A DNA stretch of 64,000 nucleotides, from contig NC_056546.1 of assembly GCF_910596095.1 (NCBI RefSeq), positions 20,798,425 through 20,862,424 on the forward strand, written 5' to 3'. This document shows, one piece after another, positions 1-64,000 of the stretch. The notes beneath the pieces are model-generated. The model ran no database searches, had not been told where the DNA came from, and saw only the letters and a program-made list of their open reading frames with translations. A program made the position numbers and the translations under genes. Each line of letters opens with the position of its first letter. Within the stretch, counting starts at the first letter, position 1. The stretch comes from Thunnus maccoyii (taxonomy: Eukaryota; Chordata; Actinopteri; Scombriformes; Scombridae).

Positions 1-1484
1 CATACCTCACCATTTTGATGATGAGATCAGATGCTAGGTTCATTCAAATCATTACGGGAAACACACAGGAAAGAGGGACAGCATCCCAACCCCCATCACT
101 GCAGACAAAACAAGAACTGGACTCTTATTTTGGATTATACCATTATTCATAATATGAGACAAAAAGAAATTTAAAAACAACATAATTTGCTCCAATCCCT
201 AATCTTAACACTTCCTGATAAAAGCGCTAAAGTGAAGTGTGAAGTGTGACTGCTTTATATACTGTAAGTGCTTTTGACAGTGTTACACAACTAACAGTAA
301 AAGCCTTTAATGGTGGGCACAGCGCTTCTGTTGTGCACACCTGTAGGAAAGCTGAGCAGCTAACTCTGCCATCCTCCAATAAGAGCCTGCACTTTGCTGC
401 TGATATTTTTATAAAAGTATTCAGTCCTCCAAGGTCTGAATTAAGCAGAGCTTTGAAATGAAAAAATGACTTATATAAATCATTGATTCCTACATTACAT
501 ACAACACATACACACACAAATTCACTCCATCCCTCTTCTCCATTTCTCCCCCGGTCCTTGCTCCCCCGTGCAGAAGTGTGTCTAAGATATAAATAAAACA
601 TAGCAAAGTGGAGCACTCTTGCTCTGTCTCTAACTCTCTCTCTCTCATCCGCTGATATTCCTTAGTGATCTTCCTCCACCCCCGCACGACGTGTTCTATT
701 TCAACATCGTCACCAGCTCCTGCTCCCAGAGCGGCAGTCGCGTCCTCCTTCACACAGAACAAAACATCACCCCACCAGCCTCCCAGCGGCCCCTACTGTA
801 CTCATTGCCTGATTCTGGTTCCCACAGGCTCCTCTGAAGCACTATTATGTTTGAGCCATACATACTGTACTGTCGTCTAGGCACAGTGATACACATGTAC
901 TCTATGCATGTGGCTGCTCACGTGCTCCGATCCCCCTCATCCTTATTTACATCACAAAAACAAACAACAACAATGGTGACGCGCTGAGTTGGTTGCACTG
1001 GAGTATTTGAAAAGGCTTTAAGGCAATATACAAGGAATGATAGAATAAGAAAAAACAAAAATGCGTCAAAAATATAACAGAGGGAGGAAACAGAAGACAA
1101 CATCTCATAGTGTTGCTCACCAGGCTTAATCCAACAACAATAAATGACATCAAAAATGGCCAGCAATAAATTTACCAATAATATAACTCACAGGTGATTG
1201 CAATGTGCATAATAAAATCATCCTACCCTCAGGCTGAACATTTCTGTTGCACAGAAAGCCAATTCAAAGCCATGAATAAATAAAAATATACATATGACAT
1301 CAAAGCAGAAGCAGTTGGAGCAACTCCCCAGTCCTCCAGCTTTTAAATAAAGCATCTCCGAGGGTATTGTGAAGATCTTTAGTAGCATTCTCTTCTTTTT
1401 CATGCTTTTTTTAAATTGGGGATCACATATCTGAACATTTCCAGACAGATTATTAAGCAGGAAGTCACGTTATGTCAAACTCAC
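1..1484 (-). other. tacc2 intron sequence downstream of the short-isoform first exon
   Basis: No coding exon is supported. A C/T-rich block on the plus strand (600-780) reads purine-rich on the minus strand with a GC-richer core at 665-745. It could be another first exon, but no donor in the needed phase is clear. The rest is AT-rich intron. Confidence 0.5.
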
Positions 1485-1543
1485 ATGTGTTCTTGAGAGG
1501 GACAGGGGGTCTGTCCTTGCTCCATGGACTCGTTGGCTCCCAT
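1485..1543 (-). CDS. tacc2: tacc2 alternative first coding exon, short isoform (MGANES...)
   Basis: The reading is ATG GGA GCC AAC GAG TCC, giving MGANESMEQGQTPCPSQEH and then AT before a GTGAGT donor. It ends in phase 2, the phase shared by every other late tacc2 junction. It is 5.6 kb downstream of the proline-rich exon, so it can only be the start of a shorter transcript. Human TACC2 short isoforms also begin with a Met-Gly exon of about this length whose last codon is a split ATG. Met-Gly with Ser6 fits the N-myristoylation consensus. The upstream sequence looks like a long leader. Confidence 0.6.
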
Positions 1544-2110
1544 CCTCAGCTACCTCTGCCCCCCCTGCACCCCCTGCCTGCTCCTGCTCCCCAGCCACCC
1601 GCCACATCCACCTGCCCCCCGCCACCCCAAAACCCCTTCTCCTTTCGCTGTTATCCTTCCAATGAGGCAGCCTGTGTCAGAGGAGGTGAGCACCAGCTGA
1701 GCTTACTGTGCTGCAGTGCAGAGGATGAGCGAGTCCTGCTTGCATCAGGAGCGAAGCAGTGGATGATTAAGGGTTCCTCACTTTATGCACAGCATCCCTG
1801 ATCCTGTGCTCCAGTACAGACCGTGAATATTCCTGTTTTCTCATCTGGTGGTTGCAGGTAAAATGATGCAACACCAGGAGGAATCAAATCTTGAAGAGCA
1901 AAACGTAAAGGATAGAATAATCCAAAACGAATAGGATGAAATAATAATCCTGCTTCCTTGCCGTCTTGCATGTGTGTGTGTGAGGTGCCTCTTCTCTGTT
2001 TGGTTGCTGATATCGCTGAGCTGTGTTGCTGCTCGCACTGCCTCCTCCCCCCTCTCTCCTCCACTCTCTCCCCTCACACCAGCTTCCTGTGCCTTTAAAA
2101 AGACAAGCAG
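1544..2110 (-). promoter_or_regulatory. probable leader and promoter of the short tacc2 transcript
   Basis: Reading the minus strand, a TTTAAA box within CTTTTTAAAGG (about 2093-2100) is followed by a purine-rich run of GGGGAGAG/GGAGGAG (2045-2080). About 500 bases of non-coding, non-repetitive sequence then lead up to the MGANES start codon. The leader contains a possible internal donor near 1707 and a G-rich stretch at 1560-1640 (runs of four to six G on the minus strand). The layout matches an internal promoter; the transcription start itself is inferred. Confidence 0.4.
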
Positions 2111-5100
2111 CTTTTTCTAGTCTGCTACCGCGACTATGCAGGAGCCAAACAATAGGACCCCCTAAACCACACTGATTAACAGGACCTTTCTCTTTCACCC
2201 TTTTTTCTCCCTTCCACAGTAACCATACCTCTCGACTTTGTCTTTCTCCTACCAGGACCCCCCTCTTTCACCCTGTGAGATGTATGGTGAAAATGTAATT
2301 TTTTGTGCCTCCTTTATACACAATGGAAGCTTCCAGCACTCAGCGTGGCCAACCAGAGTGATGCCTGAGGTAAACAATAGACTCTGAGAAACTAGTATGT
2401 GTTATTCAACTCCGACCCTATTATATTCTCTTTCATTCAAGCCCCTCCATCAGTAATTCTGTCCCAGCACGCATACACGGAACAGGCATAACAAGACAAA
2501 AAAGGACAAAAATTAAACTTTTAAAATATCATATCCTATTAAAACCTTTTCTTTCAGCATCCACTAACAAGGAAAGCAAGAAACAACCACAAAAAACACA
2601 ACTGTAAAATTAAGGATATCTCTTTCTTATTTTTACTACCAAAGCTTAATCCAGAGGTGTCACTCTTTGCTAAAGAGACAAGGACATACACTTCCAGGCA
2701 TATACGCTTTTCTAAATGAATACTGTCTCTGTGTTGACTCCCTGGGCAGCAGACTGGGTCGGTGATCTAATTTACCGGCACTCTCGACAAACCTTATAAT
2801 GATATTCTGTCTAGCCGTGTCTTTCCAATTTGTCTTTTTTAGACATCTGTGTGTGACAGACGCAGAGAATGTGTCCTGTGGGATAGAAATAAGATCAGGA
2901 ACAGGTTCTACAAAGTTCCCGGATCGATTGTCAAGAAGAAATGGGAAAGAGGGGCTTCTGAAACACAAGGAGAATAAATCCATTGTACGCTCATGGGAAA
3001 GTGAGGAAACGAGGGCTCGCTACAATAGCAACTACAGCCTGTAGCACTTGTAGTCACAAAAACTTGCCCTACGAGAGTTTCAGGTGTCGACCCTCTGATT
3101 ATGTGGACTAAAAAGACAACAATGAAATGGGCAATCTCCAGTTCCACTACACAGCATGGAGCACAAAGGCCGGCGCTCATGTCTGATCCAACATCACATT
3201 TGAAAAGGGGAGTGTTTGCATGTAAACCCAAACCCATTAATTGATGTTCACATGGAATATCGATGTGTTTCTAGCCTCGGATGGGCCCGTTGGTCGATGT
3301 TTCACAGCCAGAGGGGACAAGTAAAAATGCTGCCCACTCACAAATCCCCACATAGACCCTGCTAAAGCATAAATATTGATTCCTTTCCATCCAGACGCCC
3401 ATACCAGTTCAAAAATAGATCTAGGGCAGCAAAGCATATGTGTGATGTACAAGTTCCTATTCTATTGAATATGTAACATAAGTCTGGTCTGGCACTTCAG
3501 CTTCATCTGTAGACTGAAGGAAATGAAGAAATAAAAAATTCAACAAACTCAGGCACTGGAAGATATTGCTGTGGCAGTTTTTTTCTGAAAGATTCATAAC
3601 TGCGCTCAAGAGGAATCAGGGTCACTACGAACTACACTTACCACTTGCTACTTGAGAATGTAATATGAATGCTTCTAAGCAGACTGTGTTGGAACAGAAC
3701 AATGCATTGGTGGAAAGGTTGACAGAAACCTTTTTAAACTTAAAAACATGGCAGTAGATAAAATATAACCTCTGTGTACCAGTGAAATGAGTTTCAGCTG
3801 CGAAAATTTTGATTTCAGATGGTCATTTTTAGAAGCTTGTTGTTAGTTACAGATTTATCAAAGCTCTGTCTAACTTTACTTGCAAATACTTAGTGGGCTC
3901 AAGTTAAACAACTGGTCCAAACAATATGTTCCTTAATTTGGCACAGAAAAACCCCCAGAAAGACTTAAGAAAACTTAAACAACCATAATCAGGAAAAAAT
4001 GTAGCAAAGCTCAGGGAGGACTACAAAAGAGGGGACCAGCAGCAAATAATAAGTGTTGACTGAGTGAGGGATAACAAAATACCAAATAAAAGTTTAAAAC
4101 AGTATGTAGATAGAAAGAGTTTGTGATGAGATCATAGATCAAGATGTAATAGATGTCTATAAGTCCTGACATGAAGAACTGAACTGAAAATATGGTTCAA
4201 TCTGTGTGTGTCAAAATTATTATATATAGAATATAGACTTTGCAGTAAAATGCAAAAATGCCATATTAGTCAAACATGACTGTACCTTTAAATTTATAGG
4301 ACAGATTTTTGTTTTGTGTAAAAGGCTCAAATACGCTATCAGACGGAGATATGAAAACACACTTTTATGTGTTATCAAACTGAATCAAGCAGCTCCGCAG
4401 GTGACAAGCAGTACAAAAGTGTGTTTTGGGGAATCCTGGCTTCAGATATCTATGATAGGATCCTGGGTGCCCCTCTGATCTTCCTGCTGAACAGCTGCTG
4501 GAGAGCAAGGGGTTTTTGAAAAAGTTGCATTAATTCCATAAACAATCCCTCCTGGGATCGATTTCCTGAGGCTGTGTCTACCAAAACATCCACTCTCAGA
4601 CTTGATCTGTCTGTATTTACAGCATGTCTCATTACATAGTATTTTTGAAATAATGTGGCGTTCCTTCTCTTTGTTTAATCAAAGTAAATGACAAAAGCAA
4701 TCAGTGGAGTAATCACAGCACTTCAATGGGAAACCTCAAAAAGAAAGATAAAGCAAAACAAAGGTCTTGATACCCATACACCCATGATCTCAATCACATA
4801 CATGTGTGACTTCATAAGATAAGTGAGATGAATACATTTTTCACAAAACCAGGTAAATGAGGAGTGTTAGCTGTTAAAAACTGCAGCTTGTACATATAGA
4901 GAAAAGAAGAGAGAGGAGAGAAAAGTGTAATTATTCTCATCACAAAGAAGGTAGTAAGTGGGAGGAACTGAAAGATTTGGGGGTTTTCAAGGGAAACAAG
5001 AAAAACATAGGGACCAAGGTACTCATCACTGCTACAGAGTGTCTTCATGACAGAAAGCCTGTGTAAAACGTGTGGGAGTCACTGACAGATTTATCATTTT

Positions 5101-7114
5101 AAATTAATTAATTTAAGTAGGAAGCCTGCTTTGATTTTTCTCACAGAAAGTGTTAATTATTACTCATACAAAATCTCAATGAATCATTCAGGAAAAAGCA
5201 CTTAATACATGTTTGTTTTTGAATGACTAAAATCGTGATTATCATATGCTGAAGGAAAACAATTTTTTTTTTTTAAAATTTGTGAGGACATACGTTGAAG
5301 CCGTAGCATTGCCAATCATTTGCCCACCTTAAGTGCCTTTGAGCAATACAATAAATGTCTAGTAGCCCGGAGGGAGTTGCTCATTCCCTACAAGGATTGA
5401 AAAACCATCACAGTATTAAAAGTGAAGACTGTATGTTTTAGTGCTCTTTCAATTGCATATGACCTTCATACTTCAACTAATGTATTAGATTAAAGATATA
5501 GTTTATACCTGCATGTATGTTGCCATAGTGTATGTATAAATGTTCACAATCTGTGACGTCCAATCAGAATATTCTGTCCATGTTACTCTGTTACTCTGTT
5601 GGTCTCCTCTCCACTGCTCCACCCTCTCAGATATCATAAATAATATAACAATACTATACTAATCTAGCCCTCTCAAAATTCTGGTCTTCTCTGAGCAAGG
5701 GAGGTGTTCTGAGAGCCAAATAGTCATTAGCTATGAGCACACATGCATAATTACACACAAAAAATATGTCAGACATTTTAGACAATTTAACACTGATATA
5801 TCGTGAGATACATGCCTCCCCATGTTACATTCATATGCCAGGTATCACTAGCATTCAGACAGCAGGTGTCTGCAGCATTCAGACAGCAGAGTGCAGACAC
5901 AGGCTGGTAGAATAAGATGAATGCTCAGCTCTGTAAAGGGAAGCCACCCTCTGCTGGTTGTAAATAACACTGCACTTAAAAAGTGGCTGAGTCATTCCCT
6001 CTTAAAAAGTGTATGAAATACATTATAAAGTCAAGAGGGGGAATGCTTAGTATTATCTGCGGGAAACCGTGCTGATAACAAGATAATGAGCAGGAATTAA
6101 ATGCAATCAGTGTTATGAATGAAAATCATTGTGTTGTGAGCTGAAACAGTGGCTCTGTGTCATGACCGGAGTGCTACACACGCAGCTTTAATGGCAAGAA
6201 ATCAGCCGTAATACGTCAAGATGGGGAAGATTGTGTGAAAAAGTGTAGTGTGTACTTGATCCTGTAATGTTTAAAAGACCCATTTATGAACATTTCACCC
6301 TTATGCTTTTGCTATATCCACCATTAAAAAGCCACAATTACACAGCACATACATTTGTTTCCATAACCACTAAGTTCATACATTGGCAAATCTTGTTTCC
6401 TATTAGTTCATGTGGTAGACGTACATAGCAATGATAAAATGTAATCTTATGAGTGGGGTGACAAGACGGGTTGCTGACATAACAGACAAGACAATTGCTC
6501 TGTATTTATATATGTATTTATATTATATATATTTAGAAATTGGCAATCAGGGTGTCCTGGGGGTTTAATGGGCTAACCACAAAATCCCTGGTCTGAATCT
6601 GACCGGGGATGTTTTGTTGCATGTCATACCCCATTTTCTTTCTACTGTCAACTCTAATGAAGGCATAAAATGTTGACAAAAATACATAATGCTGTATGTT
6701 ATCCATGTCTATATGGTGAGAACTGTCCAGAAAGAAAGAGGGCTGATATTTTTCAGTTATATTTTAATGTCTTAAGTTATACAAAGAAAATGTAAGTTTC
6801 TCTCTATGTTCAGGAGCTTGAAAAATCAACATCTCCGAGGCAATTTAGTGTGCCAGACGTCGATTTAATGCTCTAAACTTGGGTTAAAAGGATAAGGGCA
6901 TGGCTACTTTTCATCAAGCAGGCTAAAGGGACTAGTGTCAGAGCTGGACAAATCTACTGTAAGGTCTTAAAATGAGTGGAGAAGAGGCATGAAAGGAAAC
7001 TCAGAGCAATTGCAACATTTTTAAACACAAACAAATGACATGCCATTAATTCATACTGAACATAGCAGTGAAAAGGGTAATGACCACATGAGTGAGCAAA
7101 GTTCGTGTTCATAC
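2111..7114 (-). other. tacc2 intron between proline-rich exon and further exons
   Basis: About 5 kb of AT-rich sequence with no convincing exon on either strand. The minus-strand open frames here (2660-2983, 2908-3237, 4450-4632, 4812-5048) lack matching splice sites in phase 2. The one recognisable item is a SINE relic near 6.55 kb. I see no sequence resembling the conserved downstream TACC2 exons, which presumably lie beyond the left edge. Confidence 0.6.
6545..6690 (+). mobile_element. degenerate teleost tRNA-derived SINE
   Basis: The order of elements is a degraded tRNA-like head (GGTGTCCTGGGGGTTTAATG ... GGTCTGAATCTGACC in place of box B) followed by TTGTTGCATGTCATACCCC. The latter is close to the TTTGCTGCATGTCATTCCCC core of a very common fish SINE tail domain. 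After it come a CT-rich stretch, CTACTGTCA and AAGGCATAAAATG. Several mismatches show an old inactive copy. Confidence 0.6.
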
Positions 7115-7414
7115 CTTGGAGGAGGGTGACAGGGTGCAGAGGCAGGGCAGGGGTCCTCACTCTGGTGAGCAGAAGGTGCAGGAGGGGAGGCAGGGGCTGG
7201 GGGAGGAGGAGGAGGAGGAGGAAGGCAGGGGGATGCAGGTGGGGTTGGTAGAGCTTCAGGAGATTGCCTCTCTGGGGGTGTGGGAGGAGGTGTGGGGAAC
7301 TCTGCAGTATCACTGAGGTGTGGAAGGAGGGCAGGCGGGAGGTGGGGTCCAGGGGAAGTAGGGGGGGAGGCAGGGGCACGGTCACGTTTCTCTGCCTGTT
7401 CAGTGAGGGAGGGC
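7115..7414 (-). CDS. tacc2: tacc2 proline-rich coding exon (100 codons)
   Basis: The exon runs from a CCCTCCCCTGCAG acceptor to an AAG/GTATGA donor, 300 bp, phase 2 at both ends. It encodes RPSLTEQAEKRDRAPASPPT followed by a strongly proline-rich stretch containing eight consecutive prolines and repeated TPP/SPP motifs. These are candidate SH3/WW/profilin ligands and proline-directed kinase sites. Mammalian TACC2 has a polyproline segment close to the junction where its short isoforms begin, which supports the assignment. A GGA microsatellite on the plus strand (about 7201-7223) encodes part of the proline run and may vary in length. Confidence 0.75.
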
Positions 7415-10400
7415 CTGCAGGGGAGGGAACACAAAACATCAACAGACAGACCGAAACAAGACGGCCAAGTACGGTGATTTGGAAAGCCCTCTGAGGACAC
7501 ATTCCATTTTCTTCTATACAAACGAAGCGTGAAGGAAACTTACCTCAAAGCAGAGAAAGATGAAGCACTCTGCTCTGTGCCTTCACCTAAACCTAGTAGT
7601 GACTTGAAAAATAAAAAGCTCACTCCAACCATCCTAAGAATGATTTTTTATTTAAGTTGTGCAAAACTGAAAATGTAACTCTTCTCATCAGTCCCTTTAC
7701 ATGATGGTCCATGTTTTGACTTGCCCTCTGTAGTGAAGTAGCCTGTCTGAGGGTGTCTGGCTCTGTCATCATTGGCCACCTGGTGGAGTGGATTTGGCCC
7801 TGATCCAGACGGGTCTTATCAGGAGCGTGGTAGGCTCTCTAATCTGACAGGCAATGCAATGGACGCCCATGCAGCTGTTCCCCACTTGGGGCATGCCTCC
7901 TGTTTAGCTCTAAAAATACTCCAGTAGCCTCCTCTACAGAATAGAGCTTCACAATACCTCCATCAGCTAAAGCACATTTAAAAGTACCAAGCCAACTGTC
8001 TGCTAGGCTGTCTGCACTTTCCACACGTCCCTTCCAGCTCGTTTCAGACTGAAAACTCAGCTCTGTTATTCTCCATCTCACTCTCCAGTAAAGTCAGAAC
8101 TTAATAACATTTAATGAGGGCGTGTGCTTTTCTTGAGGGCGCAGCAAGTTACAGTTTACATCTAACACAGGTCTGGTTCCTATCGTTAGTCATTAAAAAA
8201 TATTTTTAAAAATCCTACAATTACATTCATGAATTTTTATTTGGTCCCATTCCTCTCATTACAAATCCCGAATTAGTGACTTACACCAGCAGTCCAAAGC
8301 TATACATATGTCAGCATCTGTGGCTAACTTGGCACATGCAGTCTGGAAATAGAAACAACTAAGTCACAACATAGTCTGAGCAAACTGTCATAAGAGCCAC
8401 TGCTGCCTCCAAAGATGGACAAAAACGGAGATGGAGCAGATAGAAAAATAAATCAAGCTAACAGACTGGGAAATAAGATTACACTGGATACTGGGAAGGT
8501 GCGGCATATTTACTGGTGTAGTGCCTCTTACATGGAGATAATGTCAACTGACCTGCTCAGGTTTACAGCTGCTTTCCAACTTGGCACTGCTTTTAGATAT
8601 GATGTGTATAAGGCTTTATTGTCATGACAAGATGATTGCAACAAGTTAGAGAGAGCACATGTGCTCTTTTTCAGCAGCGCACTTCTTCACGTCAACATAG
8701 TTTAACTGTTGGCATCAACGACTGGAGGCTGTCCAAGAGAGTTTTTTATTGTTGGTCGTTGAGCAATGTGCCGCGTGTTAGTCGAGGGCGCCTCTTGAAC
8801 ACTTCTTAAGAGGAGAATGCTAATTTTCCGTGGCCAATCCAGGAGAACCCTGATTTTTTAACCTCAGTTGACTGACTGAGTAGTAAGTCAAGCCATACAA
8901 ACACACACACACAGTACACTGTCATCTACGGGAAACAGCTGGATGTGAAAAACAGAATGTCCAGACAGTGTGTTTAATGATAAACAGAGAGCAGTAAATA
9001 AAACCAGCTGACGGTACTGAGAAAAGTGGTTTTTAAATGCCGCAATGATGGGAGGATCATTTCTTTCCTGCAGCCAGCAGCTAGCTCATACTTGTACTGC
9101 ACATTAACACACTGTATACTGTATATATTACACACACAGTCATCATTATTAATCCATTAATTCTCTTATGTCACCCGGTGATTAAAACATGATTTAAAAC
9201 CTATAGTATACAGGCTTTATAAATGACAGACTTCCACTACACTTGTGTCGGCAAAGGCATGAACCTACAATTGCCATGGCAACTAGTCTATTTACAGTAC
9301 AATGCCGGCTCTGGATGAGGAATATCCTACATATTAAGCTACAGTCACATTCATTCCCACAGTGTTTTCAAAAGTGAATTGGCTTCATTAAGGATTTTTT
9401 GTTCAAATTAGCTGTGTACCATTTTCAAAACTATATTTTTCACCACACTTTTATGCCATATGTCATACAGAAAAAGTTAGTGAGAGGACCTTTATGATTC
9501 CCAAATGAATGTATTAACTTGACATCCTACTTTTAAAAGTCAACCATGCCAACAGGATTTCTTGGAAAACTCACAGACAGCAGGTAAGTTTTACTAGTAC
9601 TGAGGCGTCAATAAGACAGACTCTACGTCAAACAGGGAGCAACAAAACATGCTCTAACCTGTAACATATTTTACTGCACAACATGTTTCATTTCGAAACT
9701 TTGTTCCTTCTTTTCCACCTTCTGTCCCTGCGTCTTTCTATTTGTCCCTCCCCTCCACCCATCTGGTGAGGTCAGCAGAGGCAGAGCGTAATTAGCACTA
9801 GTTACCTACAGACCATCTGCCGCATCCACCTGGAGGGATTTAAACACAAACACACTGACACAAACACACACACAAAATAAAAACAGGGCAGCTACTTCTT
9901 ATCAACTCACCCAGATGTCCACAATAGAGTTATCCATCACACAACTTCAAAGCTGACTAAGTGATGGAAATGGCTTCTGTTCAGCTCCTGATGCACTCCA
10001 AAACACCGGAGTCACTAAAATGTAAGTCCCAGTTCTTCTCCCTTGTCTCCTCTCCTCTCACTGTGACTTTGACTGACTCGGTCACACACACTCACAACGC
10101 AGCACATGCTCAAGTTTTTCCCTGAACTCTGGCTTTTGTTCCACTCTGTCTGGTCTGTGCAAATGACTTCAGTGGGGCTGAGTGCCTGCCCAAATTCCTC
10201 CCACTACAGGCTTCACGGCTTCAGTTCACAAAGCCGCACAGACTGAGCAGGACTGACAGCTAGGACAGCCTCTGGGGGGCGGGGAAAGAACCGCATGTAC
10301 ACACATATCACCAACCATGCAGTCACATTTCTGTCTCTCCTATATGTATGCAAGTGTAACTTTATCTATTGATGAAACCTAAAGTGGAAATAGCACTGTC

Positions 10401-13400
10401 ACTCTTCTTCTCTCTTACTCTGAACAAACCTTTATGTCTCCAACAGCAGTGATGAGTCACATGTTGTGACTGACAGGCAGCAAGTGCTACTCTGGCATGT
10501 CAGATGGCTCCTGGGCTTGCAGCAAACGACGGGAGTGAATTAGGGGAGAGTGACAAATAAGACAGATAACTGAGGAAGCTGAGAAATGCTAAAGCTAAGT
10601 GAAATTAAATCAGTAGTGATTATTTAATGTAATTAAAACAGCCCAAAAGACCTTCATCACACTGTAAATAATATGGCAACACATTGTGCTTTTGCACAAT
10701 GACCTCTCAAGTGACATGACGTTCTTCAGTAAAAGAATGACATAAATGGAAAGTGAGTCTAGCTAGAGCTGTTAAATATGCTAAAATAAATACTGAATGC
10801 CCGCATGGAAACACAAGGAGGTCAAAGTGAACGGCACACTGGTTTATTATGTATATTTAACTCAACATAAAGGGTTCACTGCCATTACATCAACCAGTAC
10901 AAATCTGTCAGACTCCTTCTCATTCATCCAATGAGACACTGTTAAACCGCTGCAGACAGCAACAGCGTACCAGACGCCCTCGAGGTGTCTGGAAGCCAAA
11001 CAAAGCTACCAAAGGGACTCTTCAAGCACATGGAAATCCATTTCAAAAGTGTGACAAGCAGGGCAGAGTGTGCTGCTGAGCTGTAAAGCACATGTCCCCT
11101 TGAGATTCCCTTTTTACAAATAATATTCCCCCAAATTGCTCTGACAGGTCATTGTGACAGTAAGTTTTAGGAAAACTATCAGTTCTAAAAGGTTATATAA
11201 AAATCATTCTGTCTGATTTCCTGCAAACCAGTCAACACAAGGTTACCAGTCTCCTTTTAATGGTGAGAGGCTATAATCCTTAGATTTCAATCAATTAGGG
11301 ATTACAAGGACATGTTTTGTTTTTTTAATCCAGTTTCTGACCGAGCTCTGAAAGAGAACAGTGTCTTGGCAGCAGCCTTATAGGGAAACATTACTCCAAA
11401 GTTTATCCACTCAGTTAAAGTAGGCTTTCACTGGAAACTGTAGACAACAATTCATAACACGGACCAGGTGACACTGACAATAACAAATGATCTGGCATGT
11501 ACATTATAAGCAGCAAAAGTATTGGGACAATGAGTGGAGGTCGGTCTTGTTTGCTGTTGCCAGTATTTCAACACACAGATCATAGTCATGACAACAAAAA
11601 AATTTAAAACAGATTTTCCAATCCCACTCTCTAAACACTCGAGGTAGATGACTAACTTTCAAAAAGATACTCACCCACTGTCCTGTAGTTCTTCAGCAGG
11701 ATCCTGGACTGATTCAGCCGCTGCAGTTTCCGCAGTTGGCACCCTAAATGGCTCTTCAGGTGGGCACTCTAGAGGTTTTTCAACTCCCTCCTCTGGTGGC
11801 TCACTGATCGGCTTCTTCTCTGGTTCTAGGTGCTCTGCTGTCTGCTTTGTTGGTTCAGTTACCTCCTCTTCAATTTTTGTTGGTTCAGGGAATTCTTCTT
11901 CATTCTTGGTTGGTGCGACGACCTCTTCTGTGTTTTTGGCTGTTTCTAGGAGCTCAGTTGGGTGTTCCTCAATCACCAGATCCTTTTTTGGTTCTGGAAG
12001 CTCCTCTGGGAGATGATCTTCTTTCTTGGTTGGTTCTGAGAGCTCGACTTTCTTTGCTACTTCTGGGAGCTCTACTGTTGTCTTCTTTGTCGGTTCGTAG
12101 AGCTCTTCTGTCTGTTTTGTGGGTTCAGGGAGATCCACTGGCTTCTTCACAAGATCTAGAGGTGGGACATCTGTTGTCTCCTCTACTGCTTGCTCGGACT
12201 GCGGGATCTCTTCCTGTCTCAGAGGAGCAGCTATCTCCTCAGTTGGAGTTAGAAACTCTAGTTGAGGAGACTCCAGAGATGGGAGGGGTCTGAGAAAACA
12301 ATACAAGAGAAGAGGGTGTTGGGGGTTGTTGTTTAGTTTACAGCACATGCACAAGGAATGACTGACAAATGACAAATGTGTTTGTTTGTGCAAATACAGA
12401 AGCTTATACCCCTACAAGAGGGCATGAGTGTGTGTGCAGAAGTACTGGAGATATGTGTGTGTGTGTGTGTGTTTCTGTTGTTGTTTTTGTTGTTGTTGCA
12501 TTGTGTTGAGCAGTGTGTATTGTGTGAGAAAAGGCTCATTCGTGCCCTGGAGAGTAGAGACGATGTCACAGCTGATGTCACCCTTTGAATATAAAGGACT
12601 GCATTACTTCCATTAGACTTCAACAGGCAAAGTCATCTGACCCAAGCTCAAGTCAATACAAAGTAAAGCTCTGTGTTTACCTCCTCATTCATATTCATTG
12701 TCACACTGCTCTCTGTAATAACACTCCAAACAAGAGTTGGAGTTACTGGAATGTTAAACTGAAAAAAAGTAGAAATCCTATGAATACTAAAAAACTGGTA
12801 AATAGGTTGAACATCACAGATTTACAACCCATGGAAATATCAATATAAATAAAGATTTTCATCTACCTAATTCATAATTCATTAGTTATGGTTCTGACTG
12901 TCCTGACACTTTCATGAAAATGTTGCAAGAAAACCCACAACAGACTACACTTCTGCCTTTCTTTCTGTGATGTACTTGAGCAGATGATATGTGACAGCAT
13001 GCTAACATGTGACGTTGTGTAACACATCAAAGAAGGGACCCATGATGACCTCCACTAACCCTTTAGACACATGCAATGACCAAGTTGATGGCATTTATTT
13101 GCAATCAACATGATTTTATCAGCATGAAGTCCCGTGTGCGCTCCTCTTATCTGCAAATCTTAAGGCATTTCCCCTTATATAATAAAAACCCATGAACACA
13201 TTTCAAATGCACACATGCTCTACTGTTTACCTTGATGTCGCCACTGTGCTCTCGAGTTCAGCCTGAGAGGCAGCATCTCTTAGGGCTTTTATCCAGTTTG
13301 TTTCTGGTTCTTGGGCTTTTAGTTCAGGAGCAGGACTCTTTGACACTTGGGCAGCCTCTGCCTTCACAGACACTTGTTCAACGGGAGAGATGCATGTGTC

Positions 13401-16400
13401 CTTTTCTTGGGCCTCACACTGACCAGCAGTAACAAGGGGGGTCACCACAATATCATCTAGTGACTTTGACAATGACAACTGATCATGTGGCTTTTCTGAC
13501 TGGGAAGGAGCTGCAAGAGGAGTTGACGCAATATCTTCCGGGCACTTTGACAAAACAGCGGGTGGGACTGTGATAACATGAGGATTTATCTTGTCTGTTG
13601 TATCATTGTCATTTTCGGTTGCCTTCACAAGAGCAATGCTCCCCTCAGACTGACAAACAGTTGTGTCAGTGCTGCTGTGCGACACCCCACCTTCACTGAC
13701 GTCTGAATCTTTAATTGATCCTGGACCGCTGTCGTCAGCGCTCCCACTTAGATTTACAACCCCCTGTTTTTCCGTTGCTTCATTGTTAATCACTATTATG
13801 TCACTTTGTTCCTCCCCCTGGCTGCTAGCTTTCTCTTCGTCCAGTGTTGCTTTATCTCCCTTTGTGATCTCCTCTACATCGGGGCCTTTTATGGGTGTTT
13901 CTACTACTGGGCTGCTTTGTGTGGCTGAGGTTTTATTGGAGCTTTGTAGCTCAAGAGGCTCGCACACTGTATCCTGAATTTCACACTCCTCAGTTTCACC
14001 ACTGTCGCTTTTCACAGCCGGGGCAGCAAGGAAATTCTTTTCCACAGTTTCTGGTTGCCCAACAGGATCTAGCAGAGAGCTGAATATTTTTCTATGAATC
14101 TCTTCAGCCTGGTTTGCACTTGGAACAACGTCTGTATGAATGACATGACTATCTGTGCTGACCTTTGGTGAAACAGAGAATCCTAAAGATGAAGTCTCAT
14201 GTTCCTGTGATGCAGACTCAACAGAGACAGCAGTGTTCCTTAAGGCCTCATGTTGGTCTTGACAGGCGGCTAATAGATTGCTTTTTTGCTGACCTTTACC
14301 ACCCAGACTGCTCGGAAAGTCAGCATCTGGCATTAAATCTGTATCTGACTCATCTACCTCTAACCCAGGTCTGTTATTCTCATCCATCTCCTGTCTTGTC
14401 TCACCTACATGGGAGGAAGCTGTTATTATCCCTATGTCAGCCAAGGCATTTGTCTCAGCAGCCCTTCCATTCTCGTTTAGATCACTAGCAAGAGGCGACG
14501 GCACACAAACCCTGTCAACCCCTGGTACGGCCTGTGCTCCCTCTTCTTCGCCTTTCTCTAGATTTATCACTCGCTCATTGCCACTGCTGTCATAAGCTGT
14601 CAAGTCATCCCCGCTTCCTGACTGACACAAACTCCCAACAGAGTCGTCCCCTCCCTCTGCTACACCCTTTACCCCTGGAACCAGTGCTTGGGTCTGCCTG
14701 ATCTGACCGTTAGTCTTTTCTCCCCCCTCACGTCCCTCCAAACAACCACCTGACAATTCCTCTGTGGGATGTCTGGATCCTAGACGCTGCTGCTGTTGCT
14801 CCTGTTGCTGAGCAAAACTGTTTGGATCTTGTGTGGACTGCGATTGGCCAGGATCTGCACACCAATCATGTGGTGCTGTGTCCCCGTCAGAACTGTGCTC
14901 CTGTGTTACTGTCAGAGTTTGGCGTAAACTCTGTCCATAAACAGACTGATGTTCACTACCAGACTCTACCTCAGCACAGAGCATGTCCTCGGATGACCCT
15001 GCAGGTCTGTCGGAAGATAAGGAAGGAGTCTCTGTCTCACTTTTACAAGCAATATCACTCTGCCTTTCTCCTTCCTCCTTTAAATCCCTTATTGGTGATT
15101 CAGTCTTTTGTACTTTATGTTTATGTGATAGCTGCAGGTCTCCAATTTCCTCTGCAGTCTCTTTATCTGGCCCATTACTCTGTTGTGGTTTTGTGCCCGT
15201 CTTTCCTGTCTCCAGCTTGTTGCTGTCTGCTGTTTCCTTTTGATTATCCATTGTTGTTTGTTCAAGTTGTTTCTTTTCCTCTTTAAACAGCACAGAGGTC
15301 TCATCTTCCAGTTTGCGTGTCTCTTTCATATTGTCTTTTTTAATTTCATCACGAGCTTCATTAGTGGGCAGGTCAGAGCTAAGTGGGCAGCTGGCATTTA
15401 TGAGGTCATCCCTAATGGATGCTTTACAAATAACAGGTTTAATGCCAATAGAGTCTGATTCAGTATGAGAAATTACATTATCAGATCCACCATTTGCCAC
15501 TACACCCACTGCACCAGGAGGATGAATTTGGGGAGACGGACTTTCCTCTTGTGACGATGTAATTTTGTAATCAGATGGAAAATTTACAGTATTAATTAAA
15601 GAATTCTCAGGTGCAACAAAAGAATCCGCAGCATCATTTCTAGTATTTTCTGCTTCAACATTGACATCACTGTGCTCCAGATGCTCTGCTAAAGACCTCT
15701 GTGTAATTTCCCCCCTCTTGTTGCTATCCACCTCTCCAGAAAATAAGGTACCATCAGCACTGCAGCTATCTTTCTGCTCAGGAAGAGAGATATCACTGTC
15801 ATTAATGAACTCCAAATGACTCAACATTGGGCCAGGAGGCTGCAGCACAAAAGCAGGATTACTGGCATATTGCTCACTAACAGATATTGACTGTTCAACT
15901 GCTGTCACTTCTGAAGTCACTGGTTCGTCCTTTGTCAGATCAGCGGAGTGAATCATGGACTTAGACCCCTCGCTAGAGTCCATGGGATCTGTGGTAATTA
16001 GTGCACGAGGAGGTGATTGATCAAACTGGGTGGGAGGCTGATAACCAGGGTCAGTGGGCTTTGTCTGAAGAGAGGCTGTGCAGGTTAAGGTCACAGGTTC
16101 AGGATGTGAACCGGAGTCAAGGTCAGTGGCAGGCTGCGCATCAGGTGACTCAATGGAGGTGTCACTTAAAGGCTTACAGGTAACATTATCAGCTGGAAGC
16201 ACAGAACATGGAGCATGAGGATGTTGGTTACCTTCTTTTTCATCGACAATAACATTCTCCATAGTAGCATCACTTATTATAGGTGACTCCTGAGGCTGGT
16301 TAGTTTTGACTGAGCCTTTAGACTCCACGTGTAGCTCATCTGGCTCATTCTCCTTTGACAAACTTGGCTTTACAGCACCCTTTTCTGTTTCCACCTCTTC

Positions 16401-19400
16401 TTGCTTTGGCACCTTTGCTGACACCTCTTCAACTGTTACATGGTCAGAGATGGCACTTCCATCACATTTTGTGGTTTGAAGAGGGTCAAAACGTTCCTCA
16501 TCAACAGTCTGACTCTTCTCTGTAGGACTTGGAAGTGGTTTTGAGCAGGCCTCTGTCACTGGTTGTAAATCCACTGTGTCTGTCTCTGAGTTGTCTTTAC
16601 CTGACTGATCTCTTGCTATGTTCAAGGTCTCCTTAGTCCCAATATCTCCTTTATCCAATTGAACATCTTTCTGTGGCTTTTGTAAGTCAGTTGAGCTCTG
16701 TATTGCTGGTTTATCCTTGGTAGGAGCTGCCTCTATGGGGATTTCTGGCTTCTTCGAGCTGAGAAAATCTTTGAAAATAAAGCAGGCCTCAACAACAGGA
16801 TAGTGCAAATTCTCATGTACCGTCAGCGGAGGCAAAGAGGCGCACTCCAAAGCCGACACCGACATGTTCTTGAGATCCACAGAGGAACTGCCCTCTTGTT
16901 TCACAGAGTCCGCAAAGTGAACTCTGTTGTTGCCTCCACTGTTGTTATATACATACATACCCACTCCAGACATATCAGGGCTACCACTATTGATCTGGGT
17001 CTGGGCTTGTACTTCAGCTGCACTCTCGGCTGTCTTGGCTTCTGTTGTGCTACTTTCAGGTCGGACCTGTTGATTGTTGCTTGCTTGTCGCTCGACTGTG
17101 ATTTGTTGTGAAGTAGTCAAAGGCTGAGGTGAAATTAAAGGCAGGAAGACTTGGCTGTAGTTTCGCTCTGTCTCTGTGATGGATGACTCCTCACAAGTGC
17201 GTCCAGAAGATAGTGCTTCCTCTGAAATCAGATGTGGTTTGGTATCGGCTTCTCCGTCTATATTGCAGGAGCTTTGTTCAGGGTGAGTGGGGAGAGGTGA
17301 AATAGCTGCTGCAAGCTGCTCCTGGCAGGGGTGAGAGAGACGGTCCTGTTCAGTACAGATGCTCTCAGTGATGGTAGCGATCGGCTCACCCCAGCTCTGT
17401 GACTTCAGCTGTGACTCGGCAACATCGGTGGGCGGACACGTCTCAGTCTCAGCTGATGACACCCCACAAGCAGAGCCTTCTGGCTGGCTGAATGAACTGT
17501 GCTCTTTAGCCAGCCCTCCTTTCTCTTCCACCTCCTCTCCTCCTCCTCCTCCCTCTCCTGCTCCCTCCAATCCCGCAGCACTGTGATCCTGACAATCAGC
17601 ACCAGTAAGCAGCCCAAGGGGAGAAGTATTCAAATAGGCTTCTAACCAGAGTCCCTCCTTTTCTCTGTCTCCCTCTTCAGCTGGGAAGATCTCTGTGTCT
17701 GTGTCTGCACTGCGAACGGTTGATTCTGTCGGTCCCTTCGTTTTACTCTCAGCTGAGTTGTTTGGCATTTTGCTGCTGCAGCTTTTCTCAGATGCAGCCT
17801 GTCCCTCTTTTGCTGAGAATGCAAGTGAGCATTTTCCCTGTGAACAGACTAAAGAGAGCTGAGGAAGGCTGCCCAGGAGTCGTCCTCTCTCTCCGTCTGC
17901 AGTGCTGAGGCACTTTCCTATTCCTCCCGAATCTTTCTCTCCTACTGCTTTTTCTCTCTCTGCTATTGCTACAGTAGCTACTCTCTCCAGTGAATCACGC
18001 CTCACGCTTTCTCCCTCTCCCTTGCTTTCTATCACTTCTGGCATCGTGGGTGTTGTCAGTGGCAACGCAGCAACCACCACTAAAGCCTCTTCAAGGGCAC
18101 TCTCCGCGCTACTCTCTCCCACACAAGTTCGGCTGTTGGAGAGTGGGCTCCAACTCTCCAGTGTGTGTATCTCTGCTTCTGAGGTAACTATAGCCTCCTG
18201 TGTTTGTGCATCTGATCTCTTATCAGCAGAAGCAGCTGGATTGATAACTGTAGTTTGGACATATGTCATGGTTGTATTTTGGTTGTTGATGACATCTCCG
18301 GTTGCATGTTGCTCACTCTGTGGGCTTGCATCTGAGCTGTGATTCATGCCACATGGGGCATCTGTATGGTTGTGGTTATCTGACTGATGAGGCCCCTGTG
18401 AAAGTGCATGGATTGACGCAGGTGAACAGGCCAAGTCAGTAAGATGATCCTGCTCTATATGAGAGGATGATAGTGGGGGGCTGGAGCTGGGGTTTCCCCC
18501 GAGACTCAGCTGTTGCTTGTAATCAAACCCATTATCAAGCTGTTCCGCACACATCACAGTCTCAGTGTCTGCCTCTGACACTGATTCTGCATTTGCCTCT
18601 GTGTTATTTCCTGCATTCATAAGTGGCATAGCCTGTAAATCATTTTCAGCTTGTGCTGCTGTCGCTTTCTGTTCAATCTCTGAGCTCTTCTCCATCTTTT
18701 TCTTTTTCCTTTGTTTCTTTTTATCTTTCTTCTTTGCCTTTTTGTCCTTCCTGGCCTCGGCCTGTTTATCTGCTTCTGTCTGTTTTTCTAACTGCATCTC
18801 TGGAACTGCATCTTTATCCCTAAAATGAAGATTACTGCTCTCTGATGTTTCATTAACTGAATCATCTTTCTTTTTACTTTCAACCATATCAGTGTTGATA
18901 CTGGACTCATCACTTTGGTTTTCTTTCTTTATGTCTGCAGTCTCTGTTATTGCCTCTATGTCTTTCTCCCTAGTCACTGCATTACAATCTGGAGGGCCTT
19001 TTTCCTCAATAACTGCATTAGAATCATCACTTATATCATCTTTCTTTTTACTTTCAATCATGTTAGTGTTGATACTAGACTCATCACTTTGATTTTCTTT
19101 CTTTATGTTTGCAGTCTCTGTTATTGCCTCGATGTCTTTCTCCCTAGTCACTGCATTACAATCTGGAGGGCCTTTTTCCTCAATGACTGCATTAGAATCA
19201 TCCCTTATATCATCTTTCTTTTTATTTTCAACCATATAAGTGTTGATACTGGACTCATCACTTTGATTTTCTTTCTTTACGTCTGCAGTCTCTGTTATTG
19301 CCTCAATGTCTTTCTCCCTAGTCACTGCATTACAATCTGGAGGGCCTTTTTCCTCAACAACTGCATTAGAATCATCGCTTATATCATCTTTCTTTTTACT

Positions 19401-22400
19401 TTCAATCATGTTAGTGTTGATACTAGACTCATCACTTTGATTTTCTTTCTTTATGTTTGCAGTCTCTGTTATTGCCTCAATGTCTTTCTCCCTAGTCACT
19501 GCATTACAATCTGGAGGGCCTTTTTCCTCAATGACTGCATTAGAATCATCCCTTATATCATCTTTCTTTTTACTTTCAACCATATAAGTGTTGATACTGG
19601 ACTCATCACTTTGATTTTCTTTCTTTATGTCTGCAGTCTCTGTTATTGCCTCGATGTCTTTCTCCCTAGTCACTGCATTACAATCTGGAGGGCCTTTTTC
19701 CTCAATAACTGCATTAGAATCATCCCTTATATCATCTTTCTTTTTATTTTTAACCACATAAGCGTTGATACTGGACTCATCACTTTGATTTTCTTTCTTT
19801 ACGTCTGCAGTCTCTGTTATTGCCTCGATGTCTTTCTCCCTAGTCACTGCATTACAATCTGGAGTGCCTTTTTCCTCAATAACTGCATTAGAATCATCAC
19901 TTATATCATCTTTCTTTTTATTTTCAACCACATAAGTGTTGATACTGGACTCATCACTTTGATTTTCTTTCTTTACGTCTGCAGTCTCTGTTATTGCCTC
20001 GATGTCTTTCTCCCTAGTCACTGCATTACAATCTGGAGTGCCTTTTTCCTCAATAACTGCATTAGAATCATCGCTTATATCATCTTTCTTTTTACTTTCA
20101 ACCACATAAGTGTTGATACTAGACTCATCACTTTGATTTTCTTTCTTTACGTCTGCAGTCTCTGTTATTGCCTCGATGTCTTTCTCCCTAGTCACTGCAT
20201 TACAATCTGGAGGGCCTTTTTCCTCAATGACTGCATTAGAATCATCGCTTATATCATCTTTCTTTTTACTTTCAATCATGTTAGTGTTGATACTAGACTC
20301 ATCACTTTGATTTTCTTTCTTTATGTTTGCAGTCTCTGTTATTGCCTCGATGTCTTTCTCCCTAGTCACTGCATTACAATCTGGAGGGCCTTTTTCCTCA
20401 ACAACTGCATTAGAATCATCGCTTATATCATCTTTCTTTTTATTTTCAACCATATAAGTGTTGATACTAGACTCATCACTTTGATTTTCTTTCTTTACGT
20501 CTGCAGTCTCTGTTATTGCCTCGATGTCTTTCTCCCTAGTCACTGCATTACAATCTGGAGGGCCTTTTTCCTCAATGACTGCATTAGAATCATCGCTTAT
20601 ATCATCTTTCTTTTTACTTTCAATCATGTTAGTGTTGATACTAGACTCATCACTTTGATTTTCTTTCTTTATGTTTGCAGTCTCTGTTATTGCCTCGATG
20701 TCTTTCTCCCTAGTCACTGCATTACAATCTGGAGGGCCTTTTTCCTCAACAACTGCATTAGAATCATCGCTTATATCATCTTTCTTTTTATTTTCAACCA
20801 TATAAGTGTTGATACTAGACTCATCACTTTGATTTTCTTTCTTTACGTCTGCAGTCTCTGTTATTGCCTCGATGTCTTTCTCCCTAGTCACTGCATTACA
20901 ATCTGGAGGGCCTTTTTCCTCAATGACTGCATTAGAATCGTCCCTTATATCATCTTTCTTTTTACTTTCAATCATGTTAGTGTTGATACTAGACTCATCA
21001 CTTTGAATTTCTTTCTTTACGTCTGCAGTCTCTGTTATTGCCTCGATGTCTTTCTCCCTAGTCACTGCATTACAATCTGGAGGGCCTTTTTCCTCAATAA
21101 CTGCATTAGAATCATCACTTATATCATCTTTCTTTTTATTTTCAACCACATAAGTGTTGATACTAGACTCATCACTTTGATTTTCTTTCTTTACGTCTGC
21201 AGTCTCTGTTATTGCCTCGATGTCTTTCTCCCTAGTCACTGCATTACAATCTGGAGGGCCTTTTTCCTCAATTACTGCATTAGAATCATCCCTTATATCA
21301 TCTTTCTTTTTATTTTCAACCATATAAGTGTTGATACTGGACTCATCACTTTGATTTTCTTTCTTTATGTCTGCAGTCTCTGTTATTGCCTCGATGTCTT
21401 TCTCCCTAGTCACTGCATTACAATCTGGAGGGCCTTTTTCCTCAATAACTGCATTACAATCATCGCTTATATCATCTTTCTTTTTATTTTCAACCATATA
21501 AGTGTTGATACTGGACTCATCACTTTGATTTTCTTTCTTTACGTCTGCAGTCTCTGTTATTGCCTCGATATCTTTCTCCCTAGTCACTGCATTACAATCT
21601 GGAGGGCCTTTTTCCTCAATTACTGCATTAGAATCTTCCCTTATATCATCTTTCTTTTTACTTTCAATCATGTTAGTGTTGATACTGGACTCATCACTTT
21701 GAATTTCTTTCTTTATGTTTGCAGTCTCTGTTATTGCCGCGATGTCTTTCTCCCTAGTCACTGCATTACAATCTGGAGGGCCTTTTTCCTCAATAACTGC
21801 ATTAGAATCATCACTTCTATCATCTTTCTTTTTATTTTCAACCATATAAGTGTTGATACTGGACTTATCACTTTGATTTTCTTTCTTTACGTCTGCAGTC
21901 TCTGTTATTGCCTCAGTGTCTTTCTCCCTGATCACTGCATTACAATCTGGAGTGCCTTTTTCCTCAATTACTGCATTAGAATTATCCATTATATCATCTT
22001 TCTGCTTACTGAACACAGTATCTTTTGGGGTTTCTTTAAATGAATCTGTATTCGTTGTCATTTCTAAATGTGTATGCTCATCTTTGTCTGTTTCTTCTTC
22101 TGGTTTAATCTCTGGACATTTTTCCTGGCTCTGTGTTGTTTTTATTTTACTCTCCGTCTCTGCAGCCCCGTCACTATTCTCAGTACCCAGTATGTAATTC
22201 CTGAAACTAAACACAACTGTATCCATCTCACTGTTTGCTGCCTCACTGTTTCCGTGTGTACACTTGTTTCCATGGCCCCTGTTGCTATGTCCTGGCTGGA
22301 CTACGATTGGAGGCAGTGACGATGACTCACTGGGCTTATTAACCATCGCTTCTCCAGTTTTCTCCTCTTTTTCATTAACCGTTTCAGACATGGTGCTCAA

Positions 22401-24715
22401 GGGCTCTTTGAGTTGAAGTAAGCCCAGCGAGGCCATTTGTTCCTCACATTCCTTGAAGGCTTCTTGCAGCTCCCTGTCTAGGAGCAGGTGTGTAGGAGAA
22501 GGTGGGGCAGTGGGCCGAGGAGAAGGCTGGGCATCTGTGAGAACTGGGTCGCAGTCATGAGGCCTGAGACGAGGGTAGGGTGACAGAGTTAAGAGTCTGC
22601 ACTGGCAGGCAGACAGCTGGTCATTCCACGATGCCACAGAGCGCTGCTATTGGAAGCCCATGCTCAGACACTGCACTCCGCAATATGCACACACAACACA
22701 CAACTGTACTCAAGATGCCTTTTCTGAGATGTGCACTCCCCAACAAAAAAATAATACCAGCTGTTTCTAAACATATGATTGCGAATGACTATACAGGTCT
22801 GTTCATACACACCAAAACATATAGTTTATTTAAATAACAATGCATTTTCTGAACATTTATTCCAAACCTACAGCAACCGGCCTTCAAAAATCAGTGCCCT
22901 ATTTTGATGAGACTGATGTTCTAACTGTACAAGTAATTTCATTCCAGTAACTTGATTGGTTAATGCCATCATATTGGAACTATGCCTTATATCTTTCATG
23001 CTTACTGTTATAGGATGAACTACTAAGAATTGTAGTAATAAATTCTTTATTTCAATGAGGCTGCTGTGTGCTGTGTTTATGTACTGAGCAATGCTGTCTA
23101 TTCCATAATTATGATCAAAATAATGAATTAAAATCAAATAATAATAATAATAATAATAATCAAAATAATTTATTAGTAATTCCAAAAGACTATTTTTATG
23201 TAAAAGACAATTAATTAAACTGTAAATGTTGCATGAGACATGTTATACTTATTATTACAGTCTTGTTAATATTATTATTTCCTTAAGGAAAAGGGGATGA
23301 TAATAAATTCTCACCAGATAAACAAACTTACAAATGGTCATGCAAAAAATCCCATAACCTCATAAATCAGATATTAAGGGAGTGACATTGCACTACAAAA
23401 CACAAGTACACAGCTAGCATCATAATGTGAGTGCTTGGAATAAATGCCTTTAACAATTAGGCTAGCTTTGTGCCATTCAGTTGCTGAGTCACTGCTAAGC
23501 CATTAGCCAGCAGTGCAGGATAATGCTTTGGGACCATTTTAATCTCTTCGCCTCACTGAGTGTATAGATCCATCATTATTACTTAGTTAGGAGATACATG
23601 TACTTCCACTCTATCATAATTGTTATTATGTCATTGTATATATGATCTATATAATGCACAGGACCCTACACATCTCATCTATTCATGTAACTCATGCAGA
23701 AACCACTATGCCAAAGTCATTATTCATACCCAGGTGCAAAATAAAAAAGTGAGAAACAAAATGCCATTAAGACACAGCAGGTGACTGGTTAATACAGGCT
23801 CATATGATTGCTCCATACAGGCTCCGTCAGTCCCTTGTAAACATGAGCTCTCCCTTGACAGCATCTTACTCATTCACCTCACTCACTGGCCTCTTTGACA
23901 CAAATCTGTAACTAATTCAGTTAGTTGGAGTTAGCACTCCCTACTGAAAGGCAGAACAGCAAAATAGACTAAATTGCCCACAGCTGGCATAAAGTTTTGC
24001 TATTCAACAAGCTGTCATGTGCCATATCTACCTGAGGCCTGAGACCAGGAGTTTCTTGCAGTATTGCATTTTAAAACTCTGTATATCCTGCTATTCTGGG
24101 GTGTTAAGCTTGAAAAGCATACACTTTATGTTTTTTATGTCTCTTTTTGAAAGTATGAGCATTTTTAGTTAATTCGGTGAAAGTTTGCACACTACTCTAA
24201 ATTCTCAGATTCACACATTAACATAAAGTAATTATACAACTGCAATGAGCCAGGAACACAGTGAGCCTTTAAACAAATTAGTGCAATTAGCCTCAGCACT
24301 CAGACAAAAGCAGAATGCCAGGCAACACTTGTGGCAGAATATAAAGTCAGTCTGCAGTTAATTCACTCAAGCATTAAAGAAACAGACTACCACAACTCAA
24401 GTCAGGTCTGTTTGTACAGATAACACCCACACAGCAGCAATATCCATCACACTCAAGTATAAGAAAGCAACATTCTATCATTCTGTCATCTTTGTGTTTC
24501 ACTCCATGCTCCCTGATTTTACTCTTCATCATCCAGTCTACCACAGCAGACACTCCCTATCCCACATCATGCAGAGCCTGTGTGGTACCTTGTGTCTAAA
24601 ACCACCAGTGGTCGACTGACTTCCATGTGATGCTGCAAGCCAGCCAGCAAGGGGTTCACCTGCTCACATTTCCTCTCATCTGAGCTAGTCTGAGTTCTGC
24701 TTATACAAATCCACA

Positions 24716-24753
<38 letters not shown>

Positions 24754-27700
24754 ACCCACAGACACGTTCACACATGCAACAAATCAGTATCTATTATATT
24801 TCACCTTGACTTAATATCTGGTGCAGATTTGTTCCCGTAAGGCTATAAATCAAGCATAAATAAATGTCCAGAACATTATTATACAGTAATGTGATAATAA
24901 TATGATACTTTATTGCTCTTGAATGTGCATTTTCCAGGCTGTTGTATCTAATCACTATACTATAATTAATGTTTTACCTCCTTAAAAAATGACTTTGGTA
25001 ATATAAACGTTAGAAGTATGATAGACTGCTTATGTCACAAATATTTGCACACTTGAGTAAGCAAGTTTAATCAAGTTTAGACTTTTAAACGCCAGTTGAA
25101 AATAAAGCTATGGCCAAATTGTGATTGTTTCTAAATGTTTTCCCTCCCTCTTGCCCAATGTCTGATTGACTGAGCTGTTTTTGTCAAATAAAAATACTTT
25201 AAAGAGCACCTTTAAACTGCCATTATGCAACTTAAAAACTAGTTATGATATACAGTGACAGCAAAAAGTGAGTATGAGGTCATTTGTGACACCTATTTAT
25301 TGTGTATCTTTTGAAGAGAAAGTGTTTGGGGACCCATTTAAAGAAAGAATACCTAATGGTTTTCCTCTTCCTACAGTATTTTTTTTTTTTCAAAACAAAA
25401 TATTTGCATGATTCATACTTCCTCAGAACTGGAACAGCCACTAAAAACCAAGCAAGAACTTGCTTTCTTCTTTCTGTGAGATCAAGTCAGTGTGTGGGAG
25501 GAGGAGCTGTGATAGTTATTATGGTTATTACCTGCATAATAATGTGGGTGCGTGCGTGTGTATGTGTGTGTGTAACCCCAAACTTACCCCAACGAGGACT
25601 CCCAGATGTTGAGCTCACTGCTGAAGTCTAGACTGGGTAGCAGGTCATGAGGAAACTCAAGCTCCCCCTTGTCCTCCTGGTCTCCAGCTGTACTTCTGCT
25701 CTCCTCCACTCCAGTGATGACTGGGACGTCTGGTAGCACTGGTTGAGACAGCAGACTCTGCTGGCTGGTGGAGGGTTCAGTCAGCAGCGTTCTGTCGTCC
25801 CTCTGGGTCAAACTCTCGGTGTAAGCTTCACCCTGTGAGACAGTGAGACACATTCATGGTGAGCTACATGCTACATGATGTTATACTTTATATACTTAAA
25901 CAAGTCTGAGCTTGTTGAAAGCAAACATGGGAACACCAAGAGATTTAAAGCTCAAAGCCAAACAAGATGAACAAATAACTCCACCCATGTGTTAATCTAT
26001 TAAATATGGTGTTGTTTGTATAGTAATGCAAAGGTCATACTGACTGGAATGTGTCTCTAAACACCTTATCTTTGTCTCTCAACTTACTTTGCTTGTGCTA
26101 TTAGTTGAATTAAAGGATTATTTCCAGCAATAAAGCCTAGAATTTATGTCAGGCTCACTTTACAGGCCCGATGTCTGCAGCTTTGTTTACACTCTGCTCT
26201 TAAGTGTCATTTAATTATTATTCCTGAAGGAAAAGCACCTCAATTAAATGAATGTACGGTCATTACAGTCTGGTGTTTCTCCCTTAGGTAGCCAGAGGCA
26301 CCTCTAAAGGAAGTCTGGGACATTTTTTTCCCCAAGTGAGTAAAATTTTACAGTATGAGTGTGAATAACCATTGCAGTCCTACTGGACTGTGACAGATAT
26401 AATCAGACATATACATGGTTTAATCATTGTCTAAAGTAGATTATTTAGATGACTTTAATTTCCCCCTTTATCTTGAGTAAATAATTAAGAGGTCTATTAA
26501 GCTCCACCATTCACTTTTCTAAAAGAAAAAAAAAAAAAACAAAAACCTGTAGAGACTGCGTTCAAAGTGTAATCTGGCTTGAAATCTCATGTATGTACAA
26601 CACCTGCTGTGGCACTTAGCTAAATAAAGCTGTTTTTTGTCTCTCTGAAGTTCAACCACAGCCACTCACCACAACATTTGGCTGTGGCGTCATGTTCTAA
26701 CAACACTGTCCTCACAACAGAAAAGACTCAACTGTGGACCCGCCATGTGAACTCAGGCCAAAAGTTTTGCCTTATTTCACCCACTCAGATGCAAACTGAC
26801 ATAAAATATAAATATGAAACACATACAAACATGTACAGATATAATGCAGCCTGGTAACATTCAGTATGTTTGGAACATGTGTAAACGAACTGTTTCTTAC
26901 AAAAAGAGATCTTGTTTTTAGTAGGACACGAGTTGATTCAACAGTGTGAGTGCAGAGCGATACAATGTGACAGGGGTAATGCTGTCTATTGAGGATGGGC
27001 TGAGATTATGAAGTGAATCCATTCATTGATTATTTATGAGCCAGTAGTAGACAGCATGGCTGCACACTAGCAGAGGTGGCTCAAGCAGAGATGATGACGA
27101 AATCAATTCTTTGAAACACATTTTTGGAGACCAGACTGGATGCAACAGTTTTTACCTGTTATACACCTGTATTACTGTTTTTATCCTTTTAGCACTTGCA
27201 TTTAGGTTATTGTTACATTAATGCAGGAAAAGATTTTCAAGCCATATTTGCATAAAATTATGAGTTTAAAGCAATCAAATGTTTTACTCCTCAGTGCCAT
27301 CTCATGAGGTCTTGCTCTAGTTTCAACTCAGTGACGTAGTTACTGGATGAGGATACTGGAGGTAGATTATCAAGTGGAGCTGTGTGTGTGTACAGTGAGG
27401 AAGCTCTGAGTCAGTGGCCTCACCTGTTTTACCACTACAAAGAGCCTCCTTTGTGTGACACATTCAGCATAGATGGAGAATTTTGTTTCTCACAAACATC
27501 AGTGTTGCTCCAATGAACTGCTATAAAAAGATGTTCACTGTACTACAACACGTTAAAGCACCATTTACAAGAAAGTAAGCAAAGTCTGTAGCCACTCTCT
27601 TCACACCTACATATACACAACTTGAGCCATATTCAGTTATTTTTAAATGTACTAATTTAGACTACTCCTGCTACGCTCAACAACAACAACAACAACAAAA

Positions 27701-30700
27701 CATGAGAACATGAAACATTAAAGAGCTGCAGAATGAAAGAAAATGAACCCAAAAAAGCCCAGCTGCAGGTAAGAGTGTCACTCTGGATGCATTTGATCTC
27801 CCTGTTTTTGTGATTTTCTGTGTAAACGTTACATAATAAGATTTATTAAGAAATTCTTTTACACATTAGCAGTCACGTATAAAGAGATGAACACAGTTAC
27901 AGCATGAGTTGTCTGTATGTTGACGTGTGTTGGTTTCCTGTTTCCTGCCCAAACTCTCACCTTGTTACGACAACCAGCTAATGTCATACTGAAAACTGTG
28001 AATGTGTGATGCTTACAACATATTAGCCCCAAATATCCATTCAGAAAAGCTTAGACAGAATGACAAGAAACAGCACCAGGTGGAGAGGTACAACCAAGTT
28101 TACAGCCATATTATCGGCCTTTTAAAAGGTCATTAGTGAGGTCAAACATAACCAGTTAGGCGGAAAACCACAGCCGTTGTTTCCGTCTGTTTTACCTACT
28201 CACAGAAAGCGCTGTCTGTTATTAATTAACCCACAAGAACAAAACAGAAAGAACGCTGAGGTTGCCTGGAGCCTGCTGCTTGTCCAACAGTCAGTAAGTG
28301 ATACTTAGTGTTAACTCAACGTGTCAGTGCCCATGTGCTAACTAAACTTTAATGCTTTACACATGACTACTGTAAACACAGACAGGACAGTGCTGAAGCA
28401 GGAACAGGCCCTCACTTGCACAGTCAGTCACAAATAAAGACATTAACAGATTCAACATGCCCTATCCAGGCCACTTTCTTGTGTAAAATAGCACACCTCT
28501 CTCCTTGAGTTTCATCACACCATCTCCACAGTGCGTTGCACTTACCCAGCAGTGTGCTCCACTGTGCTGAAGGTGACTCGACAGTGCAGTGCAGCTCCTC
28601 TGCTACCCTTCTACTTTCCTCACAGTACAGGCAGCCTCTGCAGGGCTCTGTGTTTTGAAGGGGGCAGGCGACAACACAAACATGCTGCAACACATGCTGC
28701 TGACGCTCCCTGTCCTCTCCTCTCCTCTCCTCTCCACTCCTGTACTGACTCAGCTAACTTCCTCCTCCCTTTCTCTCCTCCTCTTCACAGTCCTGTCCTC
28801 TCTTCTGTTGCTGCCGCTCCCCTGTTAAATTTCCATGAACCTCCTCAGGCTCTTGCCATGTGTGTGTGTATGTGGAGTCCAGAAACACTATACTACCACG
28901 CACTGACAAACACTGCTGCTGAGACTGACTGACTTGACTATGGGCTGGCCACAGGGAAGTGCTCAGAATTCTCCTCCCCCTCTACTGTAAACTCTTTCCA
29001 CTCAGCTTTCTCTCTATCCCCTCCTCCTACTCCTCTATCTCCCTTCCCTCCTCTCCTCCTTCTGCCCTTCCCTATCCACCTCTGCTCCGACCTCCTCCCC
29101 GCCTTTCCCTTGCTGTGTCTTCTGGCTGGTTGCACTGTGACAGTGCCTCTGCAGGTGAATGCTGGGAATTAGGCCAAGGGTCAGGCCTGCATTGACCCCC
29201 TAAGAGAGGATCGGGTTACACTCCAAGAGGCTTCACACAAACTGACACACACATTATCCTCCTGCATCATAATAAAAGCTCCTCCCTCATACAACTTTGA
29301 CCTCTCAGCGTTGCCAATGTGTGACATCATCACCAGTAGATGGACATGACAGCAACATTACCCCCATGACCCCCTAATTAACACACACTTCACCATTTAA
29401 AGCCAGTTCCTCTTGACTGGTTCTCAAGTCAGAAACACATAACATCTGTTAGAGCACTGGATATTTTTAGCTGGTTAGTTTGTATTCAAGTGTCTCCTGT
29501 GGCTGTTTTTCTAGAAGTAGTATCCTCTCTGGATTTTTTGGGACCTTTCCTATGTTTGATATCGTCCTAAAAAACTAAGACATAATGCAAACACACAAAA
29601 TCAGACAAGGGCAGTAATTCAAGATGGATCTGCAGGAAATAAAAGCTTCAAGAGGAGGCATTTTGCAATGTCATGCCCATTTGAGTGTGATGTCAAGGGG
29701 AATAAAAATAAATCACGTCTAACTGGTTTATCACAGCACACTTGAATAGCCAAAAAATGTGTTGCCTGACGTGATACTGTCATGAATGTGCAAGGAATAA
29801 GATGTTGGAAAGCTGCTCATTTCCACTGTGTGTCACTTTATAACCTAGAACTGGAAGTATGATTGCTTTGTTTGTAATAGTGGAAGCAGGGGGGGATTTT
29901 CACACACAATAAACAGAGCAATGTTGACTGCTTGGGTTGCAATAAAAAAAAAGATGTCTTGCAGCAGGAACACGACTGTGTCCTTTCTGTGTCCTTTTTA
30001 AATTGAGTTTAAAGATACAGCTTCTGATTTTGAGTTTCAAAATATCAACCGCAACCTGAAAAGATGCACACAAGTTAATACACAAGCTAATTTCTCTCTC
30101 AGACACACATACTCTCACACACACACCAATATTGTACCTTCAGCGAGTCATTCTGATTTTCCTGAGGTGGAAACAGAACAACATTTTCTGGAGTGCCCTC
30201 TTCTGGCTGTAATGGGGAATGAAACAGTTCAACAAGAGATCTTCAAGGGGAAAACCAACAGTATTTAGCAGTAGAGGTATGCATTAACACACTGAAAACA
30301 AAATCACCATTGTTTTTTGAAGCAAAGCTAACTATGTTAAACCCCACTCTCCAGTTGTACCTTATGGTTTGTAGCCTCTATAGCTCATGAGACAAATGTT
30401 TATGTTAATCCTATTAAGATAATCCTGAATTCCACAGTTGAAGTGCTCTAGTCACATGTGGAGAAGACTTTTTTGTAACTGTTGTTCTCAGAATAGCGCA
30501 ATTACAACATATAAAATACGTTGTAATTGCAAAAAATTACAGCTTACAGCAAAAATTAGAGTTAATTGCAACAATATCTCTACATTCATAGTGGAGGCAT
30601 ACACAACGGGCCTTTTATAAAAGAAGCAAATCTTGTAAACCATCATAGTAATATGGTTCTAAAACAGTCCAGCAAGAAACCGAAGTTTGGAAGTAGCACG

Positions 30701-33700
30701 CTGTGTAGCAGTTAACGCAGGAACACTCACATTGTTAGAGCCATAGCTTAAATGTCTAATATTTATCTTAACCTCTGCTTTACAACAGTTAACCACTACA
30801 TAGTCCAAGGAGTGTTATCTAAAATAGCTTATTAGACAAGCCTCAATTAAGCATGGAAATACACATAAAGCTCCATGGACATCCTATGTGTTTTACTGAA
30901 GCCAGCAGTTAGTAATCATGCAAGTAAGTGTTGTTAGTTGTTAGTCCTCCGTGCATGAAAGAGTTCGAGGTATGTAACAGCACGGGGGGCAGCAAGTATA
31001 GCAATCCCAGCCATCCAATGCCAGCAAGCTTGCCCTTACCAATACCTCAGTTGTGCTGTTCTCGTTCCCCATGGCTCATCCGGCTGCAGGGCGACAACTG
31101 CCCAAACCAACAGCCTCTCACATCAGCTGGCTGAAAGACACCACAGCACAGAAGGACCATCAGCGTACAACCACAAAGTGTGCAGGGGAGCTGTGGTCCC
31201 TCAGTGGAGGATTAGAGGTCTGTGGTATGAGGTTGAACTAGTAGAGAGAGAGAGAATAGTAAGTGTGTATGTTATTTTAGAGATTAGGGGCTTGTGATGC
31301 AAGACCTCCCTCTGGGACCAAAGTACAGGCTTTACCTCAGTAGATGAGGGCTTAAAAGCAGAAGAAAAAGAATATTCAATGATACAAAAACTATCATGTG
31401 ATTTAATATTTTAGAAGTCCGGCGTATTGGAGAAACTCAACAATTTAGCACTGATGAGTTGCAGTAAATCTGGTCTCTGGTAAAATCTCTGCTCTCAATG
31501 ACCTCAAACAAATGGCATCACTACCCAGAATAAAAGCATCTTTATATTTAAAAGACTACATATGCACATTGTCACTTTATCCATGTGGATGTGATGTGAT
31601 AGCTTACTGACACAGTGACTGATGCTGGGTAATCCCGTAAAGTAATCCTCATGTGGTAAATAACAGATTGTGGTGTCTCTCTGCTTCCAGCACTGTTCAG
31701 TCTGTTAGCGAACACTAGGTCCGGTTATTATACAATTCATATAAATAATCCTGTTTGACATCACTATATACAATACTGTATATTGTAGTAAGATAATGAA
31801 AGATCAATATGTGGAAAGAAATTAACACTTGAAATATTTCAAGAGAAGGGCAGCAAAATTCAACTATAAACTGGTTTTAAAGCCACTCTCAGAAGTGTAC
31901 CAGATACTTTCTTTACTCTCACATCAACATTTCCTCATTGTATACAGTATATTGTTACTCAGCTGTAAACACTCATGTCACAGAGAGGCTGCTTGTGCAT
32001 TCCTCATATAACTGCAGGGACTGTACGGTAGCTCTGTTTAGTCAGAAAGCACTGACCCGAATATGCAAGACTTTATAAATAGAGATCTGCTGTGTCCACT
32101 GCTGTTAGACTTTATTCCAGTCTTGTGCACAATTTGTCATTCACACTAGATTTCCAAACAAATGTAGAACCTATATATTCCAGTTACGTCTGCACTATGT
32201 GAAATGTTAATTCCATTTTTGTTCCACACTGATTAAATTGTGAGCATGAGAAAATGAATATCTGTATTTCCCCTTACATCTTAATTCTTATGTGTTCTGT
32301 GGCGTGGCAACTCTTCCCCCATGGCTGCCTACTTGCTATTTGTGTGAATGGGGTGTAATTTCAGCCTCCGCAGTGTGGACGCGTGTGCACTTTAACTGGC
32401 AGCAGTGTTTCAGGGCTTTTTGGCAGCACAGAAAGCAATGGGTCAAATCATATGATTAGACTATTGCCAGGTCTCTTTTCACTTTATCAGTTGCCTGTCC
32501 ATCACTCAGCATCAGCCATCTTTTAAGCTCTTGGGTTTGGATGAGCACAACATGTCTCCGCTTAGACACCCGCAGTATGAGGTTACTGTTTCCTGCCCTG
32601 TGCGTGACCCCTCCACTGGCACAAAAACACAGCAACCACCAAAGTAAACAGAACATGTATTTCTAATATAATCTCTAATATAACAGAATAAAGTGTTTCT
32701 AAGATAATATACATAATAAAATTCAGCATGGTGGCTGTGATTTGATGCATGTTTATCCACCTGGCCAACACAAATATAGTAAATACACGAAAATATTCAT
32801 ACAGCATCAAATGAGATATTGATAAAAGCAAAACACAGTCACACAAATTTCCATCCAAGCTTAAACAACCCATCCTTTACCATTTTCCCCACCAAATTCA
32901 TATATTCATATATATTATATTTTTTACAGTCTATGATTGAAACTAAAGAAACTACAGAAAACCAAAACCGCACCAGTGCTACAGTTCATTATCTACTCAC
33001 CACTGCAAACAAGAGATTTTTTCCAAACACAGTGTCTGCTCTGAAGCTTTTAACAAACCCTTCCAGTCTGTGTTTACTGTCAGACTCAAGGCCAATATTT
33101 GTGTCTGTCCTCTCCTCTGAGGAGCCCCGGTCTCGTCTCTCTGTTGCTATTTTTTGCATCACACGGTAGAGTGGGTGGAGAGGACTGAGGGGCGAAAGGG
33201 GGGCTGATAGGTGGGTGGTTGAGGTGGACACGGGACAGGAGGAGGAGAAGTGGGGACAGGGCCGAGGGGAAGGGAGGGAGGGAGGGACACTGAACTTGAG
33301 CTGGGGAAGCCATGTCTGCTCAGGGTGGTGGTGGTAGTGGGAGGGGTGGTGGGTGGGGGTGGGGGGGGTCACCTGCTCTGACAGGCACAGGAGGTCTGGC
33401 AGTCAGCTGGAGGGGACACTAGTTCTGAGGCAACAGATGTAAACAAATGGGCATACGGGAGGACGAGGTGTCCGACCTCCTGGCTCCCTGGTGGATCAAG
33501 TAGAAGGCTGCAGATGCTGTTAGAATATTCACCCCACCTGTAGCTTTCCTTTAAAATACCTAAAGCTACTACATTTATTTATCATCTTCATCCTGCTGAC
33601 CTGTCCTCTGTGTCTCTAGATTTAATAGTGATTGACATTTAAGGACAACAGTGAAACACACTTACACACCACAAGCCTGCTGTAACAAAGCAGTGCACGT

Positions 33701-34303
33701 TGACTGATTTTGACTACAGAGGGTTTGAAATGTATTTTGGATTCTCTTCATCTGCCTTCAGCACAAGCCAGCTTCAGCCGGTTGCCCAGTCTGTGAACAC
33801 AGCAGGCTTATTATCATCACTATAAATAACACGGATTTGATCAGCTCTGTTTCTGACTGACATCATAGCACAGTCTCATCAAACATGTAATTCAGGCATT
33901 TGTCTAAATGAATCTGATCCCTGCTCCCCACTATCCATTCTCTCTGGGATTTGTCAGCTTGCTTCCCCTCTCCTCCCATCATTCCATAACCCTCCACAAC
34001 AATCAGCATCACCTTCTTGCTATTATACTCAGCTCCTCCCTTCCTCACCCCCTTACTCCTCATCTCCACGGCTTCTTTTCCCCTGCTGACGTCACCCCTC
34101 CTCCAACGCTACAGTACACCTTCTCTCTCTCTGCCTTTTTGCCTGAGTAAAGACTCGGCAGTTGACCAGTAAAATCTGTTTCGTCTCTTCTTTCTTGCAT
34201 GCTCTCTCTGCTCAGCCACACAGGCTTTGATGCTATGCTGCGGACAGCATGCTCCCTCTCCTCTGTTTACCTGGCTGCGTGAGATTCCGATGCAGCTCCC
34301 CAT
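7115..34303 (-). CDS. tacc2: TACC2, long isoform, 5' part of gene (C-terminal TACC domain outside window)
   Basis: Six coding exons join without a frame break: 34303-34271, 30206-30138, 25832-25588, 22563-13231, 12289-11675 and 7414-7115. The first two junctions are phase 0 and all later ones are phase 2. They give about 3530 residues before the gene leaves the window. TACC proteins act at centrosomes and spindle microtubules through a C-terminal coiled coil that binds ch-TOG and Aurora A; that domain is not in this window. The identity rests on four things: adjacency to nsmce4a (TACC2 neighbours NSMCE4A in human), one giant acidic exon followed by a proline-rich exon as in mammalian TACC2, alternative Met-Gly first exons, and high Glu/Lys/Asp/Ser content. 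No diagnostic domain is visible here, so the name is strong inference, not proof. The direction relative to nsmce4a is tail-to-head, whereas in human the pair is head-to-head. Confidence 0.75.
7415..11674 (-). other. tacc2 intron with candidate internal promoter near 10 kb
   Basis: Non-coding apart from the candidate exon listed at 9911-10260. The minus-strand open frame at 7839-8081 and the plus-strand frame at 8415-8627 have no usable splice context or recognisable product. Short CA runs occur at 8900 and 9850. Nothing else is supported. Confidence 0.55.
9911..10260 (-). promoter_or_regulatory. candidate alternative first exon/promoter inside tacc2
   Basis: On the minus strand a GC box (CCGCCCC, about 10276-10283) precedes 350 bases of G/A-rich, non-repetitive sequence. 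It ends with ATGGATAACTCTATTGTGG, ACATC and TGG before a GTGAGT donor at 9911. The small frame MDNSIVDIW ends in phase 0, but the next tacc2 acceptor needs phase 2 and would stop five codons in. If this is a real exon, it is therefore non-coding or joins something else. The call rests only on layout. Confidence 0.3.
11675..12289 (-). CDS. tacc2: tacc2 coding exon with EPTKK repeats (205 codons)
   Basis: The acceptor is TTTTCTCAG and the donor is GG/GTGAGT; the exon is 615 bp and phase 2 at both ends. It joins to the giant exon as ...VATS-R-PLPSLESPQ. The middle two thirds is a degenerate 10-15-residue repeat built on the core [LV]xEPTKKxEEL (variants LPEPTKQTEELYEPTKKT, LSEPTKKEDHL, FPEPTKIEEE, VTEPTKQTAEHLEPEKK). 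This gives an alternating acidic/basic PEVK-like, extended, probably disordered segment. The reverse strand also has open frames of up to 148 codons, a by-product of the biased codons. Confidence 0.8.
12290..13230 (-). other. tacc2 intron
   Basis: A 941-bp intron with GTAAAC donor and TTTTCTCAG acceptor. It contains a TG microsatellite at 12453-12472 and a TTG-rich run just after it. No exon is seen. Confidence 0.8.
12453..12472. repeat. (TG)n microsatellite
   Basis: A short dinucleotide run of about 20 bases followed by a TTG-rich tract, in the tacc2 intron after the giant exon. Confidence 0.95.
13231..22563 (-). CDS. tacc2: tacc2 giant exon (9,333 bp, 3111 codons)
   Basis: One uninterrupted frame runs from a TCGTCTCAG acceptor, with a pyrimidine tract and a TTAAC branch-like site, to an AAG/GTAAAC donor, phase 2 at both ends. 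The frame opens further upstream, but the only candidate start there is a GTG; the acceptor at 22564 fits the phase of the other exons. Order of contents from the N-terminus: a conserved-looking segment LDRELQEAFKECEEQMASLG; a Ser/Glu-rich stretch; the 18-copy 58-residue array (18873-22004); a Lys tract KKAKKKDKKKQRKKKKMEK (about 18.68-18.75 kb), a likely nuclear or nucleic-acid-binding patch; then about 1,850 residues of acidic, Ser/Thr/Pro-rich, predicted disordered sequence. There is a Gly-Glu run near 17.54 kb and a Gln run near 14.80 kb. The mammalian counterpart exon is roughly half this size. Confidence 0.85.
18873..22004 (-). repeat. tacc2: 18 x 174-bp in-frame tandem array inside tacc2
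   Basis: Eighteen head-to-tail copies of a 174-bp unit span exactly 3,132 bp with no insertion or deletion. Each encodes 58 residues of the pattern KKDDIxDDSNAVxEEKGPPD, then CNAVTREKDIEAITET, then (A)[DN][VI]KKE[NI]QSDESSINT[YN][MV][VI]E[NS]K. Each unit holds two NAVxxEK motifs, pointing to an older internal duplication. Two classes alternate irregularly: class A ends in YMVENK-like residues, and class B ends in NMIESK (copies 2, 6, 8, 10, 15, 17 from the N-terminus). The outermost copies are the most diverged (copy 1 has MDNS, TPD, VIREKDTE; copy 18 has NTDMVESK), the usual signature of unequal crossing-over or conversion in the core. Confidence 0.97.
22564..25587 (-). other. tacc2 intron
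   Basis: A 3.0-kb AT-rich intron between the GTAAGT donor at 25587 and the acceptor at 22564. It contains an AAT run at 23138-23160 and a CA run at 24718-24748. The minus-strand frames at 22868-23185 and 24567-24755 have no coding character. Confidence 0.8.
24718..24748. repeat. (CA)n microsatellite
   Basis: An uninterrupted dinucleotide run of about 30 bases in a tacc2 intron. Confidence 0.95.
25588..25832 (-). CDS. tacc2: tacc2 coding exon 3 (81 codons)
   Basis: The acceptor is CTGTCTCACAG and the donor is G/GTAAGT. The 245-bp exon starts in phase 0 and ends in phase 2, converting the phase-0 upstream exons to the phase-2 chain used by all later exons. It encodes an acidic segment ending FPHDLLPSLDFSSELNIWES, a hydrophobic-acidic patch that is the least disordered-looking part of the N-terminal region and a candidate docking motif. 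No methionine occurs in this frame, so it cannot supply an internal start. Confidence 0.8.
25833..30137 (-). other. tacc2 intron with C/T-rich candidate promoter block
   Basis: Mostly AT-rich intron with a CAA run near 27.68 kb. Between 28,540 and 29,110 the plus strand is strikingly C/T-rich (minus strand GGAGAGG repeats, 28710-28735 and 29000-29100). A GTAAGT donor sits at about 28547 on the minus strand. This could be an alternative non-coding first exon, or just a polypurine tract. The open frames it generates on either strand have no recognisable product. Confidence 0.45.
30138..30206 (-). CDS. tacc2: tacc2 coding exon 2 (23 codons)
   Basis: The exon is flanked by a CATTACAG acceptor and an AAG/GTACAA donor and is exactly 69 bp, phase 0 at both ends. 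It encodes PEEGTPENVVLFPPQENQ plus NDSLK. It is too short to stand out as an open frame, but splice sites and phase agree with the neighbouring exons on both sides. The peptide is acidic and proline-containing, in keeping with the rest of the protein. Because it is a multiple of three and symmetric, it could be skipped without changing frame. Confidence 0.7.
30207..33000 (-). other. tacc2 intron
   Basis: AT-rich sequence with no supported exon. A moderately GC-rich patch at 30960-31230 carries short frames on the plus strand but no splice signals or similarity I can name; it may be an unclassified repeat. Confidence 0.55.
33001..33159 (-). other. candidate alternative tacc2 first coding exon
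   Basis: An open frame of 53 codons starts MQKIATERRDRG and ends in ...LLFAV directly before a good GTGAGT donor in phase 0. That is the phase needed to splice to the exon at 30206. It lies within a C/T-rich (minus-strand) stretch at 33080-33370. It competes with the 34303-34271 exon as the N-terminus, or may simply be a chance open frame. The predicted peptide is basic and polar and resembles nothing I recognise. Confidence 0.3.
34271..34303 (-). CDS. tacc2: tacc2 first coding exon, long isoform (MGSCIGISRSQ)
   Basis: An ATG in a strong Kozak context (A at -3, G at +4) opens eleven codons, MGSCIGISRSQ. The exon ends in CAG followed by a GTAAAC donor. Phase 0 matches the phase-0 acceptor of the 30206-30138 exon, giving ...SRSQ-PEEGTPENV... 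The Met-Gly-Ser-Cys start fits the N-myristoylation consensus with a palmitoylatable Cys4. Two in-frame ATGs lie upstream (34315, giving MEYK before MGSC, and 34381), so the real start could be one of these, which would bury the glycine. The leader upstream is not otherwise coding. Confirmation would need a 5' cDNA end. Confidence 0.55.
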
Positions 34304-35924
34304 CTTGTATTCCATGTCCTCCTCTGGTGAAGTGACTCTGGCACTACACGGCTGGCAGAGCACCTTTCTGCAGAACTGCATCGTTATCAGGCAGACACAG
34401 CATTGCCAAGGCAGGCAGATCTTTGCAGGAGCTACAGAGTGACTGTGTGTATGCCTCTGTGTGTGTGTGAGTGTGTGCCTGAGTGACTAATAAATGCTCT
34501 GCACTGCATTGCCCGTAGTGCGCCTGTGACATATATTTTCAAGCCTTTGTTATATAAAAATCTACATTACATAAGGAATCCAACCTAATTAAATGTGTGT
34601 GAAAAAGAGGAGCTACTCTTCCCAGCCTCATGTGCAGCTTAGCCTCACATCACTGCACGGATGAGCGCACTGAAGCGCTGCTTTGGAGGGAAAAAAATGC
34701 TCAGAGAGAGAGAGAAGAAGAGATAGGAGGCAGCGTAAAGGGTGCCTGTCCCTTTAAAAGACCCAGGGGATGGCAAGAATGATAGTGGTGCATCATCATG
34801 ATGAGAATCATGAGTGCAATCATCCAGCTATATCTGATCATACTGAAGTTCACTCAGTCAAAATAGACCATGAGGAGAATTAGGGCAAACAACCAAACAA
34901 ATAATTTTATTCTTATTTGTTCAGTTTTTCCCACAATTCCTTGTGTTCCCTACCTTTTTGAGCAATGACAGGAGAGTCAGAGTAGAGTAGAGAAGAAGAA
35001 AAGGACAAATGACGGTGAAAATTACAAGGCTACATGAATGAAGGCATTCATTTTTGGACTTTCAGATTTTCTCTAACTATTTATCATTAAATAAATAAAT
35101 ACATAAAAAGTGCTAGTATGTTTTCACCTACACTTAAAACAAATATGAAGCCTAAAGCTGGCAGCAGGCAAACACACACATTGTTACAATCATTCATTCT
35201 CAAATTAACCTTATGCTTACAGTTGTGCTTTGCTGTTACTGTAAGGTGTTTATGTGTATATACTGTATATCTCACCAAGGTTATATTTTGTGTAAAACTT
35301 TTTAAAAAAATATTAATAATGCCAAGAAATGTCTCAAATTTAAAAATACGTACATTAGGACACAGTTTGGGTCATTGTTGTCAGGGCCTCACCTAACCCT
35401 AAACATCACTTCATCCTCTTTAAGTTTTAAGCTGGCACACTGGGCACTTTCATTCACACGGTATGGGATTGCCAAAAAGTGCGCCTTCACCTCCTTAATA
35501 GCTCCGAATTGCTACTCTCAGAAAAAGCACATATAATGTGGTTGGTTGCTATATCAGCAGCAAAGAAGCTTATTGATCACTGCTGAGTATTTCTACAAAC
35601 TTTGGCAATAAACAAGTGACTTAACTGTCTTCTAGACATTATGATTCACAAAATAGCAGCTGTCAGGATAAAATGTAAACTTCTACCACTGTTGGAATAG
35701 TAGCTGAAAAACCTCTTCCTTACTGTGTGTGGATATAACCACTTATCATCCACAATTACAGAAGTGTGTTTATGTGAAGTTGTATAGAAAGCCAAAATAT
35801 CAAAAACAATATATTTCATACTAATACATTTTACACAATAAAATTTGATCAATAATGATCAATACCTGCTATTTTCACATATTGAAAATAAATCAAAACA
35901 GAACTAGATTTCTCCTTTTTCTCT
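34304..35924. other. tacc2 upstream region / spacer to nsmce4a
   Basis: The part next to tacc2 (34304-34800) contains GT repeats (34445-34480), a GAGAGA tract (34706-34730) and a TTTAAA box near 34752, compatible with a promoter for the minus-strand gene. The remainder is AT-rich with no genes seen. Both genes point the same way, so this is a tail-to-head gap of about 1.6 kb. Confidence 0.5.
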
Positions 35925-36182
35925 TTTATTATTCAAATATCTAAAACAGTAAAAATAAAAACAAAATGTGCAATTGAGAACCATGACCTTAAGTCACAAT
36001 GATACAGTTTTACAAATGTGACCTACACTGGAACTTTGCAAACTTCGAACAATTTGTCTTTATTATTTCAAAATTTTTTTAAAAAACAAACAAAAACAAA
36101 ACAACAACTACAACAACAACAACAACAGTAACACACCTAAAAACAATTTTCACTTTCAGCTAACAAAATATTGTGCGGTCCA
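35925..36182 (-). terminator. nsmce4a 3' UTR and polyadenylation signal
   Basis: The minus-strand AATAAA at 35925-35930 lies 253 bases after the nsmce4a stop. The UTR holds a CAA repeat (36090-36127 on the plus strand) and T-rich tracts. No better signal is closer to the stop codon. Confidence 0.55.
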
Positions 36183-39100
36183 TCACTCATTTTGTGTGTT
36201 TGGAGGCAGAATAATTGTGTCTCTGATGTCGAAGGCATCTATGAGCTCCTAGGAAAGAAAAAACAACAATCACAACCAGAGACATAAACAAGAATTTTTA
36301 TAGGAGGTTTTGGTATTGCTGCTAGATTAAATCTTCTATGTTCAGGCTGTGACTTGCTAACCTTCCAGGTCTTTGGGCTGATAGAGACAATGCACTGTTT
36401 CCTGCTGCATGATCCTTCAGTTTGCACCTCCCCCTCCTCTACAGGAGCTGAAACACAAACACACACATCAGTAAAATAATTTACCAAAAAGCATTTTCAT
36501 TGTTATTCCCCTCTCCAAATAATACAGATAAATGTTAGTTGTATCTCCTTACCTATACAAGGCAACTCGGCTGAATCCAGATACATCCGTGCCAAACCAT
36601 CCTGAAACACAACACAACATTGTAGCACATCCTGACGGTCACTAGAGGGCAGACAAGCTTCAATTTACACACTTCAACTATCCTCAATACACATGACTCA
36701 CTCTGATGAGAAAAGACGTGTGGAAAATGTTCTCTACTGTCCGGGAAAATGAGTTGGGGTCAATGACAAACTCATAATACGATATTGGTGATGTAGCTGT
36801 GATAGAAACAGAGAGAGATTAGCAAATACACAAATTTACACAACAATGAAATGTTAATGTCCTTGTGGTCAAATTAAAACTCACGATCATCTTGGTAATA
36901 ACTCTTCAGGTATCCCAGGATCCTTTCAACTTCCTTCTCTGTCGCCTCTTGATGAGACTCTTCCATTTTCTTTAGCTGACAGACAAATGTAACAAGACGC
37001 AGTGAGTATCTGGGATATTAAAACCTTCTCAATCCGAACATACAGTGCATATTATATAAATTATGTCAACTTAAAAAAGGAAAACAGTTACATACTTTGA
37101 AAATAAACCTACTGTTGCTGCCTATTATTAGAAATTAACCATCAGCTTCATTTAAAAAACCCACAATTTGGGTAATACTCATAACTGGCTGCAAAGTCAC
37201 AATCACATGTAGATAACTGGGAGCCATGGAGGTGTAAGTTTAGCTACCTGAGTGGGCATTATCCTTTTGGCTTCCTTGCTGGGTGCTTTGCTTTGCCGTT
37301 CTGTCCTTTGCTTTGGAGGAGGCGGCTCTGCATGGAACGAACCCATCCTGATAAAAGGAATCACAGGAGTTATAAAATATTATAAATGTCAGAGCCAGAT
37401 AAAACACCGGCACAGGCAACACATACAGTTTATCAACTGCTGAGTGACCGCAATAGGTCGGCTTACTGTGTGCTTCCTTTTATGACATTTCAATTGTAGA
37501 ATTTATCAGTACATTTTTCATGATTGTGCCTTTTCAGTCATAACTGTAACGATGCGGCACTCACATGTAGTGGAAGGAGGGTGCTGTCCTGAAGCAGCAC
37601 GCTGCTCTCTGGGCCACTCTGTGCCAGGCGTCCTGGGGCAAGTAGCCATCAACTGCACCTCCGTTCTGTTGCTCACTCTCTCCGTTTTCTAGTCGGTTGA
37701 GACCCATGAAAGACAACTGCAAGGGAAGCAGAGAGAATCTCCACATGATTTCTGTGATTAAACAAACATCTGTATTCTGATGATTCTACACTGTGTTAAA
37801 TATTGTTATAGGGCTGGGCGATATCATCTAAAATCAATATCATGATTAATTGTCACATTTACCTCGGTAATGATTAATCAAGTGATATTTTATTAAATAC
37901 GCCTCACAGTGGAGCCCTTTTTAGTCATTTGTAATGAAAAATAAATAGAAAAGCCTGGATTATGACTTAGTTATATTTATTTACTATATTCAGTAGTTAA
38001 GAACACTTTCAGGTATTTGTTTCCTAAAACAGGAAATTCAAAGTAAAATATGGCTTTGTTTAACATTCCTGCGAATGTCAAAACATGTAATGAAAATAGA
38101 TTTGAATAAGCCTTTTATGACTTCTACTATCTCACTAACCTTATTAGCCGGAAGTTTTTAGAGTGACATTATTTTCTGACACACTGTAGCTCATACTGAA
38201 CCTTGTCTGTTAAATTTACAGTTGAATGCTAACGTTCAGCTCACCTGCCTGCTTGTCCTGAGCGCAGCCTCACCACGTCTCTTTCTCTCCTGCTCACTCG
38301 CCTCACCCAGTCTGCACCGAACGCTCCCAAAGAAGCTGCGCTACTCCACTCTTTTCTGACTTTATTTCCATTTACCTTCATTTGTCATGTATTGTGCTTA
38401 ATGAAGCCAAAAGTGTACCCATATGACTGACAAAACTTTTTTTTTCTCTGTACCAGCTTTTTCTCATCTGCACCCGCCCCCAGCTGAATTTCTCCAACAC
38501 TTGAGTTGTTTTTGTCTTCACTAGACACGCTTGGTTTATTACATCAATTTGAACTGCAGGTGGACATTCTACATATGGGAATGAATTCATCGAACATATT
38601 GATATGACTTAAATTAGGTCTGTTAGAGTCATTATGTTAGTTTTGGTTGTATTTCAATTAATTGCCCAGCCCTAACGCCTGGGACACACTGCCTGCGTGA
38701 GCAGCGCGTGTGCGTCACAGAACCTCTTGCTTTTCATTTTGGCGCCCATGTTAACAAGTTGGAGCAGCCACACAGCCAGCGTGAGACGTGGCTGCTGCGT
38801 CGCGTCATCTAGAGATTCAAGGTCTCGCCTATTTTTTCCGCGTGACGCGCACGGTTCTCAGCAGATACAGACAGGGAAAACGATAGAAAGACAGGGCTGC
38901 CAGTAGCAGCGCAGCAGAAGCACCGCAGCAGACACACTGCCTGTGTAGATGGTGCAAGCGTGCGAGACACAGCAGTTCAGCGACGCACACGCGCTGCTCA
39001 CGCATCCTGTGTGTCCCAGGTGTAACTGTCCCTAGTTAAAGCTGAAAGGCACAGTAATCTGACATCATGATATGCAACTACAGACTGTCTGTGACTTTAG

Positions 39101-41357
39101 TTATTACAATGTAAGTGGAATGTTATCTTTTTGTGGTCATACAAGGTGCGTTACATTTATGTCACACAATTCTCAGAATTTATATGGCTGCTCTTATTCA
39201 GTTCAATGATCAGTGAATGTCTACTGTTGATTCACAGCTTCTTTAACAGCACTGTCAAAAGAAACTCTTTACTGGACTCTATTGTAGTTTTAAAACAGCA
39301 TCTTTGTTGGCTAACTTTGGGGCAGAACTCCACAACATGCTGAAATACACACAGCTGTGGCATATTACAGCCTTAGAAAGCTGGTATGGTGTGTTACTAT
39401 ACAGTGCAAATTGTTCTTTTGGATGTGTAAATATGCAATTCATTTGGAGTCATGTCTCTGGCCACCTGATGATAAGTCCACTAAACACTCTCCTTTTAGC
39501 TCTGTGTTGCGTCCTTGTCTTTTTACTCCACAAGAGGTCCATTAACAGGATAAAATCTGCTTGGCCTACTTGGCCACAGTCTCCCCGTTCACTGGGCTAC
39601 CTCAGTAGTGTGTTTTGCTGTGTGTTTTTATTCAGCTATCACTGCAGCATTTTATATCATTTCAGTTATAATGTGTATAAACAATACAATCACTCACAAG
39701 ATGCTCAGCAAAAGCAGTGGGATCAAAAGTGGAGCTCTCAGAAAACAGTTGGCTGGCCTTCTCCTTTCCCAGATCTGTGGCCATGACAAGGAGCTGGGCA
39801 TCCAAAGCTGCTTCCCTCACCTGCCGAACTATCAGAAAACACAACTAACGATCAAACAGTCCAATAAGAAAGACGGCATGATGATGACACATGAGTCGAG
39901 TGCGATTTGTTACTCTGGATGCTAATAATACTGAATTTCATTATACAGAAGAGAGCAATTATTTGTTGTCACAAAACACATCACACAGCACATCCTCATA
40001 AAAAAACGACAGTATAGGACTAAAATTCATCCAGTAAAAACAACCTATCGTTACGCCATCTAGCTGCCTTCCAAAAATCACTGTTAAAAAATAATTATGC
40101 TTTATGGTGTGATGATCACTTGAAACGTGGTTTATACTTCTTTAAGGTTACGAAACCTTTGTAGTCATGGCCACAATAAAAACCACAATGTTACAGATTT
40201 TAAAAAAATGTCCCAACTCCCTTTTGGAAACATGAAACTCACGTGGTTGGAAGTGTGAAGCAAACGGTGGCCTCCTGCAGCAAAGTTCACAAAGTCCACA
40301 ATCTATCTAGCAATCCACCCTCCTCCTCCTCCTCCTGCAGGCTGGTTTGTGGTAGGTCGCTCTACACTTTTGATAAGTGTCACTTGACAGAAATTATGTA
40401 TTTTGACAAAAAAAAGTGTCACGCCATAGTTTCCTATCATATCGTGTACCTGGAGAAATTTGTCGCAGACACCATCATATTTTGTCACGCAATGTGATTG
40501 GGTAGTGTTACTAATGTCGCCATGGAGATTGTAGTTTTCACTTTACTTATTTATTGATATTTTGTTCTGTAACTTTATATTACTTGAAATGTCCTTGTTT
40601 AATTAGTCCCGGTCATGATGATACAATGTAACTAAACAAGCTGGCTGGAGGATAGCCTCTGGTTACCATGGTGACGACTGAAACCTTTCACAGAAGCATA
40701 AGTTGAAAACGCAACTTTTTAATTGCTGTTGAGCAACACTTATCAAAAGTGTCAAGGGCCTACCATAAATCAGCCATGACAAGGCAAAATCATCTTATCA
40801 AGTCACCTTATATTGACGTCATCTGAACTGTCACTTCCCCAGGTCATAATTATTATAGCTGCTAGATGGCATACACGTAACCATAGGTCGTTTTTGCCAG
40901 GTGAATTTTGGACTATACTATTGTTTTTCTTGTGAGGACAGGCTGACATTTCTGAGGTTGTATCACACATACCATCTTTAAAAAGCTCATTTGCCTCTTC
41001 CAAAACCTCTGTGAGTTTGTTGTTGGAGGGACTCAGCATATCTTCTCTATTCTCTGAAAAAAAACATTAGGGAAACACATCAGAGACTTCAAAACAAACA
41101 AATAAACAAAGTCAGGTGCCATCTGAATACGCTGGTCCGGCTTACTCACGTTGCACTGAGTTGATGAGGTCTCTGTACTTGCTCCGTATTTCTCTCCTGA
41201 GGCCCGGGTCATTATCTTCGTCCAGCAGGTCAGCTGGGCTGAAGGCAGAGCCACCGTCGTCCCCGTCACTTCGCTGCTGCTGGTCTCCTTTCCTGCGGCC
41301 AGAAGCGCCATTCTGCCGGGGAGCCTCCTCGTCACCGCCGCCTCTGGCTGGCCTCAT
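36183..41357 (-). CDS. nsmce4a: NSMCE4A, Nse4 kleisin subunit of the SMC5/6 complex
   Basis: Ten coding exons: 41357-41150, 41053-40973, 39828-39698, 37716-37565, 37347-37248, 36975-36885, 36796-36702, 36601-36553, 36447-36362, 36248-36183. They join in frame to 352 residues, close to the human length of about 385. Recognisable segments are the N-terminal [17 protein letters not shown] and [15 protein letters not shown] (the kleisin helices that contact the SMC6 neck), then [19 protein letters not shown], and the C-terminal winged-helix region with [39 protein letters not shown] and [16 protein letters not shown]. Nse4 bridges the SMC5 and SMC6 heads with Nse1/Nse3 in the nucleus and serves recombinational repair and chromosome stability. 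The start is the ATG in AAAATGAGG just after a likely 5'-UTR splice acceptor. The N-terminus is acidic and low-complexity, as in mammals. Confidence 0.95.
37809..38674. mobile_element. hAT-like non-autonomous DNA transposon in nsmce4a intron 4
   Basis: The terminal inverted repeats are TAGGGCTGGGCGAT at 37809 and, as reverse complement, TAGGGCTGGGCAAT at 38674. They enclose 866 bp of AT-rich sequence without coding capacity. TAGGG ends are typical of hAT relatives in fish genomes. An 8-bp target duplication is not clear, because another element abuts the right end. Confidence 0.6.
38676..39022. mobile_element. 347-bp inverted-repeat MITE abutting the hAT-like element
   Basis: The left end CGCCTGGGACACACTG... 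and right end ...CACACAGGATG-complement match as inverted repeats over about 40 bp, including the shared GCGTGAGCAGCGCGTGTGCG. TAA flanks both sides (38673-38675 and 39023-39025), consistent with a 3-bp target duplication of PIF/Harbinger type. The interior is non-coding and GC-rich compared with its surroundings. Confidence 0.7.
40347..40765. mobile_element. 419-bp inverted-repeat DNA element in nsmce4a intron 2
   Basis: The ends TGGTAGG and CCTACCA extend into about 30 bp of imperfect inverted repeat including ACACTTTTGATAAGTGT on both sides. The interior is non-coding and includes a short palindrome GTTACCATGGTGAC. The target duplication is not resolved. Confidence 0.55.
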
Positions 41358-41372
41358 TTTTGAGTCTGTCTG

Positions 41373-41454
41373 CTGTGAGGGGGAAGCAAGTTGACGCAAA
41401 GCAGGTTCAAATAAACAAAGTATGTTTCTGTTTGTGGTTGATATAGCTGTTTAC
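41373..41454 (-). other. predicted 82-bp intron in the nsmce4a 5' UTR
   Basis: On the minus strand AGTAG/GTAAAC (donor at 41454) and TTCCCCCTCACAG (acceptor ending 41373) frame a short intron 15 bases upstream of the ATG. If used, the leader exon starts somewhere around 41.46-42.1 kb. Confidence 0.5.
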
Positions 41455-42180
41455 CTACTTTCTGACAACAATTCCGGAAGAAAGAGGAGGGAGTCTGACC
41501 CTGCCGAGTTGTTTAGCGTGCGGCGTGTAAACCTGACGTCGCCGGTTTTCTTAAATTTAGCCAAAGACGTTAGAAAAGTCAAGATAAAATTACGCAACTC
41601 TAGCACGTTTGTAAGGCAGATCAAAAGCAACGTGTTGGATTAAATACACGTTGCATAACGCAGTGTGAGAAACATACTCCTTGGACCTACTGTTTTCGTA
41701 TTGCACACATGCAATATCAGAACAAACGATGAGCACCGTTACTACTAGAAACAGTAACACGAATAACTGTTAAGCGTTATCTGTTCTTCAACATTAACGT
41801 TAAATATAAAAGAAGCGTAGCCTTGACGTTACAGCGAGCGGACTAACGCGGAACATCACATCACCAACGTTAAGTTAGCAAAGAAAAGTATCAACTATCA
41901 CCCCACTGGACGACTGTCAGCCTAACCAGAACCAGATATCTGACGGCGGCTAATACAAACACGGAAGTACACAACAGTTTGCCATCTCGTTTCCGTCGTC
42001 TGCGTCTGAGTTAACGTTAGCCGATGTTAGCTAAATCCGTTGTATTAGCAACTTAGCTACACGTAAATACTGTCCACTCTCCTGCTTTTTACAAAGTTCA
42101 TGCTGGAAGTGAAGTTGTAATTGCTCTGATTTGTGCTCAACTCGATATAATGTTTCTCCTTTGGTTAACTTTAACGTACC
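41455..42180 (-). promoter_or_regulatory. nsmce4a leader and promoter region
   Basis: The area directly upstream of the predicted 5'-UTR exon is richer in CpG than the flanks (41480-42010), with repeated AACGTTA / GTTAGC motifs. No TATA box is evident, which suits a housekeeping-type promoter. The exact start is not visible. Confidence 0.4.
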
Positions 42181-42307
42181 TTTATGGCAGTTACAAGACG
42201 CGCCAGAAGCGACTCATCAATGTTGATGAAAACAAAGTTAGTTTTGTATTGGTATTTAATTTACAAGAGAAACGAAAGTGAAACTTCCAATAAGATGCTA
42301 ATACAAT

Positions 42308-42308
42308 G

Positions 42309-42379
<71 letters not shown>

Positions 42380-42380
42380 T
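42308..42380. repeat. (AAT)n microsatellite, about 24 units
   Basis: An uninterrupted trinucleotide run of about 73 bases, 0.9 kb upstream of nsmce4a. Poly-Ile and poly-Tyr open frames across it are artefacts of the repeat. Confidence 0.98.
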
Positions 42381-42756
42381 TCGAAAATCATTTAGGTTCT
42401 TTACTTTTTCTTTAAATGTAAATAAAACAAAGACAATGCATAGTTCAAGATGAAATAGAAAATGTATAAATGAGATAGAATTCAATTAAAAGTATGCAGG
42501 CACAGAGAAACCCAGAATAAAGAGAATAACACTTACTCAGTGAATGCTGTCAATATATTGCCATACTTCAAAACATTTAACATACAAATTTAAAGTGAAT
42601 ATCAATCACTCTGTGTAAACTGTAAATCCATAAAACCACTGCTGGATTTAAATTGTGTTTTATGTTTACAAAGTCACTGGTGTGGTTGTTTAAGGATTAC
42701 CTTAAATAGCAAAATGAAAAGGACTAAAGATAAAAATGTAATAGATAATTGTTGAT

Positions 42757-43275
42757 TTTAGGAAGTCCAAAACTGTTCAGCCACCAGTGGATATCAACAA
42801 TGTCCATGTTGAAATTGTGAATAACTTCAGATTCTTAGGCATTAAGATCTCAGACTCCCTCTCCTGGTCTCTAAACACTAGTTGTGTCGTTAAGAAGGCA
42901 CAATAGAGACTATACTTTCTGCAGTGCCTTAAAAAATATGGAATGTCCACAAAACCCCTGGTCAATTTCTACTGGGCTACCATGGAGAGTATCTTTACTG
43001 GAGGCATACTGGTGTGGTATGGCCCCCTGACTGAACAAGACCACAAACAACTGAGGAAGACAGTAAAATCATAAGAGCATCACCGCCACAGATTCAGGAC
43101 ATTCACACCTCCCACTACCGAAGGGAAGCTCTAAGTATTATGGACACCAGCCAACCAGTACATTCCTCCCCTCAGGAAAACGCCTATAGAGCATCAGAGC
43201 TCAGACCAGCTGCCTCAAAGACAGTTTTTACCCCCAGGCCACTAGATTACTGAACAGTAAGCACTTCACATGACT
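42757..43275 (+). mobile_element. L2-type LINE relic, reverse-transcriptase C-terminal part
   Basis: Conceptual translation, broken by stops and frame changes, shows the order VEIVNNFRFLGIKISDSLSW, VVKKAQ, RLYFLQCLKKYGMSTKPLVN, FYWATMESI-TGGILVWYGPL, and later FTPPTTEGKL... and a PPGH-rich end. This matches the tail of fish L2/Maui-clade non-LTR polymerases (FLGIxISDxLSW, KKAQQRLYFLR, FYxxxIESxLTxxIxVWYG). It is 5'-truncated and inactive. Confidence 0.75.
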
Positions 43276-43495
43276 CACATGTGATTTACTATTTGTGGGA
43301 TTTCTCACTTATTGTTTTTGTTTTTCTATTTTGATCATTTTATTATTATTTATTCTGACATATATGCTGTTCTATATGAAAGAAAGTCATTGGAAATTGC
43401 TTTCTATAGCCTTTAAACTACCTGGTTCAGTATGTTGAATAGCTACAGTATTCTTACATACTGGCAACTGAAATACATTGTCATAATTATTATTC

Positions 43496-43714
43496 TAGGG
43501 CTGCAATAATTATTTTAATTCGTGTTTAATATATCACATTTTTAATCTACGAAATGTAAAATAAAAAAAGTGAGAAAATGCCCATCACAATTTCTCTGGC
43601 TATGTTTTATATATTTTTACTTTATACATAACTAAAACAATCAGTTAACCAAAGAGTTGCAGATTAATTTTCTATCGATGATATTGATTAATTAACTAAT
43701 CATTTCAGCTCTGA
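43496..43714. mobile_element. short hAT-like MITE
   Basis: It starts TAGGGCTGCAATAATTATTT and ends AATTAACTAATCATTTCAGC-TCTGA. Its ends are imperfect inverted repeats of the widespread teleost element whose ends read TAGRGCTGCAAC...GATTAATCG. The copy is degenerate and has no coding capacity. Confidence 0.5.
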
Positions 43715-45225
43715 ACAAGCCTATTCCAGAGTAAGTTATGATTGTATGTATATAAATGATGTGAAATATTTAAAAACTGAAACAGAAATGAATTAGTAAT
43801 ACATTGCCTTATTTTTACACACAAGATCTGAAATCCAGGCAGATCGTTGAATGAGTTGGTATAAAAGTCCTATGATTTAAAATAGGCCTAATGTTACCTG
43901 TCTTTAGCATTTTTCTTAGCTCTGGTTTGCTTTCAGATCTATGCAAATACATTCTAAATGTGTCGACACGGAAAGACTGTCGAGGTTTCAGATCACGTTT
44001 TTCTTTTGAATTTCAGGTTTACAGGCGAATATGGAACTAACTTCACCCAGTATTGATAGCAACATCTGTAGGGGGCGGCGGTTAAACCCCGTCAGCACCG
44101 AGGTCCTCCCCGTGATACTTACCGGTAGATGACGCGCTAACAAGGGTGAAGTATCTGACGAGTAAATGCCGCTCTTTATTTTCTTTATGTTGGTTTATTG
44201 TCATGACAACCAGAAGCGTCCCCAAGTCACTTCCACCTGTCCATCGGTAAATGCTAGGTTGGATCGAACTCCCGCGAGGTTATGGTTAAGGTTAGGGTTA
44301 TGATTAAAATCTCGCGACAAATAGTCCCTCCAGTTTATCCAATCTAGCACCAGCTCCGTCCATCACGCCCAGCTGTTTTTATGTTTTCTTTAGAGCGGGA
44401 CCAGTTTAAAGTGGTTAGTGTTGTTATTTCACGTTTTTATTTATTTATTAATCAAGAGAAGTTAAAATTAGTTTACTCTGCTCGTAAAGTGCAATGTTTT
44501 ACATACATAGATTTAAGAGAATTTTAGATTCAGACGCTCTTTACTGTCAACCTATCTATACACAAGTATATATTTGGGATGAAATACCGTTTCCCAGGAG
44601 TCTGCGATGCAACAGTCAGACAGTGCAAGACATAAAATACACGACATAAATACATAAACTGATACAATACAATAATCTGTGCATAACATAATAGCGCAAC
44701 AGACGAAGACTGTAGTGCAAAAACATTGTAAACTAAAACAAGACAACAGTGCAAAAGGACAGTGTAAAGTGTAAGACGGAGACTGCAAAAGAATAATGTA
44801 AACTTACTCTTTCAGCAGCAGGCAGTTTTTCTAAAGTTGTTTTTGTTTTAGCATAAAATGATTGCGTCAAAGTTAGGTTCCTTTTGGTAGGGCCACCATG
44901 GTTTTTGTCTCACTTATCAACATATTATACTACTTATTATGACTACTTATTGTTATACGTCATATAATAACATGGCATGTTAAATTATAAGTCTACAAGC
45001 AAAATATCTGGTCAACCAATAATTGTCTGGATTTTAATATCATTTATTCACATGTATGTTAATAAAGCTGTCTTCTAATGTTTAGAGCAAACATTTCACA
45101 ACTTGATTTTTCTTTCTGGCATTTGTTACAGCCATTCACTGTATGGTTACAGCTAAAGTAGATGAGTCAGATCACATGGACCAGCTAATCCCTTCTTGAC
45201 CTCGCCGTGCTTGAGAGCAGGCAGA
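43715..45225. other. spacer between nsmce4a and ccdc177 (divergent genes)
   Basis: No gene is seen. At 44282-44305 lies GGTTAAGGTTAGGGTTATG, a short telomere-like stretch. At 44535-44810 a segment with repeated GTGCAAAA motifs and GGGATGAAATACCGTTTCCC resembles the 3' tail of a fish LINE in reverse orientation. A strong acceptor-like TTTCTGGCATTTGTTACAG at about 45114-45132 could belong to a 5'-UTR intron of ccdc177. Confidence 0.45.
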
Positions 45226-45276
45226 ATGAACAGGCGCAGGAGCTACTTTGTGCATGTTTGCATCCAGGTAGTGTAA
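45226..45276 (+). CDS. uORF of ccdc177 (16 codons)
   Basis: ATG AAC AGG CGC ... GTG TAA encodes MNRRRSYFVHVCIQVV and ends 13 bases before the ccdc177 start codon. G at -4 and A at -3 with A at +4 give a moderate context. If transcribed in the leader, it would depress or regulate main-frame initiation. Conservation would be needed to show it matters. Confidence 0.35.
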   Translation: MNRRRSYFVHVCIQVV

Positions 45277-45289
45277 CTCTTATTTCCTC

Positions 45290-46975
45290 ATGGGGGAGTT
45301 GAGGTCCACCTCACCTTCGCCTCGTTTGGACCTGAACAACTTTGACTCGGCTGAAGCGGAGAGAAGTCGCTATGTTTTAACGAGCCCCCGCTCGTTGCAG
45401 TCCTGCGCACGAGTCGGTATCAAACCTGTTGAACTTCTAATTAAATCGCTAAACGAGCTGATTGCTGAGCAGCATGACGCGCCCTTCGAGGCGGTGAAAG
45501 TTATGCATGAATCCTACGAAAAGGAGAGAAGGAAGGTTTTACAAATGTGCCGAGATGAGAGGGAGAGGATTATCCGGGCGGCCGGGGACAGGTGGCCAGA
45601 CAGTAAGAAAGGCCTGGGAACGGTGCCTGACACCAAACTGAAGAATGACCCTGCTGTGCGTGAGTCTATTCCATATGCAGATCTGTGTCTTAAAGGCAAA
45701 TCTGTGAGCAGGTCCTCCTGTCCTGGTCAAAGAGACCCGGACAGGTGCACAGTCTGCAGCTTCAGAGACCTCAGACACTCCCCAGCTACTGAGATGAAAC
45801 TGGAGAGGCTCACCAATGACATCAAAAAGAAGATGTGTGTCACAATACCAGAGAGAGACCGCAAGATCGCAGCTCTCATGCTGGTGAAGCACCAGGAGGA
45901 GCAGGACCGTGTAAAGCTCTGTCAGCAGGAGGAACAGGAGCGACAGGAGGCCCGCAGGCAGGAGGAGGCCCAGCGGGCTGAGGCAGAGAAAAAAAGGAGG
46001 AAGAGGCTTAAGCAGAGCATGCAGCACTGGCATGAGGAGCTGGAGGCCCGCAGGAGGCTGAGAGAGCGTCAGGAAATAGAGAAAGCAGGACAACTCGAGC
46101 AGGAGGTGCTGCTGCAGGAGGACCGCTGGAGGAGGCTGAAGGAGGAGGTGGAGGCACAGCGCAGAGAGAAGATGGAGGCTGCTCAGAAAGAGGCAGAGGC
46201 ACGCAAATGCTACCAGGAGATGCTGCTGAGAGGCAAAAAGGAGGTGGAGAAAAGGGAGCAGGAGAGGGAGAGACAGGTAGCAGTGGAGAAGGAGCAGAAG
46301 GCCAGGAGGAGCAAAGTGCTGCAGGAGAAGAAGGAGAGGAGGAGGCTGCAGGAGGGGAATCGTAAGGAGCTGCTACGACACATCCTCCTGAAACGGCAGG
46401 TGGAGCAACAGGCTCAGGAGGAGGAAGCACATAAGAGGAGCACACTTGAGAGGAAGCTGCAGCTCTCCAGCGAGAAACATGCCCAGGCTGTAGGGGCTCG
46501 GCTGAGGGAGCTGCAGGAGCGGGCAGCACAGGAGGAGAAGCAGATTCAGAGAGCGCAGCTGAGGGCCGAGCTGCAGAGCGTCCAGCAGCTCACCCACAAA
46601 CAGCTCCTGGTCCAACTGAGCCAGCGTCGCATTGAGAGAGCCGCCCAGCACGCCTCGGCCCAGCGAAGGGAGAGAGCTCAGCAAACACATCAGCACAACA
46701 AACACAGGCAGCTCTGCCACCTGAGGCTCAGAGAGAAGATGCAGAGAGAGGAGGAGGCAGTGAGAACGGTCAGAGAGAGCTACATCACCATGAAGGAGTG
46801 GAGGAGGGAGAGGCTGCGGAGACAGCGAGAACATATCCAGGAGGAGGCGCACAAGCTGGCTCGGGCCTCCTTTCAAATGAGGGAGAGAGTGAGGCAGCAG
46901 ACACAGAGTCGCACCTTTGATCAGATGGCTCTGGAAGCTCAGCTGACTGCTTCCATTACTCGCATGAAACTATGA
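45290..46975 (+). CDS. ccdc177: CCDC177, coiled-coil domain protein (single exon)
   Basis: A continuous 561-codon frame. The N-terminal signature DLNNFDSAEAERSRYVLTSP, RSLQSCARVGIKPVELL matches the conserved start of vertebrate CCDC177 (human about 707 residues, so this copy lacks part of the low-complexity mammalian N-terminus and linkers). From about residue 165 to the end it is an almost unbroken Glu/Gln/Arg/Lys heptad coiled coil (EEQDRVKLCQQEEQERQEAR and following). Residues 125-165 contain several cysteines (CLKG, SCPGQ, RCTVCSF). The function is essentially unknown. The codons are GC-rich compared with the surrounding AT-rich DNA, and no intron signal is needed. It is convergent with the ZIP9-like gene. 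Start chosen: first ATG that includes the conserved DLNNF segment. Confidence 0.92.
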   Translation: MGELRSTSPSPRLDLNNFDSAEAERSRYVLTSPRSLQSCARVGIKPVELLIKSLNELIAEQHDAPFEAVKVMHESYEKERRKVLQMCRDERERIIRAAGDRWPDSKKGLGTVPDTKLKNDPAVRESIPYADLCLKGKSVSRSSCPGQRDPDRCTVCSFRDLRHSPATEMKLERLTNDIKKKMCVTIPERDRKIAALMLVKHQEEQDRVKLCQQEEQERQEARRQEEAQRAEAEKKRRKRLKQSMQHWHEELEARRRLRERQEIEKAGQLEQEVLLQEDRWRRLKEEVEAQRREKMEAAQKEAEARKCYQEMLLRGKKEVEKREQERERQVAVEKEQKARRSKVLQEKKERRRLQEGNRKELLRHILLKRQVEQQAQEEEAHKRSTLERKLQLSSEKHAQAVGARLRELQERAAQEEKQIQRAQLRAELQSVQQLTHKQLLVQLSQRRIERAAQHASAQRRERAQQTHQHNKHRQLCHLRLREKMQREEEAVRTVRESYITMKEWRRERLRRQREHIQEEAHKLARASFQMRERVRQQTQSRTFDQMALEAQLTASITRMKL

Positions 46976-49885
46976 AAGAAATGATTAACTCCCATCCTGA
47001 CATAAGAGAGAGTTGCCCACATCAGCTCCTTCCTTGCAATGCTTCAGTACAGTTCAGGTATTAATGAGTGACTCATGCAGAGCTACTTAGAATAGACGCT
47101 GCAGTAAGACTAAATTCAGAGATATGAAAAGAATACAGAAAAACAAATCCCCCTATTGGAAAGCTAACAATACAGTAAGGACACGTATGTTACAAGTATG
47201 TGTATGTGTCATAACACGGGTGCTGCTGGAAGGAGAAGCCACATTTTTACGCTACACTTTTCAGATCTTGGTCATTTTTAACTGTATCTTTTAATCAGAT
47301 GAAGGATTTTAGTCATTGAACATCTGGATCTTAAGTTATTAGCAGCAGCTCAGCTCGCAGACCCTTCAGACATCCTGTGTCTGCTGCACAGTACGTGAGA
47401 CACACTGATTTTTAACGTGAAACTACTTTATTCAGTATTTTACCAGTTTTTTTTATCACCGGGTCCGGGAGAGGAGGAGACCTCTGTGGATAATTCGGCT
47501 TTGGTAAAAACCTCCTGAACAATGAACACTGAAGGAATCCTAACCAGGAGCAGCTGGTTGTTTAACAATGAGGACAACAATTCCCATGATCCCACACTAT
47601 TTCACAACATCATCAAACTCCGTCTTAGTCTCCCCCGGCAGCAGAAAATTACATACTGTGTGTTTAATGGGTATATTGACTTTTAATATGACGGTGTGTC
47701 GTAAGAGTCTTTGAAATTGTGCCATATATTTTCCATTTTTAAGTTTACAATGACATTTCAATTTATAAAAATTTTAAAAGACACTAAAGCGGTGCTTTAC
47801 AGCAGTGGTTTATGACCATTTTTGGATTGTGAGCCCATAAAAAATGAAGAGGTATCTTGTGATGCCTCATGTCAAGTTCCGCATGTCTATTTGCTTTGAG
47901 CAATTCATGGTAACATTAGAGAACATTTTGTAAAAGTCAGCTTAATGTTATATATTAGAAATGTGTTTTTCTTTGGTGTCCTGTGAAACATCCTGCTCTG
48001 CCTCTGACTAGTCCCTGAGCTCCAGGTTTGGAACCGATCCAGTGCTTTAGTATAACCGAAACTTCCATACATAGTAACAAAAAGATATCTCTGCTGTGTG
48101 AGTCACGGCACTGCATCTTGCTAAGCTTTTACAGCAAAACCATTATGTTTGCAGACTGCAGAATGTTGAGCAGTGGGAGTGAAAACTGCAGGCCTGAGAG
48201 TGTACGGTCAAACTGTGGCTTGGAGTGATTGGGGTGCTTAAACGCTGACATCAGTGTTTTGAATTTGATATGAGCAGCCATTAGCAGCCAGCGGAGTGCA
48301 GATAAGAGAAGAGTTATGGGAAAATTTAGGGAGGTGGAAGACAAGAGAAGCTGCAGTGCTCAGGATGCTGTTCATGTGTAATTTTGTTAAGTCTCCATCT
48401 GCTTCTGTCTCTCGTTTTCTACTGTTCACCCTCCAGGCTGAGGGCAGGGAGAGAGTGGCACGATTTAATCATTGTTGCTTTTTTCTGACTTGTGTTTTTT
48501 CTGACTTGTGTTAGTATCTTCCCACATCACCATGTCTCACTAGAAGCTTTATTTGTCAAAGCAAAGCAAATGGAGCAAAACCTTTAAAATAAAAATAGAA
48601 CCATATTTTATGGACTCAAGTAGAATGAAATCTGTGAATGACTGGGAGAACATAAATGTAGAATATAAAAAACACAGCTGTTTTAGCCCTGATTTTAAAT
48701 GTATCATCTCTGTTCTGGACCATAAGTAATGTGATCATGTACTGCATAGATATATTTTTTCAGTAGTCAGATTGTTATATGCTTTGCTTATTTCTTAGAT
48801 TTGATATGTTTGTAATATTTGAATACATTTGATTAAATCTGTATATATAAATCATACTTTAAGTATACAGTGTCTGATTCTGTGGCTATATTTAACTATA
48901 TTTATTATGGTGTGTTTCTACTTAGCACACTTATGTTCAGCTCTACAGAGTAGCTGATGAAAAGCAGTCGCAACATGATAATTAAAAAAGAATTAGCTTC
49001 GGAAAGTTTACTTCTGCATCATAAAATGTGTTGTGTGGAGAAAACTAAAAAGAGACAATAAGACATTATTAACAATAAACCATCATATTTTTATTTTATG
49101 CAAACTTTACTTAACTGAACTGAAAGAGAAACAGCAAGAGTAACTATGAACAAAAACCCTGAATCTCTTTTCTGAATCTGTGTCAGCCCACCTCTTTCTG
49201 TGTGACTCGTATATCATATAACAGGCATGAAAAGCAGCAGGACTTGCTATGTATTCTTGCAGATGTTCCACCACACATCTAAAAAAAAATCCTCTCACCT
49301 TCAAAACTATTAATAATTACACAAGAATTCCACATCTGTGTTTTGGTAATGTGTACTATTATAAATCAATAGACTGAAATTCTGTTTTCAAGCTACCAGA
49401 TACCAAATAAACTTGGGTAACAGACTGTATCAGATTATTTGGTTGTTACTGTAAATTCATCCAGGTACTGGGAAATTCGACGCTGAACATGCCATGACAT
49501 CTGATTTTCAATATCTTCATCAGACAAAAAGGTTCTTTGGAAAGCTTATTGAATTCATTCCTGGCAACAAATTACACCCTTTTGTCAGTCTTGGAATGGA
49601 AACTCAGTGCACTGAGGACAATATATTGGCTATCAGATTCTTTATACCCTCTGGAAAGCTCTTTTGACACACAAACAATAGCTGGACTCAAAGGGTAGTT
49701 TCACCGAGATCAGATCAAACCATGGTGAGCTCGTTTCCAAGGCACATTTTGTCCTACACACATCTTTGTGCAATGCCACGTAGTTCACACAGTACAATAT
49801 ACGAGACAGGTCCTCACAGTTTAAATTTCAGACTTGTTGGCACAGTGCCCTTTGCACTAAACTCAATTGCCCTGCTGTTAACTTG
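46976..49885. other. 3' regions of convergent ccdc177 and slc39a9-like genes
   Basis: No gene is seen. On the plus strand an AATAAA at 48588-48593 could end ccdc177. On the minus strand AATAAA at 49090-49095 could end the ZIP9-like transcript (about 0.8 kb of 3' UTR). At 47339-47680 a stretch with CCTGAACAATGAACACTGAA and ACAATTCCCATGATCCCAC looks like a dispersed fish repeat, and at 47805-48020 another resembles an old inverted-repeat element. Confidence 0.45.
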
Positions 49886-52081
49886 TTAGTCATCAGTCAG
49901 CCCCAGAGCCAGCACCACCGGAAGCCCGATCCCGAGGATGAGAGTGAGGCTCTCCAGGAGCCCCAGGTAGTGCTGCTGCTGGTTGACCTCGTCTCCGGTG
50001 TACTGATGGAGGTCAGAGGGGTAGGCCTCAGCTCCGGTATGCTGCTGAAGGTCAGACGGGAGGCGGCCTGCCCTGCTGCTGCTGATCTCGGGGAGAACAT
50101 GCACTGTGGCCACATAGAGGAAAGTCCCAGCGGAGAAGAGCATTCCCACACCTGTTGCACTGAGCTGGCTCTGGGATGAACTGCCAGACTGCAAACACAC
50201 AACACATTTCCAAATCTAATAATACCACAGACTAAAACTGTACAATCAGTAACGGGTCTACTTTGATGTGTGCATTCTTACTGCATGCAATATGAAGTAG
50301 GTGATGATGGCAACTATAGGTGCTGCAGCTGAAAAGGCCAGTAAATGTCCCTGTATGAACTTCTTCTCTAGGCCTGCAAGCATCAGAAAGGTGACCAAAC
50401 CAAAAGCTGCAGGGGCCTAAGAGACAAGAGAGATGGTTTGTTATGACAAGTGCTATTACAGATTCTTTGTGATCGCTCCTACAGAATATTTTCACTGACA
50501 TGCTCTCTAGAGGAATCTCACCTTGTGTAGAATCACAGCAAGAAATACTATGACTTGCACTGTCACTTGACCCGTAGCCACAGCTGCTCCCAGAGCAAAT
50601 CCATCCGCTGTATGCAAAACAAAAACTGGTCACAACAATCTACTTCTTCAACGGTTGTTTGAGTTGTATATCTCATTTTCTCTGCAACTCAACATCAAAC
50701 TGATGGATTAGTTTCATGTATCTGTTTTTCCTATGCTGCATGCCAGACTTCCCACATGAGACAATAAAGTTAAAGTTTGATCTGAACTAAAGCCTCCGGG
50801 CTATGCTGTAGAAAAAAAAAAGACAGTGATTAAAACACATGGTTAGTCACATGAGGCTATAACTCAAGAGCTTTGTTTTCCATGCTTGTGACCTGGAGTT
50901 CCTTGAAATGTGTTGTCTGCCTTTGGCAAACACAAGTCAAATGAAATGTACCGTAAATGTCATGCTGTATAATACTGTACCTGCAGCATGAATAACCAGT
51001 CCCAATGTGGCTGTGATGCCAACACTGTTCGGCAAGCGAGTCATTTGGTCTGAAATGAGACATTGCACATGTAGTGGTGATAAATAAAAAGACATACAGT
51101 ATATTTACCAAGCTGACATTCTGCAAAATCAAACTGATACTAAGAATTCTGACAAACTTGCCGTGCATGGAACAGTACTTCCCTATCTGATCCACTACAA
51201 ACATTAAGATGAAGCCGAAAGTTAAAGCCACCCCAATGAAAAACCGAGGCGGAGGGCCTCCCTCTGTGGACGCAGCATTCTTCTCACTAACATTCAGGCT
51301 GGATGTCTCAGCAGAGGAGGAAGAGGATGCTGTAGAGACAAGATGAAGGACAGGAAGACCTTTTGATCAAATCCACATTGGAAAAAAAAACCCCAACAAG
51401 GCAGAGAAGCATAAATTTAGACCACTAAGCCTGCTTTTATCCGCACGTGCTTCATCACTCGTTTCAAAGGGGTTACATTCAAACACAGACCGGTGGGTGA
51501 GGATGGTGTGGATTATGCGTTTGATCAGTTGGAAAGACAACCAAGGGGAGGGGGTTGGAAAAGGGGTGTGTAAATGACTGTAATGGTATCATTCCAGTTT
51601 ATTAGCTGTTTGTATTTGGAGTTGGGTGACCCTGCTCACCTCTCCATGACTCCTCCAGTAAACCCACTCCCTCAGGGATGATGATAGCCAGTGCTGTCCC
51701 ACACAGTAGTCCTGCCCCCAGTATGGAAACAAACTGCAGGCCTTTCTAGAGGGAGTAACACACGATTTCAGATGTTCAGTGGGATTCTTTAAACACTGTG
51801 TGTCAGTGACTAAGTCAGCTGGAGCCATTCTCAGATTTCCTTTAAAATAAACAAATAATGTCGCAGCACAGCTCAGTCATTAAATAGAGGACATTCAAGT
51901 AAGTTTAAATAGTTTGAGGGCTGTTGGAAAATCTGCCGGCTGACGTTACTTTATGAAGACATTGAAAATGAAAGATAAATCTTACCTCAGAAAGTCTAAA
52001 CAACAGTGGGATGAATCCAAGTAAAAAGCAACCTACAAACATCGCGACAGATATGAAAGTAATCGTAAGTCCTCCGTCCAT
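49886..52081 (-). CDS. slc39a9: ZIP9-type zinc transporter (SLC39A9-like)
   Basis: Seven exons: 52081-51986, 51745-51640, 51329-51162, 51049-50981, 50607-50522, 50416-50282, 50188-49886. They join in frame to 320 residues (human ZIP9 about 307). ZIP9 moves zinc into the cytosol from the Golgi, secretory pathway or plasma membrane, and was described in fish as a membrane androgen receptor. Family marks: [20 protein letters not shown] in helix 2-3; [20 protein letters not shown] with the metal-site His and Asp; [37 protein letters not shown]. Seven to eight membrane helices are recognisable. It is odd in three ways: the His-rich cytosolic loop of typical ZIP9 is replaced by a Ser/Glu-rich stretch, identity to the mammalian protein looks only moderate, and intron 3 uses a GC donor. 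It may be a divergent teleost paralogue rather than the main slc39a9. Confidence 0.85.
51162..51329 (-). CDS. slc39a9: slc39a9-like exon 3, ends at a GC splice donor
   Basis: The exon begins after CTCTACAG and ends CACG before GCAAGT. Joining here gives ...[21 protein letters not shown], whereas no GT donor nearby keeps frame with exon 4. G/GCAAGT is the usual form of the rare GC-AG donors. The exon carries the variable loop ([20 protein letters not shown]) and the helix [16 protein letters not shown]. Confidence 0.8.
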
Positions 52082-52346
52082 GTCGACGTCTTCTAACACC
52101 AGAGTTGACCGATACGCTTCATGTTCGTGTTGCCTCCTACTGAAAGCAGACAGCCTGGTCTCTTGGTGCAGCTGGATTATAAAAGTGCCATTCTGCCCCT
52201 CCACGTCGCACCTCGGTCTCTCTGCTCTTTTGCACCGCAGCATTTCCCTCCCAAGCAACACCCAGTGTTTGACACTGAGAACTGCACCTCCAACAAAACA
52301 CAGGCCATTACTATACTACTAAATACTACTAAAACGACGGTTTAAC

Positions 52347-53247
52347 CAGAGGTGGAAGAAGTATTCAGATCCTGAAATTAATCCGACCGACTGGGGTTTT
52401 CCATTTATGTTTTAATTAGTACTTTTTAAAAATACCTATGTATTGGGGATCTGGGGGACCACAGCCAAAAGCACCCAATTCTGCCTTTGCAGTTTTAATA
52501 GATGGAACTATTTATTGAGTTCATGCCATGGGTCCTAATTTAAAGTATCACCCTATATATTTTTCAGCTTACATTAATTACATAACTAATAATGTTTTGA
52601 GAAGAAATGAGTTAACATTTTGCTGTGATGGTTGTTTCTTACAGTAGTTTATTCTTGGGACCCCCAGGGACCCCAGTTGGTAGTCCTTGTATGTTAAATA
52701 TATTGGTAGGATGATGGTTAAGTAAAAATACCAATACAGCAAAGTAAAAATGCTCCATTACAAGTAAATGTCCTGCATAAGAAAACCTACAAAAATGTAC
52801 TATAAGTATTAAAGTAAAAGTACTAATTTCTTCTATCTGACTGATGACATCATTAGATTTTTGGATATTTTTTTTCTCTAATCTTTGATTTCTGGTGAAA
52901 TATTGGATCGTTTGTACACTTATTGAAATAAAACCATGTGAATTTTAGAGGGACAAATCCCTATTTGGTGGAGCTGTTAACAACTCATAGACATCTGAAA
53001 TGTGACCCTGACTACACATTGCTCTTTGTAAGACGTCAAAAGCCAAAAAGGTTGGAAACCACTGGTTTCATCTTTAACACCATGTTGTATTTTAAAAGCT
53101 TGTTATATTATAAATGTAGTGAACTGTAGAGTATAAAGTGCAATATATCTCTGAAATGTAGTGGAGTGGAAGTATGAAGTAGCAGAAAATGGAAATACTC
53201 AAGTAAAGTACAAGTAACTCAAAATTGTACTTAAGTACAGTACTTTC
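52347..53247. mobile_element. degenerate teleost DNA-transposon relic upstream of slc39a9-like
   Basis: It starts CAGAGGTGGAAGAAGTATTC and AGATCCTG. Internally it has the family motifs AAGTAAAAATGCTCCATTAC-AAGTAAATGTCCTGCAT and AAGTAAAAGTACTAAT. It ends AAAGTACAAGTAACTCAAAA-TTGTACTTAAGTACAGTACT. These are the ends and body of a very abundant non-autonomous element in fish genomes (ends CAGTGGTGGAAAGTAAC-like). The right terminus is truncated, and about 400 bases in the middle are diverged or unrelated. Confidence 0.6.
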
Positions 53248-53961
53248 CTTTTCAAGTGAGTTGTTGGATAATTTACTTCATCTTCAGGCCTCTAGAAATG
53301 CATTAAAAAATAGCACTCTTTGGTTGAAATGTTCACAACTAGTAGCCAGCCAGCAAAAAGGGGTTACAAATACTTTGTTTACACACATGCTTGTTTTAAG
53401 GGGTCTCTTGCCAAAAAAAGCACAGGAGCCTGAACAGTGGCCATTACAGCATAACAGTAAATGCTTAAACACAGAGAGAAGCACACGTATAGCAAACTGA
53501 CTCAATAATGTCAAAGCATCCCAAACAAAATACAGTCCTAACAACAGTTTTACATTTTATCAACAAATACTTTTCTATGGTATCACTCATCCCAACTACA
53601 ACATTGAGTCTGTGGTTGTAGATTGGTTGTTCAGTGGTTACACAGCAACATCTAACAAATCTATTAGCTAACCATTAGCCACCATGAGCTCCTGGTCATA
53701 CCAGACCAAATAAGGCTGTAGCAGCAAACCTTTTTATGTATTGAATCGCACAACAGTATGTTTATTGGTCATGAATTCGACTTTTCATTTGAGAGTGGAA
53801 GAATGTGTTATTGCTTCTTTCAAAAGTTGCATATTGTCACTTTAGGTGACCAAGTCATACACAACTTATCATCCTATTTTAAAGCCTTCAGATAAATCTC
53901 ACAAAAGGGGGATAGTTAAACAGAAAGACTCTTATTGTCAACAAACTTGATTAAATACAGA
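53248..53961. other. spacer between slc39a9-like and tmem63c (tail-to-head)
   Basis: AT-rich; short frames on both strands (53225-53500, 53284-53544) show no coding features. Nothing recognised. Confidence 0.5.
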
Positions 53962-56900
53962 TTTATTGTTCAAAGAGCATGGGAAGAGTACAGATATATA
54001 CAGTATATATCTGTTGTACAGATGGCCCTTTGGAAAGAATGATGAAATGAGGCTGTCAAATGCTGAGATGTGCTATTGTTACTCCTCCTATATAGCAAAA
54101 TGTAAAACTAAAAAAGGCAAAGCACAAAAAAAAAAAACACATTCTATGTCCACAGTTTTGAGACGCAGAGACATTTTACTACATCGTAGAAACAAGCTGA
54201 GAACTTCTATTAGAGAGTGATTGGTTGTTTCCAAAAAACAACAAAAACATTTATTTCCAGTGAGTCCCACTGTCTATACAGATCTCATGAAGACAATCTA
54301 AAAGAAAATGATTCATCACGAGGATGATTTAATGCACTGATGCTAGACTAACAACTAACTAAAGACTACTGGAAATCATTGCAGCCATCAGACTGACAAA
54401 TGTAGATCTGTATTCAAATGAAATGCCTTGACACAGGACTGGACACCAGTAAGTTTATTATAAAACTGTCAGTTTCTAGTTAGCTAGTGAACCGTCCTTA
54501 TAAAGCTGTTTGAATACAGCTATCACACTTTTACTTTAGCCACTTATATCTTACCAAAAGTTGTGGAGTTAACCTACATTCAGCATTTAAAAACCGTTGT
54601 TAGACATGTTGAGATTCTTAAGTATCTCCCTCAGACCTGGACAGTATAGTATGTTATTTTGACAGGACACATTCAGAGATTTGAAGACATCTCAGAGGTA
54701 TAAAAATGAAGAGGTATAAAAAATAAAATCCACCTTATCATGACTAGAAGAGCACCAGACTCAATGGTGTCAAACATTTCTTAGTTAGTACCATAATAAT
54801 ATACCCATATGTGGTGGTGATGTACCAATGGACAAATTATGGAAACAGTTTAGGCTCACCATCGTTGTCATCACACCCACAGCGGGCGCACTCTTCTCTG
54901 TCAGTCATATAAGTGAAAGTAAGATATTAGTGCACATTTCCCACCATGGTTCTCTGAGCAGCTGGATAATACATTTTTCATGTTATGGTCCAATAATAAT
55001 AACTGGTCCATAGTGACAGACTGTAGTGGTACTTTGTCTGCAGCACTTTGCCTTTACCAACAATCTTATTATGTTCAATGGGGCAAATCATAGTGTCATC
55101 TTGACTAAGGAAGAAATGAAATTATAGAAACAAGAAGCTTGATAAATCCTAAGTAAGATCAAAACTGTGTGGGCACTGAGTTTCACATTTTTAATTTGTT
55201 ACAGTACTTGGTGTATGCATTTGTGACTGATGTATTTTTGTGTTCCTGAAACCCCAAAAGAAGCTGCTTCATTTGACTGAGGCAGGTTGGGACTATATTT
55301 GACATTTAATCCGTGTGTTTACGATCAAGCTTGGAGTTAGTGTTGCACAGTATGTCCACTGTGTTCAGTATATGAATGACAACATCACCATTTCTCTGGC
55401 AGAAGCCTTACAAAGCAGGTAACTGGATCTGCAAGTGGAATGTGCAATTGTAAGGAATATCTGATTACTTCATAACAACTCAAGAAGCGACACAATGAAT
55501 ATATCTTCAGTTGTGTTTCAAGCTATGGTTTGAAAATGTGTGTGACAATTAATGGATCTGGATCTCATCCACTGGTGTAACTGCTTAACTCTCTTGCGCA
55601 GCCTGCCTAAGATTTGATATGTTATCACCAAAATTGCGAAATTTGAGTTAATCTACAACTCGGCACTGAGTTCTGGCAAATAGGAGACTGTAACAATGAC
55701 AACTGGAACTTACAATATGCTACCTACATGATGAAGTTTTTACATAAACACTGAAGAGGACCAGACTGAGCGCTGAGTGATAGAACATAGATTACCTCAT
55801 TCATAAAACTATCAGTAGCCACCTATAACTGAATGCTAATTTCAAAATCTGTACATAAAGATGTACTGTAAACATATGGACAAAAAGATACAAATGAAAA
55901 CAACAGATAAAAGAGAACCAGTCACAATGAGTATCATATGAAACCGACCCAGAAAAACCAAGAGGGCCTTTCTCTCTATCCTCTGAGCAACACAAAAGGA
56001 ACCAGCAGGCACTTGGCCTCCAGCCCTCTTGTGGTCACCGTGCAAGGAATTCCCCCAACCAGGGGCAGCATCAGTAGCAGCAGTCCAACAGCAGTCCCAA
56101 AAAAGGCTCAGAGGCTGAACGCCTTTATCAATGTAGTGTGCCAAGATATGAATTATCTTCTTCCACAGTTTGGGGGTGTGTCAAGCTTGATAGCATTTAA
56201 AAATCCCATGCCTACAAATAAATACCATGTCAAAAGAGACTATTTCATAAATCCAGAGTTTTGTAGCTGTACAGTGTCAAAGGGTCCAGGAGTGTTAGTA
56301 GCAATATTTTTTGTCTTTCTTTTAAAAGGCTTTTACAGGATTAGAAGAACCATTTTGGGACCAACACATCTGCACAGACATGTTATCTGCTGGTGTGGAA
56401 AGCGCTCGTCTCTCATAAGCTGCTTATTCAGTGAAAGTATCTAGTGCAGACAATTAGGGATACTGGCAAAGGATTATGGGAAAATCCCTCCACCCTTTGA
56501 ACTTGAAGGCATGCCGTACTACAGTACCTTAGTGAAACTCGAGCTTATAGGACAGGGCCTCTCTTTCAAGTGCAATAATGTTAAAAGAAATACAGACAGA
56601 ATATCACTCCCCTTACAAGACAAGGCAAAAAATTCTTCATTTGTGCATTAGTGTCTTTCTTTCATTGGGTCCATTTGCAGTGTTTGGGGTGTGCCTCGGC
56701 AATACCAGGGGATGTCGCTGCCCTTGCACTGTCGGAGTAGATTCCCTCTGCAGGTTTACAGAAGATGTGGCTTTGATGAGACCCAGTGAAGGAAATGCAA
56801 GAGTCCTTGAGCTAGAATCCATTTCATCCTTAGTAGAAAGTGTGCTTTTGTTAGTGTAAAGTCCCTCGATGGAGGTTGAGATACTTTGGAGAACTGTTGG

Positions 56901-56977
56901 TCCAGTTCCTAGTTTAATTCACATATTCAGTGCACTCCTCAAGTTAAACTTAGGGGATGTTTTTCTGTTTCAGGCAG
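53962..56977 (-). terminator. probable 3-kb tmem63c 3' UTR with polyadenylation signal
   Basis: No exon or transposon is recognised across the 3 kb after the stop codon. A clear minus-strand AATAAA stands at 53962-53967, followed by a T/G-rich stretch. The sequence is of even, non-repetitive composition, as in long conserved UTRs. Earlier signals may also be used, so the length is a guess. The 56144-56444 and 55938-56444 frames lack splice context. Confidence 0.4.
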
Positions 56978-59900
56978 TCAGTGTCGCACTTCATTATCAA
57001 TGAGACTGTCCTCACCAGACTGGAAGTCCTCATTCAGGCCATTTTCCACATTGATTATTTCCTCGTCCTGCGAGGACCCCTGGCCGTCATCCTCGCCGCT
57101 ACCTGAGCCAGCCTCCTCCGAATTTGGGTCTTGAAGTACCTGAGCAATATACATCTGCTGCAGGGGAGAAAATGAAATGAAAGAGCAAGTTAAAGTCTGA
57201 TATCTACATTCTGACCTCATTCTAAATTACTAGCAAAAGTACTGAGGAATTGGAGTGATTTCTAAACTCAATGGAGAGCTTGGATTGTGCTCCTTCTGAT
57301 CTCTGTATCACTGCCTCGACAGATAGTGCACTCACCCACACTTATGTTCAGAAGAATTTGTTCTTACAGCAGAAGGTTTTTGCTATGGTTTCTGACATGC
57401 CCCACTAGTTAGTTATTTAGCTATATAGAGCAAACTCTGTTTCTGAATGGCACTGCTGTTTTTTTAGTAAAGTATGGTGATGACACTGATAAGCTTCTAC
57501 TGATGAGCCTTTAGTGAATTTTTGAATTCTAAATCTTAACATTTACAATTCAAAATGAACTCTAACGATGAAAATAATTTTGATCTCTTTGTCAACAGAC
57601 ATCAATAGTCTTAAGAGCAGATAGATGCCTTTCACTCCAACTGAGTTTGTCTCGCAGCCACTTTAGCATATTAAAATGAAAATGTACGGATGTGTTACAC
57701 TTTAATAGGAATATAAATAAATAGAAAACAAAATTCAAGGCTATTAATGAACAACAGATTGAAAGTGACTAAGAGCATAACTCATTAGTGCCTTTTCGTT
57801 GTTTTTGCTAAAACATTGGCATATCTTAAAAACATGTCAGAGCTTGTCTAAAATATTTAAAGAGCCTCATCAAGGTTCTTAAGGTTGAAAGGTTGACTCT
57901 CTTTCCCTAGACAGGGTATAGATTTTCTCAAAAGATGCAACTGCATTCGCCCCTAAACTCATTTCTTTGTATTATTTACTGACTCCCACAGCAAGTTCTA
58001 TATCTTTTTTCCATCTTTATTTTTATTTTCTAATCTTTGTTCTTAATGGAGTCAGTTTGTGTTTTTGTGCACATATGAATGGTCTGTCCCTGGTTTTACC
58101 AAAAATATACTTGCATTCTGGTCCTAAGATGCGTTGTATGTCAACATTTAAAAAGTTAATTTATGCTTACTTACTACATGCATTTTTACCTCCCGGGTTT
58201 TCCCTCAATTCTGGTTTTTCTTGTGTCCAGGGTCTTAATGTACATTGCTGCTTATATGATGAAGATTTGATGTGATTTTTTTTAACCTATTTCTAAGTTT
58301 CTTTGTACAGATGCAGTTGTATGTGACCGTTTCCTGAGCTGATGTAGGGTGTGAAGAGTTGTGAAAGTGTAAAGCAACAGCTGATTGACTACTGCTGAGA
58401 CACATATTGTCATAAAATAAACACAAGTGAATACTTACTGCTGCCTTGCTGGAGGCAATAGCGCACACTGGACGCCCATTCTCCAACCCGTCCACATCCT
58501 GAGTGTCAATCTGGGTCAAAAAATAAACATTTAACATGAGCAGCTAAATATAAAGCTCATCTGAAATACTGACACAAACATGAATGATAGCTTGTTACCT
58601 TGTAGTTGTGAGCACTGAGATATTTAAAGTGTCCGAAGCAGACGTGAGAGAGGCAGACAATGATTGTGATGATCAAAACTACGAACGTGAACATGGATGT
58701 TGCAGCGGAAAACCCTGGAGAAAAGAAAGTGGGGGGACACTTATCAGGTGCTTGTACTTAAAAATGCCACATATACTGTAAATGTTTTATGGCTGTGTTA
58801 GAACACTATTGGCCTGTAGATGGAGCCCTCCTCTTACCAGAGCGCATCGTGGAGAAGAAAAGAAGCCAAAAGAGACAGAGAATAGGAGCAGCCACCACTT
58901 GGTTAACAGCTCCAGAATGGATCTTTTTGTCCAGTTTGGTTGGCAGGTAGGCATAGTACATGTTGTACCTGTCTGCTAGGTGTTTCAGTAGCATGTACAT
59001 TAGCCCTGCACAGAGAAGGGGGACATGACAGTCAGTGGATATAATCCTATTAGGTCTGTTGATAAGCTTCTGTATAAAAAAACCAACACTGTACGCTGCC
59101 AGCCCTCTGTATGTTACTCCTTCTGTAATTGAATCAGCATTCTACCTTAATGTGAAACAGCAGTAATCCGACAGTGGTAATAAATGGCAGAACTCACCGA
59201 AAGGGACGATGATTGGGCAGGTGATGCTGTAAGTCATAACAACAGTGAACACACACATCATCCAGGCATAAGCTGCTCCAAACTGGAACTCATACGCTTG
59301 GTGCTGTGGAAACACAATGACAGGATATTAAAGAAAACCAGAATCCAAACATCCTATTTTCAGCATGACTCCACGTGACCAATGATAAGATACAGTATCT
59401 AGTAATCACTTGCAGCTGATCAATACTTTGGAAAAAAAAAAAAAAAACAACCTTTACAACTTAAAATTATAGCAGACATAGCCATTTATTATGTGTTGTA
59501 TGACCTTGACGTTTTGCTTAAAACCTGGTCCTCTCATGTGCACATGGCTTACTGTATCTACTCTGCTTTAATTAATCCATTAATTAATTTCCTATTCAGT
59601 TTTACAGTACATGTTGATGTAAGAGATAAATGATATCCAGCTATGAAGTCTTGAACTAATATACTTCATATGGATCCATACATTATTTCAGCCCAATAAG
59701 CAGGGCACACACTAACCCTCTTGACGTTCCTCCGCTCAGCTGCGGAGCGAGCCAGGCAAAGGCGAATCATGTACATAAGTAGACCCGGGATCCTCAGCAG
59801 GTCCATGGCATTACCGATGAACGCAGATGCAATGACGTAGTTCACAAAAAAGGCTCCATTGTCAGGAAGGAACACGCACCTAAAGAGCAAAGTCAATACC

Positions 59901-62900
59901 ACTTAAGACTGAAAAAGACTGAAGTCATGATCTCATTTATTGCATTGATGCTGAGGCCAATTTAATTCCAGTAATTTTAGCTATGAGATATGACTGGATG
60001 ATGATGCATTTTCACTTACTCAAATCTCACTTTCGCATCTGCCAAGAATCTTTTGTCAAAAAGCCAACGGAAGAAAACATCCAAACTGCAAAGATTCAAA
60101 GCAAAAAAGAAAACAGCTAAAATATTTAGGCCGACAAAGATGAATGACCATACATCATTACAAGGGCTGAAATCAAAAACATGTTGTACCTGCTGAGTCC
60201 TAGGGAGGGCAGCAACAGAACCATGAATATTAAGAAAGTGTAGCATTTATGCATCGTAGTTCTGTTTTCTCCTGACCTGTAGAACAAAAAGACATATTTA
60301 CACATTAAAAAACGCAGATAAACTTTGGTCACACAACCTCAGAACATGCTGAATTCTTGACTGCAGAAAGTGTAAACCATACCTGGTCCAGTGGGCTTCG
60401 AAGAAGGCAGAGTAGTAGACAATGGTAGGAAGTAAGGCGGAGAAAGACCAAAGGAGGAGAGTGGGGAAGAACTGGGTGATGATTGGATTCTGAAGGACAG
60501 AGCAGAGAGACATGGGCATGTTGCGTCAGAAATTGAAGGTTAAATTCCTCTGCCTCTGCAAGCATGCAGACTTGTGATGGCTTGGGTTTAAATGTTGTTA
60601 AGGTTTATTTTCTCTCTTCCTTCTGTCTCTCTTGCAGTGTTTCCACTGAAATGATAAAGACACTTGAACTGACCACACTCTTCACAAAAAAAAAGAGGAT
60701 GGATATGCTTATGGACTATTAGTAGTAAATGATATGAGAATGATGGCAGCTTTAAGACTTTAAACACATGCACCCACATTTAGGTACTCCACTGGTTTGG
60801 TAACATTGAACTTATCCATGGTGGAGATAATGATGGCTGGGGTGGTGAGGAAGAAGAGGAGGAGGAAGAGGACACAGTTGATGATCAAGCAGCGGATCCA
60901 CCAGGAGAATCCTCCCAGTGACAGATGCTCCCTGTGGGATAAAGGTTATGTAGCGGTTAGATTGACACTGGGTGATGACCCGCAGTTATGGACACAGCTG
61001 GCCAGTAAACTGATACTGAAGCTCAAAAACTGGTTTGTCATCTGGGGTGAGAAAAGTCTCTTCAGAGTAGAATGAAGTCTAATTACTCCTCAGCATGATA
61101 TTAAGAACAATAAAAATCAACACGTCTGTGTTTGTAGAGTTCTGTTTGGGTATCGTATTGGTATACAGTTATGTAATGAAAATACCAAAATAAATACAGT
61201 TGTATGCAAAAGTTCAGGCACCCCATGACAAATAACATATGTAAACAGCCTCTCTAGATATGGAACATAAAACACAATACTTTTAGCAACATTAACGCAT
61301 AGTTACTTTTTATGGACAGAATGTGTGATTTAATGTGTTCTTACCAGTAGACATTTTGTGGATCAGGGGCATAGCTGACGGCCCAGTTCTGTGTGTGAAG
61401 CTTGGCGCTGAATTGAGAGCACTTGGGCTCCCGGCGACAATGACAGCCCTGACACTTGCAAGCATTGAAGTCCTTCAAGATTCTGAGAAGATGCGTCCAT
61501 CCAAACGAAGAAAATACATATAATCCCAGAATCTGTTAGTTAGAAAACATTCTCACAGATATAAATTCATATATTTTTCTTCATGTAAATGTACTTACAT
61601 AGCAGTTATGGACTCATTCTGAAAGGTGACAAAGGCCATTCCTAAAGGCTTCCTGTTAACCTTCTCTCTCTCCTTCCTGTAGTCGTCTTTTAGCTGTGCC
61701 TCCAGCTTAGCATAGTAGCTCACCGCCTCTTCCTGTGAGGGACATGAAATTACATACATTATATTCACTAATACTTACATTTCAGTAATAGTGAATATCA
61801 CTTATACACAATGTTTGATAGATAATTGGCCACTAAAGATCCGTAAATAAATCAAATGTAAAAAAAAAATACATTCTGAACAAAAGACTATGACCTCAGT
61901 ACCAAATATTTGGTAAAAAAAGATCATTGTTGTGCTTCACTAATAAGATGCTGATGGACAATTTGGCTTTATCAAAAGGAATCTCACATTTCTACCTGTC
62001 ATGGAGCCTACTTTCTCTATTTCCATTATGTAATTTCTTTGAGTCAGTGTTGGTATGTATGCTGAGAGAAAGGTGCACATTCCTCTCACTCATCTGATCA
62101 ACATTTATATGAGCCATGAGCTTGTGATGTTTGAGAAATGCTTGTTCACTTGTGTTTTGTCTTTCTGCTCATACAGGTTTGCTGTAGGCAAACTTTAATT
62201 CCCTGACCTGCCTGACCTTTAAGAAGGAATTTTTTTTTTTTTTTTAATTATTATTCTGAAAAATTAACGCGTGCATGCTGGTCCATCCTTCCCACTCACA
62301 CTACCAACCTTCCTCAAGTACAACACTACCATTTAGAGTAGTTATTATATTTACACTAATCTGTTTCTTCATCCAGTCATAGCACACTAGTGCAGTGACC
62401 GTTCAAAACATGCCTGTTCCGGCCGCTACGTCAACTTATAGAAAAATTAATACAGTTGATGTGAGGTGTGAATGAGTTGACACACCAACAACATGAAAGA
62501 AACTAACATTCTATTATACACAGATGTTATAAATAATAAGTACTCCAATAGTACATAAATGTTCTTTTCTTATTTCAAGTAGCCTAAAATAAGGGCTGCA
62601 TTGAAAAATAAAATAATGTGAATCCTAAGATAAAGTGGATCGATCTTAGATCGTTCCTATTTTCTGTGCCTTCAGTTCAGATTTGAGTGAGTATGTTTGC
62701 TCTAAATATTTATGCTTTGACTGTAGTGGTGCTTGGCAATCACCACTGTCTCAGACCATATGAGACATACTGGTTTTGAAATGCCAATGGGAAGTTTTTC
62801 CTTCATTTTAGGGTCATTGTGTATTGGGCTCTGAGCACTTCCAAAACGCGGGTGACCTACGTTCAAGAATGTACCTGAATGCCTCCTGTGTAGTCACTCA

Positions 62901-63177
62901 CTGCTGTTGCTGCTGATCTGCTAAACATGCTGCTAACGCTGTGTTTGCTCAAAAGACTTGTGCTTTGTCTGTAGTGACGATTGCCAGTCTTGGAGCATAT
63001 GAGACAAACTGGTTTTGAACTGCCCCTGGAAGTATTTGCTCCTTTTCTACAGGCGTTGTGTATTGGGCTCTGAACGCTTCCAAAACATGGGTGACCTATG
63101 CTCAACAATGTACCTGAACACCTCCTGTGTAGTCACAGGTATCGCCCGTCTGTATATACATACATATATACATGCAT

Positions 63178-63208
<31 letters not shown>

Positions 63209-64000
63209 GATTCCTTCCTTTAGTAGAGAGATGTCACATGGTCTTACAGCTGAACAGCTGGCATTGTTATCGTATGTCAACATCAGTACAGTCATATATG
63301 TTACTGTTAAATACAAAAGCACAGTCAAAAATACAGGCTACAAAATAATGTTTTGATTTAGTTTACTAATGATCTGAAAACATGGAGGTTTTGATGAATG
63401 AAAACCTGAAAATGAAGCGACAAGTATGTGACTTTGCCGCTGTTTCTCCTGCTTAGCCTTGCTTCTCCACATGAATCTATGAGTGGACTATAAAAATCAG
63501 ATGCCTTCTTTATCTTTCCACTTAATTGTGCTGTTAGTATCAGCTTGTAAACAATATCAGATAAATCCACATGGAAATCTACTACAGGTTAACAGTTTAA
63601 AGAGTGTCCTGTTTTGAGATAAAGTTGGGATGAGTCACTCTGACCTGCTCACAGCCTTTGATGATGCAACAGCATAGGTGTCCACAGGGCTTTGGGTTTA
63701 TCATGGTGGGGATATGCTCCTTGGCCTGCATGTCGAGGAAGAATTTCTTGTTTCGCTCTGCCTTCTTCCTGCATACAAAACATCAGCTGTGTCACACTGA
63801 GGAAGGACTATTTCACTGGAACAAGCTCATGTCCTGGAGCTAATCAGACACTTCTCAAATACAACCCAAAATACTATGAAAGAGCAAAAAAAAAACCGCA
63901 CGCTTATGTTTAACACTTACCTTTCAGAGTTAAGATACATCAGCCTGGCCACATTGTAACAGATACGAGCTTCCAGTACAACGCAGTTTTCATACGCCTG
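56978..64000 (-). CDS. tmem63c: TMEM63 (OSCA/CSC1-like) mechanosensitive cation channel, C-terminal 564 residues
   Basis: Fourteen exons: 64000-63921, 63768-63645, 61732-61599, 61482-61345, 60931-60778, 60489-60383, 60276-60190, 60085-60020, 59879-59717, 59303-59198, 59005-58838, 58714-58599, 58510-58439, 57157-56978. They join in frame; the 5' part lies beyond the right edge. The first four encode the intracellular RRM-like domain, with [30 protein letters not shown] and the Cys cluster [15 protein letters not shown]. From 60931 come the pore-domain helices: [94 protein letters not shown] and [16 protein letters not shown]. The tail is acidic (ends LIDNEVRH). Family members are stretch- or osmolarity-gated cation channels. 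The choice of paralogue C rests mainly on neighbours that map with TMEM63C to human 14q24; A or B is possible. Confidence 0.85.
57158..58438 (-). other. last tmem63c intron
   Basis: A 1.28-kb AT-rich intron with GTAAGT donor and CTCCCCTGCAGCAG acceptor. The acceptor is a NAGNAG doublet (57155-57160), so the first residue of the last exon (Gln) may be included or dropped. Confidence 0.8.
62713..63136. repeat. diverged direct duplication in tmem63c intron
   Basis: Copy 1 (62713-62897) and copy 2 (62961-63136) share TGCTTTG-CTGTAGTG, CATATGAGACA-ACTGGTTTTGAA, GTGTATTGGGCTCTGA, CTTCCAAAAC-GGGTGACCTA and CCTCCTGTGTAGTCAC. The offset is 248 bp at the start and 239 bp at the end, so indels separate the copies. 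Confidence 0.9.
63182..63209. repeat. (AC)n microsatellite
   Basis: A dinucleotide run of about 28 bases in a tmem63c intron, preceded by ATACATAC repeats. Confidence 0.95.

Follow-up and report, generated by a model that had tools for sequence, protein, structure and literature searches.

A probable, recently grown coding minisatellite in the predicted-disordered spacer of Thunnus maccoyii tacc2

Combining tandem-repeat detection and comparison of repeat units with structure prediction and searches of genome, domain families and literature, our analysis of a 64,000-nucleotide window of the Thunnus maccoyii genome leads us to propose that tacc2 probably harbors a coding minisatellite that grew recently and was homogenised, within a spacer that is tolerant and predicted to be disordered. 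TRF reports a single array at 18861-22010, with a period of 174, 18.1 copies and a score of 5586, at 95% matches and 0% indels, and cutting 22004-18873 into 174-base pieces yields exactly 18 in-frame units, bearing out a preliminary description of 18 such units without indels (Table 1). The units are tandem, in frame and of a length that is a multiple of three, as in coding minisatellites; across all pairs they are on average 95.3% identical (range 88.5-100%), with 29 variable sites. The figure of 18 is that of one assembly, taken from assembled sequence alone. About one third of the 9.3-kb exon is occupied by the array, whose charged, leucine-free product of 1,044 residues (some 1,040 had been estimated) is placed ahead of the TACC coiled coil. 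The motif NAVxxEK, put earlier at about 36 occurrences, is found 36 times in the array and not once in the exon's other 2,056 residues.

The proposed identity of the gene as tacc2 is supported by what lies around the array. Exons encoding PF05010 TACC_C lie downstream on the same strand (C14:20780346-20781151), about 17 kb past the window's low end, and putatively belong to the same transcript; they scored above the cut-off, which none of 14 control genomes reached, two of them giving a signal. TACC2-type landmark peptides are present (SSDSDGAFETPESTTPVKA, KWEDPNFNPFSS, DYEIEYMEKIGSS), and so is an MGNENST N-terminus, at 31072, each set against the human TACC2 letters. Upstream of tacc2, Nse4-domain exons (at approximately 36693-36788 and 39692-39802) have a single PDB match, EID3, a paralog of NSMCE4A, which is the neighbor of TACC2 in human gene order. 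The splice sites of the long exon, read by eye, are ttctcacag/atgccc and catcaag/gtaaac; because the MGNENST piece ends in phase 0 and the long exon starts in phase 1, one or more unseen exons must intervene, or else a different splice site. On the minus strand, domains were sought in three frames at 1-13200 and at 50001-64000, in two at 36001-50000, and in the long frame. We took a weak match to the bacterial domain FTSW_RODA_SPOVE (E=0.042, below its cut-off) as chance, and rejected an antisense gene: the open plus-strand frame of 1,060 residues is a by-product of codon content that arises because TTA, CTA and TCA codons are absent.

Table 1. Features of the tacc2 region, in window coordinates
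Feature	Position	Strand	Basis
Array of 18 tandem units, 174 bp (58 residues), in frame	18873..22004	-	TRF and cutting into units
Copy 1, leading unit in gene order; diverged, with 7 private variants	21831..22004	-	Unit comparison
Copy 18, final unit in gene order; mild divergence, with 3 private variants	18873..19046	-	Unit comparison
Copies 7-11, freshest two-unit duplication	20091..20960	-	Unit comparison
Long internal exon of 9,304 bp, open over 3,100 whole codons	13231..22534	-	Splice sites inferred by eye
Later exon, degenerate 27-30-bp repeats (LPEPTKK-like)	11675..12289	-	Boundaries by eye
Proline-rich exon, probably also tacc2	7115..7414	-	Boundaries by eye
N-terminal piece MGNENST... 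with the start codon; splice donor after 31046 or 31040	31040..31072	-	

Identity, lag pattern, incompatible site pairs and edge variants together give the copies the look of a recent expansion with homogenisation, in agreement with the expansion or conversion first suggested for them. Copies 8 and 10 are identical, and blocks 7-8 and 9-10 differ at 2 of 348 bases, as do blocks 8-9 and 10-11. Ten of the 18 private variants fall within the two edge copies (P=5e-6), with 0-2 in each interior copy. The original picture of a near-identical core between diverged edges holds clearly for copy 1 but only mildly for copy 18, and the interior is no uniform core either: YMVEN-like and NMIES-like endings mark two types of unit that alternate there in stretches. 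Units two apart are more similar than under permutation (P=0.009; six other lags gave P 0.18-0.97), although this is one of seven lags, which counts against our reading (0.009 x 7 = 0.06). Among 91 informative site pairs, 51 are incompatible. The alternation, the incompatible pairs and the edge-heavy private variants fit unequal exchange and conversion, and the array displays both the edge divergence, if mild in copy 18, and the recombinant site patterns of a coding minisatellite. Within the unit, the two NAVxxEK stretches share 23 of 30 bases at a 36-bp lag, a value reached by one of 1,000 codon shuffles, and the pair may represent an old 36-bp internal duplication. An older 57-bp sub-repeat was rejected as weak (22 of 30 bases, reached by 10 of 1,000 codon shuffles, at the second-best lag).

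The unit has no relative that we could find elsewhere in its own genome, where 11 DNA and 12 protein matches (best candidates scored, common words skipped) all fall inside the array, which speaks against an origin from mobile or dispersed sequence. Nor does it appear to have been seeded from the rest of the exon: a unit profile, run unfiltered, found nothing convincing there, its best match (E=0.0045) being to the ten residues that open copy 1, which had stayed in the 5' piece. The 3' part of the long exon (1,822 aa) matched only itself in the genome (4 candidates scored), and a search for prokaryotic relatives returned 79 pattern stretches, none of them confirmed.

Selection for an open frame, which the preliminary description had invoked, is not borne out by the differences between units. 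When changes are counted as events, 10 of the 34 are synonymous versus 24.3% expected (p=0.55), and the chance of encountering zero stops among them is 0.43; the differences show no departure from neutral counts. Two observations nevertheless count against our reading. The pooled pairwise dN/dS between units is 0.47 (0.49 for copies 2-17 only), readable as some constraint, and leaves room for mild constraint on the units. Similarly, zero indels across 3.1 kb is mildly beyond neutral expectation, as set by general indel rates, and lends mild support at most to open-frame selection.

The array is predicted to be disordered. AlphaFold2 returned a mean pLDDT of 36.8 for four units without an alignment and of 44.1 when two units were modelled from an alignment of 17 unit rows, the input being the array's own units only, and these low-confidence models give no backing to a folded repeat domain. 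Mean hydropathy is 0.369 versus a charge-hydropathy boundary of 0.457. Long internal exons tend to be both repeat-rich and disordered (PMC12457776).

More specific roles can be imagined for such a sequence. The array could be a docking platform that engages some partner multivalently through its paired NAVxxEK motifs, two per unit, which we consider unlikely. All 36 motifs are intact, with N, A, V, E and K each in an invariant column, but the variable sites show no significant clustering away from them (P=0.41 for the largest gap and P=0.14 for the variance of gaps), and the pairing may be just the internal duplication described above. Neither a partner nor an established motif for multivalent binding came to light, and searches of Pfam and PDB did not place the array in a described domain family: the 3,139-aa frame matched no Pfam family at E<=1, and a two-unit query matched no PDB chain at E<=10. 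We hold it to be equally improbable that the copy number is in part an assembly product, with near-identical units collapsed or multiplied. Exact repeats of 450 bases in the array (37 repeated 450-mers, 0 repeated 500-mers) do exceed short reads, but the assembly consists of 54 contigs for 782 Mb, which suggests long reads, and distinguishing variants occur throughout the array.

Still less probable, in our estimation, is a multivalent destruction tag, in which one KENxxD per unit would confer avidity for Cdh1 and have a long Tacc2 isoform cleared fast after mitosis. The KEN box, KENxxD, is a target of APC-Cdh1, and TACC3 is listed as an APC substrate, according to a review (PMC7467358). In the tacc2 array, KENQSD occurs in 16 of 18 units; KEN..D is matched in 1.2% of shuffled units and KEN alone in 8.5%, the one other KEN of the exon (KENEPD) also fits the pattern, and the array's motif lies within predicted disorder, making it a candidate degron by sequence. 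However, the motif was spotted post hoc among many possible ones, so the 1.2% overstates the case. The N of KEN is gone from units 2 and 6, with selection to keep it not apparent, and unit differences match neutral counts. KEN-box substrates, unlike this array, usually have one or a few boxes. A further elaboration, that about 16 tandem KENxxD motifs would act as a dosage-tunable tag, creating a super-avid APC/C-Cdh1 substrate whose lifetime unequal exchange tunes across individuals and lineages, seems to us a shade more doubtful again. A phosphorylation array is dismissed, since S/T-x-x-D/E occurs 0 times in the array versus 85 in the exon's other 2,056 residues (S/T-P, 3 versus 28).

Coding minisatellites such as those of mucins and PRDM9 have units that are a multiple of three, a homogenised interior and diverged edges, as in the tacc2 array. 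The units of mucins bear glycosylation sites and those of PRDM9 fold into zinc fingers, whereas the tacc2 unit is leucine-free, charged, predicted disordered and without assigned function. Closer to hand, human TACC3 exon 4 has two 12-residue repeats with insertion/deletion polymorphism and mouse TACC3 a 24-residue repeat of variable number (PMC1175095). Like the tacc2 array, these are in-frame tandem repeats in an early exon of a TACC gene, and they vary in number; unlike it, they belong to a paralog and have another unit length and fewer, shorter units. In the tuna genome itself, the TACC paralog on C3 contains an 8-residue repeat, EPVSQPAS, in about 5 copies, again in frame and in tandem in a spacer exon, but with a 24-bp unit and a different exon and composition. 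Against our reading, C3 alone among three TACC paralog regions (40 kb each) has a comparable repeat, and most repeats in human proteins are old and stable (PMC3995336). Literature searches on tacc2 or the TACC family and coding repeats, largely outside subscription papers, did not turn up a description of this array, and a search with four unit peptides returned no mention.

We suggest that unequal exchange and conversion between misaligned units grew the minisatellite recently inside the long exon. Because 174 is a multiple of three, units can be added, dropped or copied whole without breaking the frame. Exchange partly in two-unit steps would keep interior copies alike while edge copies drift, and the exon would tolerate the array, the exact sequence of the unit being of little importance. 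The array would then lengthen a flexible tether that joins the N-terminal part of the protein to its microtubule-linked TACC coiled coil, and its copy number would be expected to differ between individuals.

The tacc2 array is a striking case of an already known kind of repeat growth: a large, clean vertebrate coding minisatellite in a centrosomal gene, with coding repeats also present in some of its TACC relatives. Should copy number vary, the array would offer a natural length series for the effects of tether length or motif number on a disordered scaffold; and if the KEN reading were true, evolution would set the lifetime of a protein through its unit count.

A single dominant tandem array occupies the 64-kb window (Tandem Repeats Finder: 18861-22010, period 174, 18.1 copies, 95% matches, 0 indels), and the minus strand from 22004 to 18873 splits into 18 in-frame units of 58 residues, bearing out the preliminary description of 18 indel-free 174-bp units. 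All 18 lie within an open frame of 3,139 codons and fill one third of a long internal exon, the limits of which were set by a splice acceptor and donor judged by eye. Units share a mean pairwise identity of 95.3% (range 88.5-100%), with 29 variable sites. The array is real and well placed in tacc2. On the plus strand, 18861-22043 holds an antisense open frame of 1,060 hydrophobic residues; we reject an antisense gene, since the array contains no TTA, CTA or TCA codon, which accounts for the frame.

We call the gene tacc2, in agreement with the first assignment. Exons for the TACC coiled-coil domain (TACC_C) exceed the family cut-off ~17 kb past the low end of the window on the same strand, and the domain goes unmatched at E<=0.1 across window 1-13200, read in all three frames of the minus strand. 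Between the window and these exons lie the peptides SSDSDGAFETPESTTPVKA, KWEDPNFNPFSS and DYEIEYMEKIGSS, which resemble those of human TACC2, and both the MGNENST start exon and the Nse4-domain neighbor (NSMCE4A adjoins TACC2 in human) support the same identity. Since the start exon has phase 0 and the long exon phase 1, the two cannot be joined directly, and part of the gene model is missing between them.

Features of the tacc2 region and of a paralog (window coordinates unless a contig or stretch is named)
Feature	Position	Strand	Remark
TACC_C exons	C14:20780346-20781151	-	contig carrying the window, which spans C14:20798425-20862424
Degenerate 27-30-bp repeats (LPEPTKK-like)	~11675-12289	-	exon following the long exon; second repeat region of tacc2
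Long exon	13231-22534	-	9,304 bp, 3,100 whole codons
Start exon (MGNENST)	31040-31072	-	upstream of long exon
Nse4-domain exons (NSMCE4A-like)	36693-36788 + 39692-39802	-	neighbor gene, upstream of start exon
ZIP zinc transporter-like exon	50072-50188	-	beyond Nse4-domain exons
TMEM63-like exons	59193-61744	-	best PDB match CSC1-like protein 2; beyond Nse4-domain exons
EPVSQPAS repeat, 8 residues, about 5 copies	L044:5145-5268	-	coding repeat, spacer exon of C3 TACC paralog

Among the 16 interior copies, those two units apart differ by a mean of 5.50 versus 7.24 differences under permutation (P=0.009), a similarity that is borderline because seven lags were tested; lags 1 and 3-7 show no excess (P 0.18-0.97). 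Copies 8 and 10 are identical, 15 and 17 are one base apart, and among two-unit blocks, 7-8 against 9-10 and 8-9 against 10-11 each show 2 mismatches in 348 bases. All four combinations occur at 51 of 91 informative site pairs, and 10 of 18 private variants fall in the two edge copies (P=5e-6), as expected under unequal exchange and conversion. These observations fit the proposed recent expansion or ongoing conversion; the divergence ascribed to both edges is pronounced in copy 1 (7 private variants), with just 3 in copy 18. Exact repeats inside the array reach 450 bases but fall short of 500, so that only long reads can make the copy number certain.

The suggested selection for an open frame fares less well. 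Of 34 changes from the unit consensus, 24 are non-synonymous and 10 synonymous, where neutrality predicts 24.3% synonymous (p=0.55, omega about 0.77), and the probability of zero stops is 0.43. The proposed dN/dS comparison between units gave 0.47 pooled pairwise (0.49 for copies 2-17), lower than the event-count omega since some synonymous variants recur in many copies; neither this nor the event count, which is small, indicates strong constraint. Indel absence supports frame selection weakly, and such selection is to be expected in any coding exon.

All 36 NAVxxEK elements are intact, matching the number anticipated, and the variable sites do not clearly avoid them. Sixteen of the 18 units contain KENQSD; shuffling the units yields a KEN..D match 1.2% of the time, and the only other KEN of the long exon is KENEPD. 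A review (PMC7467358) describes KENxxD as targeted by APC-Cdh1 and names TACC3 as an APC substrate. KENQSD is a candidate degron, a lead rather than a result because it was spotted after the fact.

By gene content and genome size (782 Mb in 54 contigs), the animal is probably a fish. Searches of its own genome with the array DNA (11 matches) and a two-unit protein (E<=10; 12 matches) returned only the array, and the 3' part of the long exon matched only itself. A unit profile found no convincing relic in the rest of that exon, the proposed database search yielded no Pfam or PDB relative, and no prokaryotic relative was confirmed. At least three further TACC_C loci lie on contigs C3, C9 and C16, with coiled-coil identities to tacc2 of 0.69, 0.65 and 0.52 (from two coiled-coil pieces). 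Within 40 kb upstream of each, only the C3 paralog resembles tacc2 in carrying a coding spacer repeat, albeit with a shorter unit and fewer copies; C16 and C9 show nothing comparable. With longest open frames of 491 (C3), 453 (C16) and 173 (C9) codons, these stretches hold no counterpart of the 9.3-kb exon.

The literature searched, with partial coverage, holds no description of this array. In human TACC3, two 12-residue repeats of exon 4 show an insertion/deletion polymorphism, according to PMC1175095, which also mentions that mouse TACC3 cDNAs vary in the number of a 24-residue repeat. PMC12457776 describes long internal exons as generally repeat-rich and disordered, but singles out the two fish species it covers as exceptional for insertions. 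Most repeats in human proteins are old and stable (PMC3995336), which makes a homogenizing coding array of such size noteworthy.

The array lacks L, F, W and H, is 41% charged (net charge -0.12 per residue) and falls among disordered sequences by the charge-hydropathy criterion. AlphaFold2 gave four units a mean pLDDT of 36.8 without helix; for two units, supplied with an alignment of 17 unit rows, it gave 44.1, and DSSP gave nothing on this second model. The most likely account of the array is recent growth of a coding minisatellite, homogenized by exchange between units, in a disordered tacc2 spacer that probably tolerates such growth. By the scaling law for unfolded chains, the array would raise the estimated radius of the exon-encoded part from ~18.5 to 23.6 nm, a predicted modest lengthening of the tether. 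The literature searched held nothing on point about myristoylation of TACC2; the MGNENST start, which fits an N-myristoylation pattern, would, if truly modified, make long Tacc2 a tether from membrane to microtubule.
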